NCBI RefSeq assembly: GCF_038002225.1
Contig: NZ_JBBOCA010000001.1
Span: 5,208,001 to 5,272,000, forward strand
Reading direction: 5' to 3'
Length of the DNA stretch: 64,000 nt
Source: Paenibacillus sp. FSL R7-0204
GTDB lineage: Bacteria > Bacillota > Bacilli > Paenibacillales > Paenibacillaceae
Shown here piece after piece: positions 1-64,000 of the stretch. The position numbers and the translations under genes were made by a program. How positions within the stretch are numbered: the stretch's first letter is position 1; each line of letters opens with the position of its first letter. The notes beneath the pieces are model-generated. The model ran no database searches. It was not told where the DNA came from and was given only the letters and a program-made list of their open reading frames with translations.

Positions 1-2884
1 TAAGAATGAAGTCATTGAAGGAGAAGCCAAAACCGTCGATCGAGAAGCTTGGTGCTCCGAACAGAGACTGCTTGTTGAAGTACACATCCTCAATCATGAC
101 CTGGCGCAGCGGATTCAATCTGTCGCCCACGCCGCCGACAGCCCATTTCAGACTGCCGTTCTGGCTGTCGTCTTCCGGATTGCCGTCATTGCCTTTCTCA
201 TCCTTCTTATCGTCATCTTTGCCTTTATCATCATCGTCTTCCTTCTCCTTAGGATCGAAGTCCTCTTCTCCAAGCGACTTGTTGAAGCCGTTGAAGAAGT
301 CGAGCGTCCATTCGCCTTTATGGAAGACGAATCCGCTGCTCGCTACGCTCAGCGTTCCTTCACCCTTGATGAACAAGGTATCCAGGAAAGGAAGATCGCC
401 GGGAAGGGTGTTGCCGAAGATATCCAGCTTACCGCGTACAAAAGACAGGTCCTTACCTTTATAAGCTACAGCATCATTAATAATTGCCGGTTCTGTCTTG
501 GTATCCACGATGACCTGCTCTTCGTCACCTGTGCCAACCTGCTTGATCATACCGCGGACAGTTACCAGAATCTCACGGTCGAATTTCGGGTCCTTGGCTT
601 CCGCTTCTTCCTTGAATTCCTCAAAGTCCTCTTCCGTTGCAAACAGCTTGTAAGCATACATCGGAGTCTCCTTCAGCGCTTCTTCATCCATAAATTCACT
701 GATATCGAATTTCGGATCAACTGCTTTGCTCGCTGCGCCGAACAAGGCCTTGGTTTTCTTATATTCGGTAACAGCCTTGTACAGGAACGAACCGTCCTTG
801 AAAGGCTTGCCCGGGAACAGAGAGTTCAGCTGATCCACGAGCTCATCCTTTACAGAAGCACCGTTCGCAAGGCCGCTGATATCCACAGCTTCCTTGTACA
901 CTGCCATTACTCCCGCTTCACGGATACGCGTGTCATTATTATCGGTGACCAGGAAGGATTGCGGAGTCGTCATATCATAGAGAGCCGCTACCTCCTCATC
1001 CCCGCCGGCATCACCTTTGTAATCAATCTCCACCTGGTATTCACCGAGCGGCAATTCCGGTCCAAGCCCGGCTTCCAGCACATTGCCGCCTGAATCCACC
1101 TGGTCACCGCCGCGGTACGTAATCCGCATGGCGCCGGAGAATCCGTCATCGGTCGGCTGCATCACCACTGCATCCTGAACATTGACTTTGTACCGGTTAC
1201 CGTCTGCCTTATTCTTGAGGTACAGGTCAAAGTTCGGAGCGGTCGTTGCATTGCCCGTATTGTAAGCTTCAATATTCGACAGATTGACCGTCAGATATTT
1301 CACATCTGTGCTATACAGCTCTGCCGGAGCGAGTGCATAGGAATACGTAGCGGTTGCTTCTCCCACCGGCGGCAGGAGAATGAAGTTGGTACGGGTCGAT
1401 TCATACTGGGCTTTAATACCCTCATCCTTGACGCCTTCGATTTTGCCTTGCGTTTCCGGGCTTCTCGCGGAGATCATATACTCCCGGGTAACCGGCCAAG
1501 GTCTGCCTTTGGCTTGAACGCGGAAGGTCGCAGTAATCGCGTCACCCGGCTTGTACTTCGGCTCAATGCCCATCGCCGCTTCATCAGGTGTGGCTGACTT
1601 TTTGAACTCCAGCATTTTACTGCGGGAATTCTCCAGGACCGGATTCCCGTTTGCATCCAGGACAGTTTCTCCCTTTTCATTCTGCCTGACGAAGCTGAGG
1701 CCGCTCTCCAGGGTCATCTCTACTTCAATTTTGGAGTGCTCCATATTGAAAGCCTGAAGGTTCTCTACTTCTGCTATAACGTCGAAGACACCATTTTTCT
1801 CATATTTCGTCGGTACGCCTCCGCCTTCAACCGGCTCGGTAGCCAGTTGCTGTACCTGATCTACATAACGGATCGAGAACACTTTATCCGGGGCTGTGAG
1901 TTCACCCAGGCCGTATACGGTCTCGAAGCTCTGGAAGCCTCCCGGTGCCAGCTTCTCCGGGTTCCAGTAGAAGGCAACGGCGGAATCCGCCGTACCGAAA
2001 TCATTGGTATCTCTGGTGAAGTCCAGATTCGGATTAATTTTATAATCCCATTTCGTATTCGCCAGGCCGTTCCAGTGCCCGACGATCATTTCATCCACAA
2101 TATTAATATTCTGTTCGGCAAAGTTATTGAAGCCGTAGGCCACCACATTGGTTGCCTGAGGATTCGTCAGATCCAGCTTGTCACGCATCACCCAATAAGC
2201 AGGAATCTTGAAGTAAGCTCTATCCTCAAACGGAATGCCCGGATCATCCTCCGGATTATGCACCAGCTTCCGCTCTACCTGCAGCGGTGACTTGTAGGCT
2301 GTGCCAATCTGGAACTGTGGTCCGTCGTTACCGCCGACCATCGTATCCAGCAGAATCCGGCTGCCGATCTGCACCTGCGCCCCGCTCTTGTTATTCACTT
2401 CATAGCGGATGTTGACGTTACCGGAATTCACAGCATCTTTGCTGTCGGTGTAGAGCATCAGAATCTGCTTGATCTCTACGCCCTTCATCTTCCAGATCAT
2501 CTCCAGCTGCTTGGTGCCGTTAGAATTCTCCACCACTTTAGGTGCAGTAGTCTCTGAATAATGGCTGCTGTCGAACTTGTATTTATTGCCGTAAATATAA
2601 TCCGTTCCGTCGATCCGGAACGTCGTGAACGACGTCTCCGGGTCATCCCCCTGGAACAGCAGATTAACATTATTGTCGTTCTTGCGGATCGGTTGACCCT
2701 CTACAGTGCGAATACCGTAGCGGCCTGTTTCGTTATCCACAGTGACCTTAATAAACTCATTCTGGATCATGGTTGTCTTGGTACTGCTGGCCGCCTCAAC
2801 GAGAGCATGGAAGCTCTCGGAGGTGGACAGAAATACCATAATTAAGGTGAGCATTACCGCTACTGTGCGTTTCAACAACTTCAC
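1..2884 (-). CDS. Large exported beta-rich protein, 3' end beyond window
   Basis: This reading frame is open from a GTG start at 2884 to the left edge, giving 961 visible codons; the C-terminus is missing. The GTG lies 8 nt after an AGGGGG ribosome-binding site. The first ~32 residues form a signal peptide (basic VKLLKR start, hydrophobic core, then Ala/Ser-rich cleavage region), so it is exported. The rest is rich in short beta-strand patterns and Gly/Asn/Asp turns. A highly acidic, Lys-containing linker (KDDDDKGKDD-type) is encoded near 195-250, followed by more structured sequence. I recognise no catalytic motif and no named domain. It starts 27 bp after the stop of the giant gene at 2912, so the two are probably co-transcribed and may act together at the cell surface. 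Adhesin or matrix protein is inference only. Confidence 0.85.
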   Translation of the reverse strand, partial: MKLLKRTVAVMLTLIMVFLSTSESFHALVEAASSTKTTMIQNEFIKVTVDNETGRYGIRTVEGQPIRKNDNNVNLLFQGDDPETSFTTFRIDGTDYIYGNKYKFDSSHYSETTAPKVVENSNGTKQLEMIWKMKGVEIKQILMLYTDSKDAVNSGNVNIRYEVNNKSGAQVQIGSRILLDTMVGGNDGPQFQIGTAYKSPLQVERKLVHNPEDDPGIPFEDRAYFKIPAYWVMRDKLDLTNPQATNVVAYGFNNFAEQNINIVDEMIVGHWNGLANTKWDYKINPNLDFTRDTNDFGTADSAVAFYWNPEKLAPGGFQSFETVYGLGELTAPDKVFSIRYVDQVQQLATEPVEGGGVPTKYEKNGVFDVIAEVENLQAFNMEHSKIEVEMTLESGLSFVRQNEKGETVLDANGNPVLENSRSKMLEFKKSATPDEAAMGIEPKYKPGDAITATFRVQAKGRPWPVTREYMISARSPETQGKIEGVKDEGIKAQYESTRTNFILLPPVGEATATYSYALAPAELYSTDVKYLTVNLSNIEAYNTGNATTAPNFDLYLKNKADGNRYKVNVQDAVVMQPTDDGFSGAMRITYRGGDQVDSGGNVLEAGLGPELPLGEYQVEIDYKGDAGGDEEVAALYDMTTPQSFLVTDNNDTRIREAGVMAVYKEAVDISGLANGASVKDELVDQLNSLFPGKPFKDGSFLYKAVTEYKKTKALFGAASKAVDPKFDISEFMDEEALKETPMYAYKLFATEEDFEEFKEEAEAKDPKFDREILVTVRGMIKQVGTGDEEQVIVDTKTEPAIINDAVAYKGKDLSFVRGKLDIFGNTLPGDLPFLDTLFIKGEGTLSVASSGFVFHKGEWTLDFFNGFNKSLGEEDFDPKEKEDDDDKGKDDDKKDEKGNDGNPEDDSQNGSLKWAVGGVGDRLNPLRQVMIEDVYFNKQSLFGAPSFSIDGFGFSFNDFIL

Positions 2885-2911
2885 CAAGTATTCCCCCTGT
2901 TCTTGTTTCAA

Positions 2912-5900
2912 CTATTTCAGATTGCCGACAAAGAAGGTAGCAAATTCGCGGTCCCGCTCCTGGGTTCTCACCACAATCGTGTACCAGCCTGTTTTCGGGA
3001 AGGTGACCTTGAAATTACTGCTCACCAGCTCAGCATAAGTCAGCTTCTGCTTCACCAGCTTCAGCTGTCCTTCGCGGTACAGACCAGGGTAATACAGAAT
3101 GTCGAACGTTCCTGCCTGATTGACCTTGTCTACTCCGCCTACCTTCATCAGGTTGAAGCCGGATACCTTGAAGGTAATGGTGTTGGTATTGAACAATGCG
3201 GATTCGCCGGATGAAGCCGAGATTAAGGTATCGTTACCGAACACCAGCAATCCGCCGTCCTTCACGACCACCACATCCTGATAGACCACCGTCTTATTGC
3301 CTACCTGATCAACTGCTGTGTAAGCTACGCGCTGGCGTCCAAGCTTGCTCAGATCCAGCCCGCTGACCGATACTTTCAGGTTAGTCTCAGCCGATACATT
3401 ATCAGATACGGTGAACCCGCCGAGATCCGTACGGAAGCTAAAGTCTTTCTTGTTCTGAACGATCCCTACTGTTTCCTTGTTCAGTGTCAGCTCAGGTGCT
3501 GTGTTATCAAGTCCTGCAATGGTCACTGGAACCTTGTTCACATTGCCCAGCAGATCTGAGATGGCAATGACTGCTGATCCGCTGCTCTCAAAAGCACGCG
3601 AGTAGCTGTACGTTCCATCCGCTTTACTGATCTGGTTCGTATAGGCGGCTCCATCTGAAATAGGTCTTACGCCTGAGAACATTTGGTTAGGGGCAGCAAC
3701 TGTGCCGCTAAGCGTAACCTTCACTTTGCCTTTGGCATATTTCTGTCCGCCGATGGTAACAATCTGATCGGCCGGAACCGCTTTGCCTTCGGCATCTACA
3801 AAGGTATAGGCCACTTTGTCCGGTACTGGCGGTGCAGAGAGAATATTCGTTACCTTCTCTTTGATAACTGTTGTATTGCCGTACACATCCACCACAGTGA
3901 ATGAAGCTGTTCCATTCTCCATGAGTGTAATGCTCTTATCGGCACTGATAATGTTGAACGCTTTAGCCGAAGCATCCGCCTTCTCTACCGTAACCGTAAC
4001 GCCGGTGGAGAACAGCACATTGCCGCTGTTATCCTTCAGGGTGCCGAAGGTCTGGCTTCCATTCTCGCCATATTGGTAGGAACGGACCACTTTCACCCTA
4101 GGAACTTCCTTGTTAATGTTCGCAACCGTTGCTTCAACCTTATTGACATTTCCGGCAGCATCCTTAATTTCGAATTCGAACTTGCCGTTCTCCGTGAAGG
4201 TGTAGGCGGTCTTGCCGCCATTGTTCACCACCGTCACCGGCTCAGAGGTGCTCTGGAGAAGCGCAACCACATTACCGTTCGTACTCTCCATGTATGAATA
4301 TTCAATGGTTCCTTCAGGCTTAGTGCCGTCAATATTCTTCACGACCAGATACAGAGTATCTGTCCGGTCCGGATCACTAAGATCGGTCAGATCGAAGCTG
4401 TAGTAACCATTCTCGTAGATCTTGAAAGAATTCCCGGTCCGTACAGGCACCGAAGGGTTAATCTTCGACGGCATTACGCGGATACCCGGCGGGACCGTGA
4501 TCTCAATATCCGCACCAACCTTGGCATTAACCGGGCTGTTCACGCTGAGTGAAGCAAGCGCATAGACCGGCTGTACACTGGTAGAAGCTCCATCGACATC
4601 AAGCTTGGCCGGTTTGCTGATCAAACCTCCCGGCGTTCTGTACTTCACCCACACCTGAAGCTCCTCAGGCTTACTCGTCGGAACCTTCACTGCTACGAAG
4701 TTGGTGTACGGCTTCCAGTTCAGCCAGCTCACACCGTTATCCGGTGATACTGAATATTCATAACCGGTCTTGTCCTCCGTTTCGAGACTCAGCTTCACAA
4801 TGGCCGTGTAGCCGTCCGCTGTATCACCGGACAGATAGATCAGAGAAGACTTGGCATCCGACACCGGCGCATCCGGCTTGGTCGTTGCCGAGACTTTGAA
4901 GGTTCCTGCACTTGCCTTGATCGTGCTGTTACCTGCTCCGTCAACTGCGAGTACATATAGGCGGAACTCAGAGATTTCTCCCGATTTCAGTGATTGGTCA
5001 TCGATGGAGACTGAGCCGCCTGCCGGGACATCTGCCCATTTTGTCGACGACTCTGTAGGTACTTCTGCGCCTGCTTCTTGTTTGACCCATTGATATTTGC
5101 TGACCAGTCCTGTTTTGCTATAGAACTCTGACACGCTGATCTTCGTCTTCTGCAGCGGCAGCGGGTAAGCAATACTATCAGGGCTGAAATACACTACCGG
5201 TGCTTCATTGTCAAAATAATAAGCCTTCGAGTAGTAGTACGTTTTGTCGCTGTGCTTCACCATAAGATGAATGTATTGCGTTCCGTTTAATTTTAATTTT
5301 TCAGCAGGAATGACATAGCTGTAAGTGGCTTCACTTACAGAAGCGCCAAGGCCCTTGGCTGCCAGCTTGGTATCGGGGCTGGCCTCTGGCGAAGCAGCAG
5401 GCGTCGCTGCCGGTTCAGATGCTTCGGCTGAAGCAGCAGGTGTTACTGCAGGCTCGGCACTGTGATCCGGTGCCGGAGTCTCTTCCGCTGGAAGCGGGGT
5501 CAACGATGGCTCTACTGGCCCGGAGGACAAGAACTTCATAAGGGCCACTGGCCCGATATTTGCTGTAACTTCCGGCTCGACCGGAGAGTTCGGCTCTGCT
5601 GGCGCTCCAGGCTCCGCCGGTTCGGCTCCATCTTCAAGCAGGCTTTTCTCAGACAGTAGGGACATGCCGGAGGACTTGGAGACCTCAAGCCCAGTGAATT
5701 TACTATCATTATCTGGACGAATGGAGCTGTCGCTGATGGCATAGCCCACATAATCCGGGTGCACACCGCTGATCTCGAAAGTAACATCATGACTCTTCAC
5801 ATAGTTAGGATTGGCTTCCGGTGTGAACTGTGTCGGAATTGCCGCCTCAGAACTCACGACTACCGCTCTTTCCTGCGGTGTCTTGACCGTCTCATTGCCC

Positions 5901-8491
5901 GCTTTATCCAGCGCCTTCAGATAGAGCCAGTAGGAGCCGTCCTCATCAATATCCTCGTAAGTAGACCGGGTAACGGTCGAACCAGTGTATGGCGTATCTG
6001 CCCACTTGCCGGATGCCGGAGAATCCCCGTCTTTTACCCATTGGTACTGCACGCTGCTGACTCCGCTATGCGGGTCCTTCACCAGAGCCTGTACCGTGGC
6101 GGTATCCTCGCCGGCCATCGTAATCGCAGGTCCCTGGTTGTCCAGCTTCAGAACGCCTACTTCATGCTTCCAGTTCGAATCGTCTTTCTTGAAATCTTCA
6201 AGCGGCCAGACACTCAGATCACCGTATTGTCCTACCGCGGCCATTGCCTGATTATCGGCGTAGAAGGTCTTATCCGCCTTTTCGCCTGGTGCCTCTGCGT
6301 ACCAAGCATCATACTGTGCCTTATGAGTAGCCACATACACTTTTTTCTTCTCGTACTGCATCAGCTCTCTGGCGGAATCCCAGGACATATCGGCTGTCCA
6401 GGTATGCAGGTACCACTCCCCGCTGTTCCCTTCCTCGAAGGCTTCCGCCGGAGGAGCGAGCAGGTTCGTTTTGTTATTCACTACTGACAGCTCTACATTC
6501 TCGAATTCTCCCGAATACAGCTCATCCGACGGCTGCTTGGCAGATAGTGCATAACGCTTAAGCGCTGCATAATGATCTCCGGCTACACCGGCGAACGGAT
6601 CAGCCTTATCCTGGCTCCACCAGTAGTACACCAGACCCACCGAAGGCGAGGCTTCCGCACTCAGATTCGAAGGACGGTAGATTCCGCGGCTCGGCCGTTC
6701 CGTACCACGGTCAGGAACGGTAGGATCAAGATGCGGCACTTTAATGGAAGGATCGTTGGCGTCAATCGTAACCTTCCCTTTTTTGGCATATTCCTGATCA
6801 GTAGCGCCGCCAGTCTCGAACCGGTAACCGATCACCGGCTCCGTATTGTCGATGAACAGGTTCGCCCAGTCAATCTTGGAGTTGGCGAGTGAAAAGTCAC
6901 TACCGTAAGGATTGATCTTCTCTTCATGGATTCCATCGAAGTTTGCAGGCTGAATCATCAGGTTCCCTGCGTAATCCTGAATGACATCGGTATCCATCTG
7001 GATCGGCTCACTGCCACCCTTGGCATCATTAGATATAGCCACAGCTTTGAGGAGCGGGGTTTCCACCGTTTTGCCGTCAGGCACAGTCATGCGGAAGCTC
7101 CAATTCGGTGTATTCCGGCCTGCAACATAATAGGCTTTCATTCCGTTATTGAAGAGGATGAAGGTTTTCTTCTCCTCCCAGCCGGTTTTGGCAATGGCCT
7201 CTTCCGTCATCTGGAGGGTGAAGTCAATCACATCTCCCTTATTGAGCGTAACCCCGGTCAGAATCTCCGGTTGAATGCCGTTCGCGGTCTTGGAATACTT
7301 CGGACGCACAGCATCGACAATGACGCGGAAGCCGCCCCGGTCGAAGTCAAACGGATTCCCGCTCTTCCGGTCCAGCCAGGCATTGCTGCCGCTGCTCGGT
7401 ACAGTGTTGAGATTGACAACCGCTCTATTTCCTGCCGCATCACTAAGCTCGGCTTTCTTCAATTTATTATCCAGCGACAGATCCATCTGCGCTCCGCCGG
7501 TGGTCCCGCCGGTAATTAAGGGTCTCAATGGAAGGTTGCCGCTGTTGTGAAAAGGAACTCCCGTATATCTGTAGGCAATTTTTTTCTGGTAGGAATCCAA
7601 ACTTTCCTTGGTATTGGTAAAGCTTGTATTCTGCAGATACTGCTGCTCTCCGGCTGCCGGAAGTCCTGTGCCCGGATCATTAACGAACAGCTTTTGCCGC
7701 AAGAAGTAATCAGAATTTGCTGTCACTACCGAAGTCGGTCTGACCGGCTCGCTGAAGTTGTAGCTGAGCGTGATATTCTCGTCTCTTTTGACATACAGCT
7801 CTTTCTGGTTAATATTCTCGTTAAGCCGTTCTGCACCGTTGCCGGTGAAGGTATAGTTATCAATTACCGGACGCTTGAGATCCTGGAACTTAAGGTAGAA
7901 TCCGCGTACACCGGCTGCTTCACCGTCGTCGTCGCCTTCGCCCCAGACCCTAATGTTAATAATAGAATCAGGTTTGATGAGGGCCTTAGCCGACTTGTTA
8001 TACCGCTGGCTGCTGCCGGTCCGTTCATTGATAATATCTTTTCCGTCAATGTTTACTGTAATTTCAGAATGGCGCGTCCATATGAACCCGGAGTGACGCC
8101 GCAGCACGGAAAATCCTGTAAGCATCTCAGCATGCCCGCTCTCGGCCATATTTTTTAGAATCGGGTTATCTGCTACCTTCACCTGGAATCGAACCGTGGT
8201 CTTTTTATCATTGACACCGGCAAAAATATCACCCTTGGCCCAATCATATTGGGCATTTGCACTTGTCTCTGTCTGCTTGAAGCCTTCCACCTGGTTATTG
8301 AAAAAGTTAATAAACGTATTATCTGCGGGGTAGGACAGATTCCCTACATGGGCTCCGCTCTTGAATGTAACCTCAAAATCATCACCCGCAGCCTCTGCCA
8401 GTCCGCTAAAGGAACTGGGTATTAACGATAACAACATGCTAAGAATCAAGCTTAGCGAGGTATATCTCTTCAATCTCCTGCTCATTAACAA
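2912..8491 (-). CDS. Giant exported surface protein with Ig-like repeats
   Basis: About 1859 residues. I place the start at TTG 8491, 6 nt after a GGGGGAG ribosome-binding site; ATG 8485 is possible, and the upstream ATG 8512 would put that site inside the gene. A signal peptide with a Leu-rich core ends near AEAAGDD. Repeated bacterial Ig-like/OmpL47-like segments occur around residues 800-890 and 1120-1210; both contain YQWVK and end in a 'DKAGN/DGAGN' turn. A further one near 1660-1750 has the DNTAPELTLN and TAVDQVGNK signatures. A Pro/Glu/Ala/Ser-rich linker covers about 945-1050. No LPXTG motif or S-layer homology domain is visible at the C-terminus, so the mode of anchoring is unclear. 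It is probably co-transcribed with the exported protein that starts at 2884. Extracellular adhesion or structure is inferred from architecture only. Confidence 0.85.
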   Translation of the reverse strand: MLMSRRLKRYTSLSLILSMLLSLIPSSFSGLAEAAGDDFEVTFKSGAHVGNLSYPADNTFINFFNNQVEGFKQTETSANAQYDWAKGDIFAGVNDKKTTVRFQVKVADNPILKNMAESGHAEMLTGFSVLRRHSGFIWTRHSEITVNIDGKDIINERTGSSQRYNKSAKALIKPDSIINIRVWGEGDDDGEAAGVRGFYLKFQDLKRPVIDNYTFTGNGAERLNENINQKELYVKRDENITLSYNFSEPVRPTSVVTANSDYFLRQKLFVNDPGTGLPAAGEQQYLQNTSFTNTKESLDSYQKKIAYRYTGVPFHNSGNLPLRPLITGGTTGGAQMDLSLDNKLKKAELSDAAGNRAVVNLNTVPSSGSNAWLDRKSGNPFDFDRGGFRVIVDAVRPKYSKTANGIQPEILTGVTLNKGDVIDFTLQMTEEAIAKTGWEEKKTFILFNNGMKAYYVAGRNTPNWSFRMTVPDGKTVETPLLKAVAISNDAKGGSEPIQMDTDVIQDYAGNLMIQPANFDGIHEEKINPYGSDFSLANSKIDWANLFIDNTEPVIGYRFETGGATDQEYAKKGKVTIDANDPSIKVPHLDPTVPDRGTERPSRGIYRPSNLSAEASPSVGLVYYWWSQDKADPFAGVAGDHYAALKRYALSAKQPSDELYSGEFENVELSVVNNKTNLLAPPAEAFEEGNSGEWYLHTWTADMSWDSARELMQYEKKKVYVATHKAQYDAWYAEAPGEKADKTFYADNQAMAAVGQYGDLSVWPLEDFKKDDSNWKHEVGVLKLDNQGPAITMAGEDTATVQALVKDPHSGVSSVQYQWVKDGDSPASGKWADTPYTGSTVTRSTYEDIDEDGSYWLYLKALDKAGNETVKTPQERAVVVSSEAAIPTQFTPEANPNYVKSHDVTFEISGVHPDYVGYAISDSSIRPDNDSKFTGLEVSKSSGMSLLSEKSLLEDGAEPAEPGAPAEPNSPVEPEVTANIGPVALMKFLSSGPVEPSLTPLPAEETPAPDHSAEPAVTPAASAEASEPAATPAASPEASPDTKLAAKGLGASVSEATYSYVIPAEKLKLNGTQYIHLMVKHSDKTYYYSKAYYFDNEAPVVYFSPDSIAYPLPLQKTKISVSEFYSKTGLVSKYQWVKQEAGAEVPTESSTKWADVPAGGSVSIDDQSLKSGEISEFRLYVLAVDGAGNSTIKASAGTFKVSATTKPDAPVSDAKSSLIYLSGDTADGYTAIVKLSLETEDKTGYEYSVSPDNGVSWLNWKPYTNFVAVKVPTSKPEELQVWVKYRTPGGLISKPAKLDVDGASTSVQPVYALASLSVNSPVNAKVGADIEITVPPGIRVMPSKINPSVPVRTGNSFKIYENGYYSFDLTDLSDPDRTDTLYLVVKNIDGTKPEGTIEYSYMESTNGNVVALLQSTSEPVTVVNNGGKTAYTFTENGKFEFEIKDAAGNVNKVEATVANINKEVPRVKVVRSYQYGENGSQTFGTLKDNSGNVLFSTGVTVTVEKADASAKAFNIISADKSITLMENGTASFTVVDVYGNTTVIKEKVTNILSAPPVPDKVAYTFVDAEGKAVPADQIVTIGGQKYAKGKVKVTLSGTVAAPNQMFSGVRPISDGAAYTNQISKADGTYSYSRAFESSGSAVIAISDLLGNVNKVPVTIAGLDNTAPELTLNKETVGIVQNKKDFSFRTDLGGFTVSDNVSAETNLKVSVSGLDLSKLGRQRVAYTAVDQVGNKTVVYQDVVVVKDGGLLVFGNDTLISASSGESALFNTNTITFKVSGFNLMKVGGVDKVNQAGTFDILYYPGLYREGQLKLVKQKLTYAELVSSNFKVTFPKTGWYTIVVRTQERDREFATFFVGNLK

Positions 8492-8775
8492 TTGATGCTC
8501 CCCCTTATTCATTCATCAAGTCCTGTCCGGCGTGCAGCAAGCTTCGCTGTAGTCTGGATTCACTCCCTGTGCTTCCGCATTCTCCTCTCGCCCTGCCCTC
8601 CCGTGGACAAAACATACGCGTCATAAACTACCTATTTTTTCATATCTGCGTTTATTCTATCAGGCAGCTCTAAACAAACTCTTAACAAATCTCGACAAAA
8701 GCTGCGTCAAACGCCTCGAAATAAGGTTAATATACTCGAAAAACGAAAAAAGTCCTGGGATTTTTGAAAAAATGT
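8492..8775 (-). promoter_or_regulatory. Leader region of giant surface operon, candidate promoter
   Basis: This non-coding stretch lies upstream of the giant surface gene and after the terminator at 8776-8819, so the surface operon should have its own promoter here. The best candidate I see is an extended -10 element, TGATAGAAT, on the minus strand at 8662-8654; no good -35 sits at the right spacing. A second weaker option is TTGACG further upstream with a poor -10. Either would leave a 5' leader longer than 150 nt. I see no protein-coding signal in it. Confidence 0.35.
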
Positions 8776-8819
8776 CTAAAAAATAAAATAAACCGCACTG
8801 ATCTGGCTCAGTTACGGTT
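8776..8819 (-). terminator. Rho-independent terminator after toxin/immunity array
   Basis: Read on the minus strand, AACCG-taACTGA pairs with TCAGT-gCGGTT (arms 8819-8808 and 8802-8791) and is followed by the T-rich tract TTTATTTTATTTTTT. It lies 35 bp past the stop of the DUF4279-like gene, so it should end transcription of the immunity array before the giant surface operon. Confidence 0.75.
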
Positions 8820-8853
8820 GGTTTGGTATGTCTTTGTTATGGATTTCGACAGG

Positions 8854-9165
8854 TTACTCTACCATGCCAAAAGATAGTATATGAAATTTAATAGCTATCC
8901 CTAAAACTGCTAGACTTCTAAGCATTTCATTGGAAAGCATAAAGCCCATCTGACCATAATCTGATCTCATGTAACTATTGATACTTACTTCGTTATACTC
9001 ATCGATCATTTCAGTAATTGTTTTTAAGTTCGGAGTTAATTGCTGAAGAAGTTCAAGAATATCTTCCGGTTCACTTTGCTCTGTTGGTGACAAGTGTAAC
9101 TTGGTACTGATCCCGTCAAAATCTAAGTTATCACCACGAACGATGAACGAGAAACTTCCTTTCAC
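8854..9165 (-). CDS. DUF4279-like protein, probable immunity protein, internally shortened
   Basis: 103 residues from GTG 9165, 5 nt after the ribosome-binding site AGGTGGTGA; GTG 9177 is an alternative. The N-terminus (FSFIVRGDNLDFDGISTKL) and the C-terminal half (from ILELLQQLTPN through MLSNEMLRSLAVLG) match my memory of the DUF4279 family, found among immunity-type genes of polymorphic toxin loci. The expected middle segment, usually Arg/Gly/Trp-containing between the two halves, is missing: PTEQSEPED runs straight into ILELL. This looks like an in-frame deletion of about 30-40 residues, so the protein may be non-functional. It overlaps the end of the broken gene upstream and is followed by a terminator. 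The family call comes from pattern recall, not a search. Confidence 0.65.
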   Translation of the reverse strand: MKGSFSFIVRGDNLDFDGISTKLHLSPTEQSEPEDILELLQQLTPNLKTITEMIDEYNEVSINSYMRSDYGQMGFMLSNEMLRSLAVLGIAIKFHILSFGMVE

Positions 9166-9170
9166 ATAGC

Positions 9171-9435
9171 TCACCACCTGTTATCTTGCAAATTCTCCAG
9201 ACGAATACCAAAGGTTTGAAAAGCTTTCTTAAGATCCTCTTCCTCGTCTTTCCCGCATTGAAAAATGAAGTTTATCAGAGCAATTGCTCACAGCTTATCT
9301 GTTCAACCTGCAGACCTCTGAAGACGGGTAATATTCTGTCCAGATACCAGCTAAAATCAGTGATGTCGGTATCATCTTGTACTATCATTTTCTATGCTTA
9401 TTGAAGCCGATATCGAAATAGGGTTCTCCTCCTAT
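9171..9435 (-). pseudogene. Broken small immunity-type gene
   Basis: Two minus-strand reading-frame pieces can be joined only by a frameshift. The first starts at ATG 9388 (MIVQDDTDITDFSWYLDRIL) and hits TGA after CEQLL. The second runs from NFIFQCGKDEEEDLKKAF to a TGA at 9171. Upstream, a strong AGGAGGAG site and a third short frame (PYFDIGFNKHRK) end in TGA just before the ATG, suggesting another break. Small size, acidic composition and position in a toxin/immunity array suggest a decayed immunity gene; I cannot assign a family. The final stop overlaps the DUF4279-like gene's ribosome-binding site, a leftover of translational coupling. Confidence 0.55.
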
Positions 9436-9536
9436 TTATAAATTTATTGTTTCTCTCATTAAAGTAAAAAACAGCCCCCAGATCATCAATGAACTGTGAC
9501 CCAATTTGAGGACGGTTTAAAAGAAATACCCTAGAG

Positions 9537-10379
9537 CTAGCTCGCAAGGAGATGACTTCTGAATTCGTCAGGAGTCATCTTTTTTAATGTCCATTGGTAT
9601 CGCTCGGAGTTATAGTAGGCAATATATTCCGAAACACGAGCCCTGACTTCCGTAAGATTCTGACAATCTCGAACGCTCATTTCATCTTTCATGTGCCCAA
9701 AGAATGACTCCATTGATGCATTGTCCCAACAGTTCCCTTTACGGGACATGGACTGTTGAAAACCTGCCTGCTCCATTTGGAGACGAGTTTTAGGATGCGT
9801 GTAGTGCATGCCCTGATCGGAGTGGAAAATGGCTTCTGGATGAAGGTTTCCATCCAGCCGTTCCAGCAGGCGCCGAATGGTCTTTTCAACGAGTGGTAAC
9901 TCTAGTGTCCCTGCTACACAGTCGGCAAGAATTTGTCTTGTTGCTCCATCTTTTACGCACGATAGATAAGCCCACTGTCCGTTTCCGTACCGCAGGTACG
10001 TGATATCGGTTAGAAAGACTTTCTCCGGCTCTTTCTGGTCAAATTGGCGTTTCAGTAAATTGGCACAGGTCTGATGCTCCTGCGTAGCCTTTGCCATCTT
10101 ACGGTACGGGTTCGCTTGCCGTATGGCCGCGACAAGGTTAAACTTACGCATTAATCGGCGAATCTTCTTGTGGTTCATGGTGACCCCGCTGAGATGCTCC
10201 AAACGCATCTTAATCACCAAAGCGCCAGCTCTTCCTTGTAAGGCGTCGAAGTGTTGCTTAATGAGAACAAGGTCACGCTCGTCGTCGGCTGTACGAAGTT
10301 GGCGTCTTTGCTCGGAGCCCAGCCATCTGTAATAGCCACTGGTGCTCACGGCGGCGACTTCACAGAGATAACGCGTCAT
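9537..10379 (-). CDS. IS3-family transposase OrfB (DDE integrase)
   Basis: 280 residues from the first ATG; the frame extends upstream without a stop to the frameshift site at 10481, so the working product is an OrfAB fusion. It is the catalytic half: an HTH_21-like region (residues ~20-110), then an rve integrase core with the DDE residues visible in TDITYL, HSDQGMHY and ESFFGHMKDE. The C-terminal YNSERYQWTLKKMTPDEFR is the usual IS3 ending. The frame is intact, so it may be active. Confidence 0.9.
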   Translation of the reverse strand: MTRYLCEVAAVSTSGYYRWLGSEQRRQLRTADDERDLVLIKQHFDALQGRAGALVIKMRLEHLSGVTMNHKKIRRLMRKFNLVAAIRQANPYRKMAKATQEHQTCANLLKRQFDQKEPEKVFLTDITYLRYGNGQWAYLSCVKDGATRQILADCVAGTLELPLVEKTIRRLLERLDGNLHPEAIFHSDQGMHYTHPKTRLQMEQAGFQQSMSRKGNCWDNASMESFFGHMKDEMSVRDCQNLTEVRARVSEYIAYYNSERYQWTLKKMTPDEFRSHLLAS

Positions 10380-10438
10380 GCGGTTGAGTCCATGGGCTCT
10401 CAGGGTGTGATAAATGATCTCGTAGCGCTCCGAAGGGG

Positions 10439-10870
10439 TTAAGGTCTTCCTTTGTTCCGTTCGAGCGCTTCGAGCTTTTTTAGAAAGTCGACCTCAGCTT
10501 CTAGTAATTTGATCTTCGCCTTTGCGCGCTTCAGTTCTTCGTCAGCAGACAAGGGACTCGCAGGCTTTCGCCCAGCGCTGCCTTTGCCACGCCGTTCTTC
10601 CAGTAGTCCAAGTTCACCATATTTAGCAAAGCTATCTCTCCAGCGTTTCAAACTATGCTTTGGTTTTTTAGAACCGATGAGATCCAGGTCAAAGCCCGCC
10701 CTAAGAAATATTTCTGACGGGGGTGTCCCCTCGTTGTAGGCCTTCACTGCCGATAACTTAAACTCAGCAGTATACGAAATATTCGTCTCGGATACTCGCT
10801 GAACATTTGGATTCTTCTCTAATCTTCTGATGCTATCCTCCGTAAATAGGGTTCGATTTAAGTTTCCCAC
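10439..10870 (-). CDS. IS3-family transposase OrfA (helix-turn-helix)
   Basis: 143 residues from GTG 10870, which follows an AAGGAG site by about 12 nt; a longer reading from ATG 10963 would begin inside the terminal inverted repeat and is unlikely. The protein has an HTH_28/HTH_29-type DNA-binding region (SYTAEFKLSAVKAYNEG through SLKRWRDSF) and a C-terminal leucine-zipper-like stretch (ELKRAKAKIKLLEAEVDFLK) typical of IS3 OrfA. It ends just after the slippery sequence. Confidence 0.85.
   Translation of the reverse strand: MGNLNRTLFTEDSIRRLEKNPNVQRVSETNISYTAEFKLSAVKAYNEGTPPSEIFLRAGFDLDLIGSKKPKHSLKRWRDSFAKYGELGLLEERRGKGSAGRKPASPLSADEELKRAKAKIKLLEAEVDFLKKLEALERNKGRP
10475..10481 (-). other. 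Programmed -1 frameshift site of IS3 element
   Basis: Minus-strand heptamer A_AAA_AAG, in phase with orfA (CTA AAA AAG). A -1 slip here enters a frame that stays open through EQRKTLTPSERYEII into orfB, producing the OrfAB transposase. Confidence 0.8.
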
Positions 10871-10996
10871 AGCCTTATCCCGCTCCTTTTCCAATATTCT
10901 GATTAAAACACAAAAGACCCACAAGAAGGTCACTTTTTTCAAAGTGTCTTTCTTGTGGGTCACAGTTCATAATTCTGTGCTGCTTCTTTACATCAA

Positions 10997-11165
10997 CTAT
11001 TTTATTTTCTTTGGGGTAAGCTCTTCTGGTTTATAGTTCCACCAATTACTTTGTTCATAATAAATCGTTTTGGCCCAGTACTCTGGACCTTCATGAAATA
11101 CAATATGATCTTCAGAAGTGTGATCCATTCCTTTCCAGTTCAAATTACTTAAATTCCCATTCCTT
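10997..11165 (-). pseudogene. Remnant of a toxin C-terminal end
   Basis: A minus-strand frame of about 54 codons ends at TAG 10997 and has no plausible start; it opens just after a TGA. It reads WKGMDHTSEDHIVFHEGPEYWA and so on, rich in Trp, Tyr and His, and ends in EELTPKKIK. In an overlapping frame upstream another fragment ends RGVDLKEWEFK. Neither is a complete gene. Its place after a toxin/immunity pair and beside an IS3 element suggests the displaced end of an older toxin module. The family is unknown to me. Confidence 0.45.
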
Positions 11166-11259
11166 CAAGTCCACGCCCCTCTCGAATTTTTTTGCGGACA
11201 ATTTATAGATAAGCGATGTATATTAGAGTTACAAAAAATTTTGAAAAATCGGTAAGTAA

Positions 11260-11346
11260 ACAAAATAACAAAAGAACAGGTCAATTACGGTGGTATCTTA
11301 CCATAATCAACCTGTTCAATGAAATGGATTACATAGGTTATTTTGT
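11260..11346 (-). terminator. Nested inverted repeat acting as terminator
   Basis: Three nested inverted repeats: outer ACAAAATAAC/GTTATTTTGT (11260-11269, 11337-11346), middle GAACAGGT/ACCTGTTC (11274-11281, 11310-11317) and inner TGGTA-tct-TACCA (11291-11303). On the minus strand the middle stem is followed by TTTTGTTATTTTG, a good U-rich tract. It lies about 50 bp beyond the SUKH immunity gene stop, so it probably ends that transcript. The outer repeat makes the whole unit nearly symmetrical, which could also be the footprint of a small palindromic element. Confidence 0.65.
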
Positions 11347-11368
11347 TATTGGTTAAATATTGGGTTCA

Positions 11369-11845
11369 TTATTCGGTTAACATATTTAAAAACTCATCAA
11401 AGCTATTACTTGTAAAATAAGTTACAGGGTCTAAATCTGAAGATTCTTCATGATTCCAAACGCAAACAGATGGCTCTGTTTTATCAGTATTCCTGTAGTC
11501 TAAACACACAAAGTCACCTGCAAATAACACGGCTATTGGCAACAACTCAGTACCTACTAAATTTTCGTCTGAAACAATTCTCTCATCTAACTGAGTTCTA
11601 ACTACTCCTATATCGTAGAATTCATCATCCCTCTCCCCGGTTACCTTCAAGATGCATAAAAACCTATCAATTGCATAACTATGGTTGTTACACTTAAAAC
11701 TATCTTTTACAGGAGAAGCACCATTAAATTTTTTAATAAATTCTTTATATTCATCCGGCAATTTAATTCTCCACTTATATTCTTTTTCAGTCAGCAGAAC
11801 ATCATCCGGCAATGGATATATTATAGTTTCATCCTTAACTTCCAT
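11369..11845 (-). CDS. SUKH (SMI1/KNR4) family immunity protein
   Basis: 158 residues, normal length for a SUKH immunity protein. Family signatures are IKLPDEYKEFIKKFNGASPV in the first third, LLPIAVLFAGDFVCLDYR in the second, and a C-terminal segment with VCVWNHEE followed by TSNSFDEFLNML. SUKH proteins bind and neutralise partner toxins, often nucleases. It starts 21 bp after the stop of the WHH-nuclease toxin gene at 11867, so it is almost certainly the dedicated antidote of that toxin. The region is AT-rich compared with the toxin backbone, as expected for a swapped toxin-tip/immunity module. A terminator follows. Confidence 0.85.
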   Translation of the reverse strand: MEVKDETIIYPLPDDVLLTEKEYKWRIKLPDEYKEFIKKFNGASPVKDSFKCNNHSYAIDRFLCILKVTGERDDEFYDIGVVRTQLDERIVSDENLVGTELLPIAVLFAGDFVCLDYRNTDKTEPSVCVWNHEESSDLDPVTYFTSNSFDEFLNMLTE

Positions 11846-11866
11846 TTCTCTACCTCCTAAAAAATA

Positions 11867-14005
11867 TTATCTCGGAGCGTCAGCCCACATACCTGCCGTC
11901 CGCCCACCATTATGAGGTGTAATATTGTGAATACCGAATGGAACAAGTTCCATTTTACCAGGGATTTCCGTATGATGCCACGTCATTCCTTTTCTCGTGC
12001 CACCTATCTGCTCATCTAACCAACTAAACTGTTCTTTATCCGATAACTTCCAAAATTTTTCTGGTAGCTCAACAGTTTCTTCAACTACATTTGCACCGGC
12101 AAAATCAGCAAATCCATATCTCATTCCATCAACTTTTGTAACTTTTATTTCTGGAATATGTCCATTCGCTACTGCGATTTCTTTTATCTTTCTTTTTTGA
12201 GCAGCAGACAAGCTATCCCCACCAGGGATCGTATCATCCCAAGACCAAGGTTTGTTTGAGTCAACTTGTTCTTTGTATATTTTTGCATAATCATCAATTA
12301 CTTCATTAAATTTCTTATTCCCATTTAAAAACTCATCTATATTTTTTAGATTCGCTTTCCCCCTACCCTCACTCCGCCACACCTGCCCCGGCACTTCGAC
12401 CGTGCCCGGGCCACCCGGGGTTGCCGGGATTAACCGGTTCGGGTAAGGGTTCATTCCTGGGAAATCCCAATTTTTCAGAACATCCGGCACTTTCTTCACC
12501 GCATCAGTCAGCGGGTCCATTACCGCGTCGGCCAGCTTGCCGACCATGCCGCTCTTGGCGATGGGTACGCCCGGGACGAGAATGGAAGCGGCGTTGCCGA
12601 GCATTTCGGCTTTTTGCTCCGGGGTGCCTTCATTGAAGTCATGATACATGGCTTTGGCTGCATCCACCAGAACTTCGGGGTGATTGACGAGATAGTTCAC
12701 CTTGTCGATCGTCTCCTGGGTCGTCTTCTCCGGGTCAATGACGAAGTCGAATGCGAACTTGGCGGTGTCCACCACCCCCATTACTGTAGATTCGATCAGA
12801 CCGCCGACAAAGGCCCGGGTGACCTGATCGGCCTGCACCACTTTTTTGCGCCATTCGGTCATGCCGTACGTGTCTTCCAGCCAACCGTAATAGGCGGTAT
12901 ACATGACTTCGGAGTGTTTTCTGGGATCATAGACCTTCTCCTTGAAATAGGCAAAGGTAGTCTCATTCTCTTTGTTCTTTGCGGTGATCGGCGTGCCGTC
13001 CGGCAAAGTCATCGGCGGCTCATGGAGCCGCTTATATTCTGCCACCTGACGTTCCAACTCGCGAATCTGTTCCGCTCTAATCACCGCTGCTTCAATGTCC
13101 TTATAATTACTCTTCGACCACGCGCGGTATTTCTCATTCACCAGCCCCAAGGCGATAGCGAACCGCAGCTCATCACTGGCTGGCACCGCCGATCCGTCCG
13201 TTAACAGCGGATTATACGTGCAGGCCGATAAGGGGGAGCCCTTGTATTGCGTCCGCAGGTCAGTCTTTACATAAAATCCCGGGTCCACGCCCAGCTTCTG
13301 CAGCCGCTCCCGCTGACGCTCTGCATGCTCATTCGCGGACTTCATATAGCTCTTGTTCCCGTACTTCTCATAGACAGAGTACGCCGCTTGGCTCCGTCCG
13401 ATTTCCCGCAACGCTTCGGCAATATTGGACAATTGCTCCCGTGCCTGCTGCTGTTCGGCGGGACTGCCGGATTCTCTCTGCTGGAACAGTTCAGAGATGA
13501 CTGCATCTGCTGCAAAAGACTGCAGTTGTCTGTCCACCGAAGCGTCCCTGACGTTCCGCAGCAAATCCTGAATCATGCGGCTAAGCGTCGGCGGATGACG
13601 AAGGACATCCTGAATTCCGTGCGCGGCCTGATCCCGTATGCCTTGCAACCACCGGCTGAACAGGCTGCCTGCCTTCTTCCAAGTGAAGGCTGGTGTAGCC
13701 TTTAGCAAACTCTGCGCCTTCGTCTCGGCAGCTTGATATTGCCCGGCCGCCCAGCGTAACGCCGATTGCTTGCGCTCTATCTGGTCACTAAGCGACTGTG
13801 CCTCCCTTGCCAACTCCTGCAGCAACCGGACGGCCTCGCGGGAGGGAGACTGCACATAACTTTCCGGGTAAGCAGCCTGCACCGAACGAACCTGACCGCC
13901 AACGCTTCTGTCCATTCCCGTGACCTGCTCCTCCAGTATACGATTCAAGCGCTTCAGTCCCTGCTCCTGCTCCAGCATACGCTTGATGTCCACCTGCTGC
14001 TGCAT
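11867..14005 (-). CDS. Polymorphic toxin with C-terminal WHH-type nuclease
   Basis: 712 residues from ATG 14005 behind GGAGGTGA. Residues 1-100 are helical and charged with a W-x-x-G turn (RWAAGQYQAAET), like WXG100/LXG-type secretion domains. Residues ~100-540 form a pre-toxin region with a hydrophobic patch near AFVGGLIESTVMGVVDTAKF and the conserved stretch EKAEMLG-like before the tip. The toxin tip begins after VWRSEGR; its end has TWHHTE, then MELVPFGIH and HNGGR, the WHH variant of the HNH/endonuclease VII fold, so it probably cuts nucleic acid. There is no signal peptide, consistent with export by the nearby T7SS-like machine (inference). The first ~545 residues nearly match the toxin at 15018-17138. 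The SUKH gene downstream is the likely immunity partner. Confidence 0.85.
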   Translation of the reverse strand: MQQQVDIKRMLEQEQGLKRLNRILEEQVTGMDRSVGGQVRSVQAAYPESYVQSPSREAVRLLQELAREAQSLSDQIERKQSALRWAAGQYQAAETKAQSLLKATPAFTWKKAGSLFSRWLQGIRDQAAHGIQDVLRHPPTLSRMIQDLLRNVRDASVDRQLQSFAADAVISELFQQRESGSPAEQQQAREQLSNIAEALREIGRSQAAYSVYEKYGNKSYMKSANEHAERQRERLQKLGVDPGFYVKTDLRTQYKGSPLSACTYNPLLTDGSAVPASDELRFAIALGLVNEKYRAWSKSNYKDIEAAVIRAEQIRELERQVAEYKRLHEPPMTLPDGTPITAKNKENETTFAYFKEKVYDPRKHSEVMYTAYYGWLEDTYGMTEWRKKVVQADQVTRAFVGGLIESTVMGVVDTAKFAFDFVIDPEKTTQETIDKVNYLVNHPEVLVDAAKAMYHDFNEGTPEQKAEMLGNAASILVPGVPIAKSGMVGKLADAVMDPLTDAVKKVPDVLKNWDFPGMNPYPNRLIPATPGGPGTVEVPGQVWRSEGRGKANLKNIDEFLNGNKKFNEVIDDYAKIYKEQVDSNKPWSWDDTIPGGDSLSAAQKRKIKEIAVANGHIPEIKVTKVDGMRYGFADFAGANVVEETVELPEKFWKLSDKEQFSWLDEQIGGTRKGMTWHHTEIPGKMELVPFGIHNITPHNGGRTAGMWADAPR

Positions 14006-14017
14006 GGTTCACCTCCA
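12366..14017 (-). repeat. Direct repeat copy A: shared toxin backbone
   Basis: About 1.65 kb nearly identical to 15498-17150. The repeat starts at the ribosome-binding site (CTCTGGAGGTGAA) and ends exactly at the codons for VWRSEGR. Some stretches, such as the region coding for the pre-toxin end (about 12435-12650), are identical over hundreds of bases. Beyond the boundary the sequence is unrelated and more AT-rich. Confidence 0.85.
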
Positions 14018-14025
14018 GAGATGCA

Positions 14026-14400
14026 TCAGTCATACAATGAAATTATAAATTCCGAAAGTGTATCACTAACTTTCCTGAAATCAGTTAGATCCAGACTTTC
14101 ATCATAATGATACACAGACGGATTATCACTCTCATCCAAGTTAAAATACCAAAACATATATCCTTGGTGCATCATAAATACAAACTGATTATCTGTTAAT
14201 TTTTTCGGGAAATTATTCTCATCCAGTAGTTCAACTGCCCATTCCTTAAGTTCTGATATATATTTCATTGAATAAATAAGTTAAGGGGAGTTCTTTGGTT
14301 GGTATTAGTTTCTTCAATCTTAAAATGTCATCTTCATTAGATATAAATCTACTTATAAAACAAATTGGAAAGAGCTTTGTAAGTTTATCAAGTGTTCAAT
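14026..14400 (-). pseudogene. Frameshifted SUKH (SMI1/KNR4) immunity gene
   Basis: The C-terminal half survives as an 80-codon frame from ATG 14268 (FVFMMHQGYMFWYFNLDE, then PSVYHYDES and SDTLSEFI), clearly SUKH-like. The N-terminal half lies upstream in other frames: SRFISNEDDILRLKKLIP, preceded by IEHLINLQSSFQFVL ending in TAA. At least two frameshifts are needed to rebuild a full protein. It sits between the pentapeptide immunity gene and the next toxin gene. It is probably an immunity gene whose toxin was lost or replaced. The short frame could still be translated, but no good ribosome-binding site precedes ATG 14268. Confidence 0.65.
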
Positions 14401-14407
14401 GAAGATA

Positions 14408-14995
14408 TTATCCTCTCATCTGCTCCATTAACCACTTTTTAATATCATCACCTTCCAACCTTATTGGTTTCTCTTCTGTTCCAATAAAAATATGTTTGGC
14501 AGACACTTCATCAATTCCGTATATTTCTTCAAAACTAGTGCCATAAAGAAGTGCTCCATCAAGTAGAGCGTTTGTTATATCAACATTAGAAAACTTTGCA
14601 TAGCTTAAATTTGCTCTTCGAAATGATGCTCGCCTCAAGTCAGATTGAGATACATTAGCAAAGCTAAGGTCTGTATCATCAAAAGACGCTTTTATAGCTA
14701 CACAATTTCTTATATCTGAATGTTTTAGGGATGCGTAATCAAATACTGTTTTACTCAGTGTGCATTCTGAGAAAGTCGTTCTTTCGAATGAGGTACTTAA
14801 AAAATAGCAATCACTCATATCATTATTTGTCAGAAACGAATTGCTCATATTTGACTCTACAATCTCTGAACAACTCAGGTTCATCCCTGTAAGATTCAGT
14901 TGTTTTAGTTCTTCATTCACAATTTCTAATTTCTCTCCAATACTACCATCCGATTCTGCCCATTTATGATGTTTTAAAAAAATATTATCATCCAT
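14408..14995 (-). CDS. Pentapeptide-repeat protein, probable immunity protein
   Basis: 195 residues from ATG 14995, 7 nt after AAAGGAAG; a longer start at 15043 would overlap the toxin gene and lacks a good site. Residues ~45-160 are pentapeptide repeats of the A(D/N)Lxx type, for example LNLTGMNLSCSEI, DLSFANVSQSDLRRASF and ANLSYAKFSN, which form a right-handed quadrilateral beta-helix. It begins 23 bp past the stop of the tRNase-type toxin at 15018, so it is probably that toxin's immunity protein. Pentapeptide proteins often work by direct binding or DNA mimicry. The C-terminal ~35 residues lie outside the repeat. Local composition is AT-rich. Confidence 0.75.
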   Translation of the reverse strand: MDDNIFLKHHKWAESDGSIGEKLEIVNEELKQLNLTGMNLSCSEIVESNMSNSFLTNNDMSDCYFLSTSFERTTFSECTLSKTVFDYASLKHSDIRNCVAIKASFDDTDLSFANVSQSDLRRASFRRANLSYAKFSNVDITNALLDGALLYGTSFEEIYGIDEVSAKHIFIGTEEKPIRLEGDDIKKWLMEQMRG

Positions 14996-15017
14996 GTAAT
15001 ACTTCCTTTCGCATACT

Positions 15018-17138
15018 TTATGGCCACCATAGCAATTTATCACTTAATCCTAATTCTTTCACTGCTTCGCGTACTTCGTCTATATGTTCTGGGAACATTT
15101 TTGATGAATCGATGATAACATTCTCACCTTTTGAAAGAGATTCTTCTATATCAGCAATTGCCTTTTCCAGAGTATAACCCTTTGGTGCAAATTTTGAATA
15201 CCAACCTTTAACGTCCCACTTTATACCTGTTGCATCAATAAATTCTGCACCTGCTGGATTGCTATCTCTAACAATAGGACCAGGTAGGTCTCCTCTCGCC
15301 TCTAACTCTAAACCTGCTAGTCTCTCAACTTTTGATTTTTCGTTTATTTTAAAGTTTTTTGCTGGATCTTTTGCCAAACTTTCATACTCTTCTGGTGACC
15401 TAGCATAGTATCTTCCCTTATCTCCATACTTGTCTGTCAATTCTTTATAGTAATCCGGAGCAGTTTCTCTAATTTTGTCTAAGCCAGCTTTTGGTCTCCC
15501 CTCACTCCGCCACACCTGCCCCGGCATCTCAACGGGGCTTGGACCGCCCGGCATTGCCGGGATTGACCGGTTCGGGTAAGGGTTCATTCCTGGGAAATCC
15601 CAATTTTTCAGAACATCCGGCACTTTCTTCACCGCATCAGTCAGCGGGTCCATTACCGCGTCGGCCAGCTTGCCGACCATGCCGCTCTTGGCGATGGGTA
15701 CGCCCGGGACGAGAATGGAAGCGGCGTTGCCGAGCATTTCGGCTTTTTGCTCCGGGGTGCCTTCATTGAAGTCATGATACATGGCTTTGGCCGCATCCAC
15801 CAGAATTTCAGGGTGATTGACGAGATAGTTCACCTTGTCGATCGTTTCCTGGGTCGTCTTCTCCGGGTCGATGACGAAGTCAAAAGCGAACTTAGCGGTG
15901 TCCACCACGCCCATGACTGTAGATTTGATCAGGCCGCCTACAAAGGCTTGGGTTACCTGATCGGCCTGCACCACTATTTTGCGCCATTCGGTCATACCGT
16001 AGGTCTCTTCCGCCCAAGCATAATACGCGGTGTACACGGCTCCGGTATGTTTACTGGGATCATAGACCTTGTCCTTGAAATAGGCAAAGGTCGTCTCATT
16101 CTCTTTGTTCTCCGCTGTGATCGGCGTGCCATCCGGCAACGTCATCGGCGGCCCATGGAGCCGCTTATACTCTGCCACCTGCCGTTCCAGCTCGCGAATC
16201 TGTTCCGCTCGAATCACTGCTGCTTCAATGTCATTGTAATTACTCTTCGCCCACTCGCGGTATTTCTCATTCACCAGCCCCAAGGCGATGGCGAACCGCA
16301 GCTCATCACTGGCTGGCACCGCGGATCCGTCCGTTAACAGCGGATTATAGGTGCAGGCAGATAAGGGGGAGCCCTTGTATTGCGTCCGCAGGTCGGTCTT
16401 CGCATAGAAGCCTGGGTCCACGCCCAGCTTTTGTAGCAGCTCCCGCTGATGCTCCGCATGTTCATTCGCGGACTTCATATAAGTCTTGTTCCCATACTTC
16501 TCATAGACAGAGTAGGCTGCTTGACTGCGTCCGATTTCCCGCAACGCCTCCGCAATCTTGGACAACTGTTCCCGCGCCTGCTGCTGTTCAGCGAGACTGC
16601 CGGATTCTCTCTGCCGGAACAGTTCAGAGATGACTGCATCTGCTGCAAAAGACTGCAGTTGTCTGTCCACCGAAGCATCCCTGACGTTCCGCAGCAAATC
16701 CTGAATCATGCGGCTCAGCGTGGGCGGATGACGAAGGACATTCTGAATGCCACGCGCTGCTTGGTCGCGTACGCCTTGCAGCCACCGGCTGAACATGCTG
16801 CCTGCCTGCTTCCAAGTGAAGGCCCGTGTCGCATGAACCAGACTCTGCGCCTTCGTCTCGGCAGCTTGATATTGCCCGGCCGCCCAGCGTAACGCCGATT
16901 GCTTGCGCTCTATCCGGTCACTAAGCGACTGTGCCTCCCTTGCCAACTCCTGCAGCAACCGGACGGCCTCGCGGGAGGGAGACTGCACATAACTTTCCGG
17001 GTAAGCAGCCTGCACCGAACGAACCTGACCGCCAACGCTTCTGTCCATTCCCGTGACCTGCTCCTCCAGTATGCGGTTCAAGCGCTTCAGTCCCTGCTCC
17101 TGCTCCAGCATCCGCTTGATGTCCACCTGCTGCTGCAT
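15018..17138 (-). CDS. Polymorphic toxin with CdiA-CT-like tRNase tip
   Basis: 706 residues from ATG 17138 behind GGAGGTGAAGC. The first ~545 residues nearly match the toxin at 11867-14005: helical WXG/LXG-like N-terminus with RWAAGQYQAAET, then the pre-toxin region. The tip after VWRSEGR contains NPAGAEFIDATGIKWDVKGW and later KGENVIIDSSKM and ends KLLWWP. This pattern (D and WDVKG, then VIID) is what I associate with the CdiA C-terminal tRNase domain, so the likely activity is tRNA cleavage; the assignment rests on recall. The pentapeptide-repeat gene 23 bp downstream is the likely antidote. No signal peptide is present, which fits delivery by the T7SS-like apparatus encoded upstream. Confidence 0.8.
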   Translation of the reverse strand: MQQQVDIKRMLEQEQGLKRLNRILEEQVTGMDRSVGGQVRSVQAAYPESYVQSPSREAVRLLQELAREAQSLSDRIERKQSALRWAAGQYQAAETKAQSLVHATRAFTWKQAGSMFSRWLQGVRDQAARGIQNVLRHPPTLSRMIQDLLRNVRDASVDRQLQSFAADAVISELFRQRESGSLAEQQQAREQLSKIAEALREIGRSQAAYSVYEKYGNKTYMKSANEHAEHQRELLQKLGVDPGFYAKTDLRTQYKGSPLSACTYNPLLTDGSAVPASDELRFAIALGLVNEKYREWAKSNYNDIEAAVIRAEQIRELERQVAEYKRLHGPPMTLPDGTPITAENKENETTFAYFKDKVYDPSKHTGAVYTAYYAWAEETYGMTEWRKIVVQADQVTQAFVGGLIKSTVMGVVDTAKFAFDFVIDPEKTTQETIDKVNYLVNHPEILVDAAKAMYHDFNEGTPEQKAEMLGNAASILVPGVPIAKSGMVGKLADAVMDPLTDAVKKVPDVLKNWDFPGMNPYPNRSIPAMPGGPSPVEMPGQVWRSEGRPKAGLDKIRETAPDYYKELTDKYGDKGRYYARSPEEYESLAKDPAKNFKINEKSKVERLAGLELEARGDLPGPIVRDSNPAGAEFIDATGIKWDVKGWYSKFAPKGYTLEKAIADIEESLSKGENVIIDSSKMFPEHIDEVREAVKELGLSDKLLWWP

Positions 17139-17150
17139 GCTTCACCTCCA
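15498..17150 (-). repeat. Direct repeat copy B: shared toxin backbone
   Basis: Second copy of the ~1.65-kb toxin backbone, partner of 12366-14017. It has the same boundaries, from the ribosome-binding site to the VWRSEGR codons. Differences are mostly scattered third-position changes around the middle of the gene. Confidence 0.85.
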
Positions 17151-17167
17151 GAGTACTAATCCGCCGT

Positions 17168-19885
17168 CTAGTTATTCAAGTCGTCGAACATGGAGCCTTT
17201 TACCGTTACCGTCATGCCGTCAAGTGTCGTAATACCTTGAATGGAGCCTAACGTGCGATAAGCCAGCTTGCTCTTGCCAAGCTCCACATTCCCAACCGAC
17301 ACTTTAATCGGATACTCACCGTCCGCCATATTGGCGTGGGTATACAGATAGCTGTTCTTTGGGTTGATCACAATCGTGACGCGGGTCTCTTCCGTAATCT
17401 GATACATGTTCTGCCCGTCTTTTACGAATTCCTTATACTCAAAAGCCGTATTGCTCCCTGCCGTAGAGGACTGGCTATAGCCCTCCATCACCTTTTTCCA
17501 GTATTCATGGGTATCGCCCTTTACGTCCTGTGAATGCTCCAGCTCCACTACCTTTTTGCTGTAACGGCTGCCATCTGTACTGCGGTCCATTACGGCCAGC
17601 AGCACTTCACCATTCACACCCTTTGGACTCGCGGCAGTCAGTATGCCGGTTTTACGGGCAAACCCTCCGCCCTGCTTGGCAAGCGGCTCATTGCTCAGGT
17701 TCACGGCAATCTTTTTGTTGTTGATATAGATCAGATCATTCTCATAACGGAACGAATCAATGACCCGCTGCACCAGCTCTTTATGATCCTCGGTATCGTC
17801 CTTGACCGGCTTGTACACTACGGTCTTTACCTTGAAGGAATAGGACCCTGCCGGGTTAAAATAGTAGCCCGACTTCACCGGATAATTGAAGCGCTGCAAT
17901 TCCCGGTCCGTGGCGAACACCGCTTTATCATAGCCAGCTTTACCCGCTTGTCCTTCTTTGGCCGCAGTCCGTGAAGTCTGGTATTCTTGGCGCTGCGGAA
18001 GGTCTGCACTCCATGCAATGTCGCCCATACCTTGCTGCGTGAACGAACGCTTGTATTGCCCATTTACAGCTACAGCCTGATAGGCTTGATTATTCTTATC
18101 TAAATGGTACATCCAGCGGATGACATCCACCGGATACGGCTCGGTTCTCCACAGCAGCTTCTTGGATAGAGAGGTCCCGGTGTTCTGCTCGATCTTACTA
18201 TCTACCACAGGCTCTGGTACTTCCTTGCGTCCATGATAGAAATACATCTCATAGAGCTTCCGGTCCGTTCCCTGCGGGAAGCTGGCGGTTGCCGTATCAG
18301 TTACTGTCCGTGTGGTGCAGGTACCATTGCTGCAGCTCGTCACGTCATACTTATAGGTTCTTTGGACTCCGCCCTGGAAGTCCACCCGGCCTTCTTTCAC
18401 GGCAGGGGAGTATGGATTAGCCGGATTCAGCCATTTGCCATGCTCAGGGTCATCGCCGAAATCCTTCCGGTCAATCACCGCGCTGACGATGGGCTGGCGC
18501 GTAATACGACTCCCCGGATCATCCACCACAGGATTGCCCGAAACATTATATTGCCGGAATACATCCGGGGTCGCATTGGTCACATGCAGTTGTCCGGTAG
18601 CATTGTTGATCCAGCTTCCGCGGGGTAAGTACAACTGGGCAACTAACGGTGCACCGCCGTAGATCGGGAATTCCACCTGCCGGGTCAGCACATTATAGCC
18701 CAGCGGCTGCGGCTTCAGCAGCTTGACGGCGATCGGATGCGAATCGAGCACGTTATTAGCCAGTTGCTTCTCCTTGGGGGTCTTCCCCTCCGGGTTCACA
18801 CTGAACTTAATTCGCACCTCGCTGTCCGGCATTTTGAAGCTGGCTTTCAGCAAGCGCTCCCCGTTCTTGGGAATGACGAGCTCCCCGCTCCCCTTCTGCG
18901 CATGACCGGTGAACATCAGCTTCGCCGAAGAGCTATTGATGGCCTTGCCTGTACTCACCTGAATAATCTCCCAACGGAAGGGGGTCTTAATCTCTTCAGG
19001 AAAAGATGAATCCACCCGGATCTGTACTTGCACCTGTTCACCGGTCTGCGCCTGCAGCGGCAGCTGCTCGAATTCAGCCTTCAAGTCGTATTCCTGCTCG
19101 ACTAATGCCAGTGGTGCAATCGGAATGTCCAAATACGTGATATTCCCGCTGTTATGGGAGATATAGACGGTTCCATACCCCCACGAGAAATACGTAGGCG
19201 GCTGAAGCACATGAACATAGTCAATCCACTTCCCTCCCTTGGAAGGAGTGGCGTTATTGGTATATACCTTCTTATCTTGAAGCTCTTTATTCTGATTGCG
19301 GTACATGAAGTCCTTATACGTATGGTTGCCGCCGTATTCAATATTCAAGCCCTCGATAATCGCCTGCTCGAAGGTCCCGTCCGTGAGATAGGCGGTGAGC
19401 TTAGGGTTGTTAGTGTTTTGGTAGCGGTCAAATTTATTTGTATTAACTTTGAATTTTTGCTGAACGGCATCATCCTCCCAGGATTCCTTAATCAGGGAGA
19501 GATTCTGAATCTGCGTGCCGCTCCACCCGGCGAACCAGGGAACATTCTCTGTCGGTATAGAATCTCCTTCCCGGGTATAGCCGGAATATTCATAGAGCCC
19601 TCCGTCCAATTGGGTGCCATGACTGGTCCCGTAGACGATTTCATAGTAACGTTCGGCACCTGAAGCAATCCTTTTTTGCAGCAGATCCTTCCGGTAGCTG
19701 CCCTTGGAGGTCTCCTCCTTGAAGTAATCCTTCACACCATATAAGTCCAGGTAATCTTCGTTGGCGAATTTCAGCACTTCGGCCGGAGTGGCCGGCTTCC
19801 CGCGTGCATCCGAATACGTATCCATTTGGAAGACGGCAGCGACAAAAATGACCGAAAGTATGGCTAGAACCAGGGCTTTCTTCAT
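17168..19885 (-). CDS. Exported ~905-aa protein of unknown function
   Basis: I choose ATG 19885 (MKKALVLAILSVIFVAAVFQ), 7 nt after AGGTG; a longer reading to 19972 would overlap the preceding gene. The N-terminus is a signal peptide or signal anchor. The mature part is beta-rich with many Tyr/Asn/Gly and a CxxxxCxx-type pair in VTSCSNGTCTTRTV, which could form a disulphide outside the cell. It contains Ig-like stretches near residues 270-430. I do not recognise the family. It starts 10 bp after the stalk-domain gene and ends 30 bp before a toxin gene, so it belongs to the same unit as the secretion cluster and could be an extracellular accessory of the system (inference). Confidence 0.8.
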   Translation of the reverse strand: MKKALVLAILSVIFVAAVFQMDTYSDARGKPATPAEVLKFANEDYLDLYGVKDYFKEETSKGSYRKDLLQKRIASGAERYYEIVYGTSHGTQLDGGLYEYSGYTREGDSIPTENVPWFAGWSGTQIQNLSLIKESWEDDAVQQKFKVNTNKFDRYQNTNNPKLTAYLTDGTFEQAIIEGLNIEYGGNHTYKDFMYRNQNKELQDKKVYTNNATPSKGGKWIDYVHVLQPPTYFSWGYGTVYISHNSGNITYLDIPIAPLALVEQEYDLKAEFEQLPLQAQTGEQVQVQIRVDSSFPEEIKTPFRWEIIQVSTGKAINSSSAKLMFTGHAQKGSGELVIPKNGERLLKASFKMPDSEVRIKFSVNPEGKTPKEKQLANNVLDSHPIAVKLLKPQPLGYNVLTRQVEFPIYGGAPLVAQLYLPRGSWINNATGQLHVTNATPDVFRQYNVSGNPVVDDPGSRITRQPIVSAVIDRKDFGDDPEHGKWLNPANPYSPAVKEGRVDFQGGVQRTYKYDVTSCSNGTCTTRTVTDTATASFPQGTDRKLYEMYFYHGRKEVPEPVVDSKIEQNTGTSLSKKLLWRTEPYPVDVIRWMYHLDKNNQAYQAVAVNGQYKRSFTQQGMGDIAWSADLPQRQEYQTSRTAAKEGQAGKAGYDKAVFATDRELQRFNYPVKSGYYFNPAGSYSFKVKTVVYKPVKDDTEDHKELVQRVIDSFRYENDLIYINNKKIAVNLSNEPLAKQGGGFARKTGILTAASPKGVNGEVLLAVMDRSTDGSRYSKKVVELEHSQDVKGDTHEYWKKVMEGYSQSSTAGSNTAFEYKEFVKDGQNMYQITEETRVTIVINPKNSYLYTHANMADGEYPIKVSVGNVELGKSKLAYRTLGSIQGITTLDGMTVTVKGSMFDDLNN

Positions 19886-19895
19886 CCATCTACAC

Positions 19896-20705
19896 CTATT
19901 TTCTGTATATAGTAAAAACCAACGCGTTATATTCGGTAGATGACACATTAATTTTGTATTTTGCATCTTCAAATGTTCTAAAGGGCAGGTTATACTCTAC
20001 TGTCTTCTTGGGAGCAACATAGGCCAACATGGCATCTACAGTAGCCGGCTCAATCTTTTGCCGCATAATCGCTTCCGCTTCCTTCATTTGCATGGCATAA
20101 TCGGCACCCTCGATCTCGAAATCGACCAGAATGACAAGCACGGCCTTGCCCTTGGGAGGATTCTCAGTAGAAGAATTAACCTGAAGCATAGAGCCTGTAT
20201 CCGTATAATAAGTGAATCCGTTAGATGTCTTAGGAGTGCCCTTAGCGGGTGCGGAGCTGATCACAGGCGTCTTGCCATCCGTAGAAATATAAGCGGTGCT
20301 GACCCGCTGATCCCAGTTCACGCCTACGCCCAGTCCTTCGCTGACAAACTTCAGCGGCACGAACGTTCTGCCATTCTTCATCAGGGCGGCGGTATCCATC
20401 GTTTTCTTGGCGCCATCCAGCGTAAATTGCCGGTTCCCAATGACCAGCACCAGCTTCTTGCCATTGAGTTCCACCGTTACGGTGTTGGAAGCGGGAGTCC
20501 AGCCTACCTTCGCCCCCAGTGCTTCACTCACGAAACGGACCGGTACCTGCACCCGGTTCTGCTTATCGAGAAACGGCTGGGCATCCGGGAAGCTGATTTT
20601 GGAGCCGTCTACCACCACCCGGACAGACTGGGCGGCATGTGCCGATACAGGCAATAGCGAGATTAGCAGTAATAGGGCTGTAAGCCAGATTGTTATTTTT
20701 TTCAT
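19896..20705 (-). CDS. Exported stalk-domain (copper amine oxidase N-like) protein
   Basis: 269 residues with a clear signal peptide (MKKITIWLTALLLLISLLPV, cleavage after AHA). Two copies of the stalk motif follow: VPVRFVSEALGAKVGW with TVTVELNGKKLVL (about 50-95) and FVPLKFVSEGLGVGVNWD (about 115-135). This domain is common in Paenibacillus exported proteins and is thought to bind cell-wall or carbohydrate components. The C-terminal ~110 residues (from TDTGSMLQVN) have no family I know. It is 50 bp downstream of the lipoprotein gene and 10 bp upstream of the 905-aa exported protein, suggesting the three work together at the envelope. Confidence 0.8.
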   Translation of the reverse strand: MKKITIWLTALLLLISLLPVSAHAAQSVRVVVDGSKISFPDAQPFLDKQNRVQVPVRFVSEALGAKVGWTPASNTVTVELNGKKLVLVIGNRQFTLDGAKKTMDTAALMKNGRTFVPLKFVSEGLGVGVNWDQRVSTAYISTDGKTPVISSAPAKGTPKTSNGFTYYTDTGSMLQVNSSTENPPKGKAVLVILVDFEIEGADYAMQMKEAEAIMRQKIEPATVDAMLAYVAPKKTVEYNLPFRTFEDAKYKINVSSTEYNALVFTIYRK

Positions 20706-20755
20706 TTTTATATCCTCCTCAAATGGGGTTGTGACAAGATTTATCTTTACTCCTT

Positions 20756-22063
20756 CTACTGGCGCTGCAGAATTACCGGCTCTCCGTCTAACTCTATCTT
20801 AATTACAGGATCGTTGATCAGGGTGCCCATGAAGCCGAAGGCGTGCCAGGCTCCGCTTGCCAGTACAAGGTCTGAACTCTGCTTACGGCTGTATTGAGTC
20901 AAGAGCGGTTCCAGGTCTTTGCCTGTAAAGGGCACCACCTGCTCTGCTCCGTTACTGCTGTCCGAGACTGTAATCGAGCTAAGCTTAATCTCCTGACGCG
21001 AGCCTGCCAGATCCTCTGCATACAGATCGAGTCCAACTTCAAGTGAACGTTCATCCGATGCATCTGTAATCGCGGATAGGAAGGCATATTCATCCTCTTT
21101 GCCGCGCAGCTGGTTCATCGCAGCTTTAAATTTCTCATTCCCCGGCGTAGTTGGCGACAGAATCGCCATCAGATGCACACCCTGCGTCGAATAGCCGGTA
21201 TAGATGACAGAGTCATTCAGCAGCGGCTGAACCTGTTCTTGCTGATCCAGCATCTCCTCCACTTCCGCATCGCTGAGCACGATGGACAGGATGCTCTGCA
21301 GCCCGCGAATCCGGTCAGAGGCCAGTACGGCGGCCATCAAATCATCAGAGTTTTGCTCCACCTTCTGCATATTGGCCTGAAGCTCTCCATACAGCTTCTC
21401 TTTCAGTGCAGTGCCTTCATGATCTCCGGCAGGCTTCACCTGATCATAGCTCTCCGTAACGGGACTATTCGTCTGCCATTTATACGAGGAGACACCCCAG
21501 CCGCCAACCTTCTGTTCCTGCAGCCATACCGTGAAGTAATGATCCTTCATTACATACTCCAGGACCCGGCTTCCATCGTCAGCCCCTTCATAGGTGTGGA
21601 ATTCCTCCCCATACAGCCGGAGCACTTCTGCTTCCGCATCCCCTGCCTTAAGGCCTGCTGTTGTGGGGGATTCATCCGTCACATCAATCCTGTAGAGCCG
21701 CTCATGCTCATCAAAGGTAAAATCAGCTTGGTCCGTCATAACGGTACGGTGTCCCTGATTCCAATCGGCGGGATCACCGGCATTCTCAATTTCATTGCTG
21801 TCGTCCATGCCTTCAGCTTCCAATTGTTTGCGCACTTCATCCAAGGTCATTCCCAGTTGGAACATGCCATCTTCTCCATTCTTCTGCTCATCGGCAATGA
21901 CCTTCTTAGCCGGGACTGCTGAAGGACTTGGAGCAGGGGTTTCGATTGCCTGACTCTGCGTGGCAGTCTGACCCGTTTCATGGGCTGGAGCCTTATCTGT
22001 CCGTGCGCAGCCTGTAATCATAAGTATTGTGCTGAGGCTGATGATCCAGAACATTTTTTTCAT
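20756..22063 (-). CDS. Secreted lipoprotein of unknown function
   Basis: 435 residues from ATG 22063, 9 nt after AAAGGGG. The lipobox is LMITGC, so the protein should be lipid-anchored on the outer face of the membrane. A Pro/Ser/Thr linker follows. Residues ~65-190 (FQLGMTLDEVRKQLEAEGM to YFTVWLQ) resemble the SmpA/OmlA or DUF4309 type fold, where a conserved Gly-Met/Asp region is followed by a lipoprotein-typical beta-sheet. The C-terminal half is acidic and unrecognised. It lies between the WXG100 genes and the stalk-domain gene on the same strand, so a role as envelope accessory of the secretion system is plausible but inferred. Confidence 0.75.
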   Translation of the reverse strand: MKKMFWIISLSTILMITGCARTDKAPAHETGQTATQSQAIETPAPSPSAVPAKKVIADEQKNGEDGMFQLGMTLDEVRKQLEAEGMDDSNEIENAGDPADWNQGHRTVMTDQADFTFDEHERLYRIDVTDESPTTAGLKAGDAEAEVLRLYGEEFHTYEGADDGSRVLEYVMKDHYFTVWLQEQKVGGWGVSSYKWQTNSPVTESYDQVKPAGDHEGTALKEKLYGELQANMQKVEQNSDDLMAAVLASDRIRGLQSILSIVLSDAEVEEMLDQQEQVQPLLNDSVIYTGYSTQGVHLMAILSPTTPGNEKFKAAMNQLRGKEDEYAFLSAITDASDERSLEVGLDLYAEDLAGSRQEIKLSSITVSDSSNGAEQVVPFTGKDLEPLLTQYSRKQSSDLVLASGAWHAFGFMGTLINDPVIKIELDGEPVILQRQ

Positions 22064-22167
22064 TTTGCCGTTGCCCCTTTCCGAGTGTTGCTGCTGCGCC
22101 TGCTTCACTTCTATGTCTGAACCATCACTTTCATGATGTCTGATATTCTGAAGTTATGTATAACAAG

Positions 22168-22198
22168 CATAGCCGCGCCGGAAGCCTATGCTTCCGGC
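22168..22198 (-). promoter_or_regulatory. Competing stem-loops between WXG100 and lipoprotein genes
   Basis: A perfect 9-bp stem GCCGGAAGC/GCTTCCGGC with a 4-base loop spans 22198-22177 (minus strand). The loop-side GCATAG can instead pair with CTATGC just downstream (22173-22168), giving two mutually exclusive hairpins. No U-run follows, so it is not a standard terminator. It could stabilise the upstream WXG100 message or attenuate read-through. Confidence 0.45.
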
Positions 22199-22224
22199 CG
22201 CCTATACCTATATTCCGCCTGCTT

Positions 22225-22515
22225 CTATCTGCGAAGCTGGCTGGCAATATCACGATCGCTTTGCTCCTTGATCTCTGCTACCTTGTTCAATTGCATACTG
22301 ATGCCATTCACACACTCGACCAGTTTGTCGAGCGACGGCTTCAACTGGTTAAATTCCTCAATGAAGGCCTTGGAGGATTCACCTTGCCACCATGCTTCAG
22401 CAGCTTTGATCTCACTATCCAGCTTGTTGATGATATCTTTAGCACTTTGGCCTTTAGCTTTAATGGAACTGGCTACACTTCTAGCCTGCTCAGGACTGAA
22501 CACCTGTTTCACCAT
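22225..22515 (-). CDS. WXG100-family (EsxA-like) secreted protein
   Basis: 96 residues, the normal length for this family. ATG 22515 lies 6 nt after GGAGGTGA; the GTG at 22524 overlaps that site and is not used. The protein is a predicted helical hairpin: helix 1 from SPEQARSVASSIKAKG, the turn WWQGES carrying the W-x-G motif near residue 45, and helix 2 through FIEEFNQLKPSLDKLV. It has no signal peptide; WXG100 proteins are exported as dimers by EssC/EccC-type ATPases. It follows a second WXG100-like gene and the EssC-like gene on the same strand, so it is the likely core substrate of this system. Confidence 0.9.
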   Translation of the reverse strand: MVKQVFSPEQARSVASSIKAKGQSAKDIINKLDSEIKAAEAWWQGESSKAFIEEFNQLKPSLDKLVECVNGISMQLNKVAEIKEQSDRDIASQLRR

Positions 22516-22548
22516 TCGATTCACCTCCCTTCGTGGAATCTATTGCCG

Positions 22549-22878
22549 TTACTTCTTCCTCGCAGCGGCTGCGGCCAGCGCGCGGCGGGCCTCTTCTTCC
22601 GCCTTCGCCTTCGCCCTGCGTTCATCGTCAGCCCGCTGGACAGCGCCCGCCAGGGCCTGCAGCTGATTCTGCAGCTCCCGCATCTGTCCAAGCAAACGGG
22701 TTACATCCCGGGTAATCTCCTGATACTCGCTGCGATAAGTATCCCCGGCTCCGCCCTTCCACCAGCTGCTGCTCTGAGCGGCACTGCTGTCATTCTTACT
22801 CTGCTCCCGGCGGATATCCTCCGCCGCACTGCTTACATTTCCTGACTGCCGGCGGATTTCTTGCGGCGTAGGCAACAA
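22549..22878 (-). CDS. WXG100-like protein with charged C-terminal tail
   Basis: 109 residues from TTG 22878 (or the next codon, also TTG), 5 nt after AGGAGG. The ATG at 22902 is upstream of that site and almost touches the EssC stop, so I reject it. It has the two-helix layout with SSSWWKGGAGDTY as the W-x-G turn, then helix 2 (EITRDVTRLLGQMRELQ). An Arg/Lys/Ala/Glu-rich tail (DDERRAKAKAEEEARRALA) adds a long charged helix absent from the usual family. The partner gene at 22225 could form a heterodimer with it. A TTG start may keep its level below that of the 96-aa WXG protein. Confidence 0.85.
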   Translation of the reverse strand: MLPTPQEIRRQSGNVSSAAEDIRREQSKNDSSAAQSSSWWKGGAGDTYRSEYQEITRDVTRLLGQMRELQNQLQALAGAVQRADDERRAKAKAEEEARRALAAAAARKK

Positions 22879-22911
22879 GCTCACCTCCTCAAATGGGTCC
22901 ATTCGAAGGCC

Positions 22912-25900
22912 CTAAGTAGCCGTGCGGATACCCGAGTATTTATTCTTCATAATCAGGTAGCCATCCCCCGGCTCCAGCTCCTTCTCCTTCTCACCGTAAG
23001 GCAACCGGACGTTGAACAGATTCTGATCCTTCAGGCTGCCCAGCTGAAGTCCGCATTGTTCCTCGCGGATCGCCTTTCCGAGTCCGTCCCAGTTCCCGGC
23101 CAGCTCCGACGTGTTATCTCCAGCAATAACGGCAACCTTAAGCGCCCGTTCCTGCTTCACCATTCGTTCCAGCAATTCTTTCAAGGCATAGAGATCACCA
23201 TTCGTGAACTCCGTAAGCCGGTCAATGACGAAGACGATACGCGGCCATGAGGTATACAGCTCTGCGGCTGCACCGCCGCTGCTCTTGACCTCCAGCAGGG
23301 AGCGGCGTCTGCCCTCAAGCTCATTCTTGATTTCCTCTGCAAAGGCATACATATCATCGACGGCTGCCAAATCCGTTACACCGGGCTGCCCCAGCACACT
23401 GTAGATTCCCATGCTCCCCGAATCAAGCGCATAGACGGCTGTCTTCCCAGACTGTCTCAGCAACTGTGTGACCCAGGATACCAGCAATGTACTTTTACCG
23501 GACATAGGATCTCCGGCTACCATGACGATAGGTGTTGTGTCCAGATCCAGGACGGCAGGCTGAAGGTCGTTATCTGATAGTCCAATCGCCAGCCGCCCTT
23601 CCGGCAGTGCACAAGCCTCATTCAGCTTACGGATATCAATGGAAGCCGGCATCACCGGAATCCGCGGCGCTTCCGTTAACAGCCCGGTGTCTGCCTGTTT
23701 ACGCAGGTGAAGTATCCACTGCTCCACTCCTCCATGCTTCTGCTCTGGCAGGAGCGGCAATGCCGTCTGGAACTCCAGCGGAGGCTTGCTGCGCACAAGT
23801 CCCCGGCCGGCCGCGCGTGATGGCTCCAGGCCTTCCGTACGGCCGACAATCATTTCATATTCGCTTTTCTCTGTCATCTGCAGGCTGATGGCATTCTTGA
23901 AATTGATAGCGAATTTATAGCGTACAAGCGAAGCATTGGTAGCCGTAACCACCATGTAGATTCCATATTTGGTCCCTTCCCGCGCTAGCACCACCATCTG
24001 CTCATCCAATTCCTCATAGGTCTCCGATAAGGCGAAATAGTTGTCAATCACAAGCACCACTGACGCCAGCTTGCCGATCCTTGCCCGGTAATCGGCAAAG
24101 CCGTCCGCCCCGCTGTCTTCAAAAATCCGCTTGCGCTCATTCATGGTGCGGAACAGAAACTTAGTAAACTGGAGAATAGTCTTCTCCTGCTCCAGCGTCA
24201 TCACACCCCCGCAATGGGGCAGCGCTTCAAGCGCTTTGAACGAAGAGCCTCCGCAATCCATCAAGTATAGATGTACGTCTTCCGGTGAATACCGGTAAGC
24301 CGCTGACAAACATAAGGTTCTCAGCAACACCGTTTTGCCCGTGCCCGGCGCACCGTAAATGAAGAGATTGCCCTCCCCGGCCAAATCAAGCATCAGCGCT
24401 TCCTGCCTTTGCCCGCGCGGGTCATCTACAAGACCAACAGGGATACTCAGCGTCTCCTGGACGGACGGCCAGCCGCCGGCTTCCTCCCAGCCCCCGCCAG
24501 CCTTATACAATTCCGCTAAATGTACCGATTCAGGCAGCGGAGGATGCCAGGGTCCGGGGAGCGGGTGAACGTCTGCGCTCCGGGCAGAAGCTGCCAGCGA
24601 TTTGACCACGCTCTCCAGTTGGCTTGGCACCTCCATCTCAGGCAGCTTCTCTTCATCCAGCGGATAGATCTGCTCCTGTTTGCCGTTGAGCTGCAGCCGG
24701 TAAATGCGCTTGTGCCGGAGGTGATGCCTTTGCACGTTGCCAGGATCATACATCGCTCCAGAGTAAGCCGACTGGAACATCTCAAAGATCTCGTCATTCC
24801 CCACCTGGATAAACGCCCGCCCCGGCTCCTTGATCATGGCCGCATCCGGACGCTTAATAACATCCTTGCTGTCCGCTTCATCCTGGACCTTCAGGCAGAT
24901 CTTGAATTTGGCATTGCTCCAGATCTGATCATCCACGATTCCTGCCGGCTTCTGCGTAGCCAGGATCAGATGCACCCCCAGGCTTCGGCCTACTCTCGCG
25001 GCACTGACCAGTTCCTTCATGAAGTCGGGCTGATCCTGCTTCAGCTCCGCGAATTCATCGGCGATCATGATCAGATGCGGGATAGGCGTCATGCCGCGTT
25101 CCATGCCTCCGTTATAATACAGCTTCTGATAGCGGTCGATATTGTTGACCCCTTGTTCAGCGAACAGCCGCTGGCGGCGCAGCAGCTCGCTTTTGATAGA
25201 GAGCAGAGCCCGGTTCGTCTCATTCCCGCCCAGGTTGGTAATCGTCCCCACCAGGTGCGGAAGCCCCCGGAATACATCGGCCATCCCGCCGCCTTTGTAG
25301 TCAATCAGGACAAAGACCAGGTCATGTGGATGATAGTGGATCGCCAGCGAAATAATCAGGCTCTGAAGCAGCTCGCTTTTGCCTGAACCCGTGGTCCCGG
25401 CAACCAGGCCGTGGGGGCCATGCCCGCTCTCATGCAGATCCAGACGAAATGCGGTTCCGCCTGCGCGTACACCGATAGGGACACCCATTCCCCTGAACGT
25501 CTTGTTGCGGCTCCAAATGGACGGGAAATCCAGTTCCTCCACGGTACGGACCCCCAGCATGTCCAGCAGTGTGACCGAAGCAGGAAGAGCAAACGCTGCT
25601 CCCGTAGACCGCAGACGCAGAGGGGCCAGCTTACGGGCCGACTGTTCAAGCGTTCTTGTATTCACCTGATCGGGCACGAAGGTCAGCTTGACTCCCGATA
25701 TTTTGTCCGCGAGTTCAGCACTCTTACTGTTCATATGGATCACTACGCGGCTGTTCATCGGAAGATAGGCTTTATTGGCTGCAATGAACATCGAGGATAC
25801 GCCAAGCCGGGAATTCCCGTTATAGAGATAATTGTAAATAGGTTCATTCTCCAGCAGCGAAGGATCTTCGATGATAAAGACATAATGCGGATGCAAACTC

Positions 25901-26805
25901 CCGGGCACCGTGCGCAGCTCCCGTTCTCTCAGAATCTCCTGTAATTCACCCAGTACAGGGTGAGCCATGGGCCTGCCGCAGAGCAAGTAACGGGTGGTGA
26001 AGTCTTCATTCCACACATGGGGCAGATGCTTCAGCCAGCTCCAATCTTCAACACGTTCTTCCGGCACCAGCAGCACGAGCTTCACATCATCGTATCCGTG
26101 ATGCGTCACCAGCTGCAGGACCATTTGCTGCAGCAGATGCCGGGTTCGCTCTGCCTCTCCTGCGAGGCCGCAGATTTCAGCTTCCAGCAGGTTAACCGTA
26201 ACCGGTGCATCAGGAACCTTGGCGAACTCCAGCGCCAGCCGGTGCGGCTCCATCAGCAGCGGGTCATTCTCCAGCACGACTGCCTGCTTGTTGTATACAA
26301 TACGTAAGGCGGACGGCACACTGCCTACCCCCAGCCGCAAGGAGAGAAAATCCTGGTGAACCGGCGTCCGTTCCCACAGCTTGCTGTCATGCTGCTGAAG
26401 TCTATGCAGACAAGCTTCAGGCTCCGGGTTCATTTCGTGCAGCGCCTTGCTCTGCTGAGTCCGGGCCAGGGACAGCTCGGTACGGACATCGGCAATATAT
26501 TGCAGATACTTCTGCTCCCGCTCCTTCTTCTGCCGGTTATACTTACGGATCTGCGACGCTGCACCCGTGAAGGAGAACAGAAGCGTGGTTACCGTCATGG
26601 CAATGGAGAGCATCATATACATAGACTGGGCTGTCAGTGCCAGCAGCACGGTAATGACGAGCATTACGGCAGGGGGCACCAGCAGGGCCATCCAGGCGAT
26701 CTCCGGTTTAGCATACGCATGCGGAGGATTCGGAATTTCCAGTTCACCGCCAGGCATATCCGGCAAAAATCTGGGCTGGCGGCTGAATTCGTATACTTTT
26801 GCCAT
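22912..26805 (-). CDS. essC: EssC/EccC-type FtsK-SpoIIIE ATPase of T7SS
   Basis: 1297 residues from ATG 26805, 6 nt after GGGGG. Two membrane segments lie at about 38-90. Three P-loop domains follow: domain 1 Walker A GTTGSGKSE near residue 468 with Walker B LIMIADEF; domain 2 Walker A GAPGTGKT near 817 with VVLVIDNYF; domain 3 Walker A GDPMSGKS near 1098 with VFVIDRLTEF. This is the motor that drives export of WXG100 proteins in type VII secretion. N-terminal FHA domains, found in classical Firmicutes EssC, are absent, so the layout is nearer to actinobacterial EccC. Upstream are YukD-like and Tad-like genes, downstream the WXG100 genes. No EssA, EssB or EsaA gene is seen in the window. Confidence 0.93.
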   Translation of the reverse strand: MAKVYEFSRQPRFLPDMPGGELEIPNPPHAYAKPEIAWMALLVPPAVMLVITVLLALTAQSMYMMLSIAMTVTTLLFSFTGAASQIRKYNRQKKEREQKYLQYIADVRTELSLARTQQSKALHEMNPEPEACLHRLQQHDSKLWERTPVHQDFLSLRLGVGSVPSALRIVYNKQAVVLENDPLLMEPHRLALEFAKVPDAPVTVNLLEAEICGLAGEAERTRHLLQQMVLQLVTHHGYDDVKLVLLVPEERVEDWSWLKHLPHVWNEDFTTRYLLCGRPMAHPVLGELQEILRERELRTVPGSLHPHYVFIIEDPSLLENEPIYNYLYNGNSRLGVSSMFIAANKAYLPMNSRVVIHMNSKSAELADKISGVKLTFVPDQVNTRTLEQSARKLAPLRLRSTGAAFALPASVTLLDMLGVRTVEELDFPSIWSRNKTFRGMGVPIGVRAGGTAFRLDLHESGHGPHGLVAGTTGSGKSELLQSLIISLAIHYHPHDLVFVLIDYKGGGMADVFRGLPHLVGTITNLGGNETNRALLSIKSELLRRQRLFAEQGVNNIDRYQKLYYNGGMERGMTPIPHLIMIADEFAELKQDQPDFMKELVSAARVGRSLGVHLILATQKPAGIVDDQIWSNAKFKICLKVQDEADSKDVIKRPDAAMIKEPGRAFIQVGNDEIFEMFQSAYSGAMYDPGNVQRHHLRHKRIYRLQLNGKQEQIYPLDEEKLPEMEVPSQLESVVKSLAASARSADVHPLPGPWHPPLPESVHLAELYKAGGGWEEAGGWPSVQETLSIPVGLVDDPRGQRQEALMLDLAGEGNLFIYGAPGTGKTVLLRTLCLSAAYRYSPEDVHLYLMDCGGSSFKALEALPHCGGVMTLEQEKTILQFTKFLFRTMNERKRIFEDSGADGFADYRARIGKLASVVLVIDNYFALSETYEELDEQMVVLAREGTKYGIYMVVTATNASLVRYKFAINFKNAISLQMTEKSEYEMIVGRTEGLEPSRAAGRGLVRSKPPLEFQTALPLLPEQKHGGVEQWILHLRKQADTGLLTEAPRIPVMPASIDIRKLNEACALPEGRLAIGLSDNDLQPAVLDLDTTPIVMVAGDPMSGKSTLLVSWVTQLLRQSGKTAVYALDSGSMGIYSVLGQPGVTDLAAVDDMYAFAEEIKNELEGRRRSLLEVKSSGGAAAELYTSWPRIVFVIDRLTEFTNGDLYALKELLERMVKQERALKVAVIAGDNTSELAGNWDGLGKAIREEQCGLQLGSLKDQNLFNVRLPYGEKEKELEPGDGYLIMKNKYSGIRTAT

Positions 26806-26816
26806 CTTCATCCCCC

Positions 26817-27653
26817 TTAACGGCTTCTGTCTGCCTCAAAGCGAACCGCTTGTCCGCCTGACATGGGCATGGTGTACCACAGCTCTTGATGTACGAAGAA
26901 CAGTTGCCCGTCTGCCTTATGCACGCGGTCCGCACGCTCTCCATACATGCGCAGGCTCTCACCAGACTTCAGATCCAGCCTATAGATCGATCCGTCATTG
27001 CCCGCATTGCAGCAGTAGATGTAACCACCTTCGCTGATCATGCTGAGCGGAATCAGATCCGGGTAGGCTTCCTGCTCACCGGACAGCGGATCAAGCAGCG
27101 TCAAGGCATATCCGTTCGTCAAATCCGCATACAGGAGCCGCGCTCCGCAAGTTTGCAGATAAGCAGCGCCTCCCTCAGTCAGCCGGGCAGAGCGGTTACC
27201 CTCCAATGGACAACTGTAGATCCCTTGTGCGCAAGTATAATAGAGCTGTTCTCCCAAGATCGTATAGCACTGCACCACACTGTCCGTAAGGCGTTCGGGC
27301 TTGCGTCCATCCGGCAGACAGCGGTACAATCTTCCATCCTTTTCATTAATGTAAAACAGCCAGCCTGCTCTGAGCCTGATCTCACGGCAAGGCTCATGCA
27401 GCACCACCATAACCTCTTGCGTTCCCGTATCCACTCTAACCAGGGCATTGCCACGGCTCTGGTCACTGGCGAACAGCAACCCTCCCGCTTCATTCATGAA
27501 CCAGAGAATTCCCGGCAGCCTTTCAGCTCCTCCTTCATCCCGGTTCAGTATGTAAGTTCCGGGTTCCGGTTCCAGCGTCCCGCATAGATCCGTTATGTAG
27601 AACACACCCGGAGTCTGTAAGAGGAGTCCGCCGCCTGCAATATTATCATTCAT
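26817..27653 (-). CDS. Cytoplasmic beta-propeller-like protein (DUF5050-like)
   Basis: 278 residues from ATG 27653, with the ribosome-binding site AGGAGAGGAATG overlapping the upstream stop. No signal peptide or membrane segment is present. The chain is built of repeated ~40-residue units with the pattern G-x-LFY-I/N-x-x-D-G-x-LYR, such as GWLFYINEKDGRLYRC, GEQLYYTCAQGIYSCP and GYIYCCNAGNDGSIYRL. These are the blades of a small propeller, as in DUF5050 proteins. It lies between the YukD-like and EssC-like genes with a 4-bp gap to the former, so it is an integral member of the operon. A scaffold or substrate-adaptor role is inference; Cys content is high for a cytosolic protein. Confidence 0.7.
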   Translation of the reverse strand: MNDNIAGGGLLLQTPGVFYITDLCGTLEPEPGTYILNRDEGGAERLPGILWFMNEAGGLLFASDQSRGNALVRVDTGTQEVMVVLHEPCREIRLRAGWLFYINEKDGRLYRCLPDGRKPERLTDSVVQCYTILGEQLYYTCAQGIYSCPLEGNRSARLTEGGAAYLQTCGARLLYADLTNGYALTLLDPLSGEQEAYPDLIPLSMISEGGYIYCCNAGNDGSIYRLDLKSGESLRMYGERADRVHKADGQLFFVHQELWYTMPMSGGQAVRFEADRSR

Positions 27654-27657
27654 GCTG

Positions 27658-27894
27658 TCATTCCTCTCCTATCAGCGTCAGCAGCGCGCCGTGGCTGACA
27701 CCCTCTTCCTCAAGTGAACGTGCGCTCTCCAGAATACGGCCCAGCGGCTCTGCCTGCAGTCTCCTTCTCTGCGGCTTCTTCAGCGCAAGCGGCTCCTCCA
27801 GCATCTCCAGCAGTTCAGATACCGGGATTTCCGAGGGCAGCTTCAGATCGGCTTCCACCGTTCCTGCCTTCAGCGTAACCATCACATATTCCAT
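27658..27894 (-). CDS. YukD/EsaB-like ubiquitin-fold protein
   Basis: 78 residues, matching the length of B. subtilis YukD and S. aureus EsaB. The sequence has the beta-grasp pattern: MVTLKAGTVEADLKLPSE (two strands), helix SELLEMLEEPL, and a final strand-turn-strand GVSHGALLTLIGEE. YukD/EsaB proteins are conserved small components or regulators of firmicute type VII secretion. Its place between the pseudopilin-like genes and the EssC gene is the strongest link between the Tad-like and T7SS-like halves of this cluster. Confidence 0.8.
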   Translation of the reverse strand: MEYVMVTLKAGTVEADLKLPSEIPVSELLEMLEEPLALKKPQRRRLQAEPLGRILESARSLEEEGVSHGALLTLIGEE

Positions 27895-27915
27895 AAGAAT
27901 CCTATCCTCCGTTCC

Positions 27916-28404
27916 CTAGTTCTTCACAGAGAGTACGGTCATCCGCTCGCCTGTCATGACGAAATCCACATCCTGCCCGGCTTTCCGGGCCAGCCGTAAA
28001 TATCTGGTCTTGAACACATAAGGGACTTCCGCCAGGACATGCACTTCAGTGGTTTCCCGCCCATTCCATGCCTCAGGCTCATGTCTAAATTCAAGGGTTA
28101 CCTGTATCGCCTGCTGCTCCCCTGCGAAGGTTAGCTGACCTCCATCGTTGCTTGTAAGCCCGGCTTTCATCGCTGCACCGAACGCTTCAGCGAAATACTC
28201 CGCGAAACGTTCTTCATCCACCTCCGCATCTAGCCCCCGCAGCTTCTCATAGACCAGACTCCGGTCCTTGGCAGAACGCAGCGCGTTATTAAGCGCCGTA
28301 CTCAGCACAATCTGCTCGCGTGAAATATTGAACACTTCGGTCAGCGGTGCAATCAGGATGGACAGCATCACAGCGATCAGAATGGACACCGCGATTGTTC
28401 TCAA
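27916..28404 (-). CDS. Pseudopilin/TadE-like membrane protein
   Basis: 162 residues. The start is TTG 28404; no ATG or GTG is available nearby upstream in this frame, and a GGGGA lies 9 nt before. One N-terminal membrane segment (AVSILIAVMLSILIAPLTEV) is followed by a helical then beta-rich exterior domain, a layout like TadE/TadF minor pseudopilins. A classic G/XXXXE leader is not visible. It is co-transcribed with a similar 159-aa protein (28437-28916) and the small pilin-like peptide. Residues EFRHEPEAWNGRETTEVHVL resemble the beta-sheet edge of pseudopilins. Function assigned from layout and context. Confidence 0.6.
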   Translation of the reverse strand: MRTIAVSILIAVMLSILIAPLTEVFNISREQIVLSTALNNALRSAKDRSLVYEKLRGLDAEVDEERFAEYFAEAFGAAMKAGLTSNDGGQLTFAGEQQAIQVTLEFRHEPEAWNGRETTEVHVLAEVPYVFKTRYLRLARKAGQDVDFVMTGERMTVLSVKN

Positions 28405-28436
28405 GTCCTTCAGTCCCCGCTTCTCATCTCAGTGAG

Positions 28437-28916
28437 TTAATCGAAATAATAGTCCAGATCCTTATAATGCTTCAGCCCGACTGAGGTTAGCGAAAAAAAC
28501 ACGGGAATCTCCGTGCGGATCTCTTCCCCCCATAGCTTAACGCTCAGCGGATAAACTGCGCGTACCGTGACCGTCACGGGCTCTCCCCGCTGGCGGTAGG
28601 GCTTCTCCAATTCGGTCGCATTGGCATAGACCGTCTCGTCATCGTTCCCGACGGCCCTGCCCTTATCTTCATTAAAGGCTTCGACCTCGATCTGATCCGG
28701 ATGCTCCCGGTAGATCGGCCGCTCCTTCAGACGCTTCAGCGCATCATCATAATAGGATTGCTTGATGTAATTATCGCCGGCAGCAACCTGTGACAGGTTG
28801 AAGGTCTCGATGACCAGCGTCATGTACCATGGGAAGAAGAACACCAGATTGGTGAACACCATAATGCTGGCTGCCACCACAATCGCGACCAGAAAGGATT
28901 TTGCGACTCCCCGCAT
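28437..28916 (-). CDS. Pseudopilin/TadE-like membrane protein
   Basis: 159 residues from ATG 28916, 10 nt after a strong AAGGAGG. One N-terminal membrane helix (SFLVAIVVAASIMVFTNLVF) continues into an amphipathic helix and an exterior domain with VTVTVRAVYPLSVKLWG as beta-strands. The layout parallels its neighbour at 27916-28404, though I see little sequence identity, so the two may be paired minor subunits. No standard prepilin cleavage site is evident. It sits 21 bp after the small pilin-like gene in the Tad-like half of the operon. Confidence 0.6.
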   Translation of the reverse strand: MRGVAKSFLVAIVVAASIMVFTNLVFFFPWYMTLVIETFNLSQVAAGDNYIKQSYYDDALKRLKERPIYREHPDQIEVEAFNEDKGRAVGNDDETVYANATELEKPYRQRGEPVTVTVRAVYPLSVKLWGEEIRTEIPVFFSLTSVGLKHYKDLDYYFD

Positions 28917-28937
28917 AGCCGGTGTACCTCCTTCGGA

Positions 28938-29156
28938 TTACTGTGTGAATTTCTCAATCTGATTCATGAACAGTTTCCAAATATCACCGATCCAGGTTCC
29001 CAGATTGTCTTGCACAATTACGATAGCCGCACCGATTATGACAATTGCTGCTACAGTAATTGCAATCTGCTTCACCCCGATATCCCCGCGTTCTTCTGTC
29101 CAAAAGCTCTCTTGACTCTTCTTAGACTTAGCCACGTTCTGCGAATTCTTCTCCAT
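28938..29156 (-). CDS. Small pilin-like single-span protein
   Basis: 72 residues from ATG 29156, 9 nt after GGAGG; readings from further upstream overlap the TadC gene. A hydrophilic, Lys/Ser-rich N-terminal leader of about 27 residues ends in EERGDIGVKQI and runs into the membrane helix (AITVAAIVIIGAAIVIV), followed by a short helix DNLGTWIGDIWKLF. The placing of a Gly just ahead of the hydrophobic stretch resembles a Flp/TadE prepilin, although position +5 is Lys rather than Glu. The prepilin peptidase at 35735 could process it. It is the best candidate for the major fibre subunit of the Tad-like module; experimental support would be needed for that. Confidence 0.65.
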   Translation of the reverse strand: MEKNSQNVAKSKKSQESFWTEERGDIGVKQIAITVAAIVIIGAAIVIVQDNLGTWIGDIWKLFMNQIEKFTQ

Positions 29157-29181
29157 ATTATTCAACCTCCGAATGTAAAAT

Positions 29182-30063
29182 TTATTGAAACATTTGCAGT
29201 GAACCTCTGACCAGGAACAGATAATAAATGGCAATGTACACGAACAAGATGATAATGAGTATCCATTGGATTCGTGCATTGCTGCGCTCACGCTGCAGCA
29301 GTTCCTTCTCCAGCGCTTCCACCCGGAATTGATTGACCTCATTCTTGAGGTACACCATCTGGGAGACATTGTCATAGCCTCTAAGGCGGGTCTCCATGAT
29401 ATCGCAGAACTTGATCACATAACGCATAGGAACCCGTTTCTTAAGCTGCTTCAGCGCATATTCCTCGCCGTATTCAATATTGTCCAGCATCACACCCAGC
29501 TCTTCGGCCATATCCTGGCCCGCATGGGGAAGGTAATCACGAATCACATCCGCCAGATAGATATTGATGGATTTGGAGTACTGGTAGTAGACCATGCTGT
29601 AAAAGGCAGGGAAATCAAGCGAGATATTGCGGTTCTTCTTCTCGATCTGTTCTTCAAGGCTCTTCACCGGATAGATCCAGCCCAGCAGAATGAAGATGGC
29701 GGTCACACAGCCGAGCAGCCGGTTGGCACTGCCCAGCACAAGGGTCAGCAGCATTCCGCCCGAGGCATAGAGCAATTGATTCAACCGAATCTCCTCCGGC
29801 CGGACCAGCAGCTCCAGCCGGTCTATCATCTTGCGGAAGCGGATGCGGTCAGCTGTGCCCACAAAGCCTGTCATATATTTCAGGGCAAAGTTCTTTTTGT
29901 ACAATGCTACCCGCTGCTTCAGCTGCGTGCTTTTTCGTTCGTTCATGAACCGGCGTGCGCGCTTCTTCTTTCGTCCGCTGACCGGCTTCAGCATGGGCAG
30001 GAGAAACAGCTTAATCAAATACAGAATGGACGTTAAGGCACACACCTTGGCGATAAAGATCAT
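29182..30063 (-). CDS. tadC: TadC-like pilus assembly platform protein
   Basis: 293 residues with membrane helices at the N-terminus (IAKVCALTSILYLIKLFLLP), the middle (about 95-140) and the C-terminus (WILIIILFVYIAIYYLFLV). The central cytoplasmic part contains LDFPAFYSMVYYQYSKSINI, typical of the T2SSF fold of TadC. These proteins pair with TadB to form the inner-membrane platform that transmits the CpaF motor's movement to pilins. Its ATG overlaps the TadB stop (ATGA), indicating coupled translation and equal amounts. Confidence 0.8.
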   Translation of the reverse strand: MIFIAKVCALTSILYLIKLFLLPMLKPVSGRKKKRARRFMNERKSTQLKQRVALYKKNFALKYMTGFVGTADRIRFRKMIDRLELLVRPEEIRLNQLLYASGGMLLTLVLGSANRLLGCVTAIFILLGWIYPVKSLEEQIEKKNRNISLDFPAFYSMVYYQYSKSINIYLADVIRDYLPHAGQDMAEELGVMLDNIEYGEEYALKQLKKRVPMRYVIKFCDIMETRLRGYDNVSQMVYLKNEVNQFRVEALEKELLQRERSNARIQWILIIILFVYIAIYYLFLVRGSLQMFQ

Positions 30064-31043
30064 TTACGGTCACTTCCTCCCCCAAGGTTACCCTGGAGCG
30101 CCTGGGTACGGGCGAAGCTCAGACAGATCACACAGATCATCATGGTGTTAATCAGCTTCCCGGCCTGTGTGTACAGCATGAACTCGCGAAATCCGTCAAT
30201 GGACAGGGCGTAGATGAAGAACAGCAGTACGATGACGGTTTTCATCAGGAAATCACGGTTCATTTTGCGGAAAATCGTCTCCTTACGCGCATTGATCTCC
30301 CTCAGCACCGCATTCTCATCTACAATATCCAGGAAGATGTCGGCCATTCCCTTGCGTTCGTTATATTCAAACACAATCGCTTTCTTGGTAAAATCATCGA
30401 ACTTAGGACCGAGCTGGCGGTTCAGCAGGGTGATGGCCTGCCTGAAGCTGTATCCGTTATTCTCGCAGTTATCTATGAACTGCCGGAGATAGACCCGGAT
30501 GTTAGGGCTGATGTATTCATCACTCTCCATCACCTTCTTGATCGCGACCAGCACGCCGTCCCGTGCCAGCGGACAGATCAGATCCTCTGCGTCCATAATA
30601 TTTTCGATATCCTGGGCCCGTATAATCTTGGACTGCATCACGAACCAGGTCATCAGGCCGACAAAAATGGAGATGGTTACGACTACCGACAACGTTACGC
30701 TATTCATGAAGAACACAATGACCACGGCTACCAGCGCGAAAGAAATGCAGAGCAGAGAAGTGAAGCTCTCCAGGGTAACCGGGAGGTTGAAATCCAGAAT
30801 CAGTCCTTCCACCAGCCGATTGTATTTCGCGATCGGGCTCTCCTTCCGCTTGACGATACGCTCCCGCTTAATCCGGGCAACGTAACGCTTGGTATTGTAT
30901 TTACCAAGATGGTCAGCTACCGTATCCAGCAGATCTAACAGGCGGTGAAGAGAGCCCTCGAAGAAGCGGACCTGGAAGATCGTATTGAACAGCACGAAGG
31001 CCGCAGCGCCGAGCAGCAGACTAGTGAGTAAGTTCACATTCAT
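30060..31043 (-). CDS. tadB: TadB-like pilus assembly platform protein
   Basis: 327 residues from ATG 31043; a longer frame to 31226 only shadows the CpaF gene. An N-terminal membrane helix (NLLTSLLLGAAAFVLFNTIF) is followed by a central pair (about 100-155) and a C-terminal pair (FLMKTVIVLLFFIYALSIDG and onward). The cytoplasmic T2SSF-type region has RQLGPKFDDFTKKAIVFEYN. It overlaps the CpaF gene by 23 bp and TadC by 4 bp, so the three are translationally coupled, as in Tad loci of Gram-negative bacteria. Confidence 0.8.
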   Translation of the reverse strand: MNVNLLTSLLLGAAAFVLFNTIFQVRFFEGSLHRLLDLLDTVADHLGKYNTKRYVARIKRERIVKRKESPIAKYNRLVEGLILDFNLPVTLESFTSLLCISFALVAVVIVFFMNSVTLSVVVTISIFVGLMTWFVMQSKIIRAQDIENIMDAEDLICPLARDGVLVAIKKVMESDEYISPNIRVYLRQFIDNCENNGYSFRQAITLLNRQLGPKFDDFTKKAIVFEYNERKGMADIFLDIVDENAVLREINARKETIFRKMNRDFLMKTVIVLLFFIYALSIDGFREFMLYTQAGKLINTMMICVICLSFARTQALQGNLGGGSDRK

Positions 31044-32487
31044 CGAATGCATAACCCTCCGTTTCGTCCTCGAGGGGCTCCCGGGTGAGGAATTCAAACC
31101 GGCTGCGCTTAATGCCGGCCTTGAGCATAGATTCCTGGGCACGCAGGGATAGCTTGCCCACCCGCTTGTGCCGCCCGATAATTTGGACCACCCTTGTGCC
31201 GCCCGCCTCCTCCACCACATCATCATAGATGAACTTATAAATCGGATTGATCAGCGGCTTCAACCCTTCTGACCCCAGAATCTCAGATATCGAAGTGACC
31301 TTGCGGGTTCCGTCAGCCAGCTTCTCCTGGTAGATTACGAATTTGACTGCACTGCAGATGTTGCGCAAGGCAAGCTCAGCCGGTTCATTGGACACCATCA
31401 AATAGGCAGTCAGGAAGCGGTAGATCGCCTCCTCATCCCCTTCGGCATGAAGTGTGGTGAAGAAGTAATGCCCCGTCTGTGCCGCCCGCAGCGCAGTCGC
31501 GAATTCACCCGGGGTCCGCAGCTCGCCCGGTCCGATCCAATGCGGAGACTGCCGCATCGCATTAATCAGCAGGTTCTCCATCGTAGCCGGACTGGCATCA
31601 TCCTCTTCAGGCACGGATTCGTACTGCAGCACATCATTGATGATGGGGCCGAATTCTCCCCCTTCCCGGCGGTGCAGCCGCATCTCGGAAGGATTCTCAA
31701 TCGTTATGATCCGGGAGAGCGGATGAATCTGCTTCACTAACACCTCATTCAGCGTCGTTTTACCGCTGCCGGTTGGCCCTACAGTAATCCATGACTGATC
31801 TGCCTTGGGAATCAGAGAGAGCAGCCGAAACATATTGACAGAGAAGCTTTGTTCATGAATCATCATGGCGGGAGTAAGACTTTTTTTGCTGAATTTACGG
31901 ATGACAAAAGCAGGCAGCTCATAGGGCGAGATTTCCGCATGTGTGGCATTCACCCGGTACCCTTCCACCGTCCGGGCATTCACCATCGGAACCTTCGGTG
32001 TTAGGCGCATCTTGGACACTCCAATTAACTTCGATATGATACGCTCCATATGTTCGCGGTCTGTGAAATGCTGGTCCCAGCGCAGCGTTTTACCGCCGGT
32101 CTCCACGAAGATCTGTTCCGGCCCGTTGGCCCGGATCTCGTCAATTTGCGGGTCCTCCATGGCCTCGGTTATCGGGCCATAATGCGTGATTTCGTTAATC
32201 AGCGCATTCTTTAAAGACTGCAAACCGCCATACCCCTCCACACTAGGCTTCTGGGAATCGACGAACTCCATAATATACCCCTGGGTCATTTCCCGTTTGC
32301 GGATCGGGTCTCTCTCCCGGCGGAAGGCATTCGTTGCTGCCTTGCTAATGTATTTCTGGCATAATTCCAGCGCTTCCTCGAAGCTGATGGTGGTGTATTT
32401 ATTTTTGAGTGCATCCATATCTTCCTCTTGCGTGCTGTGGTGCGAGAACTTCTGCTGCATTTCACTTACTTTTGCCCGGGTTAGCAA
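31021..32487 (-). CDS. cpaF: CpaF/TadA-type secretion ATPase
   Basis: 488 residues starting at TTG 32487, 8 nt after AAGGAGG. The N-terminal part is a helical region, then the T2SS/T4SS ATPase core: Walker A TVGPTGSGKTT near residue 236, Asp-box-like and Walker B region with HWIGPGELRTPGEFATAL, and the His-box TGHYFFTTLHAEG. CpaF/TadA ATPases are hexameric motors that power Tad pilus assembly and, in Gram-positives, related competence or Flp-like fibres. Walker B is less canonical (GEL in place of GEVR). It lies 14 bp after a ParA-like gene and overlaps TadB. The gene shows that the locus has a second motor besides EssC. Confidence 0.88.
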   Translation of the reverse strand: MLTRAKVSEMQQKFSHHSTQEEDMDALKNKYTTISFEEALELCQKYISKAATNAFRRERDPIRKREMTQGYIMEFVDSQKPSVEGYGGLQSLKNALINEITHYGPITEAMEDPQIDEIRANGPEQIFVETGGKTLRWDQHFTDREHMERIISKLIGVSKMRLTPKVPMVNARTVEGYRVNATHAEISPYELPAFVIRKFSKKSLTPAMMIHEQSFSVNMFRLLSLIPKADQSWITVGPTGSGKTTLNEVLVKQIHPLSRIITIENPSEMRLHRREGGEFGPIINDVLQYESVPEEDDASPATMENLLINAMRQSPHWIGPGELRTPGEFATALRAAQTGHYFFTTLHAEGDEEAIYRFLTAYLMVSNEPAELALRNICSAVKFVIYQEKLADGTRKVTSISEILGSEGLKPLINPIYKFIYDDVVEEAGGTRVVQIIGRHKRVGKLSLRAQESMLKAGIKRSRFEFLTREPLEDETEGYAFDECELTH

Positions 32488-32501
32488 GGCTCAGGCCTCC
32501 T

Positions 32502-33329
32502 TCACTGATTAATAATGGAATCCCGCAAACGGTTCATTTCCTTCATGAATGCCTTATTTTGCAGCGGATGATCTTTAACATATAGCTTGCCGTCCTGGGT
32601 GTACGCCGTTGCGGCCTTCACGAAGGGCAGCGCTGCTGCGATCTGAAAGCCCATCTGCTTAAACACCTTATAGTCCAGCCCGATCTCATGCAGGTTCATC
32701 ATAATCACACTGGTGAACTTGGCTGTGCTGATGCCAATGGAAGCGGCAAAGTCCAGCAGCTTGGTCATATTGCCCGGCGCCTCGATCCGCTCGGCTGCTG
32801 TAAAATATCCGATATGGCAGTGCTTCATCGCCCCCGTGCAGAATTCGAGTGGAGGATTATATGGAATGTCCAGCAGGATAATATCGAACATTCCCTTAAG
32901 TGTGGCTAATACCTGTTCAATATGCGCGAAACCAAATTCGAAGTATTCCTCCAGCAGATCATAGGGACTGGGGGAGAGCAGATACAGGTTCTCTTCTGAA
33001 GTAGAAGCAATATCTTCACGCATATCCGCTTTATCGCTTTTGAGCACCCGGATCAGCCCTTTTCCTCTGGCGGGAGGGTCTACACCAAACAGATAGTAGA
33101 GGTTCGGATTGAACACTTTAAAATCCACGATGCAGGTGTTGAAGCCTTGCTGCGCCAGCAGATAGCCTAAATTGCCGATCAGCATGGCCTGATCTGTCCC
33201 TTCACAGGCCGGCAAGAAACCAATAACACTATAGATCAGCGGGCTGTCCCGAAACTCGGCTCCGACCAGCTCCTTGGAGGATATCTTGCGGAAGATGCTC
33301 TCCAGTTTTTTTACTTCTTTTCGATCCAT
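32502..33329 (-). CDS. ParA/MinD-fold protein with degenerate P-loop
   Basis: 275 residues. The fold of a SIMIBI ATPase is recognisable from GNLGYLLAQQGFNTCIVDFK (start of the switch region) and FDIILLDIPYNPPLEF. The expected Walker A (KGGVGKT-type) is replaced by LPACEGTDQAML, with no Lys, so ATP hydrolysis is unlikely. It may be a structural partner of the TadZ/CpaE-like protein or a positioning factor for the apparatus. The ATG at 33329 overlaps the end of the CpaB-like gene by 19 bp. Confidence 0.7.
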   Translation of the reverse strand: MDRKEVKKLESIFRKISSKELVGAEFRDSPLIYSVIGFLPACEGTDQAMLIGNLGYLLAQQGFNTCIVDFKVFNPNLYYLFGVDPPARGKGLIRVLKSDKADMREDIASTSEENLYLLSPSPYDLLEEYFEFGFAHIEQVLATLKGMFDIILLDIPYNPPLEFCTGAMKHCHIGYFTAAERIEAPGNMTKLLDFAASIGISTAKFTSVIMMNLHEIGLDYKVFKQMGFQIAAALPFVKAATAYTQDGKLYVKDHPLQNKAFMKEMNRLRDSIINQ

Positions 33330-34195
33330 GATTCCACCTCATTTTGCAGTGTAGGCAGCTCATCCATAATTACCGTGCTGCCGCTTCTGCTGAGCATCGT
33401 AATCAGAAAGCTTTTGCTGTCCAGGCTTTTGTATTTGGCATACTTGTTAATCTCCTCACCTGAGCCTTCCAGCAGCAGAGCCTTGGGCTGAATGCTCTTC
33501 AGGAAATCGTCGCTGCGCATAACCTCCTGCCGCTTGTCCTCGCTCAGCTTCAGCACTTCCTTGTATACCTCATAGATCGAATGACTGTTCGCGTTGAGCA
33601 TATCCTTGATGACGATACTGTCGAACAGAATCTCGGTCTTCGTAACGGAGGACTGTGAGGGGTTGAATACGGCATTGGGATTGCCTCCTGCACCGGAAGC
33701 TGCAGCTTCTTCCACATTGTAAGACACCCGGATACGGACACGGTCTCCCGGCATCAGAATGTCTCCGCCAGCCTCAAGGAAGTTGTAGGGCAGGGTGAGG
33801 ACTTCCTGCTTCTCACCCAGCTTATACAGCCATTCATTCTTGACCGGCTTCTCATCCAGCAGCTGATCCTCATACAGCACACTATTATCCCGAATATAAT
33901 ATTTCGTGAACTTGCCCAGTACTTCAGGGAGCTTGTCCGCCAGCACCATATCGGATGTATACTCTGTGCGGATAATGTTATAGGTCTCCACTTGCTTCTC
34001 TGTCAGCACCGTAAAGGCGGGCAGCCCTCCCTTTTCTGTGAGCCGCAGCACCTCTACCGTATCACGGGCATCCTGGCTGGCGTTGGTGATGACTATGTAT
34101 GAAACGACAATGACGATCAGACTGAACAGTACTGCAACTATTCGTTTCAACAGGTTCCGGTTGGGAGCCACATTTTTTACACCTCTGATATCCAT
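33311..34195 (-). CDS. cpaB: CpaB/RcpC-like SAF-domain protein
   Basis: 294 residues with one N-terminal membrane helix (AVLFSLIVIVVSYIVI) and an exterior region. A SAF-like segment appears in GLPAFTVLTEKQVETYNI and the loading loop PGDRVRIRVSYNV. SAF proteins of the CpaB/RcpC type sit outside the membrane in Flp pilus systems, where they guide pilin or bind wall components. No Gram-negative partner (secretin RcpA) is present, as expected for a single-membrane cell. It overlaps the ParA-like gene downstream by 19 bp and follows TadZ directly. Confidence 0.75.
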   Translation of the reverse strand: MDIRGVKNVAPNRNLLKRIVAVLFSLIVIVVSYIVITNASQDARDTVEVLRLTEKGGLPAFTVLTEKQVETYNIIRTEYTSDMVLADKLPEVLGKFTKYYIRDNSVLYEDQLLDEKPVKNEWLYKLGEKQEVLTLPYNFLEAGGDILMPGDRVRIRVSYNVEEAAASGAGGNPNAVFNPSQSSVTKTEILFDSIVIKDMLNANSHSIYEVYKEVLKLSEDKRQEVMRSDDFLKSIQPKALLLEGSGEEINKYAKYKSLDSKSFLITMLSRSGSTVIMDELPTLQNEVESWIEKK

Positions 34196-35584
34196 CTACC
34201 CCGAACCCTCCATCAATCTAAGAAGTATGGTGCCGAACGCCCGCTCGAACGCCGGTCCGCTGTTCACAATCGGGATATCACTTTCGATCTGCTGGTCAAA
34301 TTCGGCACTGGCAGGCACGTAGCCGGCCAGTGCCGGTTCGTACCGGAAGCTGTCACTGAGGCCCGAGCCGAGCAGCTCACCGACCTTCTCCGGGGTAAAC
34401 AGGTCACCGTGATAACGGAAGCTGTGATTATAGCGGGTGACAATCACTTTGGTCTTGGCATTGAGATAGGCGGCAGAATCCCGTTCAAGCACTAATTCAA
34501 TATTCCGCAGGGTGCTTAGCACCGAATACAGGTTGTTAGGAACACACAGTCCGAAGGTATCCATATGAATCAGCGCACTCTCCATCTGCCGCATGGCATC
34601 CAGGGGAAGATCGAGTACGACAAGGTTGAAGTTATTCCGCAGAGCCGATAACAATCCGGCCAGCTTCTCGCTGGTGTAGAATTGCTGAATCGCCCGCTTG
34701 TCCTGGAATCCGTAGCTGAGTGTAGTCATCCACAGATTCCCCTGAACAGGAAAAGCATTGGTCCTGTAATCCTGCGGCTTCGCCAGCATCCGGATCAAAG
34801 AACTCCCCAGATGCTCATCCTTGTGCGCCTGTTCATCAAATCCGCTGAAATACAAGTTAATCCCTCTGTATTCAGTATCCATATCCACAAGAATAGTGTT
34901 CAGTCCGCGTTTTGCAGCTTCTGCCGCCAGATTGACCGCGGTGCTCGTCAGCCCGCTGCCCCGGTGTCCGGTCACCGCCACGACCCGGCTCATCCCCCGG
35001 CTGATGTTCGCCAGCTCCCGGGAGAGCGGGTCAGTGGACTGGATCGCTTCTGCATCCTTCCCTTTGGAACGGAACCTGTCCAGAAAAGAACGCTTCTTGC
35101 CCTTCAGCTCACCCGGTTCACTCTCCCGGGCTGGCGTGAAGCGCATTTCTAGGCTGCCTGATCCTAACCCATTATTCCTCTGACGATCTGCAAGCTGTGC
35201 CAAAGCCTGCTTCACCAATGCGATTGGCAGCCTGGGCGTATGATATTCAAGAACGCTGAGCCCCAGATATTGTCTTGCAAGCGATGACCAGGCTTCTCTC
35301 TGACCCGGGTCTCTCGTTAATATAATTACCGGAGTGTCTTCCCGTGCCTGGGATAGATGCTCTAACAAAGTATGAACAGACTCCTTGTCAGCAGCCAGTC
35401 CGTCCGGCAATCCTTCGTCTGTAATCACAACAGCTTCCGGTCCGGGAAGGGTGGAATTCTGCAATAATCCGGCGGCTTCCCGGACCCGCAGGCTCCCGTC
35501 ATTCATCGTGGTCCACGGATCTGCGATATGGGCAGTGATGTACCCGTGAGCTGTACCTGCGAGTAGAAGTACCCTCATTTTCAA
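34196..35584 (-). CDS. TadZ/CpaE-like receiver-MinD protein
   Basis: 462 residues, first gene of the minus-strand secretion operon. The N-terminal ~150 residues look like a receiver-type fold (EAVVITDEGLPDG, TPVIILTRDP), as in CpaE. The MinD-like half has VTGHRGSGLTSTAVNLA, a P-loop lacking the usual Lys, then ILVDMDTEYRGINLYF and LVVLDLPLDAMRQ. CpaE/TadZ proteins place Tad pili in the cell. The P-loop change suggests weak or no ATPase activity, as reported for some TadZ proteins. ATG 35584 lies 6 nt after AGAGGATT. The prepilin peptidase is divergent from it, with a 150-bp intergenic region holding no promoter I can rate highly for this strand. Confidence 0.75.
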   Translation of the reverse strand: MKMRVLLLAGTAHGYITAHIADPWTTMNDGSLRVREAAGLLQNSTLPGPEAVVITDEGLPDGLAADKESVHTLLEHLSQAREDTPVIILTRDPGQREAWSSLARQYLGLSVLEYHTPRLPIALVKQALAQLADRQRNNGLGSGSLEMRFTPARESEPGELKGKKRSFLDRFRSKGKDAEAIQSTDPLSRELANISRGMSRVVAVTGHRGSGLTSTAVNLAAEAAKRGLNTILVDMDTEYRGINLYFSGFDEQAHKDEHLGSSLIRMLAKPQDYRTNAFPVQGNLWMTTLSYGFQDKRAIQQFYTSEKLAGLLSALRNNFNLVVLDLPLDAMRQMESALIHMDTFGLCVPNNLYSVLSTLRNIELVLERDSAAYLNAKTKVIVTRYNHSFRYHGDLFTPEKVGELLGSGLSDSFRYEPALAGYVPASAEFDQQIESDIPIVNSGPAFERAFGTILLRLMEGSG

Positions 35585-35734
35585 TCCTCTTTCATTGTGA
35601 ATTTGCCTGGTATAGAACCCCGGCCTTCAGCCTTGACACAATACGGCACATCATGAGAACATTTTCCATAAAACGACTAATAGTGCAGAGCACAAAACCC
35701 AGCACAGCACACAGAATCCGAGGCGGTGTCCTAT

Positions 35735-36154
35735 ATGAAACTCCTATTGTTATCCAGCCTTATGCTAATACTGATCTTATGTAGCTTAAGTGATATCCGC
35801 CGGCGCAAGATTCCCAATATGCTGACAGCCTTAATTCTGGGAGTGGGCATTCTTCATATGATCCTGTACGGGTCTCTGCTGAACTCGCTTAACGGTTTGC
35901 TTCTTCCCGCCGCCCCCCTTCTTCTCTTGCGCAGGTACTCCCGTTCGATTGGAGCAGGAGACATTAAGCTAATCTCGGCTGTAGGGGTATGGCTGGGAGG
36001 ACTCCTCAATCTGGCCCTGTTCGGTGCGGCTTGTCTGTTATGTGCTGCGGTTCTGCTCTTGAAGCGGACCTACCGGCAGGAGTTTCCCGGCTCCGTGCCC
36101 TTCGCTCCTTTTCTTACTGTTCCAGTCATTCTGACCGTGTTAATTATGTATTAA
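35735..36154 (+). CDS. Short type IV prepilin peptidase (TadV/CpaA-like)
   Basis: 139 residues from ATG 35735, about 8 nt after GAGGCGG; GTG 35726 overlaps that site. The protein has only the A24 peptidase half: membrane helices with the catalytic Asp in LSDIRRRKIPN and the second in GAGDIKL. The N-methylation half seen in long PilD proteins is missing, as in TadV/CpaA. It cuts leader peptides of prepilins at the inner face of the membrane, so the pilin-like peptide and pseudopilins in the divergent operon are its likely substrates. A TTGACA at 35633-35638 could be the -35, but its -10 is weak. Confidence 0.85.
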   Translation: MKLLLLSSLMLILILCSLSDIRRRKIPNMLTALILGVGILHMILYGSLLNSLNGLLLPAAPLLLLRRYSRSIGAGDIKLISAVGVWLGGLLNLALFGAACLLCAAVLLLKRTYRQEFPGSVPFAPFLTVPVILTVLIMY

Positions 36155-36355
36155 CTTGATTTGATTTAGCTTTTTTCAATTGGTAATATTTCCTTCTGTT
36201 TTTAATTAATCCAATGGCAGGTGATTTGAAACAGGCCCTATTACCCAAATTAAGGTGCAAATGCGAAATATTATACAGACCTATAGACAGCATAATTTTC
36301 CGGCGAACCGCTTATTATGATGTAGATCAATCGAACTAAACGTTCGTCCTAACGA

Positions 36356-36400
36356 AAAAGAGCGTTCCACAGTCTCTATCGGCTGTGAAACGCTCTTTAT
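36356..36400. terminator. Bidirectional terminator between prepilin peptidase and dck
   Basis: Hairpin AAAGAGCGTTCCACAG/CTGTGAAACGCTCTTT with one mismatch and a 10-base loop, flanked by A-rich sequence on the left and T-rich on the right. It should end transcripts from both convergent sides. The 200 bp between it and the prepilin peptidase gene shows no other feature I can name. Confidence 0.75.
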
Positions 36401-36415
36401 TTGTAAATAAACACT

Positions 36416-37069
36416 TTATGCTTGTGCCGCCCGCTGCCCGATCGTCCGTCCTACCTGCTCCAGGATCGCAGACACCGAAGCCGGGTCCTTCACATCATAC
36501 TCGTCAATGTTCAGGCGCAGCACCGGGCAGGCGCTGAATTCGTTGATCCACTGGGAATACCTGCCGTGCATATGCTCCCAGTAGGAGACGTCAGTCTGGA
36601 TTTCCATCTCGCGCCCGCGCTCATTGATCCGGGTCAGGATCGAAGGCAGGCTGCCTTCAATATAGATCAGCACATCGGGATGCGGGAAGTATGGCGTCAT
36701 CACCATAGCCTCGTAGAGGCTGGTATAGGTTGCGTAATCTGTCGGGGACATGGTGCCTTGGTCGGCGTGCATTTTTGCGAAAATCCCGGTGTCTTCATAA
36801 ATCGAACGGTCCTGCACGAACCCGCCGCCCAGCTCGAACATCTTCTTCTGCTCCTTGAAGCGTTCCGCCAGGAAATAGATCTGCAGGTGGAAGCTCCACC
36901 GCTCAAAATCGTGGTAGAACTTCTCCAGGTACGGGTTATGATCCACCTGCTCCAGCGAGGTCTGGAAATTCAGGCGCTGCGCGAGTGCTGCGGTCAGCGT
37001 CGACTTGCCGACGCCTACGGTACCGGCTACCGTGATAATTGCATTGTCCGGGATGTTGTAACTATTCAT
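36416..37069 (-). CDS. dck: Deoxyadenosine/deoxycytidine kinase
   Basis: 217 residues, the same length as B. subtilis Dck and highly similar to my memory of it. Walker A is GTVGVGKST near the N-terminus. FERWSFHLQIYFLAERFKEQ and FVQDRSIYEDTGIFA (with the DRS substrate loop) follow, then the lid RINERGREMEIQ. It phosphorylates deoxyadenosine and deoxycytidine in the salvage route. The ATG overlaps the stop of the dgk gene (ATGA), so the two kinases are made together. A terminator follows at 36356-36400. Confidence 0.9.
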   Translation of the reverse strand: MNSYNIPDNAIITVAGTVGVGKSTLTAALAQRLNFQTSLEQVDHNPYLEKFYHDFERWSFHLQIYFLAERFKEQKKMFELGGGFVQDRSIYEDTGIFAKMHADQGTMSPTDYATYTSLYEAMVMTPYFPHPDVLIYIEGSLPSILTRINERGREMEIQTDVSYWEHMHGRYSQWINEFSACPVLRLNIDEYDVKDPASVSAILEQVGRTIGQRAAQA

Positions 37070-37689
37070 TTCATAAGCTCCTTTACTTGCTGCGTGATGG
37101 CGGTGAAATCTTCGGGATTCTCCACGAAATCCACCTGATTTCCGTCGATGGTGACGATTACGGTGGACGGTTCGCGGCGGGCCAGTGAGGCCATCGCATC
37201 GTCATAATCCTCAATTAACTGCTGGAGGTAGGCAGGGGCAATGATCTCTTCGAAAGTACGCGCACGCTTGGCAATCCGGGCCAGCAGCGTATCCAGATCC
37301 GCCCGGATATACAGAATGATGTTCGGTTTGGGGAAATCATCGGTCAGAATATGATAGATCTCCCGGTATTTGTCCCGTTTCGATCCCTTCAGCGTCCGTT
37401 CCCCGAAGATCAGATTCTTGTAGATATGATAATCCGAAATGACCGGCTTCCCTTGATCTATGTACTGCACAGTCGTGTCTTCCAGCTGCTTGAACCGGTT
37501 GCAGAGGAAGAACATCTCAAGCTGGAAGCTCCAGTCGTCCATATTCTGATAGAACTTGTCCAGAAACGGATTCTCGTCGACAATTTCTTTAATGACCGGA
37601 AGCTGCAATTCACTGGCGAGCATGGTGGCGAGGGTGGTTTTACCGGCTCCAATCGGGCCTTCCACGGCTATAAAAGGTGCATGTTTCAT
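37066..37689 (-). CDS. dgk: Deoxyguanosine kinase
   Basis: 207 residues from ATG 37689, identical in length to B. subtilis Dgk; the upstream TTG at 37710 lies inside the ribosome-binding site GAGGAGG. Walker A is EGPIGAGKTT. WSFQLEMFFLCNRFKQLEDT and the loop VISDYHIYKNLIF match the deoxyguanosine kinase branch of the family. It salvages deoxyguanosine as the first step toward dGTP, while the overlapping dck gene handles dA and dC. Confidence 0.9.
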   Translation of the reverse strand: MKHAPFIAVEGPIGAGKTTLATMLASELQLPVIKEIVDENPFLDKFYQNMDDWSFQLEMFFLCNRFKQLEDTTVQYIDQGKPVISDYHIYKNLIFGERTLKGSKRDKYREIYHILTDDFPKPNIILYIRADLDTLLARIAKRARTFEEIIAPAYLQQLIEDYDDAMASLARREPSTVIVTIDGNQVDFVENPEDFTAITQQVKELMK

Positions 37690-37741
37690 TAACGCTAATT
37701 TCCTCCTCAAGTACGGACAATTCCAAAAAACAGACTAAATT

Positions 37742-37750
37742 ATTGTACCA
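37742..37750 (-). promoter_or_regulatory. Candidate extended -10 promoter of dgk-dck
   Basis: Minus-strand TGGTACAAT (TGn + TACAAT) 52 bp upstream of dgk. No clear -35 is present at 17 nt, as often with extended -10 promoters. Confidence 0.4.
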
Positions 37751-37875
37751 CAGGAGCGCCGCCAAGAACGGTTAATTTTCAAAGAAACTTTTCAGGGCCA
37801 AGCAGCGTCTATATTCAAGGTAATATATTCTTTATTTACCTAATTCAGTAGTTTCCTAAGAGAGTAGAGGATATC

Positions 37876-39411
37876 ATGAAGAAAAAAAGAAATTTGCTGG
37901 TGAGCATGGTAATGGGGTTGACAGCGTGTCTGGCTCTTTGGACTCCCGGGGCTGCAACAGCAGCAGCTAGTGGCGGTGGCTCCGGCATCTCGTCCTACGG
38001 ACCCGACTATCTGATTAAGGATGACGGTACCCTGTGGGTCTGGGGTGAGACGAAGTCCGTACCTACGCAGGTACACGGACTAAGTGATGTACAAGCTTCT
38101 TTCCCGCTATATTACAGTGCAATGGTAGCCACCAAGGATGGCTCGGTCTGGAAGTGGGAGAGCAACGCCCGCACTATGGCCATCGAAGTTAAGCCAGTGC
38201 CGGAATTGAAGAATATAACCAGTTTCCAAAGAGTATACCCCCGTCATTTGGCAGTCACCGGAGAGGGTACGGTATATACTTCAGTTACGTCAACTGACGA
38301 TAATACGACTCCTCCGTTTGCGCCTGTTCCAGGCCTGGATCACGTTGCAGCTATCTCTCAATATTCCGAGAGCAACAAGCTTAACAATAAGGTTAGCAGC
38401 TGGAAGCGTTATCTGTTCTTGAAGACAGACGGGACGGTCTGGACCAGTATTGACGAACTTGCCACTTTTACACCCGTTGCCAATCTGAAGGATATTGTTC
38501 AGCTCGAACAGAATTATGCGCTCAGCAAGGATGGCAGCGTCTGGAGCTTGCCCGTCCAGGATAGTTATGACCCGCAGACCTATAGTGACCCGGTGCAGAT
38601 AACTGCAACCCCATTTTCCGGCTTAAAAGATATTCAGGCACTGTACAACAATGGCCGCAGCCGGCTCGCGATTGACAAGCAATCCCGTCTATGGTTCTGG
38701 GGCTCCACGGTCACCGGATATTCGGATGGAACCACGTATCAGGATGAACCCGTTCCGGTTGTCTTCTCAGGGATCAGCAAGGTGACCGATGCCTACATCG
38801 TTGAACAATCTATTGTCGCCCTGACCTCAGACGGCAAGGTCTATGCGGCTTCGATTGCTGCTGAGCTTATGTCGCCGAATGCAAAGTTCACCTTGCTTGC
38901 TTCCGATATTCAGTCGATGAAGGGCGACAGAAGGCATATTATTATGCAGAAAAATGATGGCACGCTCTGGGGCTGGGGTGTAAACAAGAATGCTCAGCTC
39001 GGATACGGAACCTATGAATTCAGCTATAAGCAGCCTGTCCCGATGCAGAAGCCGATCTCCGTTACCCTGAATAGCGAATCCATCGCCTTCACGAACGGAG
39101 TAATTACCCGGGGCGGACAGAATTTCATTCCGCTGCGTTCGCTGTTCACTAAGATGGGAGCTACTATCGGTTATTCCATGGACAAAGTGGTAACGATCAC
39201 CGGTACCGCTGCCGACAAAACCCCGCTAACCATCGTCATCAAGACCGTGAACGGAGCTACCACCGTAAATGGTAAAAGCGTCACTCTGGCAACACCGCCA
39301 TTTGTAGTTAATGGTACCGTCTACCTGCCGCTGCGTTTCATCAGCGAACAGCTCGGCGCCAAGGTCGACTGGCTGCCGCAGGAGAGCAGAATTGCGATTA
39401 GTATGAAGTAA
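37876..39411 (+). CDS. Exported RCC1-repeat protein with C-terminal stalk domain
   Basis: 511 residues with a signal peptide (LVSMVMGLTACLALW, cleavage after AAATA or so). Residues ~40-375 carry RCC1-like propeller units, each with a DGTLWVWG/DGSVWKWE-type motif; I count about seven, the last reading NDGTLWGWGVNKNAQLGYG. Residues ~395-511 are a copper-amine-oxidase-N-like stalk domain with FIPLRSLFTKMGATIGY and LPLRFISEQLGAKVDW. Such fusions are common in Paenibacillus. The extracellular propeller may bind a wall or polysaccharide ligand. It is a single gene, in the opposite direction to dgk and convergent with nspC. Confidence 0.8.
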   Translation: MKKKRNLLVSMVMGLTACLALWTPGAATAAASGGGSGISSYGPDYLIKDDGTLWVWGETKSVPTQVHGLSDVQASFPLYYSAMVATKDGSVWKWESNARTMAIEVKPVPELKNITSFQRVYPRHLAVTGEGTVYTSVTSTDDNTTPPFAPVPGLDHVAAISQYSESNKLNNKVSSWKRYLFLKTDGTVWTSIDELATFTPVANLKDIVQLEQNYALSKDGSVWSLPVQDSYDPQTYSDPVQITATPFSGLKDIQALYNNGRSRLAIDKQSRLWFWGSTVTGYSDGTTYQDEPVPVVFSGISKVTDAYIVEQSIVALTSDGKVYAASIAAELMSPNAKFTLLASDIQSMKGDRRHIIMQKNDGTLWGWGVNKNAQLGYGTYEFSYKQPVPMQKPISVTLNSESIAFTNGVITRGGQNFIPLRSLFTKMGATIGYSMDKVVTITGTAADKTPLTIVIKTVNGATTVNGKSVTLATPPFVVNGTVYLPLRFISEQLGAKVDWLPQESRIAISMK

Positions 39412-39687
39412 TAAGGAGCTTGGAGGAACAAGATCCTTTGCTGAGTTACAAGCTGTCATAAAAGAAAACTAGGGTTCGTGATAAAATCCAAATGTTGTAC
39501 ATTATGCAGGATTTCCATTGGCGGGTAAGGAGTAGCGGGAAGCGGGGATCGAGTCTTAAACCTACTATATAAATTGAACTAATGATTTTTATGTTTTGGG
39601 AATAGCCGTGACTCCAGAGAAGTTTTGCACTTCCAGCCGCTGCCCTTCTGCAGATTTCTTGATATATACCGTTCTATCCGCCCACCC
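39412..39687. other. Intergenic stretch, nothing coding seen
   Basis: Between the RCC1-like gene and the nspC terminator I see no reading frame with coding character, no repeat and no RNA motif. It contains A/T-rich runs near 39560-39600 only. Confidence 0.5.
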
Positions 39688-39722
39688 AAAAAGCGCCCCC
39701 TCAGCCTAAGCTGAGGGGGCAC
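39688..39722 (-). terminator. Rho-independent terminator of the carboxyspermidine operon
   Basis: Perfect 11-bp stem GCCCCCTCAGC/GCTGAGGGGGC (39695-39705, 39710-39720). On the minus strand it is followed by GCTTTTT, 40 bp after the nspC stop. Confidence 0.85.
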
Positions 39723-39758
39723 TTCTATTATAACTATCTATTTATTGTCATCAACCGG

Positions 39759-40910
39759 TTAAGACAACCGGCCGCTGAAGTCACTATATTCGAACTCGCG
39801 GATCACCTTGAGGCCTTCTTCTTCATTATAAGAAGCGATGGCCGGGAGGTTGACGCCGTTGAACATGTGGTTCTTCACCATGGAGTAATGCGCCATGTCG
39901 GTGAAGATCAGCTTATCGCCGTATTTGAGCGGCTCCGGGAAGGAATAATCGCCAATAACATCCCCCGCCAGGCAGGTCATGCCGCCCAGCCGGTAGGTGT
40001 AAGGGAATTCGCCCGGTTCTCCGGCACCGATAATGCCCGGACGGTAAGGCATCGCCAGCACATCCGGCATATGGCATTCCGCCGAAGTATCGAGAATCGC
40101 GATGTCCATGCCGTTATGCATCGTGTCGAGTACCGTTGCAACCAGATAACCAGTGTTCAAGGCAACGGCCTCTCCCGGCTCCAGATAGATCTCCACGTTG
40201 TACGTCTCTTTCATATGCAGAATGCACTTGATCAAGGTGTCGAGATCATAGTCAGGACGGGTAATATGATGCCCGCCGCCGAAGTTCAGCCATTTCATAC
40301 CGTGCAGATATTGCCCGAACTTCTCTTCTACGACCTTAAGCGTACGCTCCAGCGTATCCGAGTTCTGTTCGCACATGGTATGGAAATGCAGACCGTCAAT
40401 GCCGTCCAGCTCGTCCGGCCGGAAGTTCGGCAGGGTTACGCCCATACGGGAGAAGTTGTAGCAAGGATCATACAGCGGCACTTCAATCTCGGAATACTCC
40501 GGATTGACGCGGATGCCGCAGCTAATCTGCTTCGGTGCGTTCTGCACGCGCTGCTTGAACCGGCTCCACTGGTCGAACGAGTTGAATACCATATGATCGC
40601 TGTAGCGAAGCAGTTCATCGAACTCGCGGTCGATATAAGCGGGTGCATAGACATGCACCTCTTTGCCCATCTCCTCGAAGCCCAGCCGGGCTTCGAACAG
40701 GGAGCTGGAGGTTACGCCATGCAGGTATTTGCCGACCAGCGGGTACATGGCGTGCATGGAGAAGCCTTTTTGCGCGAGAAGAATCTTGGCTCCGCTCTGC
40801 TCCTGCACGTAATTGAGTGTCTCCAGGTTCTTCGTCAGCAGACGCTCGTCCACGAGATAGGCAGGAGACGGCAGATTGCTGATATCAATATCGATGTCCT
40901 TGTTCTTCAT
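39759..40910 (-). CDS. nspC: Carboxynorspermidine/carboxyspermidine decarboxylase
   Basis: 383 residues from ATG 40910, 9 nt after TAAGG; ATG 40916 is also possible. It belongs to the fold III PLP decarboxylases (alanine-racemase type). The PLP lysine is in LLAQKGFSMHA, the phosphate-binding Gly-rich turn is NFGGGHHITR, and the substrate/cofactor loops are EPGEAVALNTG and DTSAECHMPD. It decarboxylates carboxyspermidine (or carboxynorspermidine) to the free polyamine. The partner dehydrogenase gene ends 11 bp upstream, so both are one operon from the promoter at 42212-42240 to the terminator at 39688. Confidence 0.9.
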   Translation of the reverse strand: MKNKDIDIDISNLPSPAYLVDERLLTKNLETLNYVQEQSGAKILLAQKGFSMHAMYPLVGKYLHGVTSSSLFEARLGFEEMGKEVHVYAPAYIDREFDELLRYSDHMVFNSFDQWSRFKQRVQNAPKQISCGIRVNPEYSEIEVPLYDPCYNFSRMGVTLPNFRPDELDGIDGLHFHTMCEQNSDTLERTLKVVEEKFGQYLHGMKWLNFGGGHHITRPDYDLDTLIKCILHMKETYNVEIYLEPGEAVALNTGYLVATVLDTMHNGMDIAILDTSAECHMPDVLAMPYRPGIIGAGEPGEFPYTYRLGGMTCLAGDVIGDYSFPEPLKYGDKLIFTDMAHYSMVKNHMFNGVNLPAIASYNEEEGLKVIREFEYSDFSGRLS

Positions 40911-40921
40911 GGCCATGCGCC

Positions 40922-42121
40922 TTAATCCAGCAGCGTCGGCGAGAAATCTTCTTGCCAAGGCAGGCCGTGTTTGTTAAGAGCATCCATGAACGGATCGGGA
41001 TCGAACTCTTCGATATTGTGTACGCCCGGCTTGTTCCAGATACCTTTGATAATCATCATTGCCCCAATCATCGCAGGAACGCCTGTAGTGTAGGAAATGG
41101 CCTGTGAGCCAACCTCTCTATAGCACTCTTCGTGATCGCAGACATTATAGACATAATAGGTCTTAGGCTGGCCGTCTTTGGTTCCTTGAATGATACAGCC
41201 GATATTGGTTTTACCTTTGGTTCTTGGTCCCAGGGAAGCCGGGTCAGGCAGAATGGCCTTCAGGAACTGCAAAGGAATAATCTCTTTACCTTCATAATTG
41301 ATCGGCTCAATAGAAGTCATGCCGACATTCTCAAGCACCTTCAGGTGGGTCAGATAGTTCTGCGAGAAGGTCATCCAGAAGCGGATTTTCTTCACGCCAG
41401 GGATATTAACAGCCAGGGATTCCAGCTCTTCATGGTACAAAAGATAGATGTCCTTCGGACCGATCTCCGGGAGATCGTATACTTTCTTCTCGGACAGCGG
41501 CGCTGTCTCAATCCACTCGCCATTCTCGAAGTAACGCCCGTTCGCTGTGATCTCGCGGATATTAATCTCAGGATTGAAGTTGGTCGCAAACGGATAACCG
41601 TGGTCGCCCGCGTTCGCATCCACAATATCAATCGTATGGATCTCGTCAAAATAATGCTTCTGCGCATAAGCCGTAAATACACCGGTTACGCCAGGGTCGA
41701 AGCCGCTGCCGAGCAGCGCTGTAATTCCGGCCTTCTCGAATCTTTCCTTGTAAGCCCATTGCCAGGAATATTCAAACTTCGCAGTATCCTGCGGTTCGTA
41801 ATTCGCTGTATCCACATAGTGCACTCCGGTAGCCAGGCAGGCATCCATGATCGTCAGATCCTGGTAAGGAAGAGCCACATTAATCACGACATCCGGCTGG
41901 AAGCTCTTGATCAGCTCAATCACTTCTTCCGTATTGTCAGCATCCAGCTTGGCCGTAGAAATCTTAGTCAGGCCCCCGTCCAGCTTCTCCTTGAGCGCAT
42001 CGCACTTCGACACCGTACGGCTGGCAATGCAGATCTCTTCGAATACATCCGGGTTCTGGCAGCATTTATGAACAACAACGCTCGCTACACCGCCAGCGCC
42101 AATAATTAACGCTTTTCCCAA
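40922..42121 (-). CDS. Carboxynorspermidine dehydrogenase (saccharopine dehydrogenase family)
   Basis: 399 residues. The N-terminal Rossmann motif ALIIGAGGVASVVVHKC binds NADPH; the saccharopine-dehydrogenase-type C-terminal domain includes TALLGSGFDPGVTGVFTAYA and DANAGDHGYPFATNFNPE. The enzyme reductively condenses aspartate semialdehyde with a diamine to give carboxyspermidine (or carboxynorspermidine). Adjacent nspC completes an alternative, SAM-independent polyamine route. The first gene of the operon, it has a TTGATT-N17-TATAAT promoter about 90 bp upstream. Confidence 0.9.
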   Translation of the reverse strand: MGKALIIGAGGVASVVVHKCCQNPDVFEEICIASRTVSKCDALKEKLDGGLTKISTAKLDADNTEEVIELIKSFQPDVVINVALPYQDLTIMDACLATGVHYVDTANYEPQDTAKFEYSWQWAYKERFEKAGITALLGSGFDPGVTGVFTAYAQKHYFDEIHTIDIVDANAGDHGYPFATNFNPEINIREITANGRYFENGEWIETAPLSEKKVYDLPEIGPKDIYLLYHEELESLAVNIPGVKKIRFWMTFSQNYLTHLKVLENVGMTSIEPINYEGKEIIPLQFLKAILPDPASLGPRTKGKTNIGCIIQGTKDGQPKTYYVYNVCDHEECYREVGSQAISYTTGVPAMIGAMMIIKGIWNKPGVHNIEEFDPDPFMDALNKHGLPWQEDFSPTLLD

Positions 42122-42211
42122 ATTAATAACCCCCTAATTATGCTTAAGTTATTAGTTATTAGCCTTGCTGCTCTGGAACAGGCTACATCCTATGAAAAAT
42201 CAACAACGCTG

Positions 42212-42240
42212 ATTATACAGAAACTTTCTCAATAAATCAA
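42212..42240 (-). promoter_or_regulatory. SigA-type promoter of the carboxyspermidine operon
   Basis: Minus-strand TTGATT (42240-42235), 17 nt, TATAAT (42217-42212). Perfect -10 and good spacing, about 90 bp from the start at 42121. Confidence 0.75.
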
Positions 42241-42619
42241 TAAAATCCGACAAAAACTGTGATCTTCCGTGTAAAATCTGCAGTTTTCTACATTAATACT
42301 CTGTAATTCACTTCATTACACTGAAATCCTTCGTTTTCCTTCGCTTTTAACCTTAATAAATTGAATCCCAGCTTAGGGCTCCGTCCACATGTCAGTCCAT
42401 CAGGCCAACCGGATAATTATATCACAACGGCGGTGTTGTTCAACTTTTTTATTTCAAATTTAAGCAAGGCCAGCCGGACAAAAGTGCAAATGAGGCACAT
42501 TATAATAACTTACCCGTTTTTCGCTGCCGTTAACTGATCACTGTAAAGGTCACCCAATGTTAACTAATGATCCGGTCCATCCGTGTATTATGCGTAACCC
42601 TGTCTATCCCATACCTCTG
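42241..42619. other. Intergenic stretch, nothing coding seen
   Basis: An AT-rich region between the carboxyspermidine promoter and the end of the AraC-family gene. I see no gene. The sequence AAAGTGCAAATGAGGCACATTATAATA near 42479 has a chance resemblance to AAGGTGCAAATGCG near 36250, of unknown meaning. Confidence 0.4.
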
Positions 42620-43462
42620 TCATACTTGAGCGTTGCGGGATTGGCGGAATCTCATCGCAGACGGCGGCTGCCCGCTGAGCTGCTTGAAGGCTTTGCTGAA
42701 ATGAAACTCATCGCTGTATCCGCAGGCGGCCGCAATCTCCTTCAGGGTTAGCCTGGTGTACAGCAGCTGCTTCTTCGCGTGCTCATAGCGGATTTCACTT
42801 AAATACCCTTTGGGACTCTTGTGCAGATATTGCTGAAAAAGACTGCGTACATACGAGGAGGATATACCGTAGCGCACCGCCAGCTCATGGATCTGCAAGG
42901 GTTCACTGTAGCTGCGCTCAAGCTCCTCCTTCATCCGTACGAACAGTTCATATCCCTGTCCCCGGTCAGGATTACCGCTATCCTTAGCCTGAAATAATTC
43001 GTACAAAAGCTGATAGAGCAGCGCCTGGGTCTTAAGCTGGCTGCCGGGACTGCCGGGAACAAAATCGCCGGCAATCCGGCGGAACAACTCACCCAGCTGT
43101 CTGCCCGGCTCCCTCCCCGGCTTCAGTTGAAACGGCAAGGGCAGTTCATGAAGCGGCTCTACCCTCCCCTGATTGTCCGCTGAAGGCGACAACGTATACA
43201 GCGAGAGCAGGATCATGGTGATGCCCAAAGGCTCCCCGCCTCCGCTGCTCATCTCCATGGACAGTCCCGGCCGCAGATAGAACAGCATGTCCGGTGACAC
43301 CGGATGCTCCGCTGTGTCTGTCCGGAACACTCCCTCCCCCTCCTGAATCCAATACAGGCTGTGGACATGTATATTCTGACGGATATCCCTCCAGTGCGGG
43401 AAGGTGGTCTTGTCATGAATCCAGTGGATATCTATCACCAGATTCTGCGGAATTCCCTCCAT
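42620..43462 (-). CDS. AraC-family transcriptional regulator
   Basis: 280 residues from ATG 43462 after GGAGGAGC. The N-terminal half is a cupin-like sensor (HSLYWIQEGEGVFRTD, DMLFYLRPGLSM). The C-terminal ~100 residues are a double helix-turn-helix of the AraC type: ELAVRYGISSSYVRSLFQQY and LKEIAAACGYSDEFHFSKAF. It is transcribed away from the acyltransferase fusion gene, with overlapping promoters, so it may regulate that gene or itself. The effector is unknown. Confidence 0.88.
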   Translation of the reverse strand: MEGIPQNLVIDIHWIHDKTTFPHWRDIRQNIHVHSLYWIQEGEGVFRTDTAEHPVSPDMLFYLRPGLSMEMSSGGGEPLGITMILLSLYTLSPSADNQGRVEPLHELPLPFQLKPGREPGRQLGELFRRIAGDFVPGSPGSQLKTQALLYQLLYELFQAKDSGNPDRGQGYELFVRMKEELERSYSEPLQIHELAVRYGISSSYVRSLFQQYLHKSPKGYLSEIRYEHAKKQLLYTRLTLKEIAAACGYSDEFHFSKAFKQLSGQPPSAMRFRQSRNAQV

Positions 43463-43521
43463 ATAATAGCTCCTCCGTTTCTCAGCCTGCCATTTACCAG
43501 GGATTCAATACTGAAGCGTTT

Positions 43522-43550
43522 TTGACATACCAATTCTGTTCATTATACCA
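43522..43550. promoter_or_regulatory. Overlapping divergent promoters, AraC gene and acyltransferase gene
   Basis: Plus strand: TTGACA (43522-43527), 16 nt, TATACC (43544-43549), for the acyltransferase gene. Minus strand: TGGTATAAT (43550-43542), an extended -10 for the AraC gene. The two -10 boxes share the same bases, so the polymerases would compete. Confidence 0.6.
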
Positions 43551-43619
43551 TGCCACTCCCCTGCATTCATTGCTACACTTAGGACATTAACGGCTGGAAT
43601 GATGAAGGAGAGATACCAA

Positions 43620-45386
43620 ATGACTGAATCCCTGTCCACCCCGGCACAAGCCCTGGATTACATGCCTTGGATTGGCCTGTCCGAGCAAGAACGGCTTAAG
43701 CAGGACCGGCACCAGAAGCAGCTTGCTGCGGATTATCCCTGCAACTTCGGGGAAGCCTGCTTCGTCTCGCCGCAAGCCATTGTGCTGCCGGATCAGCTGG
43801 CGCTCGGTGACCGGAGCTACATTGCCGGAGGTGCGATTGTCCGCAGCACACGGCTGGTCACGGGCAGTGACTGCTCTATCAACAGCTATAGCATATTGTC
43901 AGGCGATATTACCATGGGGAATGGCGTGCGGATCGCTTCCCATGCAAGTCTATACGGCTTCAATCACGGCTATGCTGTGACGGATGTTCCGGTCTTCCGC
44001 CAGCCTTTGACAGTCAAGGGCATTGTCATAGGAGATGATGTGTGGATCGGGGCTAATGCCGTGATTCTTGACGGAGTGCGGATCGGGTCGCACAGCATTG
44101 TTGCAGCGGGGGCGATAGTAACCCGCGATGTTCCAGCTTACAGCATTGTCGGCGGCAACCCGGCCAAGCTGATCCGCAGCCGTCTGGCCGGGGAGACAGC
44201 GGTAACAGATCATAAGGAGGATATGATAGTGAGGAAGATGGAACTTGCAGGCAAACTCGCAAAGCATATGACGGATGCTTCGGGACAATCCTCTGGACAT
44301 GGAGTAGATGGGGCAGCCGCTCCTAACCCCCTATACAAACAGTTGCTCAGTTTCAGCAAGCAGGTGCAGGAGCAGCTGACTCCCCTGCTTGCGTTCTACT
44401 CCGAAACGATAGAGGGAGAGAACCTGTTCCGGGACCGGCCGGGAGCGGGGCGGACTGTACGGGCCTACTGCGATGCCGTGGAGATCGCTGCGATGTTCGG
44501 CAATCTGCCGCCTGGCTGGACGAAGGAGGAGCTGATCGCTACATTAGAGCAGTTCCAGGATAGCCGGACCGGATTATTGCCCGACCCGTGGTCGCCGCCC
44601 GGGCCGGAGGATCAGCCGGAGCTGTTAGCCGATCATCTCTCGCGTTATCATCTTCTCGCTGTAGGCTACGCGCTTGAGGTGTTAGGTTCTGCTCTGCCTT
44701 ATCCCGTTGCCGTGGCCGAGAATATGGATACCGCCACACTGTATCAGCAGCTTGATAGTCTGCCCTGGGGGGACAATGCCTGGGGCGGCGGCGACTGGAT
44801 TGATTGCTATGCTACCGGGCTGTATCACAATCTGAAGTCCTTTGGCTCCGGCAAGCGCCCGGATGGTCTGTTCGGCTGGCTGGCGACGCATTGCCGCCGG
44901 GACTCCGGGCTGTGGGGTCTGCCTACTGCGGAGGAGGGCTGGCTGCAGCCGGTGAACGGCTTTTACCGGCTTACACGCGCTACCTATGCCCAGTTCGGCC
45001 TGCCCCTGCCTTACCCGGAGCAGAGCATCGATACCGTGCTGGCTCACAGCCGGGACCGCCGCTTCTTCCGCCTGGACGCGCTGAATGCCTGCAACGTGCT
45101 GGATGTCGTCCACCCGCTCTGGCTCTGCCTGAAGCAGAGTGATTACCGGCAGGCGGAGATTCGCGCCTGGGCAGAGAAGCTGCTCGGCGAAGTGCTGCCC
45201 TTCTGGGTTCCCGGAAGCGGCTTCGCCTTCCAGCTGTCGCGCCAGCAGGAGACCGGCCTGCAGGGCACGGAGATGTGGCTGAGCATCATTTATCTGCTGG
45301 CCGATCTGTGCGGGTTAAGCTCCTCTCTGGGCTACTCCCCGAAGGGAGTACACCGCCTGGAGCCCGCCTTCTCGTTATCCGTATAA
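43620..45386 (+). CDS. Hexapeptide acyltransferase fused to a helical C-terminal domain
   Basis: 588 residues from ATG 43620, after AAGGAGAG. Residues ~40-200 are a left-handed beta-helix acyltransferase of the LbH/maltose O-acetyltransferase type, with the typical catalytic His region near HASLYGFNHGY and the end GDDVWIGANAVILDGVRIGS then IVGGNPAKLIR. Residues ~240-588 are a second domain with helical repeats (WSPPGPEDQPELLADHLSRY, WLATHCRRDSGLWGLP, NGFYRLTRATYAQFGLPLP) that resembles an alpha/alpha-toroid, as in terpenoid cyclase-like or heparinase-like folds. I do not know this fusion. The likely role is acetylation of a sugar or polysaccharide. A gene and terminator follow. Confidence 0.8.
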   Translation: MTESLSTPAQALDYMPWIGLSEQERLKQDRHQKQLAADYPCNFGEACFVSPQAIVLPDQLALGDRSYIAGGAIVRSTRLVTGSDCSINSYSILSGDITMGNGVRIASHASLYGFNHGYAVTDVPVFRQPLTVKGIVIGDDVWIGANAVILDGVRIGSHSIVAAGAIVTRDVPAYSIVGGNPAKLIRSRLAGETAVTDHKEDMIVRKMELAGKLAKHMTDASGQSSGHGVDGAAAPNPLYKQLLSFSKQVQEQLTPLLAFYSETIEGENLFRDRPGAGRTVRAYCDAVEIAAMFGNLPPGWTKEELIATLEQFQDSRTGLLPDPWSPPGPEDQPELLADHLSRYHLLAVGYALEVLGSALPYPVAVAENMDTATLYQQLDSLPWGDNAWGGGDWIDCYATGLYHNLKSFGSGKRPDGLFGWLATHCRRDSGLWGLPTAEEGWLQPVNGFYRLTRATYAQFGLPLPYPEQSIDTVLAHSRDRRFFRLDALNACNVLDVVHPLWLCLKQSDYRQAEIRAWAEKLLGEVLPFWVPGSGFAFQLSRQQETGLQGTEMWLSIIYLLADLCGLSSSLGYSPKGVHRLEPAFSLSV

Positions 45387-45478
45387 ACGCAGCTTGCGCC
45401 CACAAGGCGGCTTGAACTTATTTTCATAAGTGGAAACGGCTTTGCCGTCCTTTTAAAGGATGGTACCGTTTCAGCGCA

Positions 45479-45526
45479 AAAACCCCGTCGTCTCCGCTCG
45501 TTCTGAGCAGAGATGACGGGGTTTTG
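45479..45526. terminator. Bidirectional terminator
   Basis: Stem AAAACCCCGTC-rTCTcyGCTC pairs with GAGCagAGATGACGGGGTTTT around a 5-base loop; T-runs on both strands. It lies between the acyltransferase gene (ends 45386) and the LSm-like gene (ends 45551, opposite strand). A weaker inverted repeat with a TCCTTTTAAAGGA core lies at 45432-45473. Confidence 0.8.
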
Positions 45527-45550
45527 TTCGCTTTTACATGCAGCTTCCGA

Positions 45551-45757
45551 TTATTGCCCGAAGCCGACGCGCGGACGCTCGCGCTCCTTGGTCTGCAGCT
45601 CTACTGCCCGGATCGAGGTAATGGGAATGTAGAGGGTCTGATACTCCGTACTGTATTTCACGAACCGTTCATCCAGCTCCTCCAATACGCCTCCTCTAAC
45701 ACTTGTACCATCCAAAAAATGAATATGAACTTCCTGTCCCTTCAGCGCTTCCAGCAT
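45551..45757 (-). CDS. Small LSm/SH3-like protein (DUF2642-like)
   Basis: 68 residues from ATG 45757, after AAGGAGAGG; a longer reading to 45802 would overlap clpP. Sequence order is VHIHFLDGTSVRGGVLEELD then RFVKYSTEYQTLYIPITSIRAVEL, which fits a five-stranded Sm-like barrel: strand-turn-strand with the GxVxG-type turn, then a last strand IPITSIRAV. I associate it with DUF2642-type small proteins; Hfq is possible but it lacks the Hfq YKHA motif. It begins 19 bp after clpP and belongs to that operon. Confidence 0.7.
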   Translation of the reverse strand: MLEALKGQEVHIHFLDGTSVRGGVLEELDERFVKYSTEYQTLYIPITSIRAVELQTKERERPRVGFGQ

Positions 45758-45776
45758 GCTCTTCCTCTCCTTCGTC

Positions 45777-46358
45777 TTACAAATGTGTGATGATAGTGTC
45801 AATAATTCCGTATTCCAATGCCTCCTCAGCCGACATGAAGTAATCCCGGTCCATATCCTTCTCCACCTTCTCCTTCGGCTGGCCGGTCCGCTCAGCAGTG
45901 ATCACGACAATCTTCTCACGGATCTGAAGAATACGTCTGGCGCTGATCGCAATATCGCTGGCCTGCCCCTGCGCCCCGCCATGCGGCTGATGGATCATAA
46001 TCTCGCTGTTCGGCAGGGCCGATCTTTTGCCAGTGGCTCCCGCAAGCAGCAGCAGTGAAGCGAACGAAGCAGCAAAACCGGTACAGATCGTGTTGACTTG
46101 AGGTTTAATTACCTGCATCGTATCATAAATACCGAAGCCTGCGGTAGTTGAACCTCCCGGGCTGTTGATGAACATCTGAATATCCTTATCCGGCTCATCG
46201 GCCGCGAGGAACAGCAACTGCGCAATAATGCTATTAGCCAGCCCGTCATCAATTGCCGCACCCACGAATACAATCCGGTCCTTCAGCAGCCGGGAATAGA
46301 TATCATAGGAACGCTCTCCTCTGACCGTCTGTTCTATCACATAGGGTATTACACTCAT
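45777..46358 (-). CDS. clpP: ClpP-family serine protease (second copy type)
   Basis: 193 residues, normal for ClpP. The catalytic triad is in place: Ser in [11 protein letters not shown] (usually GMAASM), His in MIHQPHGG, Asp in [16 protein letters not shown]. ClpP forms a double heptameric ring that degrades proteins fed by Clp ATPases. Changes around the Ser compared with the standard GMAASMGA suggest a paralogue of the housekeeping enzyme. No Clp ATPase gene is adjacent. An LSm-like protein follows in the same unit. Confidence 0.88.
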
Positions 46359-46468
46359 TCTGGTATGCCTCCTCTGATCTGTTTTAGTGTGGATACCCTG
46401 TAAACGGGTTGCCTGCGCGAAAAGATACGGAAAGCGGAAGAGGTGCGGAAATAGCGGGGTGCGTATCT

Positions 46469-46496
46469 TTTACATTGTGCCATTCGTTTATATAAT
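46469..46496 (+). promoter_or_regulatory. SigA-type promoter of sigma-factor gene
   Basis: TTTACA (46469-46474), 16 nt, TATAAT (46491-46496), 35 bp before the ATG at 46532. Confidence 0.65.
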
Positions 46497-46531
46497 AGAA
46501 GCAACGCAACCCATCGAAGGAGAGGGCTACT

Positions 46532-47302
46532 ATGACGATTCTTGAACATCACCGGACACCGGATACGATAGCTATGGATACAAGACATCTTCAGGAGCTG
46601 GGAGCAACGCTGCAGCGCTACTGCCTGTCGCTCACCCGCTCCCGCTTCGATGCCGATGATCTGGCGCAGGAGACCTGGGCCAAAGCGCTCGGCTACCGCA
46701 AATTCACCATCAGCCCCAATCCCGAAGCCCTGCTGCTGCGGATTGCCAAGAATACCTGGATTGACGCTTCCCGCCGCCGGGGGTCGCTCATCCGTGCCAT
46801 GGAACGGTCCGGAGTGTCATCCGATCCAGCTTCTGCAGCGGCAGCCCTAGAGGAGCTGACCGGGACGGAGCTGACCTTTCAGGCGCTACTCGCCCATCTC
46901 TCGCCGCCGCAGCGGACCGCCTGGGTCCTCCGCGATGTGCTGGGGTATTCAGCCGCCGAGTCCGCCGGACTCTTGGCAACCACGGAAGGAGCAGTCAAAG
47001 CAGCGCTGCACCGTGCACGTCAAGCCTTGAGCAAGGTCCGGGAGGAGCTGATCCAGCATGAAGGTCCCGCGCTTCCGCAGGATGCTGATTACCGGGGTTA
47101 TCTGCGGGCGCTGGCTGAAGCCTATGAGCAAGGGCAGGTTCCAGTATTGCTGGAGCTGCTCCGCCAGGAGAACGCCGGGGAGGTAACCGCTGCTGTAAGC
47201 AGCTTTACCATTCAGTCCGTGCATTCCGTGTATACAGACAACGCAAGATACGCCTATACCCATGGAGCGCCTGCATCAGGCGGACTTCGGATGGCTGCAT
47301 AA
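46532..47302 (+). CDS. ECF-type RNA polymerase sigma factor
   Basis: 256 residues from ATG 46532 after GAAGGAGAG. Region 2: RFDADDLAQETWAKALGYRK. Region 4: LSPPQRTAWVLRDVLGYSAAE and TTEGAVKAALHRARQAL, the sigma-70 helix-turn-helix. A C-terminal extension of about 75 residues follows region 4 and recalls the SnoaL-type tails of some sigma-J-like ECF factors, although I cannot confirm the fold. No anti-sigma gene is adjacent; the next gene is an epimerase 55 bp on. Confidence 0.85.
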   Translation: MTILEHHRTPDTIAMDTRHLQELGATLQRYCLSLTRSRFDADDLAQETWAKALGYRKFTISPNPEALLLRIAKNTWIDASRRRGSLIRAMERSGVSSDPASAAAALEELTGTELTFQALLAHLSPPQRTAWVLRDVLGYSAAESAGLLATTEGAVKAALHRARQALSKVREELIQHEGPALPQDADYRGYLRALAEAYEQGQVPVLLELLRQENAGEVTAAVSSFTIQSVHSVYTDNARYAYTHGAPASGGLRMAA

Positions 47303-47357
47303 TACCGATGAATGGAGCAGCGGCTCTGCTCTGACTATAACTTAGGAGAGTGATCCC

Positions 47358-48257
47358 ATGAAGAAGGTGCTTGTGCTTGGAGGGACGAGATTTTTCGGCA
47401 AAAGACTGGTGGAGCTGCTGCTCCAGGACCAGGACAGCGAGGTCACCATCCTGACCCGGGGGCTAACTGAGGATACCTTCGGTGAGCGTGTTACCCGGCT
47501 GGCTGTGGACCGGACGGATGAAGCGGCGCTTGAGCAGGCTGTCGGGGATACCCAATGGGATATCGTCTACGATAACATTTGCTACACGCCGGATGAGGCG
47601 GCGGCAGCTGTGCGGATCTGGACAGGGCGAGCCAAGCGGTATATCCTGACTTCCAGCTTATCCGTGTACGATCCGCAGCCGGAGGCGCTGGCTGAAACGG
47701 ACTTCGATCCTTGGCATTATCCGCTGAAGCCTGGCGGAAAGACGGAAGTCAGTTACCAGGAAGGCAAAAGGCAAGCCGAAGCGATTCTGCTTCAGACAGC
47801 GGATTTCCCGGTGGCTGCGGTACGTTTTCCGATTGTGCTGGGCACGGATGATTATACGCGCCGGCTGCATTTTCACATCGAGCATGTTCTGGCGGGAAGG
47901 CCGGTTGGCATCCCTAATCCGCAGGCGGAGATCTCGTTCATCCGTTCGGACGAAGCGGCTGCTTTCCTGCATTGGCTGGGCCGGGAAGGCTCAGCCGTTA
48001 CGGGGCCGGTGAACGCCTGCTCGGACGGCACCCTCACCATTGGCGGCGTCATCTCCATCATCGAACAGATCACCGGAAGAACGGCTGTCGTCCAGAGTGA
48101 AGCGGCGGAGGCGGATCAATCGCCTTTTGGCATCGGAGCATCCTGGTTCATGGATACGTCAAAAGCCCGCAACGCGGGCTTCAGCTTCCTGTCCTTATCA
48201 GAGTGGTTCCCGGAGCTGGTCTCGTCGCTGACCCATTCACTTCGCCAGGACCAGTAA
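47358..48257 (+). CDS. NAD-dependent epimerase/dehydratase family protein
   Basis: 299 residues with the Rossmann motif [18 protein letters not shown] at the N-terminus. It is an extended SDR (epimerase-like) protein: TSSLSVYD follows in the active-site strand, and the catalytic YxxxK appears as [12 protein letters not shown] enzymes of this kind act on nucleotide sugars or isoflavone-like substrates. The last 21 bp overlap the end of the chemotaxis receptor gene on the other strand. It may share an operon with the sigma factor. Confidence 0.8.
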
Positions 48258-50165
48258 CTCCTCCTCCAGCTCTTTGGAGATCTCTTTTGGCGGTTCGTTC
48301 ACAAGCGTACTCAGGCCGGGCGCAGGCTTATCCTGCAACGGTATTCCCGCAGGCAGGGGCCGGTGAATTCCGGCTTCCGCCTTTTTTTCCGGCTGTTTAG
48401 TTAGCTTTGTCTGCATCTCCCGCTGTGGCTTGGGCTGGATGTTCGCAGCCTCCGATATTTTGAACACATTAATCTCCCGGAACAGCCGCTGCGAGATTTC
48501 ATTAATCTCCCCGGCCTGCCTTGCAATGTCCCCGATGGCCTGATCCTGCTGGATGCTGGAAGCGTTAACCTCCTGAACTCCGGCCGCCGTCTGCTCAGCT
48601 ACAGCCGCAACAGAATGTACAGATTCGGCAAGCCGCGAATTGAGGGTACGCGTCTGTTCCACCTTGTGGTGAATTTGACCGATCTGTGTGCTGATGCCTG
48701 TAATCGATTCGTTGATAGCTTCGAACGAGGCCAAGGTCTGCTCTACCTGATGATCCTGCTGCTCCAGATTGTCCCGGGTCTCCATCATATGCCCTTGGAA
48801 ATCCTCCATACCGGCCCCAAGCTCCTGAATAATCCTGCTGATGAGCACCGAGGAGTCATTCGTCTGCACGGACAACTGCCGCACTTCATCGGCAATCACG
48901 GCGAAGCCTTTGCCTGCTGCTCCAGCCCTCGCTGCTTCAATCGCGGCGTTCAGCGAGAGAATATTCGTCTGCTTCGAGATTTCGGTGATCGAATGGGTAA
49001 TGCGCGAGATATCCTTGGACTGGCTCACCAGCTTGTCCAGCGCCCCGTACACCTTGCTGATGGACACCCGGGAATGCCGGGAGCTCTGGCGCAGCGCCGT
49101 AACGGTATCCGAGCCCTGCTGTCTGTTCCGGTTAGCGGCTTCACTCGTAGTCAGCATCACATCCGTATAGTCAGTAATCTCCTGAACCCCGCAAGCCAGC
49201 TCCTCCAGGAGTTGTGTGCTCTGCTCCGACTGGCTGGCCTGCTGGTCTGCCCCAAGCGAAATCTCCTGTATGGTTCTGACAATATTCTGGTTCGTATGCG
49301 CTGTAACCGCCGAAGAACCCTTAAAAGATTGTGCGTAATCGGCAAGCGAGCCTGCCGCAGACAAGGTCTGCCGCAGCATCTCCTGTACCCTGCCGACCAT
49401 ATGGTCGAAATGATGGCTCAATTGTCCCAGCTCGTCATTGTACGGGGAGTTAATCTGCTGCCGAAGATCGCCCTCCGCGATCTGTCTGAGCGCCGCCTGA
49501 AGCTTGCGCACCGGTGACAGGAACGAGCGGATCAGCAGCCAGGCGAGCACCAACATGAACAGAGAGACTGCAATCGCAGCATACATCACGATGGATACCG
49601 TATCATCCAGCAGCGCGAAGGAGACCCCCTGGGCCTGATCAGCATTGGTAGCGGCAGCGGTATACAGCTCACCGTTAGTCTTCAGCATGTCCTGATTCAG
49701 CGCAAGCGCTTTTGTATGTATACCATCTATGGTCTCCAGTACACTCAGCGGGTCAAGGGTCTCGTCCGACATCGTCGTTACCAGTTCCTTCATTAGAGCG
49801 CCATATTCTTTTGCTTGTGCAGACAGCAGCTTATAGCTCGCAGAAGCAGGCGTACCCAGCTCAAAATTTACCTTGGCCAGCTCCGTGGACAGCTGCTGCT
49901 GCTTCTCCTTCAAGGGCTCTGCCTGCTCCAGGTCACTGGAATCCGCCAAGGAAGTCTCCGCACGGTTCAGCTCCTGCAGCTGCTGGGTGATGGTTGAGAC
50001 CGTAATTCTATTCTCCATTTCGCTCTTCTGCCGTTCCATGGATCGCTCGACCTGCTTGATTTTATGTCCCTGGTACATAGCCACGCCCAGAAAAATAAGC
50101 GTAATCGCCGAGAAACTCAAAATCAGCTTCCATTTCATCGAAAAGTGCAGCAGATTCCCCTTCAA
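48237..50165 (-). CDS. Methyl-accepting chemotaxis protein
   Basis: About 642 residues from TTG 50165, 9 nt after GAAGGG; ATG 50174 is possible but has no spacer to that site, and ATG 50138 is downstream. A first membrane helix ([18 protein letters not shown]) is followed by a periplasm-equivalent helical sensor (4HB-like, about 30-170), a second helix ([19 protein letters not shown]), HAMP ([18 protein letters not shown]), and the cytoplasmic signalling hairpin with [20 protein letters not shown]. The C-terminus has a Lys/Pro-rich linker and an acidic tail ([14 protein letters not shown]). It would sense a chemical and pass the signal to CheW/CheA. Confidence 0.9.
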
Positions 50166-50447
50166 AAGTATCATCCCTTCATATCCAGCCTGATTTTGCA
50201 ATAGGTATATTCTGCTAATACTCTCTCATTGTAAAAGCCGGATATTAATTGTCCTCCTAAGTTATGTATGCGCAGCGTAAAGAATCTGTTGCGAAACTGT
50301 TAACAAATGTGCAGAATTTAAGGAAATAGGCCCAGGCAGATGGAGCCACCGGACGCACTTGATAGACTCAGGCTGAAGGCTAAAAGCTGAGGGCTGAAGG
50401 CTAGTGCTGCCGGAAATATCGTTGACAGAAGGGTAGATAGAGTAACT

Positions 50448-51026
50448 ATGGGTACGGATAACAGTGACAACAGGCTTGCTGCAACATCGAGGGAAGAATT
50501 AAGAGATTGGCTGATCGCGAATAGCACCACGGAGGGCTCTTGCTGGGTAGAGGTCAGTCTGAAGCCGCTTCCGGGGACGATACTGTATCTGGACGTCGTG
50601 GAAGAAGCACTGTGCTTCGGCTGGATTGACGGGGTGAAAAAGGCGGCGGCTGACTCGAAGCTGATACAGAGATTATCTCCGCGCAGCAAGCGTAGTTCAT
50701 GGACCGAGCTGAATAAGGAGCGCGTGCGAAGGCTGGAGAAGCTGGGCCTGATGCGCGATGAGGGACGGCGAAGCCTGCCTGATATGGATGCCGGAGCATT
50801 TCGAATCGATCCCGTGATTGAACAGAGCTTGAAAGCGGACGAGCAGGTGTACCGTCATTTCCTGGCCTTTCCGGCGCTGTATCAGCGGGTGCGGATCGAC
50901 ACCATTCAGAGCTATATCCGCCAGCCGGAGCTGTTCGAACGCAGATTAGACAAATTCATAGAGAATACCCGTATGAACAAAATGTACGGAGAGTGGCATG
51001 ACAACGGGCGTCTGCTTGATTATTAG
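50448..51026 (+). CDS. YdeI/OmpD-associated family protein
   Basis: 192 residues. Family signatures are LRDWLIANSTTEGSCWVEV, ALCFGWIDGVKKAAADSK and LSPRSKRSSWTELNKERV, then DEQVYRHFLAFPALYQRVRI near the end. Members occur widely in soil bacteria, with proposed roles in metal or antimicrobial-peptide tolerance. It is a single gene between a chemotaxis receptor gene and an IS4-family element. Upstream, the short near-repeat GGCTGAAGGCTAAAAGCTGA lies at about 50370-50400 without a known role. Confidence 0.8.
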   Translation: MGTDNSDNRLAATSREELRDWLIANSTTEGSCWVEVSLKPLPGTILYLDVVEEALCFGWIDGVKKAAADSKLIQRLSPRSKRSSWTELNKERVRRLEKLGLMRDEGRRSLPDMDAGAFRIDPVIEQSLKADEQVYRHFLAFPALYQRVRIDTIQSYIRQPELFERRLDKFIENTRMNKMYGEWHDNGRLLDY

Positions 51027-51101
51027 TTCGGTTAGATTATTAGTTCTGTTAGTGAGTTTGATTTCGGACATCAAATTAAATCTATATAGTTGGAAAAACG
51101 T

Positions 51102-52331
51102 TAAGCCTGTTGATTACCCAAAAAAAGGTAGCAAAAAGGCCGCCATTTCGATAAAGTGTTTGTACCCCTACAAACCTTCCGAAACGAGGCGGCCTCATGA
51201 AAAAGTCTACTTCAATTTCAAACATTCTGCAATTGGTGATTCCCGAGGAAAAACTACGTCCGATTCTGGAAGAATTAAACTATATTGATGTTGCGCGTAA
51301 ATTTACCGTGTATGATTTGTTTTTGTTTCTAGCTGAAGCAGCGTTTCAGCAGTGGGACGGGTACCGAGACGGCGCGCAACGGATGTCCCTTCAGGGACAA
51401 CGTGCGGTGAATTATTCGACGCTTTCCAAAAAGGCTAAAGAGGTTCCTTTCTCCTTATTTAAGCGTCTATTGAAACTCATGATAGGGCTCTGTAATCGGA
51501 AGGCCAAGCGGTCACTCGGTATTCCGAAAGAACTGTTAATCGTGGATTCAACCACCATTTCGGTCGGTCAAGGCCGCTTGCCTTGGGCACAAATTAAAGG
51601 CAGAAAAGCAGGCGTTAAGCTGCATGTCGGATTACTTGGGGACTCGAATGAATTGCACAAAGTGACGGAGACCCCGGCTGTACAGCATGATTTAAACAGT
51701 TGCGCCTTCCTGCTCGACAGCCAATATATTTTGGTGGCAGACCGCGCTTACGGGAAGCACAAGCTGTTTGACAGCTATCAAGAGAAGAAAGAGCGGCAAT
51801 ATTTTGTCATTCGGCTTAAGGATAACACCACGCTCGTGAATCCGGTCCCGCGCCTGCGAAATCGCCCATTTGAGGGAAGTATCGAGCAGGATTTGACGTG
51901 CCAATTAGGAAAGGTTAAGGCGCTCAGCAAGAATCAGTTTCGGGTGGTGATTCTTAAAGATCCTAAAGGGAATCCCGTCATTCTTGCGACAAATCTGCAC
52001 TGGCACTCCCCCGAAGCCATAGCAGACATCTATAAGAAACGTTGGCAGATTGAAGTATTTTTTCGTTGGATTAAGCAGCATTTAAACATTCCCAAGTTAT
52101 TTGGAACCACAGAAAATGCAGTATATGGGCAGCTATACGTGGCTTTATTGGTGTATGTGTTGCTAAAGTTTCTGTTTGAACAGGGAAATAGTACTGTGCA
52201 TGTTAGCGCTAGATTAACGTTCGCCGAGTTTGATCGATTATTTACGCTGCAAAAGCTACCTGTGGAGTGGAAGATTTATTTAGCTCATGTTACTGACATT
52301 ATCACCAAAATATAGGTAATCAACAGGCTTA
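51102..52331 (+). mobile_element. IS4-family insertion sequence with 9-bp target duplication
   Basis: A 1230-bp element with 17-bp inverted repeats TAAGCCTGTTGATTACC at both ends (start 51102, end 52331). It is flanked by perfect 9-bp direct repeats GAAAAACGT at 51093-51101 and 52332-52340. Intact transposase and perfect flanking duplication indicate a recent insertion. The target is an intergenic region behind the YdeI-family gene. Confidence 0.95.
51197..52315 (+). CDS. IS4-family transposase
   Basis: 372 residues, full length. The DDE motif is visible: D in LLIVDSTTISVG, D in LVADRAYGKH, and the Y-R-E signature in YKKRWQIEVFFRWIKQHL that marks the IS4 family. The frame has no interruption, so the element may be active. 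The ATG follows GAGGCGGCC-type sequence at 51186; AACGAGGCGG serves as the ribosome-binding site. Confidence 0.92.
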   Translation: MKKSTSISNILQLVIPEEKLRPILEELNYIDVARKFTVYDLFLFLAEAAFQQWDGYRDGAQRMSLQGQRAVNYSTLSKKAKEVPFSLFKRLLKLMIGLCNRKAKRSLGIPKELLIVDSTTISVGQGRLPWAQIKGRKAGVKLHVGLLGDSNELHKVTETPAVQHDLNSCAFLLDSQYILVADRAYGKHKLFDSYQEKKERQYFVIRLKDNTTLVNPVPRLRNRPFEGSIEQDLTCQLGKVKALSKNQFRVVILKDPKGNPVILATNLHWHSPEAIADIYKKRWQIEVFFRWIKQHLNIPKLFGTTENAVYGQLYVALLVYVLLKFLFEQGNSTVHVSARLTFAEFDRLFTLQKLPVEWKIYLAHVTDIITKI

Positions 52332-52340
52332 GAAAAACGT

Positions 52341-52879
52341 ATCTTAGTCTAGGGCATTCGGAGCGTTCGCGGAAATTAATTGGATTTATGACATTTATTT
52401 TCGTGCAAACTCCCTCTATGGCTCTGATGCCAGCATATTAAGTGCCTTTTTTCCAACTACGACTCACTGTGCCCCCTTCCACCTCTGAACAAGTGCCTAA
52501 AATCCAACTATTCCCTGAGGCAGGAACTGAGGTTGATGGTGAGGTTGGTGCTGAGGCAGGAACTGAAGTTGATGGTGAGGCTGGTGCTGAGGCTAACGCA
52601 GATACATATATTGATGCTGATGCAGCTACTGTTCCAGGCCCTGGCGCAAACGTTGACGCTAGTGCGGACATAGTGCGGGTGTATGCGAAAAACCATACAC
52701 AATGTGCTGCACGAAGGCGAACGGGGCCGATGTATACGGAAAATCGAATATATTTACTATTAATGTTACTGGCGTGGTGCAGACGCTGGCGCAACAGCCA
52801 TACCCATGCCCACCATACCCAGCCCATACCGTTCTCGCCCTCTGTAATCGCTCAATTTGAGCGATTCACTTACATATCA
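52341..52879. other. Low-complexity intergenic stretch, no gene supported
   Basis: Two long overlapping reading frames exist (plus from 52442, minus from 52827) but both reflect repeat-driven composition: the plus one runs through the 36-bp repeats and then a Trp/Cys/His-rich tail, and neither has a ribosome-binding site or known domain. I call no gene. A 36-bp tandem repeat lies at 52515-52597. Confidence 0.5.
52515..52597 (+). repeat. 36-bp tandem repeat, two copies and a partial third
   Basis: Units 52515-52550 and 52551-52586 differ at two or three positions; a third begins CTGAGGC at 52587 and decays. Each begins CTGAGGCAGGAACTGA. If translated, it gives a 12-residue acidic unit (EAGTEVDGEVGA). 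Confidence 0.75.
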
Positions 52880-52903
52880 AAATAAGCCCCCGTAACCGGA
52901 GGC
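52880..52903 (-). terminator. Probable terminator of the amino-sugar operon
   Basis: Minus-strand GCCTCCG-gtta-CGGGGGC (one G-T pair) followed by TTATTTT, 28 bp past the nagA stop. Confidence 0.6.
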
Positions 52904-52930
52904 CTGACCACACCTTAACCGTCCCTCCGC

Positions 52931-54103
52931 TCAGTCCCGGCGGTACACCCAGCCACCGGCCTGGCACAGCGCCGCCAGCGCAAGCCCGCCGCCGCCCGGC
53001 CCGGTGGGGCGGATCAGCGCCAGATCGGCCGGTGCCCCGGCCGCCAGGCCCGCCGCCGCAGGCAGGGCCATGAAGCCTGCCGGGCGCACGGACGCCATGT
53101 CCCAGGCGTCCGGCAGCGCGGCCAGGCCCGCGGCGCTGAGGCGCGCGATGTGGCGCAGCAGCATCTGCGCCGAGCCCGCCAGCAGCCCGGGCTCGCCGGC
53201 GAGATGCAGCCGGCCCGCCGGGGTCAGCACAACACGGCCGCCGACCGGCGTGTCGTAGCTGCCGGGCGGAAGCCCGGCCAGGGCAACGGCATCGCTGACC
53301 AGCAGTGCCCGCTGGCCCTTGACCTTCATCGCCACCTTCAGCACCTCCTCCGGGAGGTGGAAGCCGTCGGCGATCAATGTGCACCACAGCTCGTCCTCCG
53401 CGAGCTGGGTCCACAGGTAGTTCGGATGGCGCGGCAGCATAGCATGCGCGCCATTGCCCAGATGCGTGGATAGCCGCGCTCCGGCGGCAACCGCCCCGGC
53501 AATCTGCGCGGCATCCGCTGACGTATGCCCGATGGAGACGGTGATCCCCTGCCGTACGCAGTGGCGGATGAACTCCGCACTCCCCTCCCACTCGGGGGAC
53601 AGCGTCACGATGGCTAGGCGCCCGCCGGAGGCCGCCTGCCACTGATCGAGCAGAGCCGCGTCCGGGGGCCGGATATGCTCCAGGGCATGTGCCCCGCGCG
53701 GACCGTCCTCCGGCGAGAGGAATGGGCCTTCCAGATGGATGCCCTTGATTGTCGCCGCGCTGGCCTCATCCTCGTCACAGGCCCGGGCAATCGCCCGCAT
53801 CGCTCCGAGGATGGTATACGGCGCGCCGGTAATCACCGTAGGGTAACAGGCGGTCACCCCCTCCCGCCATACCGCACGGACCGCCTTCTTGACATCCTCT
53901 GCCGTCAGCGCCGGATGATTGAAATCATGTCCGCCATAACCGTTGATCTGCAGATCCACCAGCCCCGGAGCAACCAGCGGCAGCTCGGTCCGCTCCTCCA
54001 GCGTCAGCTGCATCTCCAGCGGTTCGATGGCAGCAATCAAGCCCTCCTCCACAGTAAGCCGGACCGGCTCACCCGTCCGGTAATGCAGCGCCTCCAGCTT
54101 CAT
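52931..54103 (-). CDS. nagA: N-acetylglucosamine-6-phosphate deacetylase
   Basis: 390 residues from ATG 54103, after GGGGAGG. It belongs to the amidohydrolase family: LVAPGLVDLQINGYGG takes the place of the HxH metal site, as in E. coli NagA (Q-x-N type); GIHLEGPFLS holds the metal Glu, SIGHTSADAAQ and STHLGNGAHAML the His ligands, and LLVSDAVALAG the catalytic Asp. It removes acetate from GlcNAc-6-P, giving GlcN-6-P for NagB. The ATG overlaps the nagB stop (ATGA). The 3' half is conspicuously GC-rich compared with neighbouring genes. Confidence 0.9.
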   Translation of the reverse strand: MKLEALHYRTGEPVRLTVEEGLIAAIEPLEMQLTLEERTELPLVAPGLVDLQINGYGGHDFNHPALTAEDVKKAVRAVWREGVTACYPTVITGAPYTILGAMRAIARACDEDEASAATIKGIHLEGPFLSPEDGPRGAHALEHIRPPDAALLDQWQAASGGRLAIVTLSPEWEGSAEFIRHCVRQGITVSIGHTSADAAQIAGAVAAGARLSTHLGNGAHAMLPRHPNYLWTQLAEDELWCTLIADGFHLPEEVLKVAMKVKGQRALLVSDAVALAGLPPGSYDTPVGGRVVLTPAGRLHLAGEPGLLAGSAQMLLRHIARLSAAGLAALPDAWDMASVRPAGFMALPAAAGLAAGAPADLALIRPTGPGGGGLALAALCQAGGWVYRRD

Positions 54104-54879
54104 GAAAAGACCTCCCCGAACGAGTCCGTGTCTACGAACATCCGGCAGTCTCCATGCCCCCGCAAGATGGTGGACGGACATGCCGTAGAGACGGATTCAT
54201 GCAGCGTACGGGTCACCGCACCGCGCTTGGAAACGCCCGGCACCATGCAGAACAGCCATTGCGCGGACAGCAGCACCGGAATCGTCAGCGTCAAGGCCTG
54301 CTGCGGCACTTCTTCCAGGCTGTCAAAACACCCGTCATTCACCTGCTGCCTCCGGCAGATATCATCCAGGTCCACCAGCTTCACAGGAAGCGGATCAGCG
54401 AAATCGGCCACCGGCGGATCATTGAACGCCAAGTGGCCGTTCTCCCCAATGCCAAGACACACTATATCGATAGGCGCTTCTGCCAGCAGCCGTCCATAAC
54501 GCCTGCATTCCGCTTCCGCACCTGCGGCAGGATTCAGATAATGAACCGTACCCGGCCGTACCTTGTTGAACAGTGCCTTGCGGAGAAAGGCACCAAAGCT
54601 CTGCGGCGAGTCCGCCGCAAGGCCGGTATATTCATCCATATGGAACGCGGTAATCCGGCTCCAGTCCAGATCCTTCGCAGCGGCAAGCTCGGCAAGGAAT
54701 TCATTCTGCGAGGGGGCGGCGGCGAAGATGATCCGCACCTGCGCTTTGGAGGCCAGCAGCGCCCGGATGGCCCCCGCCGCCTCAAGTCCGGCAGCAGCTC
54801 CTAGCTGTGCACGGTTTTGGTATACTCGGACAAGCATAGCACCCGACAGCTCGGTATGAATCGGTTTGATAGTCAGCAT
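54100..54879 (-). CDS. nagB: Glucosamine-6-phosphate deaminase
   Basis: 259 residues from ATG 54879, after AAGGAGG. NagB signatures: TAFHMDEYTGL with the catalytic Asp/His region, IDIVCLGIGENGHLAFNDPP with the active-site Asp-His-Glu set, and the C-terminal region VPGVSKRGAVTRTL. It converts GlcN-6-P to fructose-6-P and ammonia. The start overlaps the regulator gene stop by 7 bp and the end overlaps nagA by 4 bp, so the three are tightly coupled. Confidence 0.92.
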   Translation of the reverse strand: MLTIKPIHTELSGAMLVRVYQNRAQLGAAAGLEAAGAIRALLASKAQVRIIFAAAPSQNEFLAELAAAKDLDWSRITAFHMDEYTGLAADSPQSFGAFLRKALFNKVRPGTVHYLNPAAGAEAECRRYGRLLAEAPIDIVCLGIGENGHLAFNDPPVADFADPLPVKLVDLDDICRRQQVNDGCFDSLEEVPQQALTLTIPVLLSAQWLFCMVPGVSKRGAVTRTLHESVSTACPSTILRGHGDCRMFVDTDSFGEVFS

Positions 54880-56516
54880 GGGTAGTGCCTCCTTGCTTCA
54901 GGGGGTTGTGCGGAACGGTTGCCTTCCTCTCCCCGGAATTCTCCGGGCGTAGCTCCTGTATGCAGCTTGAACAGCTTCGTGAAATAGCTCTTGTTCTCAT
55001 ACCCGAGCCGCTCGGCAATCTGCTCCACGCTTTGCGGAGACTGGTCCAGCCATTCCTTGGCCTGCTCCATTTTGATATGGGTGACGTAGTGGATGAAGCT
55101 CATTCCGGTCTCCTTCTTGAACAGACGGCTGAAATAGCTCGAATTCAAATGCGTATATTCCGCCACCTCCTCCAGGGTGATCTTCCGGTTCAGATGGCGG
55201 TCTACATATTGCTTCACCTTCTTAATCTCTTCCCGGCGGGTCTCCTGGTACATCTCGCGGATATAAGGAAGCCGTTCGTAGAAGAAAGCCAGGGACCATC
55301 TCTCCAGCGTTCCGATATCGTCAATGTCCGCCAGGGTATCATGCAGCAGCTCCAGCGAAAAAGTGGACTGAAACTGCTGCCGGGCCATCAGCCGCATCTG
55401 ATTGTCATAGAGCAGCTTGAGCATCCATTCCTTCACCTGGCGCGGGGCATAACGCTTATGGCGGATGTGGTCCATCCATTTGGCCAACAGCTCCGCAAGC
55501 CTGTCCGCTGATTCCTCCAGGAAGGCTTCGCGGATCTCGTGCGCAGCTTCGGCGTATCGGGTGAACAGGTCCTCCTCTGTGAACGGCGGAAGCTCCTTCA
55601 GCCCGGCCAGCTCGCCCGGATTCAAGTAGAAGGCATACTCCCGGCCTTGGGTTATCAGTTCTATCACCCCCTCGCGGAAATGCCCGCTGCCCCGAGGGAT
55701 ACACAGGTATTGAAAGGACGCCCTCACTCCAGGCACGGCTTGAATGACTGAGCGCAGCCTGCCCAGCATAGAGATATGTCCGGCCTCTGCTCCGTTCCCC
55801 ATACCGCCGGTGAACACCAGTACACAATCACGGCCGCTGTAGGGCAGACATAGAACAACATTGTTATCCTGGTCCACAGCCTCAGCCGCTGATGCCACCA
55901 AGGACATCCGCACAAGCTCCTCCCCTGGAGCCTCCCCGCTGTCTCCGCTGATCCGGCAGAGCACAGCGACATGGGCTGTGAGCTCAGGCTGAATGCCCAG
56001 CTCGGCAGCGTCACTCTGCCACTCGTTGTCCGGCAGCTCCCGGGCCGTGATCCGCGTAAGCACCCGTTGCTTCAGCAGCCCCTTTTGATGCTCGGCCATA
56101 CTTTTCCACTTCATCGTCTGAGCCTTCTCCTCGTCCCTGCGGTGCAGTTCCCCGCCCAGCTCCCGGAGCAGGGTGGTGATCAGCTCTCTGCTCATCGTCT
56201 CCTTCAGAATATAGTCGCTCACCATCAGCTTGACCGCCTGCTGCGCGTAGGTGAAATCATCCATGCAGGACAGCACCACCACGCGCACCTCCCCGCTTCG
56301 CAGCTTCAGCTCGCGGATCAGCTCCAGACCATCCATATACGGCATGCCAATGTCTGTAATCACAATATCCGGCATGTCCGCCCCAGCCTTCTCCAGCGCG
56401 ACCAGACCGTTCTTGCAGGCCGAATGCAGCGTGAATCCAAGCTCGTCCCAGGGAATCATTGCCGACAGAAAATCCAGTACCGGCTGATCATCATCCACCA
56501 GCATTACGCTATACAT
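54873..56516 (-). CDS. YesN-type response regulator (receiver + AraC HTH)
   Basis: 547 residues from ATG 56516; an upstream GTG at 56525 abuts the ribosome-binding site AAGGGAG. Receiver domain with MLVDDDQPVLDFL, phospho-acceptor Asp in IVITDIGMPYMDGLELI and VVVLSCMDDFTYAQQA. A long middle region (150-430) is typical of YesN-like regulators. The C-terminal AraC-type pair of helix-turn-helix motifs includes TLEEVAEYTHLNSSYFSRLF and QIAERLGYENKSYFTKLF. It is paired with the kinase gene 20 bp upstream and with nagB overlapping its end, so it is likely to control the amino-sugar genes. Confidence 0.9.
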   Translation of the reverse strand: MYSVMLVDDDQPVLDFLSAMIPWDELGFTLHSACKNGLVALEKAGADMPDIVITDIGMPYMDGLELIRELKLRSGEVRVVVLSCMDDFTYAQQAVKLMVSDYILKETMSRELITTLLRELGGELHRRDEEKAQTMKWKSMAEHQKGLLKQRVLTRITARELPDNEWQSDAAELGIQPELTAHVAVLCRISGDSGEAPGEELVRMSLVASAAEAVDQDNNVVLCLPYSGRDCVLVFTGGMGNGAEAGHISMLGRLRSVIQAVPGVRASFQYLCIPRGSGHFREGVIELITQGREYAFYLNPGELAGLKELPPFTEEDLFTRYAEAAHEIREAFLEESADRLAELLAKWMDHIRHKRYAPRQVKEWMLKLLYDNQMRLMARQQFQSTFSLELLHDTLADIDDIGTLERWSLAFFYERLPYIREMYQETRREEIKKVKQYVDRHLNRKITLEEVAEYTHLNSSYFSRLFKKETGMSFIHYVTHIKMEQAKEWLDQSPQSVEQIAERLGYENKSYFTKLFKLHTGATPGEFRGEEGNRSAQPPEARRHYPC

Positions 56517-56536
56517 CACTACCACGCTCCCTTTCC

Positions 56537-58336
56537 TTAAGCTTGATCCGGAATCTGCCCGGGCAGCACGAACCGGGAGGTTGTCCCCTCGCCGGGCCTG
56601 CTGTCCATCGTAATCTGGAAGGCTGAACCGTAAGTCAGATAGAGTCGCTCATAGACATTGGACATTCCGATATGGGCCAGCCTGCCAGGCGGCATCGCTT
56701 CCTTGCCCGGCGGCTTGGAGCTTAGCCCGGCGCGCAGGCGGTTCAGAGTGACCTCATCCATCCCCTGACCGTTATCTTCTATCTCAATGAACAGCTCGTG
56801 ATCCTGTGTCCAAGTTCGGATCAGAATACGCCCACCCCCTTGGCGCAGCCCATGAATATAGGCATTCTCAATGACCGGCTGCAGCAGGAAGCGGGGGATA
56901 CGGACGCTAAGGCTCTCAGAGGTACAATCTGTATCCAGCGCCACCTCCTCGGACTGGCGGAAATTAAGCAGCTCCACATAGCTCCTGACAATATGCAGCT
57001 CATCATGCAGCGTAGTATATTCATCCCGCTGTTGAATCGTCATACGCAGCAGCCGGGAGAGGGAGAGCAGCAGCTCCGCATTCTCCTCATCTCCCCGCAT
57101 CATAATGCGCAGACGGATCGAGTTCAGAATATTGAACAGGAAGTGGGGATTGATCTGAGATTGCAGCATCGCCAGCTCCGCCTTGCGCTTCTGTGCCTGC
57201 TCTTCCTTGATCTGGATAACCATCCGCTCTACCCGGTCCAGCATGTGGTCGAAGGATTTGCCCAGCCGCCCGATCTCATCATAGCCGCGAACCCCTGAAC
57301 GGAGGCCCAGCTCCCCCCGGTCCACCCGCGCCGCCACCTGATCGAGCCGGATGACCGGCTTCGTGAACTGCCTGACCAGCAGCACCAGAATCAGCAGGAA
57401 AAAAGCACCCGACACCACCTGCACCGCCGTACTCCAGCGGTGGGTCGCACTGATCCGGCTGACCGCCTCGCGGTAGGGCGACAGGCTGACAATCCGGTAA
57501 TTGCCGTAAGGGATCTCCAGACTGCTGAGCAGATACTGCTCCCCCCGGTAATCGATGAAGCTGGAATCGGCGGCAGGCTTCTCGGCATCCACCAGTGAGA
57601 ACGGCTGGCCCAGCAGGGACTTGTCCCGGGCGGCAGTTACCGTTCCATCCGGTGCAATCAAGAGGGTCTGCTGTCCCTTTCCGCTATCACTCAAGATCTG
57701 GCTGATCCGGCTCTCGTCGATACTGATCATCACCGTAGCGTAGGTTGAACTGGAGGATAGCTTGAGATTGCGGGCAATCGTAAGCACCTGCGGGCTGCCT
57801 GCCGCTGCGGTCGGAATATAATTATCAATTACGCCTGCCCAGTACAGCTCGAAGGCAGGCTGCTTGCGGGCGGTATCCATCCAGGGCTGCTGGAGCAGTG
57901 CCCCGACATCGAGCTTGGCGTAGGAATAGTTGGAGTAATATTGCCCGTCCGAGGTAAGGACGGTAACGAACGTTTTTTCCATCATGGAGGTCACGCTGAC
58001 CAGCTTGTCGGTCACCTCTTTGAAGTCCAGGATATGCCTCGCGGTATCCGGCTGATGCAGCTTGCTGCGCTGCCAGTTTTCTTTGAGAATGAGTGTGATG
58101 CCGGGATCGAACTGGATATAATTCGCCACCAGCACCATATTGCTGAAGAGGTTCGAGATGTACAGGCTCTCCTGCTCCAGCGAACGGCGTTCATTCTGAA
58201 TCACCTGGGAGCGGAGGATATGCTCTGTGTAGGAATTGGAAATATACAGGGTAATAGAGGCGGGAAGCAGCAGACAGAGCAGGGAAGCGACGAGCAGCTT
58301 ATTGCGAAAACCGAGTCTCCATCCTCTTGGCAGCAA
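56537..58336 (-). CDS. YesM-type sensor histidine kinase
   Basis: 599 residues from TTG 58336, 6 nt after GGGGGA; the TTG at 58342 is too close to that site. A first membrane helix (LLVASLLCLLLPASITLYI), an extracellular Cache-like sensor (about 45-290), a second helix (VVSGAFFLLILVLLV), HAMP (RLDQVAARVDRGELGL), then the His-kinase domain with ELAMLQSQINPHFLFNILNSI (H-box) and an HATPase region with IEIEDNGQGMDE. YesM-type kinases control carbohydrate genes through YesN-type regulators. It would sense an extracellular amino sugar or oligosaccharide. The gene lies between the binding protein and the regulator gene. Confidence 0.9.
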   Translation of the reverse strand: MLPRGWRLGFRNKLLVASLLCLLLPASITLYISNSYTEHILRSQVIQNERRSLEQESLYISNLFSNMVLVANYIQFDPGITLILKENWQRSKLHQPDTARHILDFKEVTDKLVSVTSMMEKTFVTVLTSDGQYYSNYSYAKLDVGALLQQPWMDTARKQPAFELYWAGVIDNYIPTAAAGSPQVLTIARNLKLSSSSTYATVMISIDESRISQILSDSGKGQQTLLIAPDGTVTAARDKSLLGQPFSLVDAEKPAADSSFIDYRGEQYLLSSLEIPYGNYRIVSLSPYREAVSRISATHRWSTAVQVVSGAFFLLILVLLVRQFTKPVIRLDQVAARVDRGELGLRSGVRGYDEIGRLGKSFDHMLDRVERMVIQIKEEQAQKRKAELAMLQSQINPHFLFNILNSIRLRIMMRGDEENAELLLSLSRLLRMTIQQRDEYTTLHDELHIVRSYVELLNFRQSEEVALDTDCTSESLSVRIPRFLLQPVIENAYIHGLRQGGGRILIRTWTQDHELFIEIEDNGQGMDEVTLNRLRAGLSSKPPGKEAMPPGRLAHIGMSNVYERLYLTYGSAFQITMDSRPGEGTTSRFVLPGQIPDQA

Positions 58337-58409
58337 TGGCAATCCCCCTTCACAATCAGTCTATCGTGTCTATGCTTCTATCATATCAGCTTTCCGCCTC
58401 CAGCAGCTG

Positions 58410-58436
58410 ATTTCACCACAGGATTTCAGGTGAAAT
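58410..58436. promoter_or_regulatory. Inverted repeat between solute-binding protein and kinase genes
   Basis: ATTTCACC (58410-58417), 11 nt, GGTGAAAT (58429-58436): a perfect 8-bp palindrome. No T-run follows, so operator or RNA stem is more likely than a terminator. Confidence 0.45.
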
Positions 58437-58460
58437 CCGGCCGTTCAGCCCTTCCAATTT

Positions 58461-59819
58461 TTACTTGTTGGCATCTACAATCTTCTGCAGCTCCGACTGT
58501 GCTTTGCTGATCGTAGTCTCCAGATCCTGCTGTTTCAGAATGAACAGCTCGGTTTCTTTGGTAAACGCCGTCTCCAGCTCGCCCTGGTAAGTCGGCGGCA
58601 CACTTAAGGGAGCAGGCTTCGCATTCTTGATCACATAGGCAAGTGAGGTTCCGTCAATCTTGTCCGGGCTCATGGCCTTGGTTTTGACGCCTGCAATGAA
58701 CTGGTCCACATCCTGCTTCTTCCAGGCGGAGTATACATTCTGCATCTGCTCGCCTTCTGTGGAGTACCAGCGGATGAAATCATACGCTTCCTGCGGATGC
58801 TTCGACTTTTCCAGAATCCCTACGTAGTTGCCGTTAGCAATACTGACCCCGCTAGGTTCTCCTGCACTGTTCGAAGGCATCGGCGCGAACGCGGTGGTGA
58901 ACGTAGCCGGGAACTCCTCCGACCCGCCTGATTCACCGATCATCCAGTTGCCGGTCACGATCATCGCGGCATGTCCGGTGAAGAACTCCGAGCGGTAGGC
59001 GAGCTTCTGGGAGATGGTATCGGCATACGGCACGGCTACTCCGGATTCCTCAGCCTTATTGCGCAGCTCCAGAGATTTACGGATGCCCGCGCTGTCGATA
59101 TTTAAGGCGCCGTTATTGACCAGATTGTTGTCCTTCTCCTGGTTGATGATTCCCAGCTCCCAGTACATGGCCCAGGTATGGAAATAGGTGCCGAAGGTCT
59201 TGGAGGGGCCAGTGCCGCTGGTCAGCTTGGCTGCGTAATCAAGGTAGTCGTCCCAGCTCCATTCGGTGGGAACCGCTAACCCTGCCGCATCCAGCTTGTC
59301 CTTGTTCAAGAGGACAAAATAATTCTCAAGCGTATCCGGGAGTGCATAGACCTTACCGTCCACGGATGGATCAATTGTGTATTCGTCAGCCAGCGTGATC
59401 CCTTCCTTGCTGATCAGGTCATTGAGCGGAGCCAGCAGGCCAAGTCCGGCACGCTGTGAATAGTCGGTGGCTCCGGGCATGAATACTACATCCAGGTTCT
59501 CGCCGGAGGCCACGAGCAGATCCAGCTTTTTCATGCCAGCCACAGAGTCCCCGTTGTCGGCAAGCTCGACATATTCCAGGGTGACGCCCGGATGAGAATC
59601 CTCATAGGCCTTCAGCACAGGCTCCATATCCGCCGCAGGGGACCAGTTAGCAACCTTGATTGTTACCGGCTCAGCGGAAGGTGCGGCACTCTCCCCCGCC
59701 TCCGGTACAGCCGTGCTGCCAGAAGTGGGAGATGCACTATTGTTGCCCGAATTGCCACAGCCTGCCAAGGCTACCAGAAGCACGACGATCCATACCAGCG
59801 CGAACACATTCTTTTTCAT
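58461..59819 (-). CDS. ABC-transporter sugar-binding lipoprotein
   Basis: 452 residues from ATG 59819, 8 nt after AAGGGG. The lipobox is VALAGC, so the protein is anchored outside the membrane by lipid. A Ser/Pro/Ala-rich spacer is followed by a family 1 extracellular solute-binding fold: ITIKVANWSPAADMEPV-like start, VFMPGATDYSQRAGLGLL, GKVYALPDTLENYFVLLNKD and a C-terminal AYDFIRWYSTEGEQMQ. The partner permeases are at 59883 and 60739. The substrate is most likely an amino sugar or chitooligosaccharide, judged from nagA/nagB and GH20 nearby. Confidence 0.9.
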   Translation of the reverse strand: MKKNVFALVWIVVLLVALAGCGNSGNNSASPTSGSTAVPEAGESAAPSAEPVTIKVANWSPAADMEPVLKAYEDSHPGVTLEYVELADNGDSVAGMKKLDLLVASGENLDVVFMPGATDYSQRAGLGLLAPLNDLISKEGITLADEYTIDPSVDGKVYALPDTLENYFVLLNKDKLDAAGLAVPTEWSWDDYLDYAAKLTSGTGPSKTFGTYFHTWAMYWELGIINQEKDNNLVNNGALNIDSAGIRKSLELRNKAEESGVAVPYADTISQKLAYRSEFFTGHAAMIVTGNWMIGESGGSEEFPATFTTAFAPMPSNSAGEPSGVSIANGNYVGILEKSKHPQEAYDFIRWYSTEGEQMQNVYSAWKKQDVDQFIAGVKTKAMSPDKIDGTSLAYVIKNAKPAPLSVPPTYQGELETAFTKETELFILKQQDLETTISKAQSELQKIVDANK

Positions 59820-59882
59820 CAATAACACCCCTTCTAATGTGGTTTACATCCGGTTATGCAACTTCCGGGAACTTGCCGGCCT

Positions 59883-60719
59883 TCACCCCTTCACCCCCCC
59901 TAAGGAGATGCCTTCGATCACCTGCTTCTGCCCGAGGATGAACACAATCAGCAGCGGGACAATAGCCGAGACCGAAGCCGCCATAATCAGCGAATAGAAA
60001 GCGCCATTCCGGTCTGCGAAGGCATTCATGCCAAGCTGTAGCGTGTAGAGCGTCTTACTGTTCAGGAAGACCAGCGGCGTCTGAAAATCATTCCAGGTCC
60101 AGATAAACCGCAGAATCGCATACGTGGCAATCGCGGGACGGACCAGCGGGAACAGGATGAAGGTGAAGATGCGCAGATGCCCCGCACCGTCAATCTGTGC
60201 CGATTCGATATATTCGTTCGAGAGCGAAGCGAAGAACTGGCGGAGCAAAAAGGTGCCCAGCACGCTGAACCCGCCCAGCAGGATCAGGCCCAGATGCGTA
60301 TCGTACAGGCCCGTTGAACGGAAGATGATGAACAGCGGCACCAGTGTGGCTTCCGCAGGAATCATATAGGTTGCCAGCACGAGGACGAAGAGTGCATTTC
60401 TGCCGGGAAAGCGGATTTTGGTGAAGCCGTAGGCCGCCATGCTGGACACCCCCACAGACAGGAGTGTGGTGAGCGCCGTGACCTTGATTGAATTCCAGTA
60501 ATAGAGCGTGAAGTTGGCTTTGCCGAACCAGACAGAATGATAGTTGAAGGACGCCCGCAGGGTCTGCGGAATCCATTCAATCGGATACTTGAAGACATCG
60601 GCCTCCGGCTTAAGCGAAGCGGACAGCATCCATATAAAAGGGAGCAGAAACACGATACCCAGCAGCGCCATGATCAGGGTGATGATGGCTTTTCCTAAGG
60701 TAAGATTGCCCATTCTCAC
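59883..60719 (-). CDS. ABC sugar permease, MalG-type
   Basis: 278 residues from GTG 60719, 9 nt after AGGGAGG. Six membrane helices are predicted (the first, ITLIMALLGIVFLLPFIWML, the last, SAIVPLLIVFILG). The conserved EAA loop is EYIESAQIDGAGHLRIF (x-x-A-x-x-D-G). It pairs with the MalF-like permease 19 bp upstream. No ATPase gene is present in this operon, so a shared ATPase of the MsmX type probably powers transport. Confidence 0.9.
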   Translation of the reverse strand: MRMGNLTLGKAIITLIMALLGIVFLLPFIWMLSASLKPEADVFKYPIEWIPQTLRASFNYHSVWFGKANFTLYYWNSIKVTALTTLLSVGVSSMAAYGFTKIRFPGRNALFVLVLATYMIPAEATLVPLFIIFRSTGLYDTHLGLILLGGFSVLGTFLLRQFFASLSNEYIESAQIDGAGHLRIFTFILFPLVRPAIATYAILRFIWTWNDFQTPLVFLNSKTLYTLQLGMNAFADRNGAFYSLIMAASVSAIVPLLIVFILGQKQVIEGISLGGVKG

Positions 60720-60738
60720 AGGTGTAGGCCTCCCTTCT

Positions 60739-61674
60739 CTAGTAATTGACCCAATAGCGCTGCCCCAGCCACTGCAAGCCGGTAATGGCCAGCACGATGA
60801 CGAACAGAATCATAACCATGGATGAAGCATACCCGGTCTGAAGATCGACGAAAGCCGTCTGGTACATGTCATATACGACAACAGAGGTGGAATGGGCCGG
60901 TCCGCCGTCCGTCAGCACCTTGACCAGCGCGAAGGATTTGAAATTGCCGATAATCCCGGTCACCAGCAGGAAAAAGGTGGTCGGCGTCAGCAGCGGAAAG
61001 GTGATCGAGCGGAACTGGGCCAGCTTCGAGGCGCCGTCGATCGTCGCCGCTTCATACAGATCGGCAGGAATATTCTTGATTCCGGCGATATAGATAATCA
61101 GCGAGACCCCGAGGTCGATCCAGATCATCAGCAGCATGACTGAAGGAAGCGCATACGACGGATCGGCCAGCCATTTGGGCGGATTGTCCACGCCGAGCGC
61201 TGACAGGAAGCCGTTAACCGGACCGTACGAAGGATGGAAGAGCACCTGCCACACGACCGCTACCGCGACGACACTGGAAATCTGGGGCATGAAGTAGATG
61301 ACTTTAAAAGCCCCCGGCGCGTACACATGACTGGTGATAATCACCGCCAGGATCAGCGCGATCCCCATTCCGGCTGGTACAGCCAGCAGCATTATGAAGT
61401 TATTGCCCAGCGACTTCAGGAATACCTCATCCTGCAACAGCTGTCGGAAGTTATCGAAGCCATTGAAACGTATCTTGTCAAACCCGGTGACGAACGACCA
61501 TTTGGTGAAGCTGAGCACGAAGGAGAATATCATAGGAATTAGCGTAAATACGAGCACACCCAGCAGCATGGGACCGGTGAACAGGTACCCCATCCCGGCT
61601 TCCAGCCGTTTTCTTTTTCTGCTGCCGGCACTTGGTTTCTCACGGGACTGCGGTAAGGCAACTGATGTCTTCAA
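60739..61674 (-). CDS. ABC sugar permease, MalF/UgpA-type
   Basis: 311 residues starting at TTG 61674, 9 nt after AGGGGG. A basic N-terminus (GSRKRKRLEAG) precedes six membrane helices, beginning YLFTGPMLLGVLVFTLIPM. The EAA loop is ADLYEAATIDGASKLAQF. It is the first gene of the amino-sugar operon and pairs with the MalG-like permease. The -10 box TATAAT at 61715-61710 is likely its promoter. Confidence 0.9.
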   Translation of the reverse strand: MKTSVALPQSREKPSAGSRKRKRLEAGMGYLFTGPMLLGVLVFTLIPMIFSFVLSFTKWSFVTGFDKIRFNGFDNFRQLLQDEVFLKSLGNNFIMLLAVPAGMGIALILAVIITSHVYAPGAFKVIYFMPQISSVVAVAVVWQVLFHPSYGPVNGFLSALGVDNPPKWLADPSYALPSVMLLMIWIDLGVSLIIYIAGIKNIPADLYEAATIDGASKLAQFRSITFPLLTPTTFFLLVTGIIGNFKSFALVKVLTDGGPAHSTSVVVYDMYQTAFVDLQTGYASSMVMILFVIVLAITGLQWLGQRYWVNY

Positions 61675-61709
61675 TGGCTCTGTCCCCCTCTTGCGTGATC
61701 TTATCTCTC

Positions 61710-61740
61710 ATTATAGAAGGGTAAGGCAATAGCGCATAAG
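61710..61740 (-). promoter_or_regulatory. Candidate promoter of the amino-sugar ABC operon
   Basis: Minus-strand TATAAT at 61715-61710, 36 bp upstream of the TTG start. The -35 is weak (TTATGC at 18 nt), which fits a promoter that needs an activator such as the YesN-type regulator. Confidence 0.45.
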
Positions 61741-61790
61741 CCACGATCCTGACCCGTTCGGAAAAATTTTTACCTGCCGAAGACGGGAGC

Positions 61791-61910
61791 TGTCCATTAG
61801 AGCATTTGGCCCGGCATCACGGACTGAGGCCGCTTATAGCGGATAGTTGTCCATTAGAGCGTTTGGCACGGCATCACGGACTGAGGCGCGCTTATTGCGG
61901 AGGATAGTCT
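61791..61910. repeat. 57-bp tandem repeat upstream of the divergent amino-sugar genes
   Basis: Unit 1 starts TGTCCATTAGAGC at 61791, unit 2 the same at 61848. The two share TTTGG, CGGCATCACGGACTGAGG and a CGCTTAT-GCGGA ending, about 85-90% identical. The element is non-coding. The following ~150 bp hold looser echoes such as ACTCAGTCCGTTAAC. Confidence 0.75.
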
Positions 61911-62244
61911 CCACTTGGGAAAGGGAACGGACCCCATGGGCCTTATTCTTGGAATTTCTACTTTAAACATCTTATAGAGAGAGGATAAGCTCCACTCAGT
62001 CCGTTAACCCGCAAAAAGTAGCGTTTTCCAGGGAATAGGGTCTCTTAGGTCCGTTAGGAGCAAACTCGACCGGCCGGTGCAGTTTCATTGTACTGAACCT
62101 CCGGGATCAGACCCTGTTCACAGAATTACATCTGTTGCACCTCTATGACATCCGGTTGGCCAAATCAGTCAAAAACAGTCCCGATTTGCGCAAAATAGTT
62201 GATTTACTCGGGTAATCTGCTTTGTTATCTTCTAGGCAAGCACC
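61911..62244. other. Intergenic stretch, no gene seen
   Basis: No reading frame with coding character. Near 61985-62060, sequences related to the tandem repeat (for example AGTCCGTTA, GGTCCGTTAGGAG) appear, so the region is probably more repeat debris. Confidence 0.4.
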
Positions 62245-62317
62245 AGCTTATGCTTACATCTAGGTTTACGCTTCCGAAGCCAGTTTGGCGAAGAGACCCA
62301 GGGAGCTTATGCTTACA
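62245..62317 (+). promoter_or_regulatory. Paired 14-bp direct repeats upstream of SIS gene
   Basis: AGCTTATGCTTACA occurs exactly at 62245-62258 and 62304-62317, 59 bp apart start to start. Each contains GCTTA twice. The second ends 22 bp before the SIS start. A related TTTACGCTTCC lies between them at about 62264. Candidate binding sites for a regulator. Confidence 0.5.
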
Positions 62318-62338
62318 AAACTTTTAGGAGGGATAGTG

Positions 62339-63103
62339 ATGAACGTGAAGTCAGATATTATGTCCGCTTATATGGATACTATTGTTGAACTGCTGAATGA
62401 GATACGGAGTGAGCCGCAGGACAAGCTGCTGGAGGTGGCAGAGCTGCTTGCGGATCATATCGCACAGGACAAGCTGGTCTACCTCTACGGACCGGGGGGA
62501 CACTCCAATATGAATGCCACCGAGGTCTTCTTCCGTGCCGGCGGACTGATGCATATCAGCGCCATCTTAGATGAAGGAACAATGATCTCGAATGGCGCCC
62601 TGCGCTCCATGGCGGTTGAACGCACTCCCGGCTATGGCACATTGGTGATCGAAGACAACCGGCTCGGACAAGGCGACATTCTGATCATCGCCAATGCTTA
62701 CGGGATCAACACAGCCTGTGTCGATGCCGCTCTGGAAGCACGCCGGCGGGGCGTGATCACGGTTGCGGTGACCTCCGTCGGCCATGCCGAGGCTACGCCA
62801 GCGAATCATATTGCCCGCCACCCTTCGGGACAGAATCTGTATGCGCTCTGCGATTATGTCCTGGACAGCAAGGTCAAGCCCGGTGACGCTGCGCTGCAGA
62901 TTGACGGTATTGAGCCGAAGATGGGCTCCACTTCTACCTTCGCTAACGCTTTTCTGCTCAATTCCCTGATGATGACTACTGCCGCCTGCCTCGGGGCAAA
63001 AGGGATCGAGGTGCCGGTCTGGCGCAGCGGCAACGCCCCGGGCGGGGACGAGTGGAATAACCGCTTCATCGAGCGCTTCAAGGGCCGGGTACGCTGGCTA
63101 TGA
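62339..63103 (+). CDS. SIS-domain sugar-phosphate protein (sugar isomerase-like)
   Basis: 254 residues from ATG 62339, 7 nt after AGGAGG. It is a SIS-fold (phosphosugar-binding) protein: KLVYLYGPGGHSNMNATEVFF, GDILIIANAYGINTACVDAA and GVITVAVTSVGHAEATPANH. The C-terminal GSTSTFANAFLLNSLMMTTA completes the family pattern. Such proteins bind or isomerise phosphosugars, or act with MurQ-like or GlcNAc pathways. The stop overlaps the GH20 gene start (ATGA), showing joint translation with a hexosaminidase. The gene is divergent from the ABC operon. Confidence 0.85.
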   Translation: MNVKSDIMSAYMDTIVELLNEIRSEPQDKLLEVAELLADHIAQDKLVYLYGPGGHSNMNATEVFFRAGGLMHISAILDEGTMISNGALRSMAVERTPGYGTLVIEDNRLGQGDILIIANAYGINTACVDAALEARRRGVITVAVTSVGHAEATPANHIARHPSGQNLYALCDYVLDSKVKPGDAALQIDGIEPKMGSTSTFANAFLLNSLMMTTAACLGAKGIEVPVWRSGNAPGGDEWNNRFIERFKGRVRWL

Positions 63104-64000
63104 GCCTGCAGCTGATTCCAGCCCCTCAGGTGGTGCAGAGCCGTGGACCGGAGCCGGTCACCGTGCTTCGCGGCTGGACGGTGCAACTGCACCTCCCCGG
63201 GGAGGATGTCCGGCTGCTCACGGCAGCGCAAAGGATATTCACAGAGGTGACGGTGCGTACTACGTATGACGGCAGCGGTGTATTCTCCCTGGTCACAGAG
63301 GGTACCCCGCTCAACCCGCTGCTGGCCCGCCGGATCGAGGGCAGGCATGACGGTTACGTGCTGATTACCGATAAGGGCCGGATCGAGCTGTATGCGCTTA
63401 GCGCCCCGGGCCTGTTCTATGGACTGAAGACACTGGAGCAACTGCTCCAGAGCGGCGGAGGGACCGTGCCTGCGCTGACGGTTGCCGACTGGGCTGATCT
63501 GCGGCTGCGCAGCGATTATCTGGATCTACGCACGGTTTATCCGACCTATGAACATCTGCTGGAGTATATCGCGGAGCTGGCCGATTATAAGATCAATACG
63601 CTGATCATCGAATATGAGGATAAGCTGCCGTTCCGGGAACTGGCCTTCCTGCGCCATCCTGAGCTTGCCTTCACGGAGGAAGAACACCGGCAGCTGCTCA
63701 GAGCGGCACATGACCACTTCATTACCGTCATTCCGAAGCAGCAGTCCTTCGGACATCTGGAATATATCCTGAAGCATCCGGCCTACATCGGTCTGCGCGA
63801 GGTGCCGGAGACCGTATCGGAGCTGTGCCCGCACCGCGCCGGCTCCTTCGAGATGATGGCAGGAATTCTGGAAGAGGTGGCGGCCCTTCATCCGCACAGC
63901 CGCTATCTTCATCTCGGCTGTGACGAGGTCTGGACGCTCGGCACGTGCCAGGACTGCAAGCGCTCCGGGCTTACTCCCGAGGCTTCGTTCATCCGCTTCG
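63100..64000 (+). CDS. Glycoside hydrolase family 20 hexosaminidase, truncated by edge
   Basis: 300 codons are visible from ATG 63100, which overlaps the SIS gene stop. The N-terminal ~110 residues form a GH20b-like domain (GYVLITDKGRIELYALSAPG, FYGLKTLEQLLQ). The catalytic TIM barrel starts near residue 125 (RSDYLDLRTVYPTYEHL). The GH20 catalytic Asp-Glu pair appears in YLHLGCDEVWTLG. No signal peptide is present, so it acts inside the cell on imported oligosaccharides or GlcNAc glycosides. It fits the nagA/nagB/importer locus. Confidence 0.85.
   Translation, partial: MSLQLIPAPQVVQSRGPEPVTVLRGWTVQLHLPGEDVRLLTAAQRIFTEVTVRTTYDGSGVFSLVTEGTPLNPLLARRIEGRHDGYVLITDKGRIELYALSAPGLFYGLKTLEQLLQSGGGTVPALTVADWADLRLRSDYLDLRTVYPTYEHLLEYIAELADYKINTLIIEYEDKLPFRELAFLRHPELAFTEEEHRQLLRAAHDHFITVIPKQQSFGHLEYILKHPAYIGLREVPETVSELCPHRAGSFEMMAGILEEVAALHPHSRYLHLGCDEVWTLGTCQDCKRSGLTPEASFIRF

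Follow-up and report, generated by a model that had tools for sequence, protein, structure and literature searches.

In the soil bacterium Paenibacillus sp. FSL R7-0204, a set of Tad (type IVc pilus) genes runs into genes for YukD, EssC and WXG100 proteins, at positions 22225-36154 of the window (the whole 64,000-nucleotide stretch of DNA that was analysed). This arrangement is not chance, since the order of 12 genes, CpaE-CpaB-ParA-CpaF-TadB-TadC-Flp-P1-P2-B-L-C, is identical in all 32 loci with the flank covered, across Paenibacillaceae and Clostridia. Judging from sequence, we consider it rather likely that the Tad genes and a minimal type VII exporter form one functionally coupled system. 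The locus is a T7SSg: an EssC-type TsgC, two WXG100 proteins, a ubiquitin-like TsgB, a DUF5050 TsgL and a full, immediately adjacent Tad gene set (TadC and CpaB identified by position only) all fit, and no difference breaks the membership. T7SSg was described in 2024 by Garrett, Higginson and Palmer with the components TsgA1, TsgA2, TsgB, TsgC and TsgL; in the available text of that paper (PMC11217815), the authors noted the Tad genes beside it, left undecided with the genomes then at hand whether this was coincidence, and named shared regulation as one possible reason. The system is thus not undescribed, as the first-pass annotation of this DNA had supposed; what is new here is the conservation of the 12-gene order, the counts of TsgC-Tad co-occurrence and a substrate module.

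Using profile searches against Pfam and NCBIfam, we recovered the Tad and T7SS gene types where they had been annotated; the gene list had, however, overlooked the DUF5050 gene inside the operon (TsgL, 26817-27653). The genes of the locus are as follows.

35726..36154, forward strand: prepilin peptidase (Peptidase_A24, 45 bits), divergent
34196..35584, reverse strand: CpaE/TadZ-like protein, 462 aa, operon gene 1 (AAA_31, 23.8 bits, cut-off 27; TIGR03815 CpaE homologue, 52.8 bits, below cut-off)
33311..34195, reverse strand: CpaB/RcpC-like protein with one N-terminal TM (name based on position and conservation)
32502..33329, reverse strand: ParA/MinD-like protein without the Walker A lysine (ATPase matches below threshold only)
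31021..32487, reverse strand: CpaF (TadA) ATPase, T2SSE family (T2SSE, 106 bits; Walker A intact)
30060..31226, reverse strand: TadB-like platform protein (profile probability 79 to a T2SSF-positive TadC)
29182..30063, reverse strand: TadC-like platform protein (position, size, hydropathy, conservation with the set)
28938..29156, reverse strand: short pilin, 72 aa from the Met of MEKNSQ (Flp1_like, 14.3 bits, below the cut-off of 33.5)
28437..28916, reverse strand: P1, 159 aa, N-terminal TM, pseudopilin-like by position (also present in Tad loci that lack T7SS)
27916..28404, reverse strand: P2, 162 aa, N-terminal TM, last Tad-half gene (kept in Tad loci without T7SS)
27658..27894, reverse strand: TsgB, YukD/EsaB ubiquitin-like, first T7-half gene (PF08817, 43.3 bits)
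26817..27653, reverse strand: TsgL, DUF5050 protein (PF16472, 68.1 bits)
22912..26811, reverse strand: TsgC, EssC-type ATPase, 1299 aa (TIGR03928, 1234 bits, cut-off 778)
22549..22902, reverse strand: TsgA2, WXG100 (WKGG), 46.3 bits
22225..22524, reverse strand: TsgA1, WXG100 (WQGE), 54.5 bits

Several Tad-half proteins are too divergent for a useful Pfam match (the TadB-like, TadC-like and CpaB-like proteins and both 160-aa single-TM proteins), and the CpaB-like protein matched nothing in Pfam or NCBIfam. We therefore compared profiles with the ordinary Tad locus of the same genome, which backed the names CpaF (probability 100), TadB (79) and pilin (70); TadC (best 24, against L058) and CpaB (6) were not backed and are so named for their position, size and hydropathy and for being conserved along with the set. 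The annotated start of tadB, which gives a 206-bp overlap with cpaF, is probably too early, and the 4-bp overlap of tadC and tadB is the same in 32/32 loci. As in a canonical Tad/Flp pilus, CpaF, TadB/TadC-like proteins, a pilin, a prepilin peptidase and CpaE-like and CpaB-like proteins are encoded in one operon, with a local copy of the peptidase in 11 of the 32 loci. Unlike in the canonical pilus, the CpaE-like and ParA-like proteins lack the Walker A lysine among the alignment rows listed (it is replaced in the CpaE-like protein, GHRGSGLTS), whereas the Walker A of CpaF is intact in every one of the 32 loci. The pilin also differs. Flp pilins carry Glu at +5 as a rule, and the genome's ordinary Tad pilin has E5; here, the cleavage region (G/DIGVK, cut at the slash) has a basic residue at this position, as do the pilins of all 32 loci (K/R). 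K5 is no mark of coupling, as it also occurs in loci without T7SS (L140 and L142). The pilin reading frame extends back to 29375.

TsgB begins 21 bp past P2, and the gap between these genes is 10-22 bp across the 32 loci. TsgC contains three FtsK/SpoIIIE stretches, and no FHA domain was seen among the best 25 of the 48 families listed for the protein, nor among all 18 families found for the TsgC of a second genome (G330); the same search does find FHA in L143 and L058. Across the whole 7.71-Mb genome, we found no WXG100 match beyond TsgA1 and TsgA2 and no second EssC at E ≤ 1e-50, and hydropathy indicated no T7-half membrane protein besides TsgC. The first-pass annotation had placed EssB among the parts absent from the window; this absence extends to the entire genome, in which a YukC/EssB search that was positive for B. 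subtilis gave no match, and none of 34 related genomes yielded an EssB either. Relative to T7SSb (B. subtilis Yuk/Yue, S. aureus Ess), the locus therefore shares EssC, WXG100 proteins and YukD but differs in the lack of EssB from the genome, in an EssC on which no FHA was seen and in the Tad genes of its operon.

To define the TsgC clade, we applied a threshold of at least 1200 bits, which is separated by a clear gap from the next match (909 bits). Of 295 Paenibacillales relatives, 22 carried TsgC, as did 7 of the 391 genomes in a Clostridial class set; in each of these 29 genomes, among the 686 searched, TadB of this lineage lay on the TsgC contig. The distance between TsgC and TadB was at most 3.4 kb in 26 of the 29 and 6.2, 6.5 and 12.5 kb in the remaining three; in two of these three (G417 and G633), the halves are convergently oriented yet remain side by side, so the neighborhood survives rearrangement. 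The range of T7SSg is thereby widened from Acetivibrio and Paenibacillus to Alkaliphilus, a Clostridium MAG, an uncultured Clostridia MAG and others. A coincidental neighborhood in a few genera, which the authors of PMC11217815, in its available text, could not exclude with the genomes they had, is very improbable given the identical order in 32/32 loci of two classes with a 10-22 bp junction, the adjacency kept in G417 and G633 and the 29/29 co-occurrence among 686 genomes.

The converse is weaker. Neither of two results that the first-pass annotation had named as contrary to its reading was found (EssA, EssB and EsaA genes beside another complete cluster in this genome while this one is not co-transcribed; Tad and T7SS genes not conserved together in relatives), yet 3 of the 34 genomes with the Tad lineage (G686, G525 and G391) have no adjacent T7SS ATPase. 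In these three, no T7SS gene was found beside Tad and there was no TsgC-clade match, so the Tad half can exist on its own without TsgC. A different EssC-like pair, which is split, lies 2.7 Mb from Tad in G525, and G686 has a 69-bit match within a 1749-aa frame. Trees of the two halves have 28 of 32 splits in common and no conflict at a support of 95 or more. An AU test rejects swapping the half-trees (p 0.0095 and 0.035), though the likelihood differences of 47 and 40 are small compared with those for shuffled labels (18,000-29,000). Linked genes are co-inherited with or without interaction, which counts against inferring coupling from these data. The two halves could share an operon as separate machines, Tad serving contact or adhesion and the T7SS exporting toxins alone, with one transcript timing both. 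Tad without an adjacent T7SS in 3/34 genomes would fit, as would the shared regulation suggested in the available text of PMC11217815 and the lack of any excess of internal promoters or terminators over shuffled sequence in 20500-36500, which is consistent with a single transcript. We nevertheless regard this explanation as somewhat unlikely: TsgC was never found without Tad (29/29), and an autonomous T7 exporter would be unusually bare, given that TsgC has no membrane partner in the T7 half and EssB was not found.

Related systems provide context for the coupled reading. The present locus resembles the described T7SSg in all five components, in a TsgC on which no FHA was seen and in the complete adjacent Tad set; to that description we add a wider range, a substrate module, two candidates for further components and a sister variant in which a kinase-DUF5050 fusion accompanies an FHA-bearing EssC (two sister loci and L058). 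T7SSh, to which L123-L125 were assigned from its description in the available text of PMC11217815, likewise has Tad beside an EssC without FHA, and the Tad halves are homologous: T7SSg profiles recognise the T7SSh Tad far better than the genome's ordinary Tad (CpaF 354-369 bits versus 115), the latter, at 6.39 Mb, being strongly divergent from the Tad half studied here. T7SSh differs in that its T7 half precedes its Tad half and a kinase-like TshM stands where T7SSg has TsgL (same source). Its ATPase is also not sister to TsgC but sits elsewhere in the tree, and its pilins appear to have no obvious leader. In Myxococcus xanthus, the Kil (Tad) pilus works with a T3SS*-like complex in contact killing, according to the available text of PMC12075869; this also pairs a Tad apparatus with a second secretion-type complex but is a Gram-negative system with a T3SS-like partner, and the analogy is one of role only.

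Downstream of the T7 half are two candidate extra components and two candidate substrates with putative immunity partners.

19896..20705, reverse strand: secreted protein with a copper amine oxidase N-terminal domain (117.6 bits), candidate extra component
17168..19885, reverse strand: Sec-type secreted protein, 905 aa, CARDB/Ig-like domain at about residues 262-392, candidate extra component
15018..17138, reverse strand: candidate substrate, polymorphic-toxin-like, N-terminal hairpin module, C-terminus without a Pfam match
14408..15043, reverse strand: pentapeptide-repeat protein (profile match), candidate immunity partner
11867..14005, reverse strand: candidate substrate, C-terminal WHH (HNH/EndoVII) nuclease (PF14414, 55.2 bits)
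11369..11845, reverse strand: SUKH-family candidate immunity protein (PF14568, 88 bits)

In the 14 loci whose downstream flank is complete, the copper amine oxidase-domain protein has a counterpart in 11 and the 905-aa protein in 13. The two candidate substrates have the same N-terminal body. Candidate substrates are marked by a hairpin module consisting of a YxExxV turn and YxxxD/E at the end of helix 2; across 36 distinct copies, YxExxV occurs in 36 and YxxxD/E in 34. The module was present in 25 of 34 T7SSg loci versus 0 of 33 other loci, though its helical hairpin as such is not specific: besides EsxB and PE25, it matches many hairpins that are unrelated. Candidate cargo in relatives includes lipases and CHAP peptidoglycan hydrolases.

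In the coupled system that we propose, TsgA1, TsgA2 and the substrates with the hairpin module would be recognised by TsgC with TsgB, and TsgL, filling the slot of the membrane kinase in sister loci, would act on or near the TsgC N-terminus. The K5 pilin, together with P1 and P2, may be built by CpaF, TadB and TadC into a short pilus or pseudopilus; this structure would take the role that EssA, EssB and EsaA have in other systems, either in passage through the wall or in contact with the target cell. The CpaF and EssC motors may be mechanically coupled. The cargo (nucleases with immunity genes and, in relatives, the lipases and CHAP hydrolases) would act on neighboring bacteria, and the system is probably antibacterial. 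That the pilus or pseudopilus step is itself the physical conduit is a more tentative proposal, somewhat less likely than not. Tad could be a true secretion conduit or a pseudopilus piston for T7 cargo, as in type II secretion and with no long pilus; this is conceivable, though less than an even prospect. The only membrane proteins of the operon besides TsgC are the Tad ones, the 72-aa pilin has K/R at +5 in 32/32 loci versus E5 in the ordinary Tad pilin, and T7SSh pilins appear leaderless, but K5 is found in loci without a T7SS too. More speculatively than for coupling as such, we suggest a hybrid in which the Tad platform and a short K5 pseudopilus stand in for EssA, EssB and EsaA, driving or conducting T7 cargo across the wall; CpaF and TsgC would be the two motors of a single export path, and YxExxV/YxxxD-E hairpins would tag the substrates.

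To our knowledge, it is still open which proteins take type VII cargo through the wall of Gram-positive bacteria. T7SSg combines the barest T7 half with an obligatory-looking Tad neighbor and so makes it possible to test directly whether a pilus platform can carry cargo across the wall, for which candidate substrates and components are now supplied for assay. The question raised in 2024, whether the two are linked or coincidental, now has a strong case for linkage. If the hybrid reading is true, type VII ATPases would have recruited a Tad platform on at least two occasions, in T7SSg and in T7SSh.

On the minus strand of the window, Tad-like genes and then type VII secretion (T7SS) genes form one run from 35584 down to 22225, with short or negative intergenic gaps all along. 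TadB and TadC overlap by 4 bp, and 21 bp separate tsgB from P2, the second of the two single-TM proteins (P1, P2) that end the Tad half. The names TadC and CpaB were given by position, with no support from profile comparison. All genes listed for this cluster in the first-pass annotation were correct, including the divergent prepilin peptidase, but tsgL had been left out. Two adjacent genes upstream of the peptidase gene (36416-37710) are deoxynucleoside kinase-like by eye.

Operon and adjoining peptidase gene
35584-22225, minus strand: cpaE-like, cpaB-like, parA-like, cpaF, tadB-like, tadC-like, short pilin, P1, P2, yukD (tsgB), DUF5050 gene (tsgL), essC (tsgC), tsgA2, tsgA1
35726-36154, divergent from the operon: prepilin peptidase

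The first-pass annotation knew of no described system of this kind; in fact, the cluster is an already described subtype, T7SSg, and is ordinary in that respect. The main text of PMC11217815 (Garrett, Higginson and Palmer, 2024) lists two WXG100 proteins, TsgB, an FHA-less TsgC and a DUF5050-bearing TsgL as the defining parts of T7SSg, and all of them are found at the window locus. It reports a full Tad set adjoining T7SSg in all organisms and leaves undecided whether this reflects a link or a coincidence of position. In literature searches covering few subscription papers, the terms T7SSg and T7SSh (another Tad-adjoining subtype) occurred only in PMC11217815, and no further paper on a T7SS cluster with Tad genes was found.

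Scanning 84,980 species genomes gave 30 loci with TsgC relatives, to which further relatives were added. This resulted in 33 distinct loci with TsgC identity of at least 58%, one of which (L043, a 4.8-kb contig) was left out of the order count. The 12-gene Tad-to-tsgC order was the same in all 32 remaining loci, with a P2-to-tsgB gap of 10-22 bp and a TadB/TadC overlap of 4 bp; conserved co-occurrence in relatives, which the first-pass annotation had left to be checked, is thus confirmed. These loci include Alkaliphilus transvaalensis, Acetivibrio alkalicellulosi and Clostridial MAGs; in L050 the order is kept, but cpaF and tsgC are fragmented in the available sequence. The WXG100 genes are less fixed than this block, being variable in order and lying farther along in L042 and L045.

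We searched for the window TadB and TsgC, each in 295 relatives and in 391 genomes of the class of the Acetivibrio genome. The TadB lineage was found in 24/295 and 10/391 genomes, and TsgC scores were bimodal (at least 1218 bits in 22 and 7 genomes; at most 909 bits in the rest). In all 29 TsgC genomes the TadB lineage shared a contig with TsgC, within 3.4 kb in 26 and at 6.2, 6.5 and 12.5 kb in G417, G633 and G330, and TsgC without this Tad lineage was seen in none of the 295 relatives and 391 Clostridial-class-set genomes. The 34 TadB genomes comprised these 29, two with a T7SSh-type EssC at 7 and 9 kb (G078, G219), and three with no T7SS ATPase beside the Tad genes (G686, G525, G391). A Fisher test gave p of about 2.5e-46, but the genomes are related, so this value does not treat independent events. 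TsgC is thus never Tad-less here and Tad can be alone, an asymmetry that is suggestive only; by our reading of the CpaF tree, the T7SS half was lost from Tad loci at least two separate times.

The FtsK-type matches compared for G525, G686 and G391 scored 472-518 bits to FtsK versus 116-125 to EssC, one 69-bit match in G686 being left out. G525 has an EssC-like pair of a different kind 2.7 Mb away, and G633 has the same pair in addition to its adjacent TsgC. This ATPase (L209 in G525, 7926-13238; L210 in G633) is divided between a 1077-aa and a 582-aa gene, much as in the EccCa/EccCb split, and a weak WXG100-like gene lies next to it. DUF6382-FHA and PP2C genes, types counted as T7SS components in the main text of PMC11217815, lie near the Tad set of G686 (L140, 15928-18310), where no TsgC-type ATPase was found.

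Trees from concatenated alignments of 35 loci (Tad half, 2468 columns; T7 half, 1631 columns) shared 28/32 splits, with no conflict supported at 95 or above in both trees. Swapping the two trees is nonetheless rejected by the AU test (p 0.0095 and 0.035), at log-likelihood differences of 47 and 40 versus 18,000-29,000 for shuffled labels. T7SSh ATPases were not sister to TsgC in the EssC tree, which carries long-branch warnings, yet T7SSg Tad profiles match T7SSh Tad genes much better than the ordinary Tad loci of the window genome; judging from these sequences, the pairing of type VII systems with this Tad branch may have arisen more than once.

In 32/32 loci the pilin has K or R at +5 relative to the conserved G, whereas the pilin of L089, an ordinary Tad cluster of the window genome with a T2SSF platform, has E. 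Because K is also found in six further pilins (L139-L144), two of them from T7SS-less loci, the basic residue characterizes the Tad lineage and not the coupling. L089 lies at G000:C1 6.368-6.400 Mb together with L088, a divergent Tad-like cluster with two short, seemingly leaderless pilin-like peptides. In two T7SSh-type loci (L124, L125), the pilin-like peptides, homologues of the T7SSg pilin, begin right at the membrane helix. The Walker A lysine is missing from the CpaE-like and ParA-like sequences listed (21 and 20 of 32, respectively).

EssB was found in 0/34 genomes with these systems (31 T7SSg, 2 T7SSh and L058); its absence, claimed earlier for the window, holds throughout the window genome, the B. 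subtilis control being positive. By hydropathy, TsgC is the sole TM protein of the T7 half. In L143 and L144 (genomes G417 and G633), EssC is sister to TsgC and bears FHA, and the TsgL slot holds a Ser/Thr protein kinase fused to DUF5050; in L058, from a Ruminococcus MAG, an FHA-EssC and a kinase-DUF5050 gene lie in a single run with Tad genes. In this sister variant of T7SSg, kinase domain and FHA are thus jointly present, as they are jointly missing in T7SSg, and TsgL probably holds the kinase's place. We found no mention of the fusion in the main-text passages of PMC11217815 consulted.

Two tandem toxin-like genes lie downstream of the operon.

Candidate cargo genes
15018-17138: toxin-like gene
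11867-14005: toxin-like gene

Their first ~550 residues are near-identical and their C-termini differ, one being a WHH nuclease; pentapeptide-repeat and SUKH genes adjoin them, as do integrase-core and HTH transposase genes (9537-10963). The first 100 residues form a module that recurs in T7SSg loci, N-terminal on toxins and CHAP/peptidoglycan-binding proteins and C-terminal on Mbeg1/lipase proteins; reverse lipases at one T7SSg locus were previously noted in the main text of PMC11217815. Among 36 distinct copies of at least 50 bits (22 N-terminal, 14 C-terminal), YxExxV occurred in 36 and YxxxD/E, a known mycobacterial type VII motif (PMC5311947), in 34. The module is predicted to form a two-helix hairpin (pLDDT 89) whose turn carries YPE, a shape common to WXG100 proteins and many unrelated hairpins. 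The module was present in 25/34 T7SSg loci versus 0/33 others, with a profile trained on T7SSg loci and unequal flank lengths; weak matches (17-20 bits) occurred in L045, L061 and L208. Toxin bodies from T7SSg-negative genomes did not carry it (0/10 loci versus 9/10). The toxin leader (alignment start at or before residue 16; at most four candidates scored per genome) was found in 13/22 T7SSg genomes versus 1/273 others. The exception, G013, lacks TsgC (G013:C5 109074-110027, query 2-327).

In 14 scan loci with a full 10-kb downstream flank, a 905-aa Sec-type protein was present in 13 and a secreted protein with a copper-amine-oxidase domain in 11, though this domain is common and its matches weigh less. 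L036 and L037 have the 905-aa-type protein upstream, and L034 has neither. The T7SS-less Tad loci examined yielded neither protein; T7SSh locus L125 gave a weak 34-bit match to the 905-aa protein. Its 39 homologues among the matches listed are all unnamed or hypothetical, without a Pfam domain, and its structure model is poor overall, with one CARDB-like domain; it may correspond to the Ig-like TsdI/TseI proteins that other subtypes have. A secreted 1866-aa protein in the window (2912-8512) has weak, below-cut-off Ig-like matches. L070 (G018, 350-8780) and, similarly, L071-L074 encode an EssC without obvious FHA, a weak WXG100 neighbour, a protein of 344 aa whose SAF domain, a type present in CpaB, scores below threshold, and one of 473 aa that is TadZ-like by eye, perhaps another Tad-flavoured T7SS without CpaF.

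As to whether Tad and T7SSg are linked or coincidentally placed, the genomic evidence now favours a real coupling, beyond ordinary membership in the subtype.
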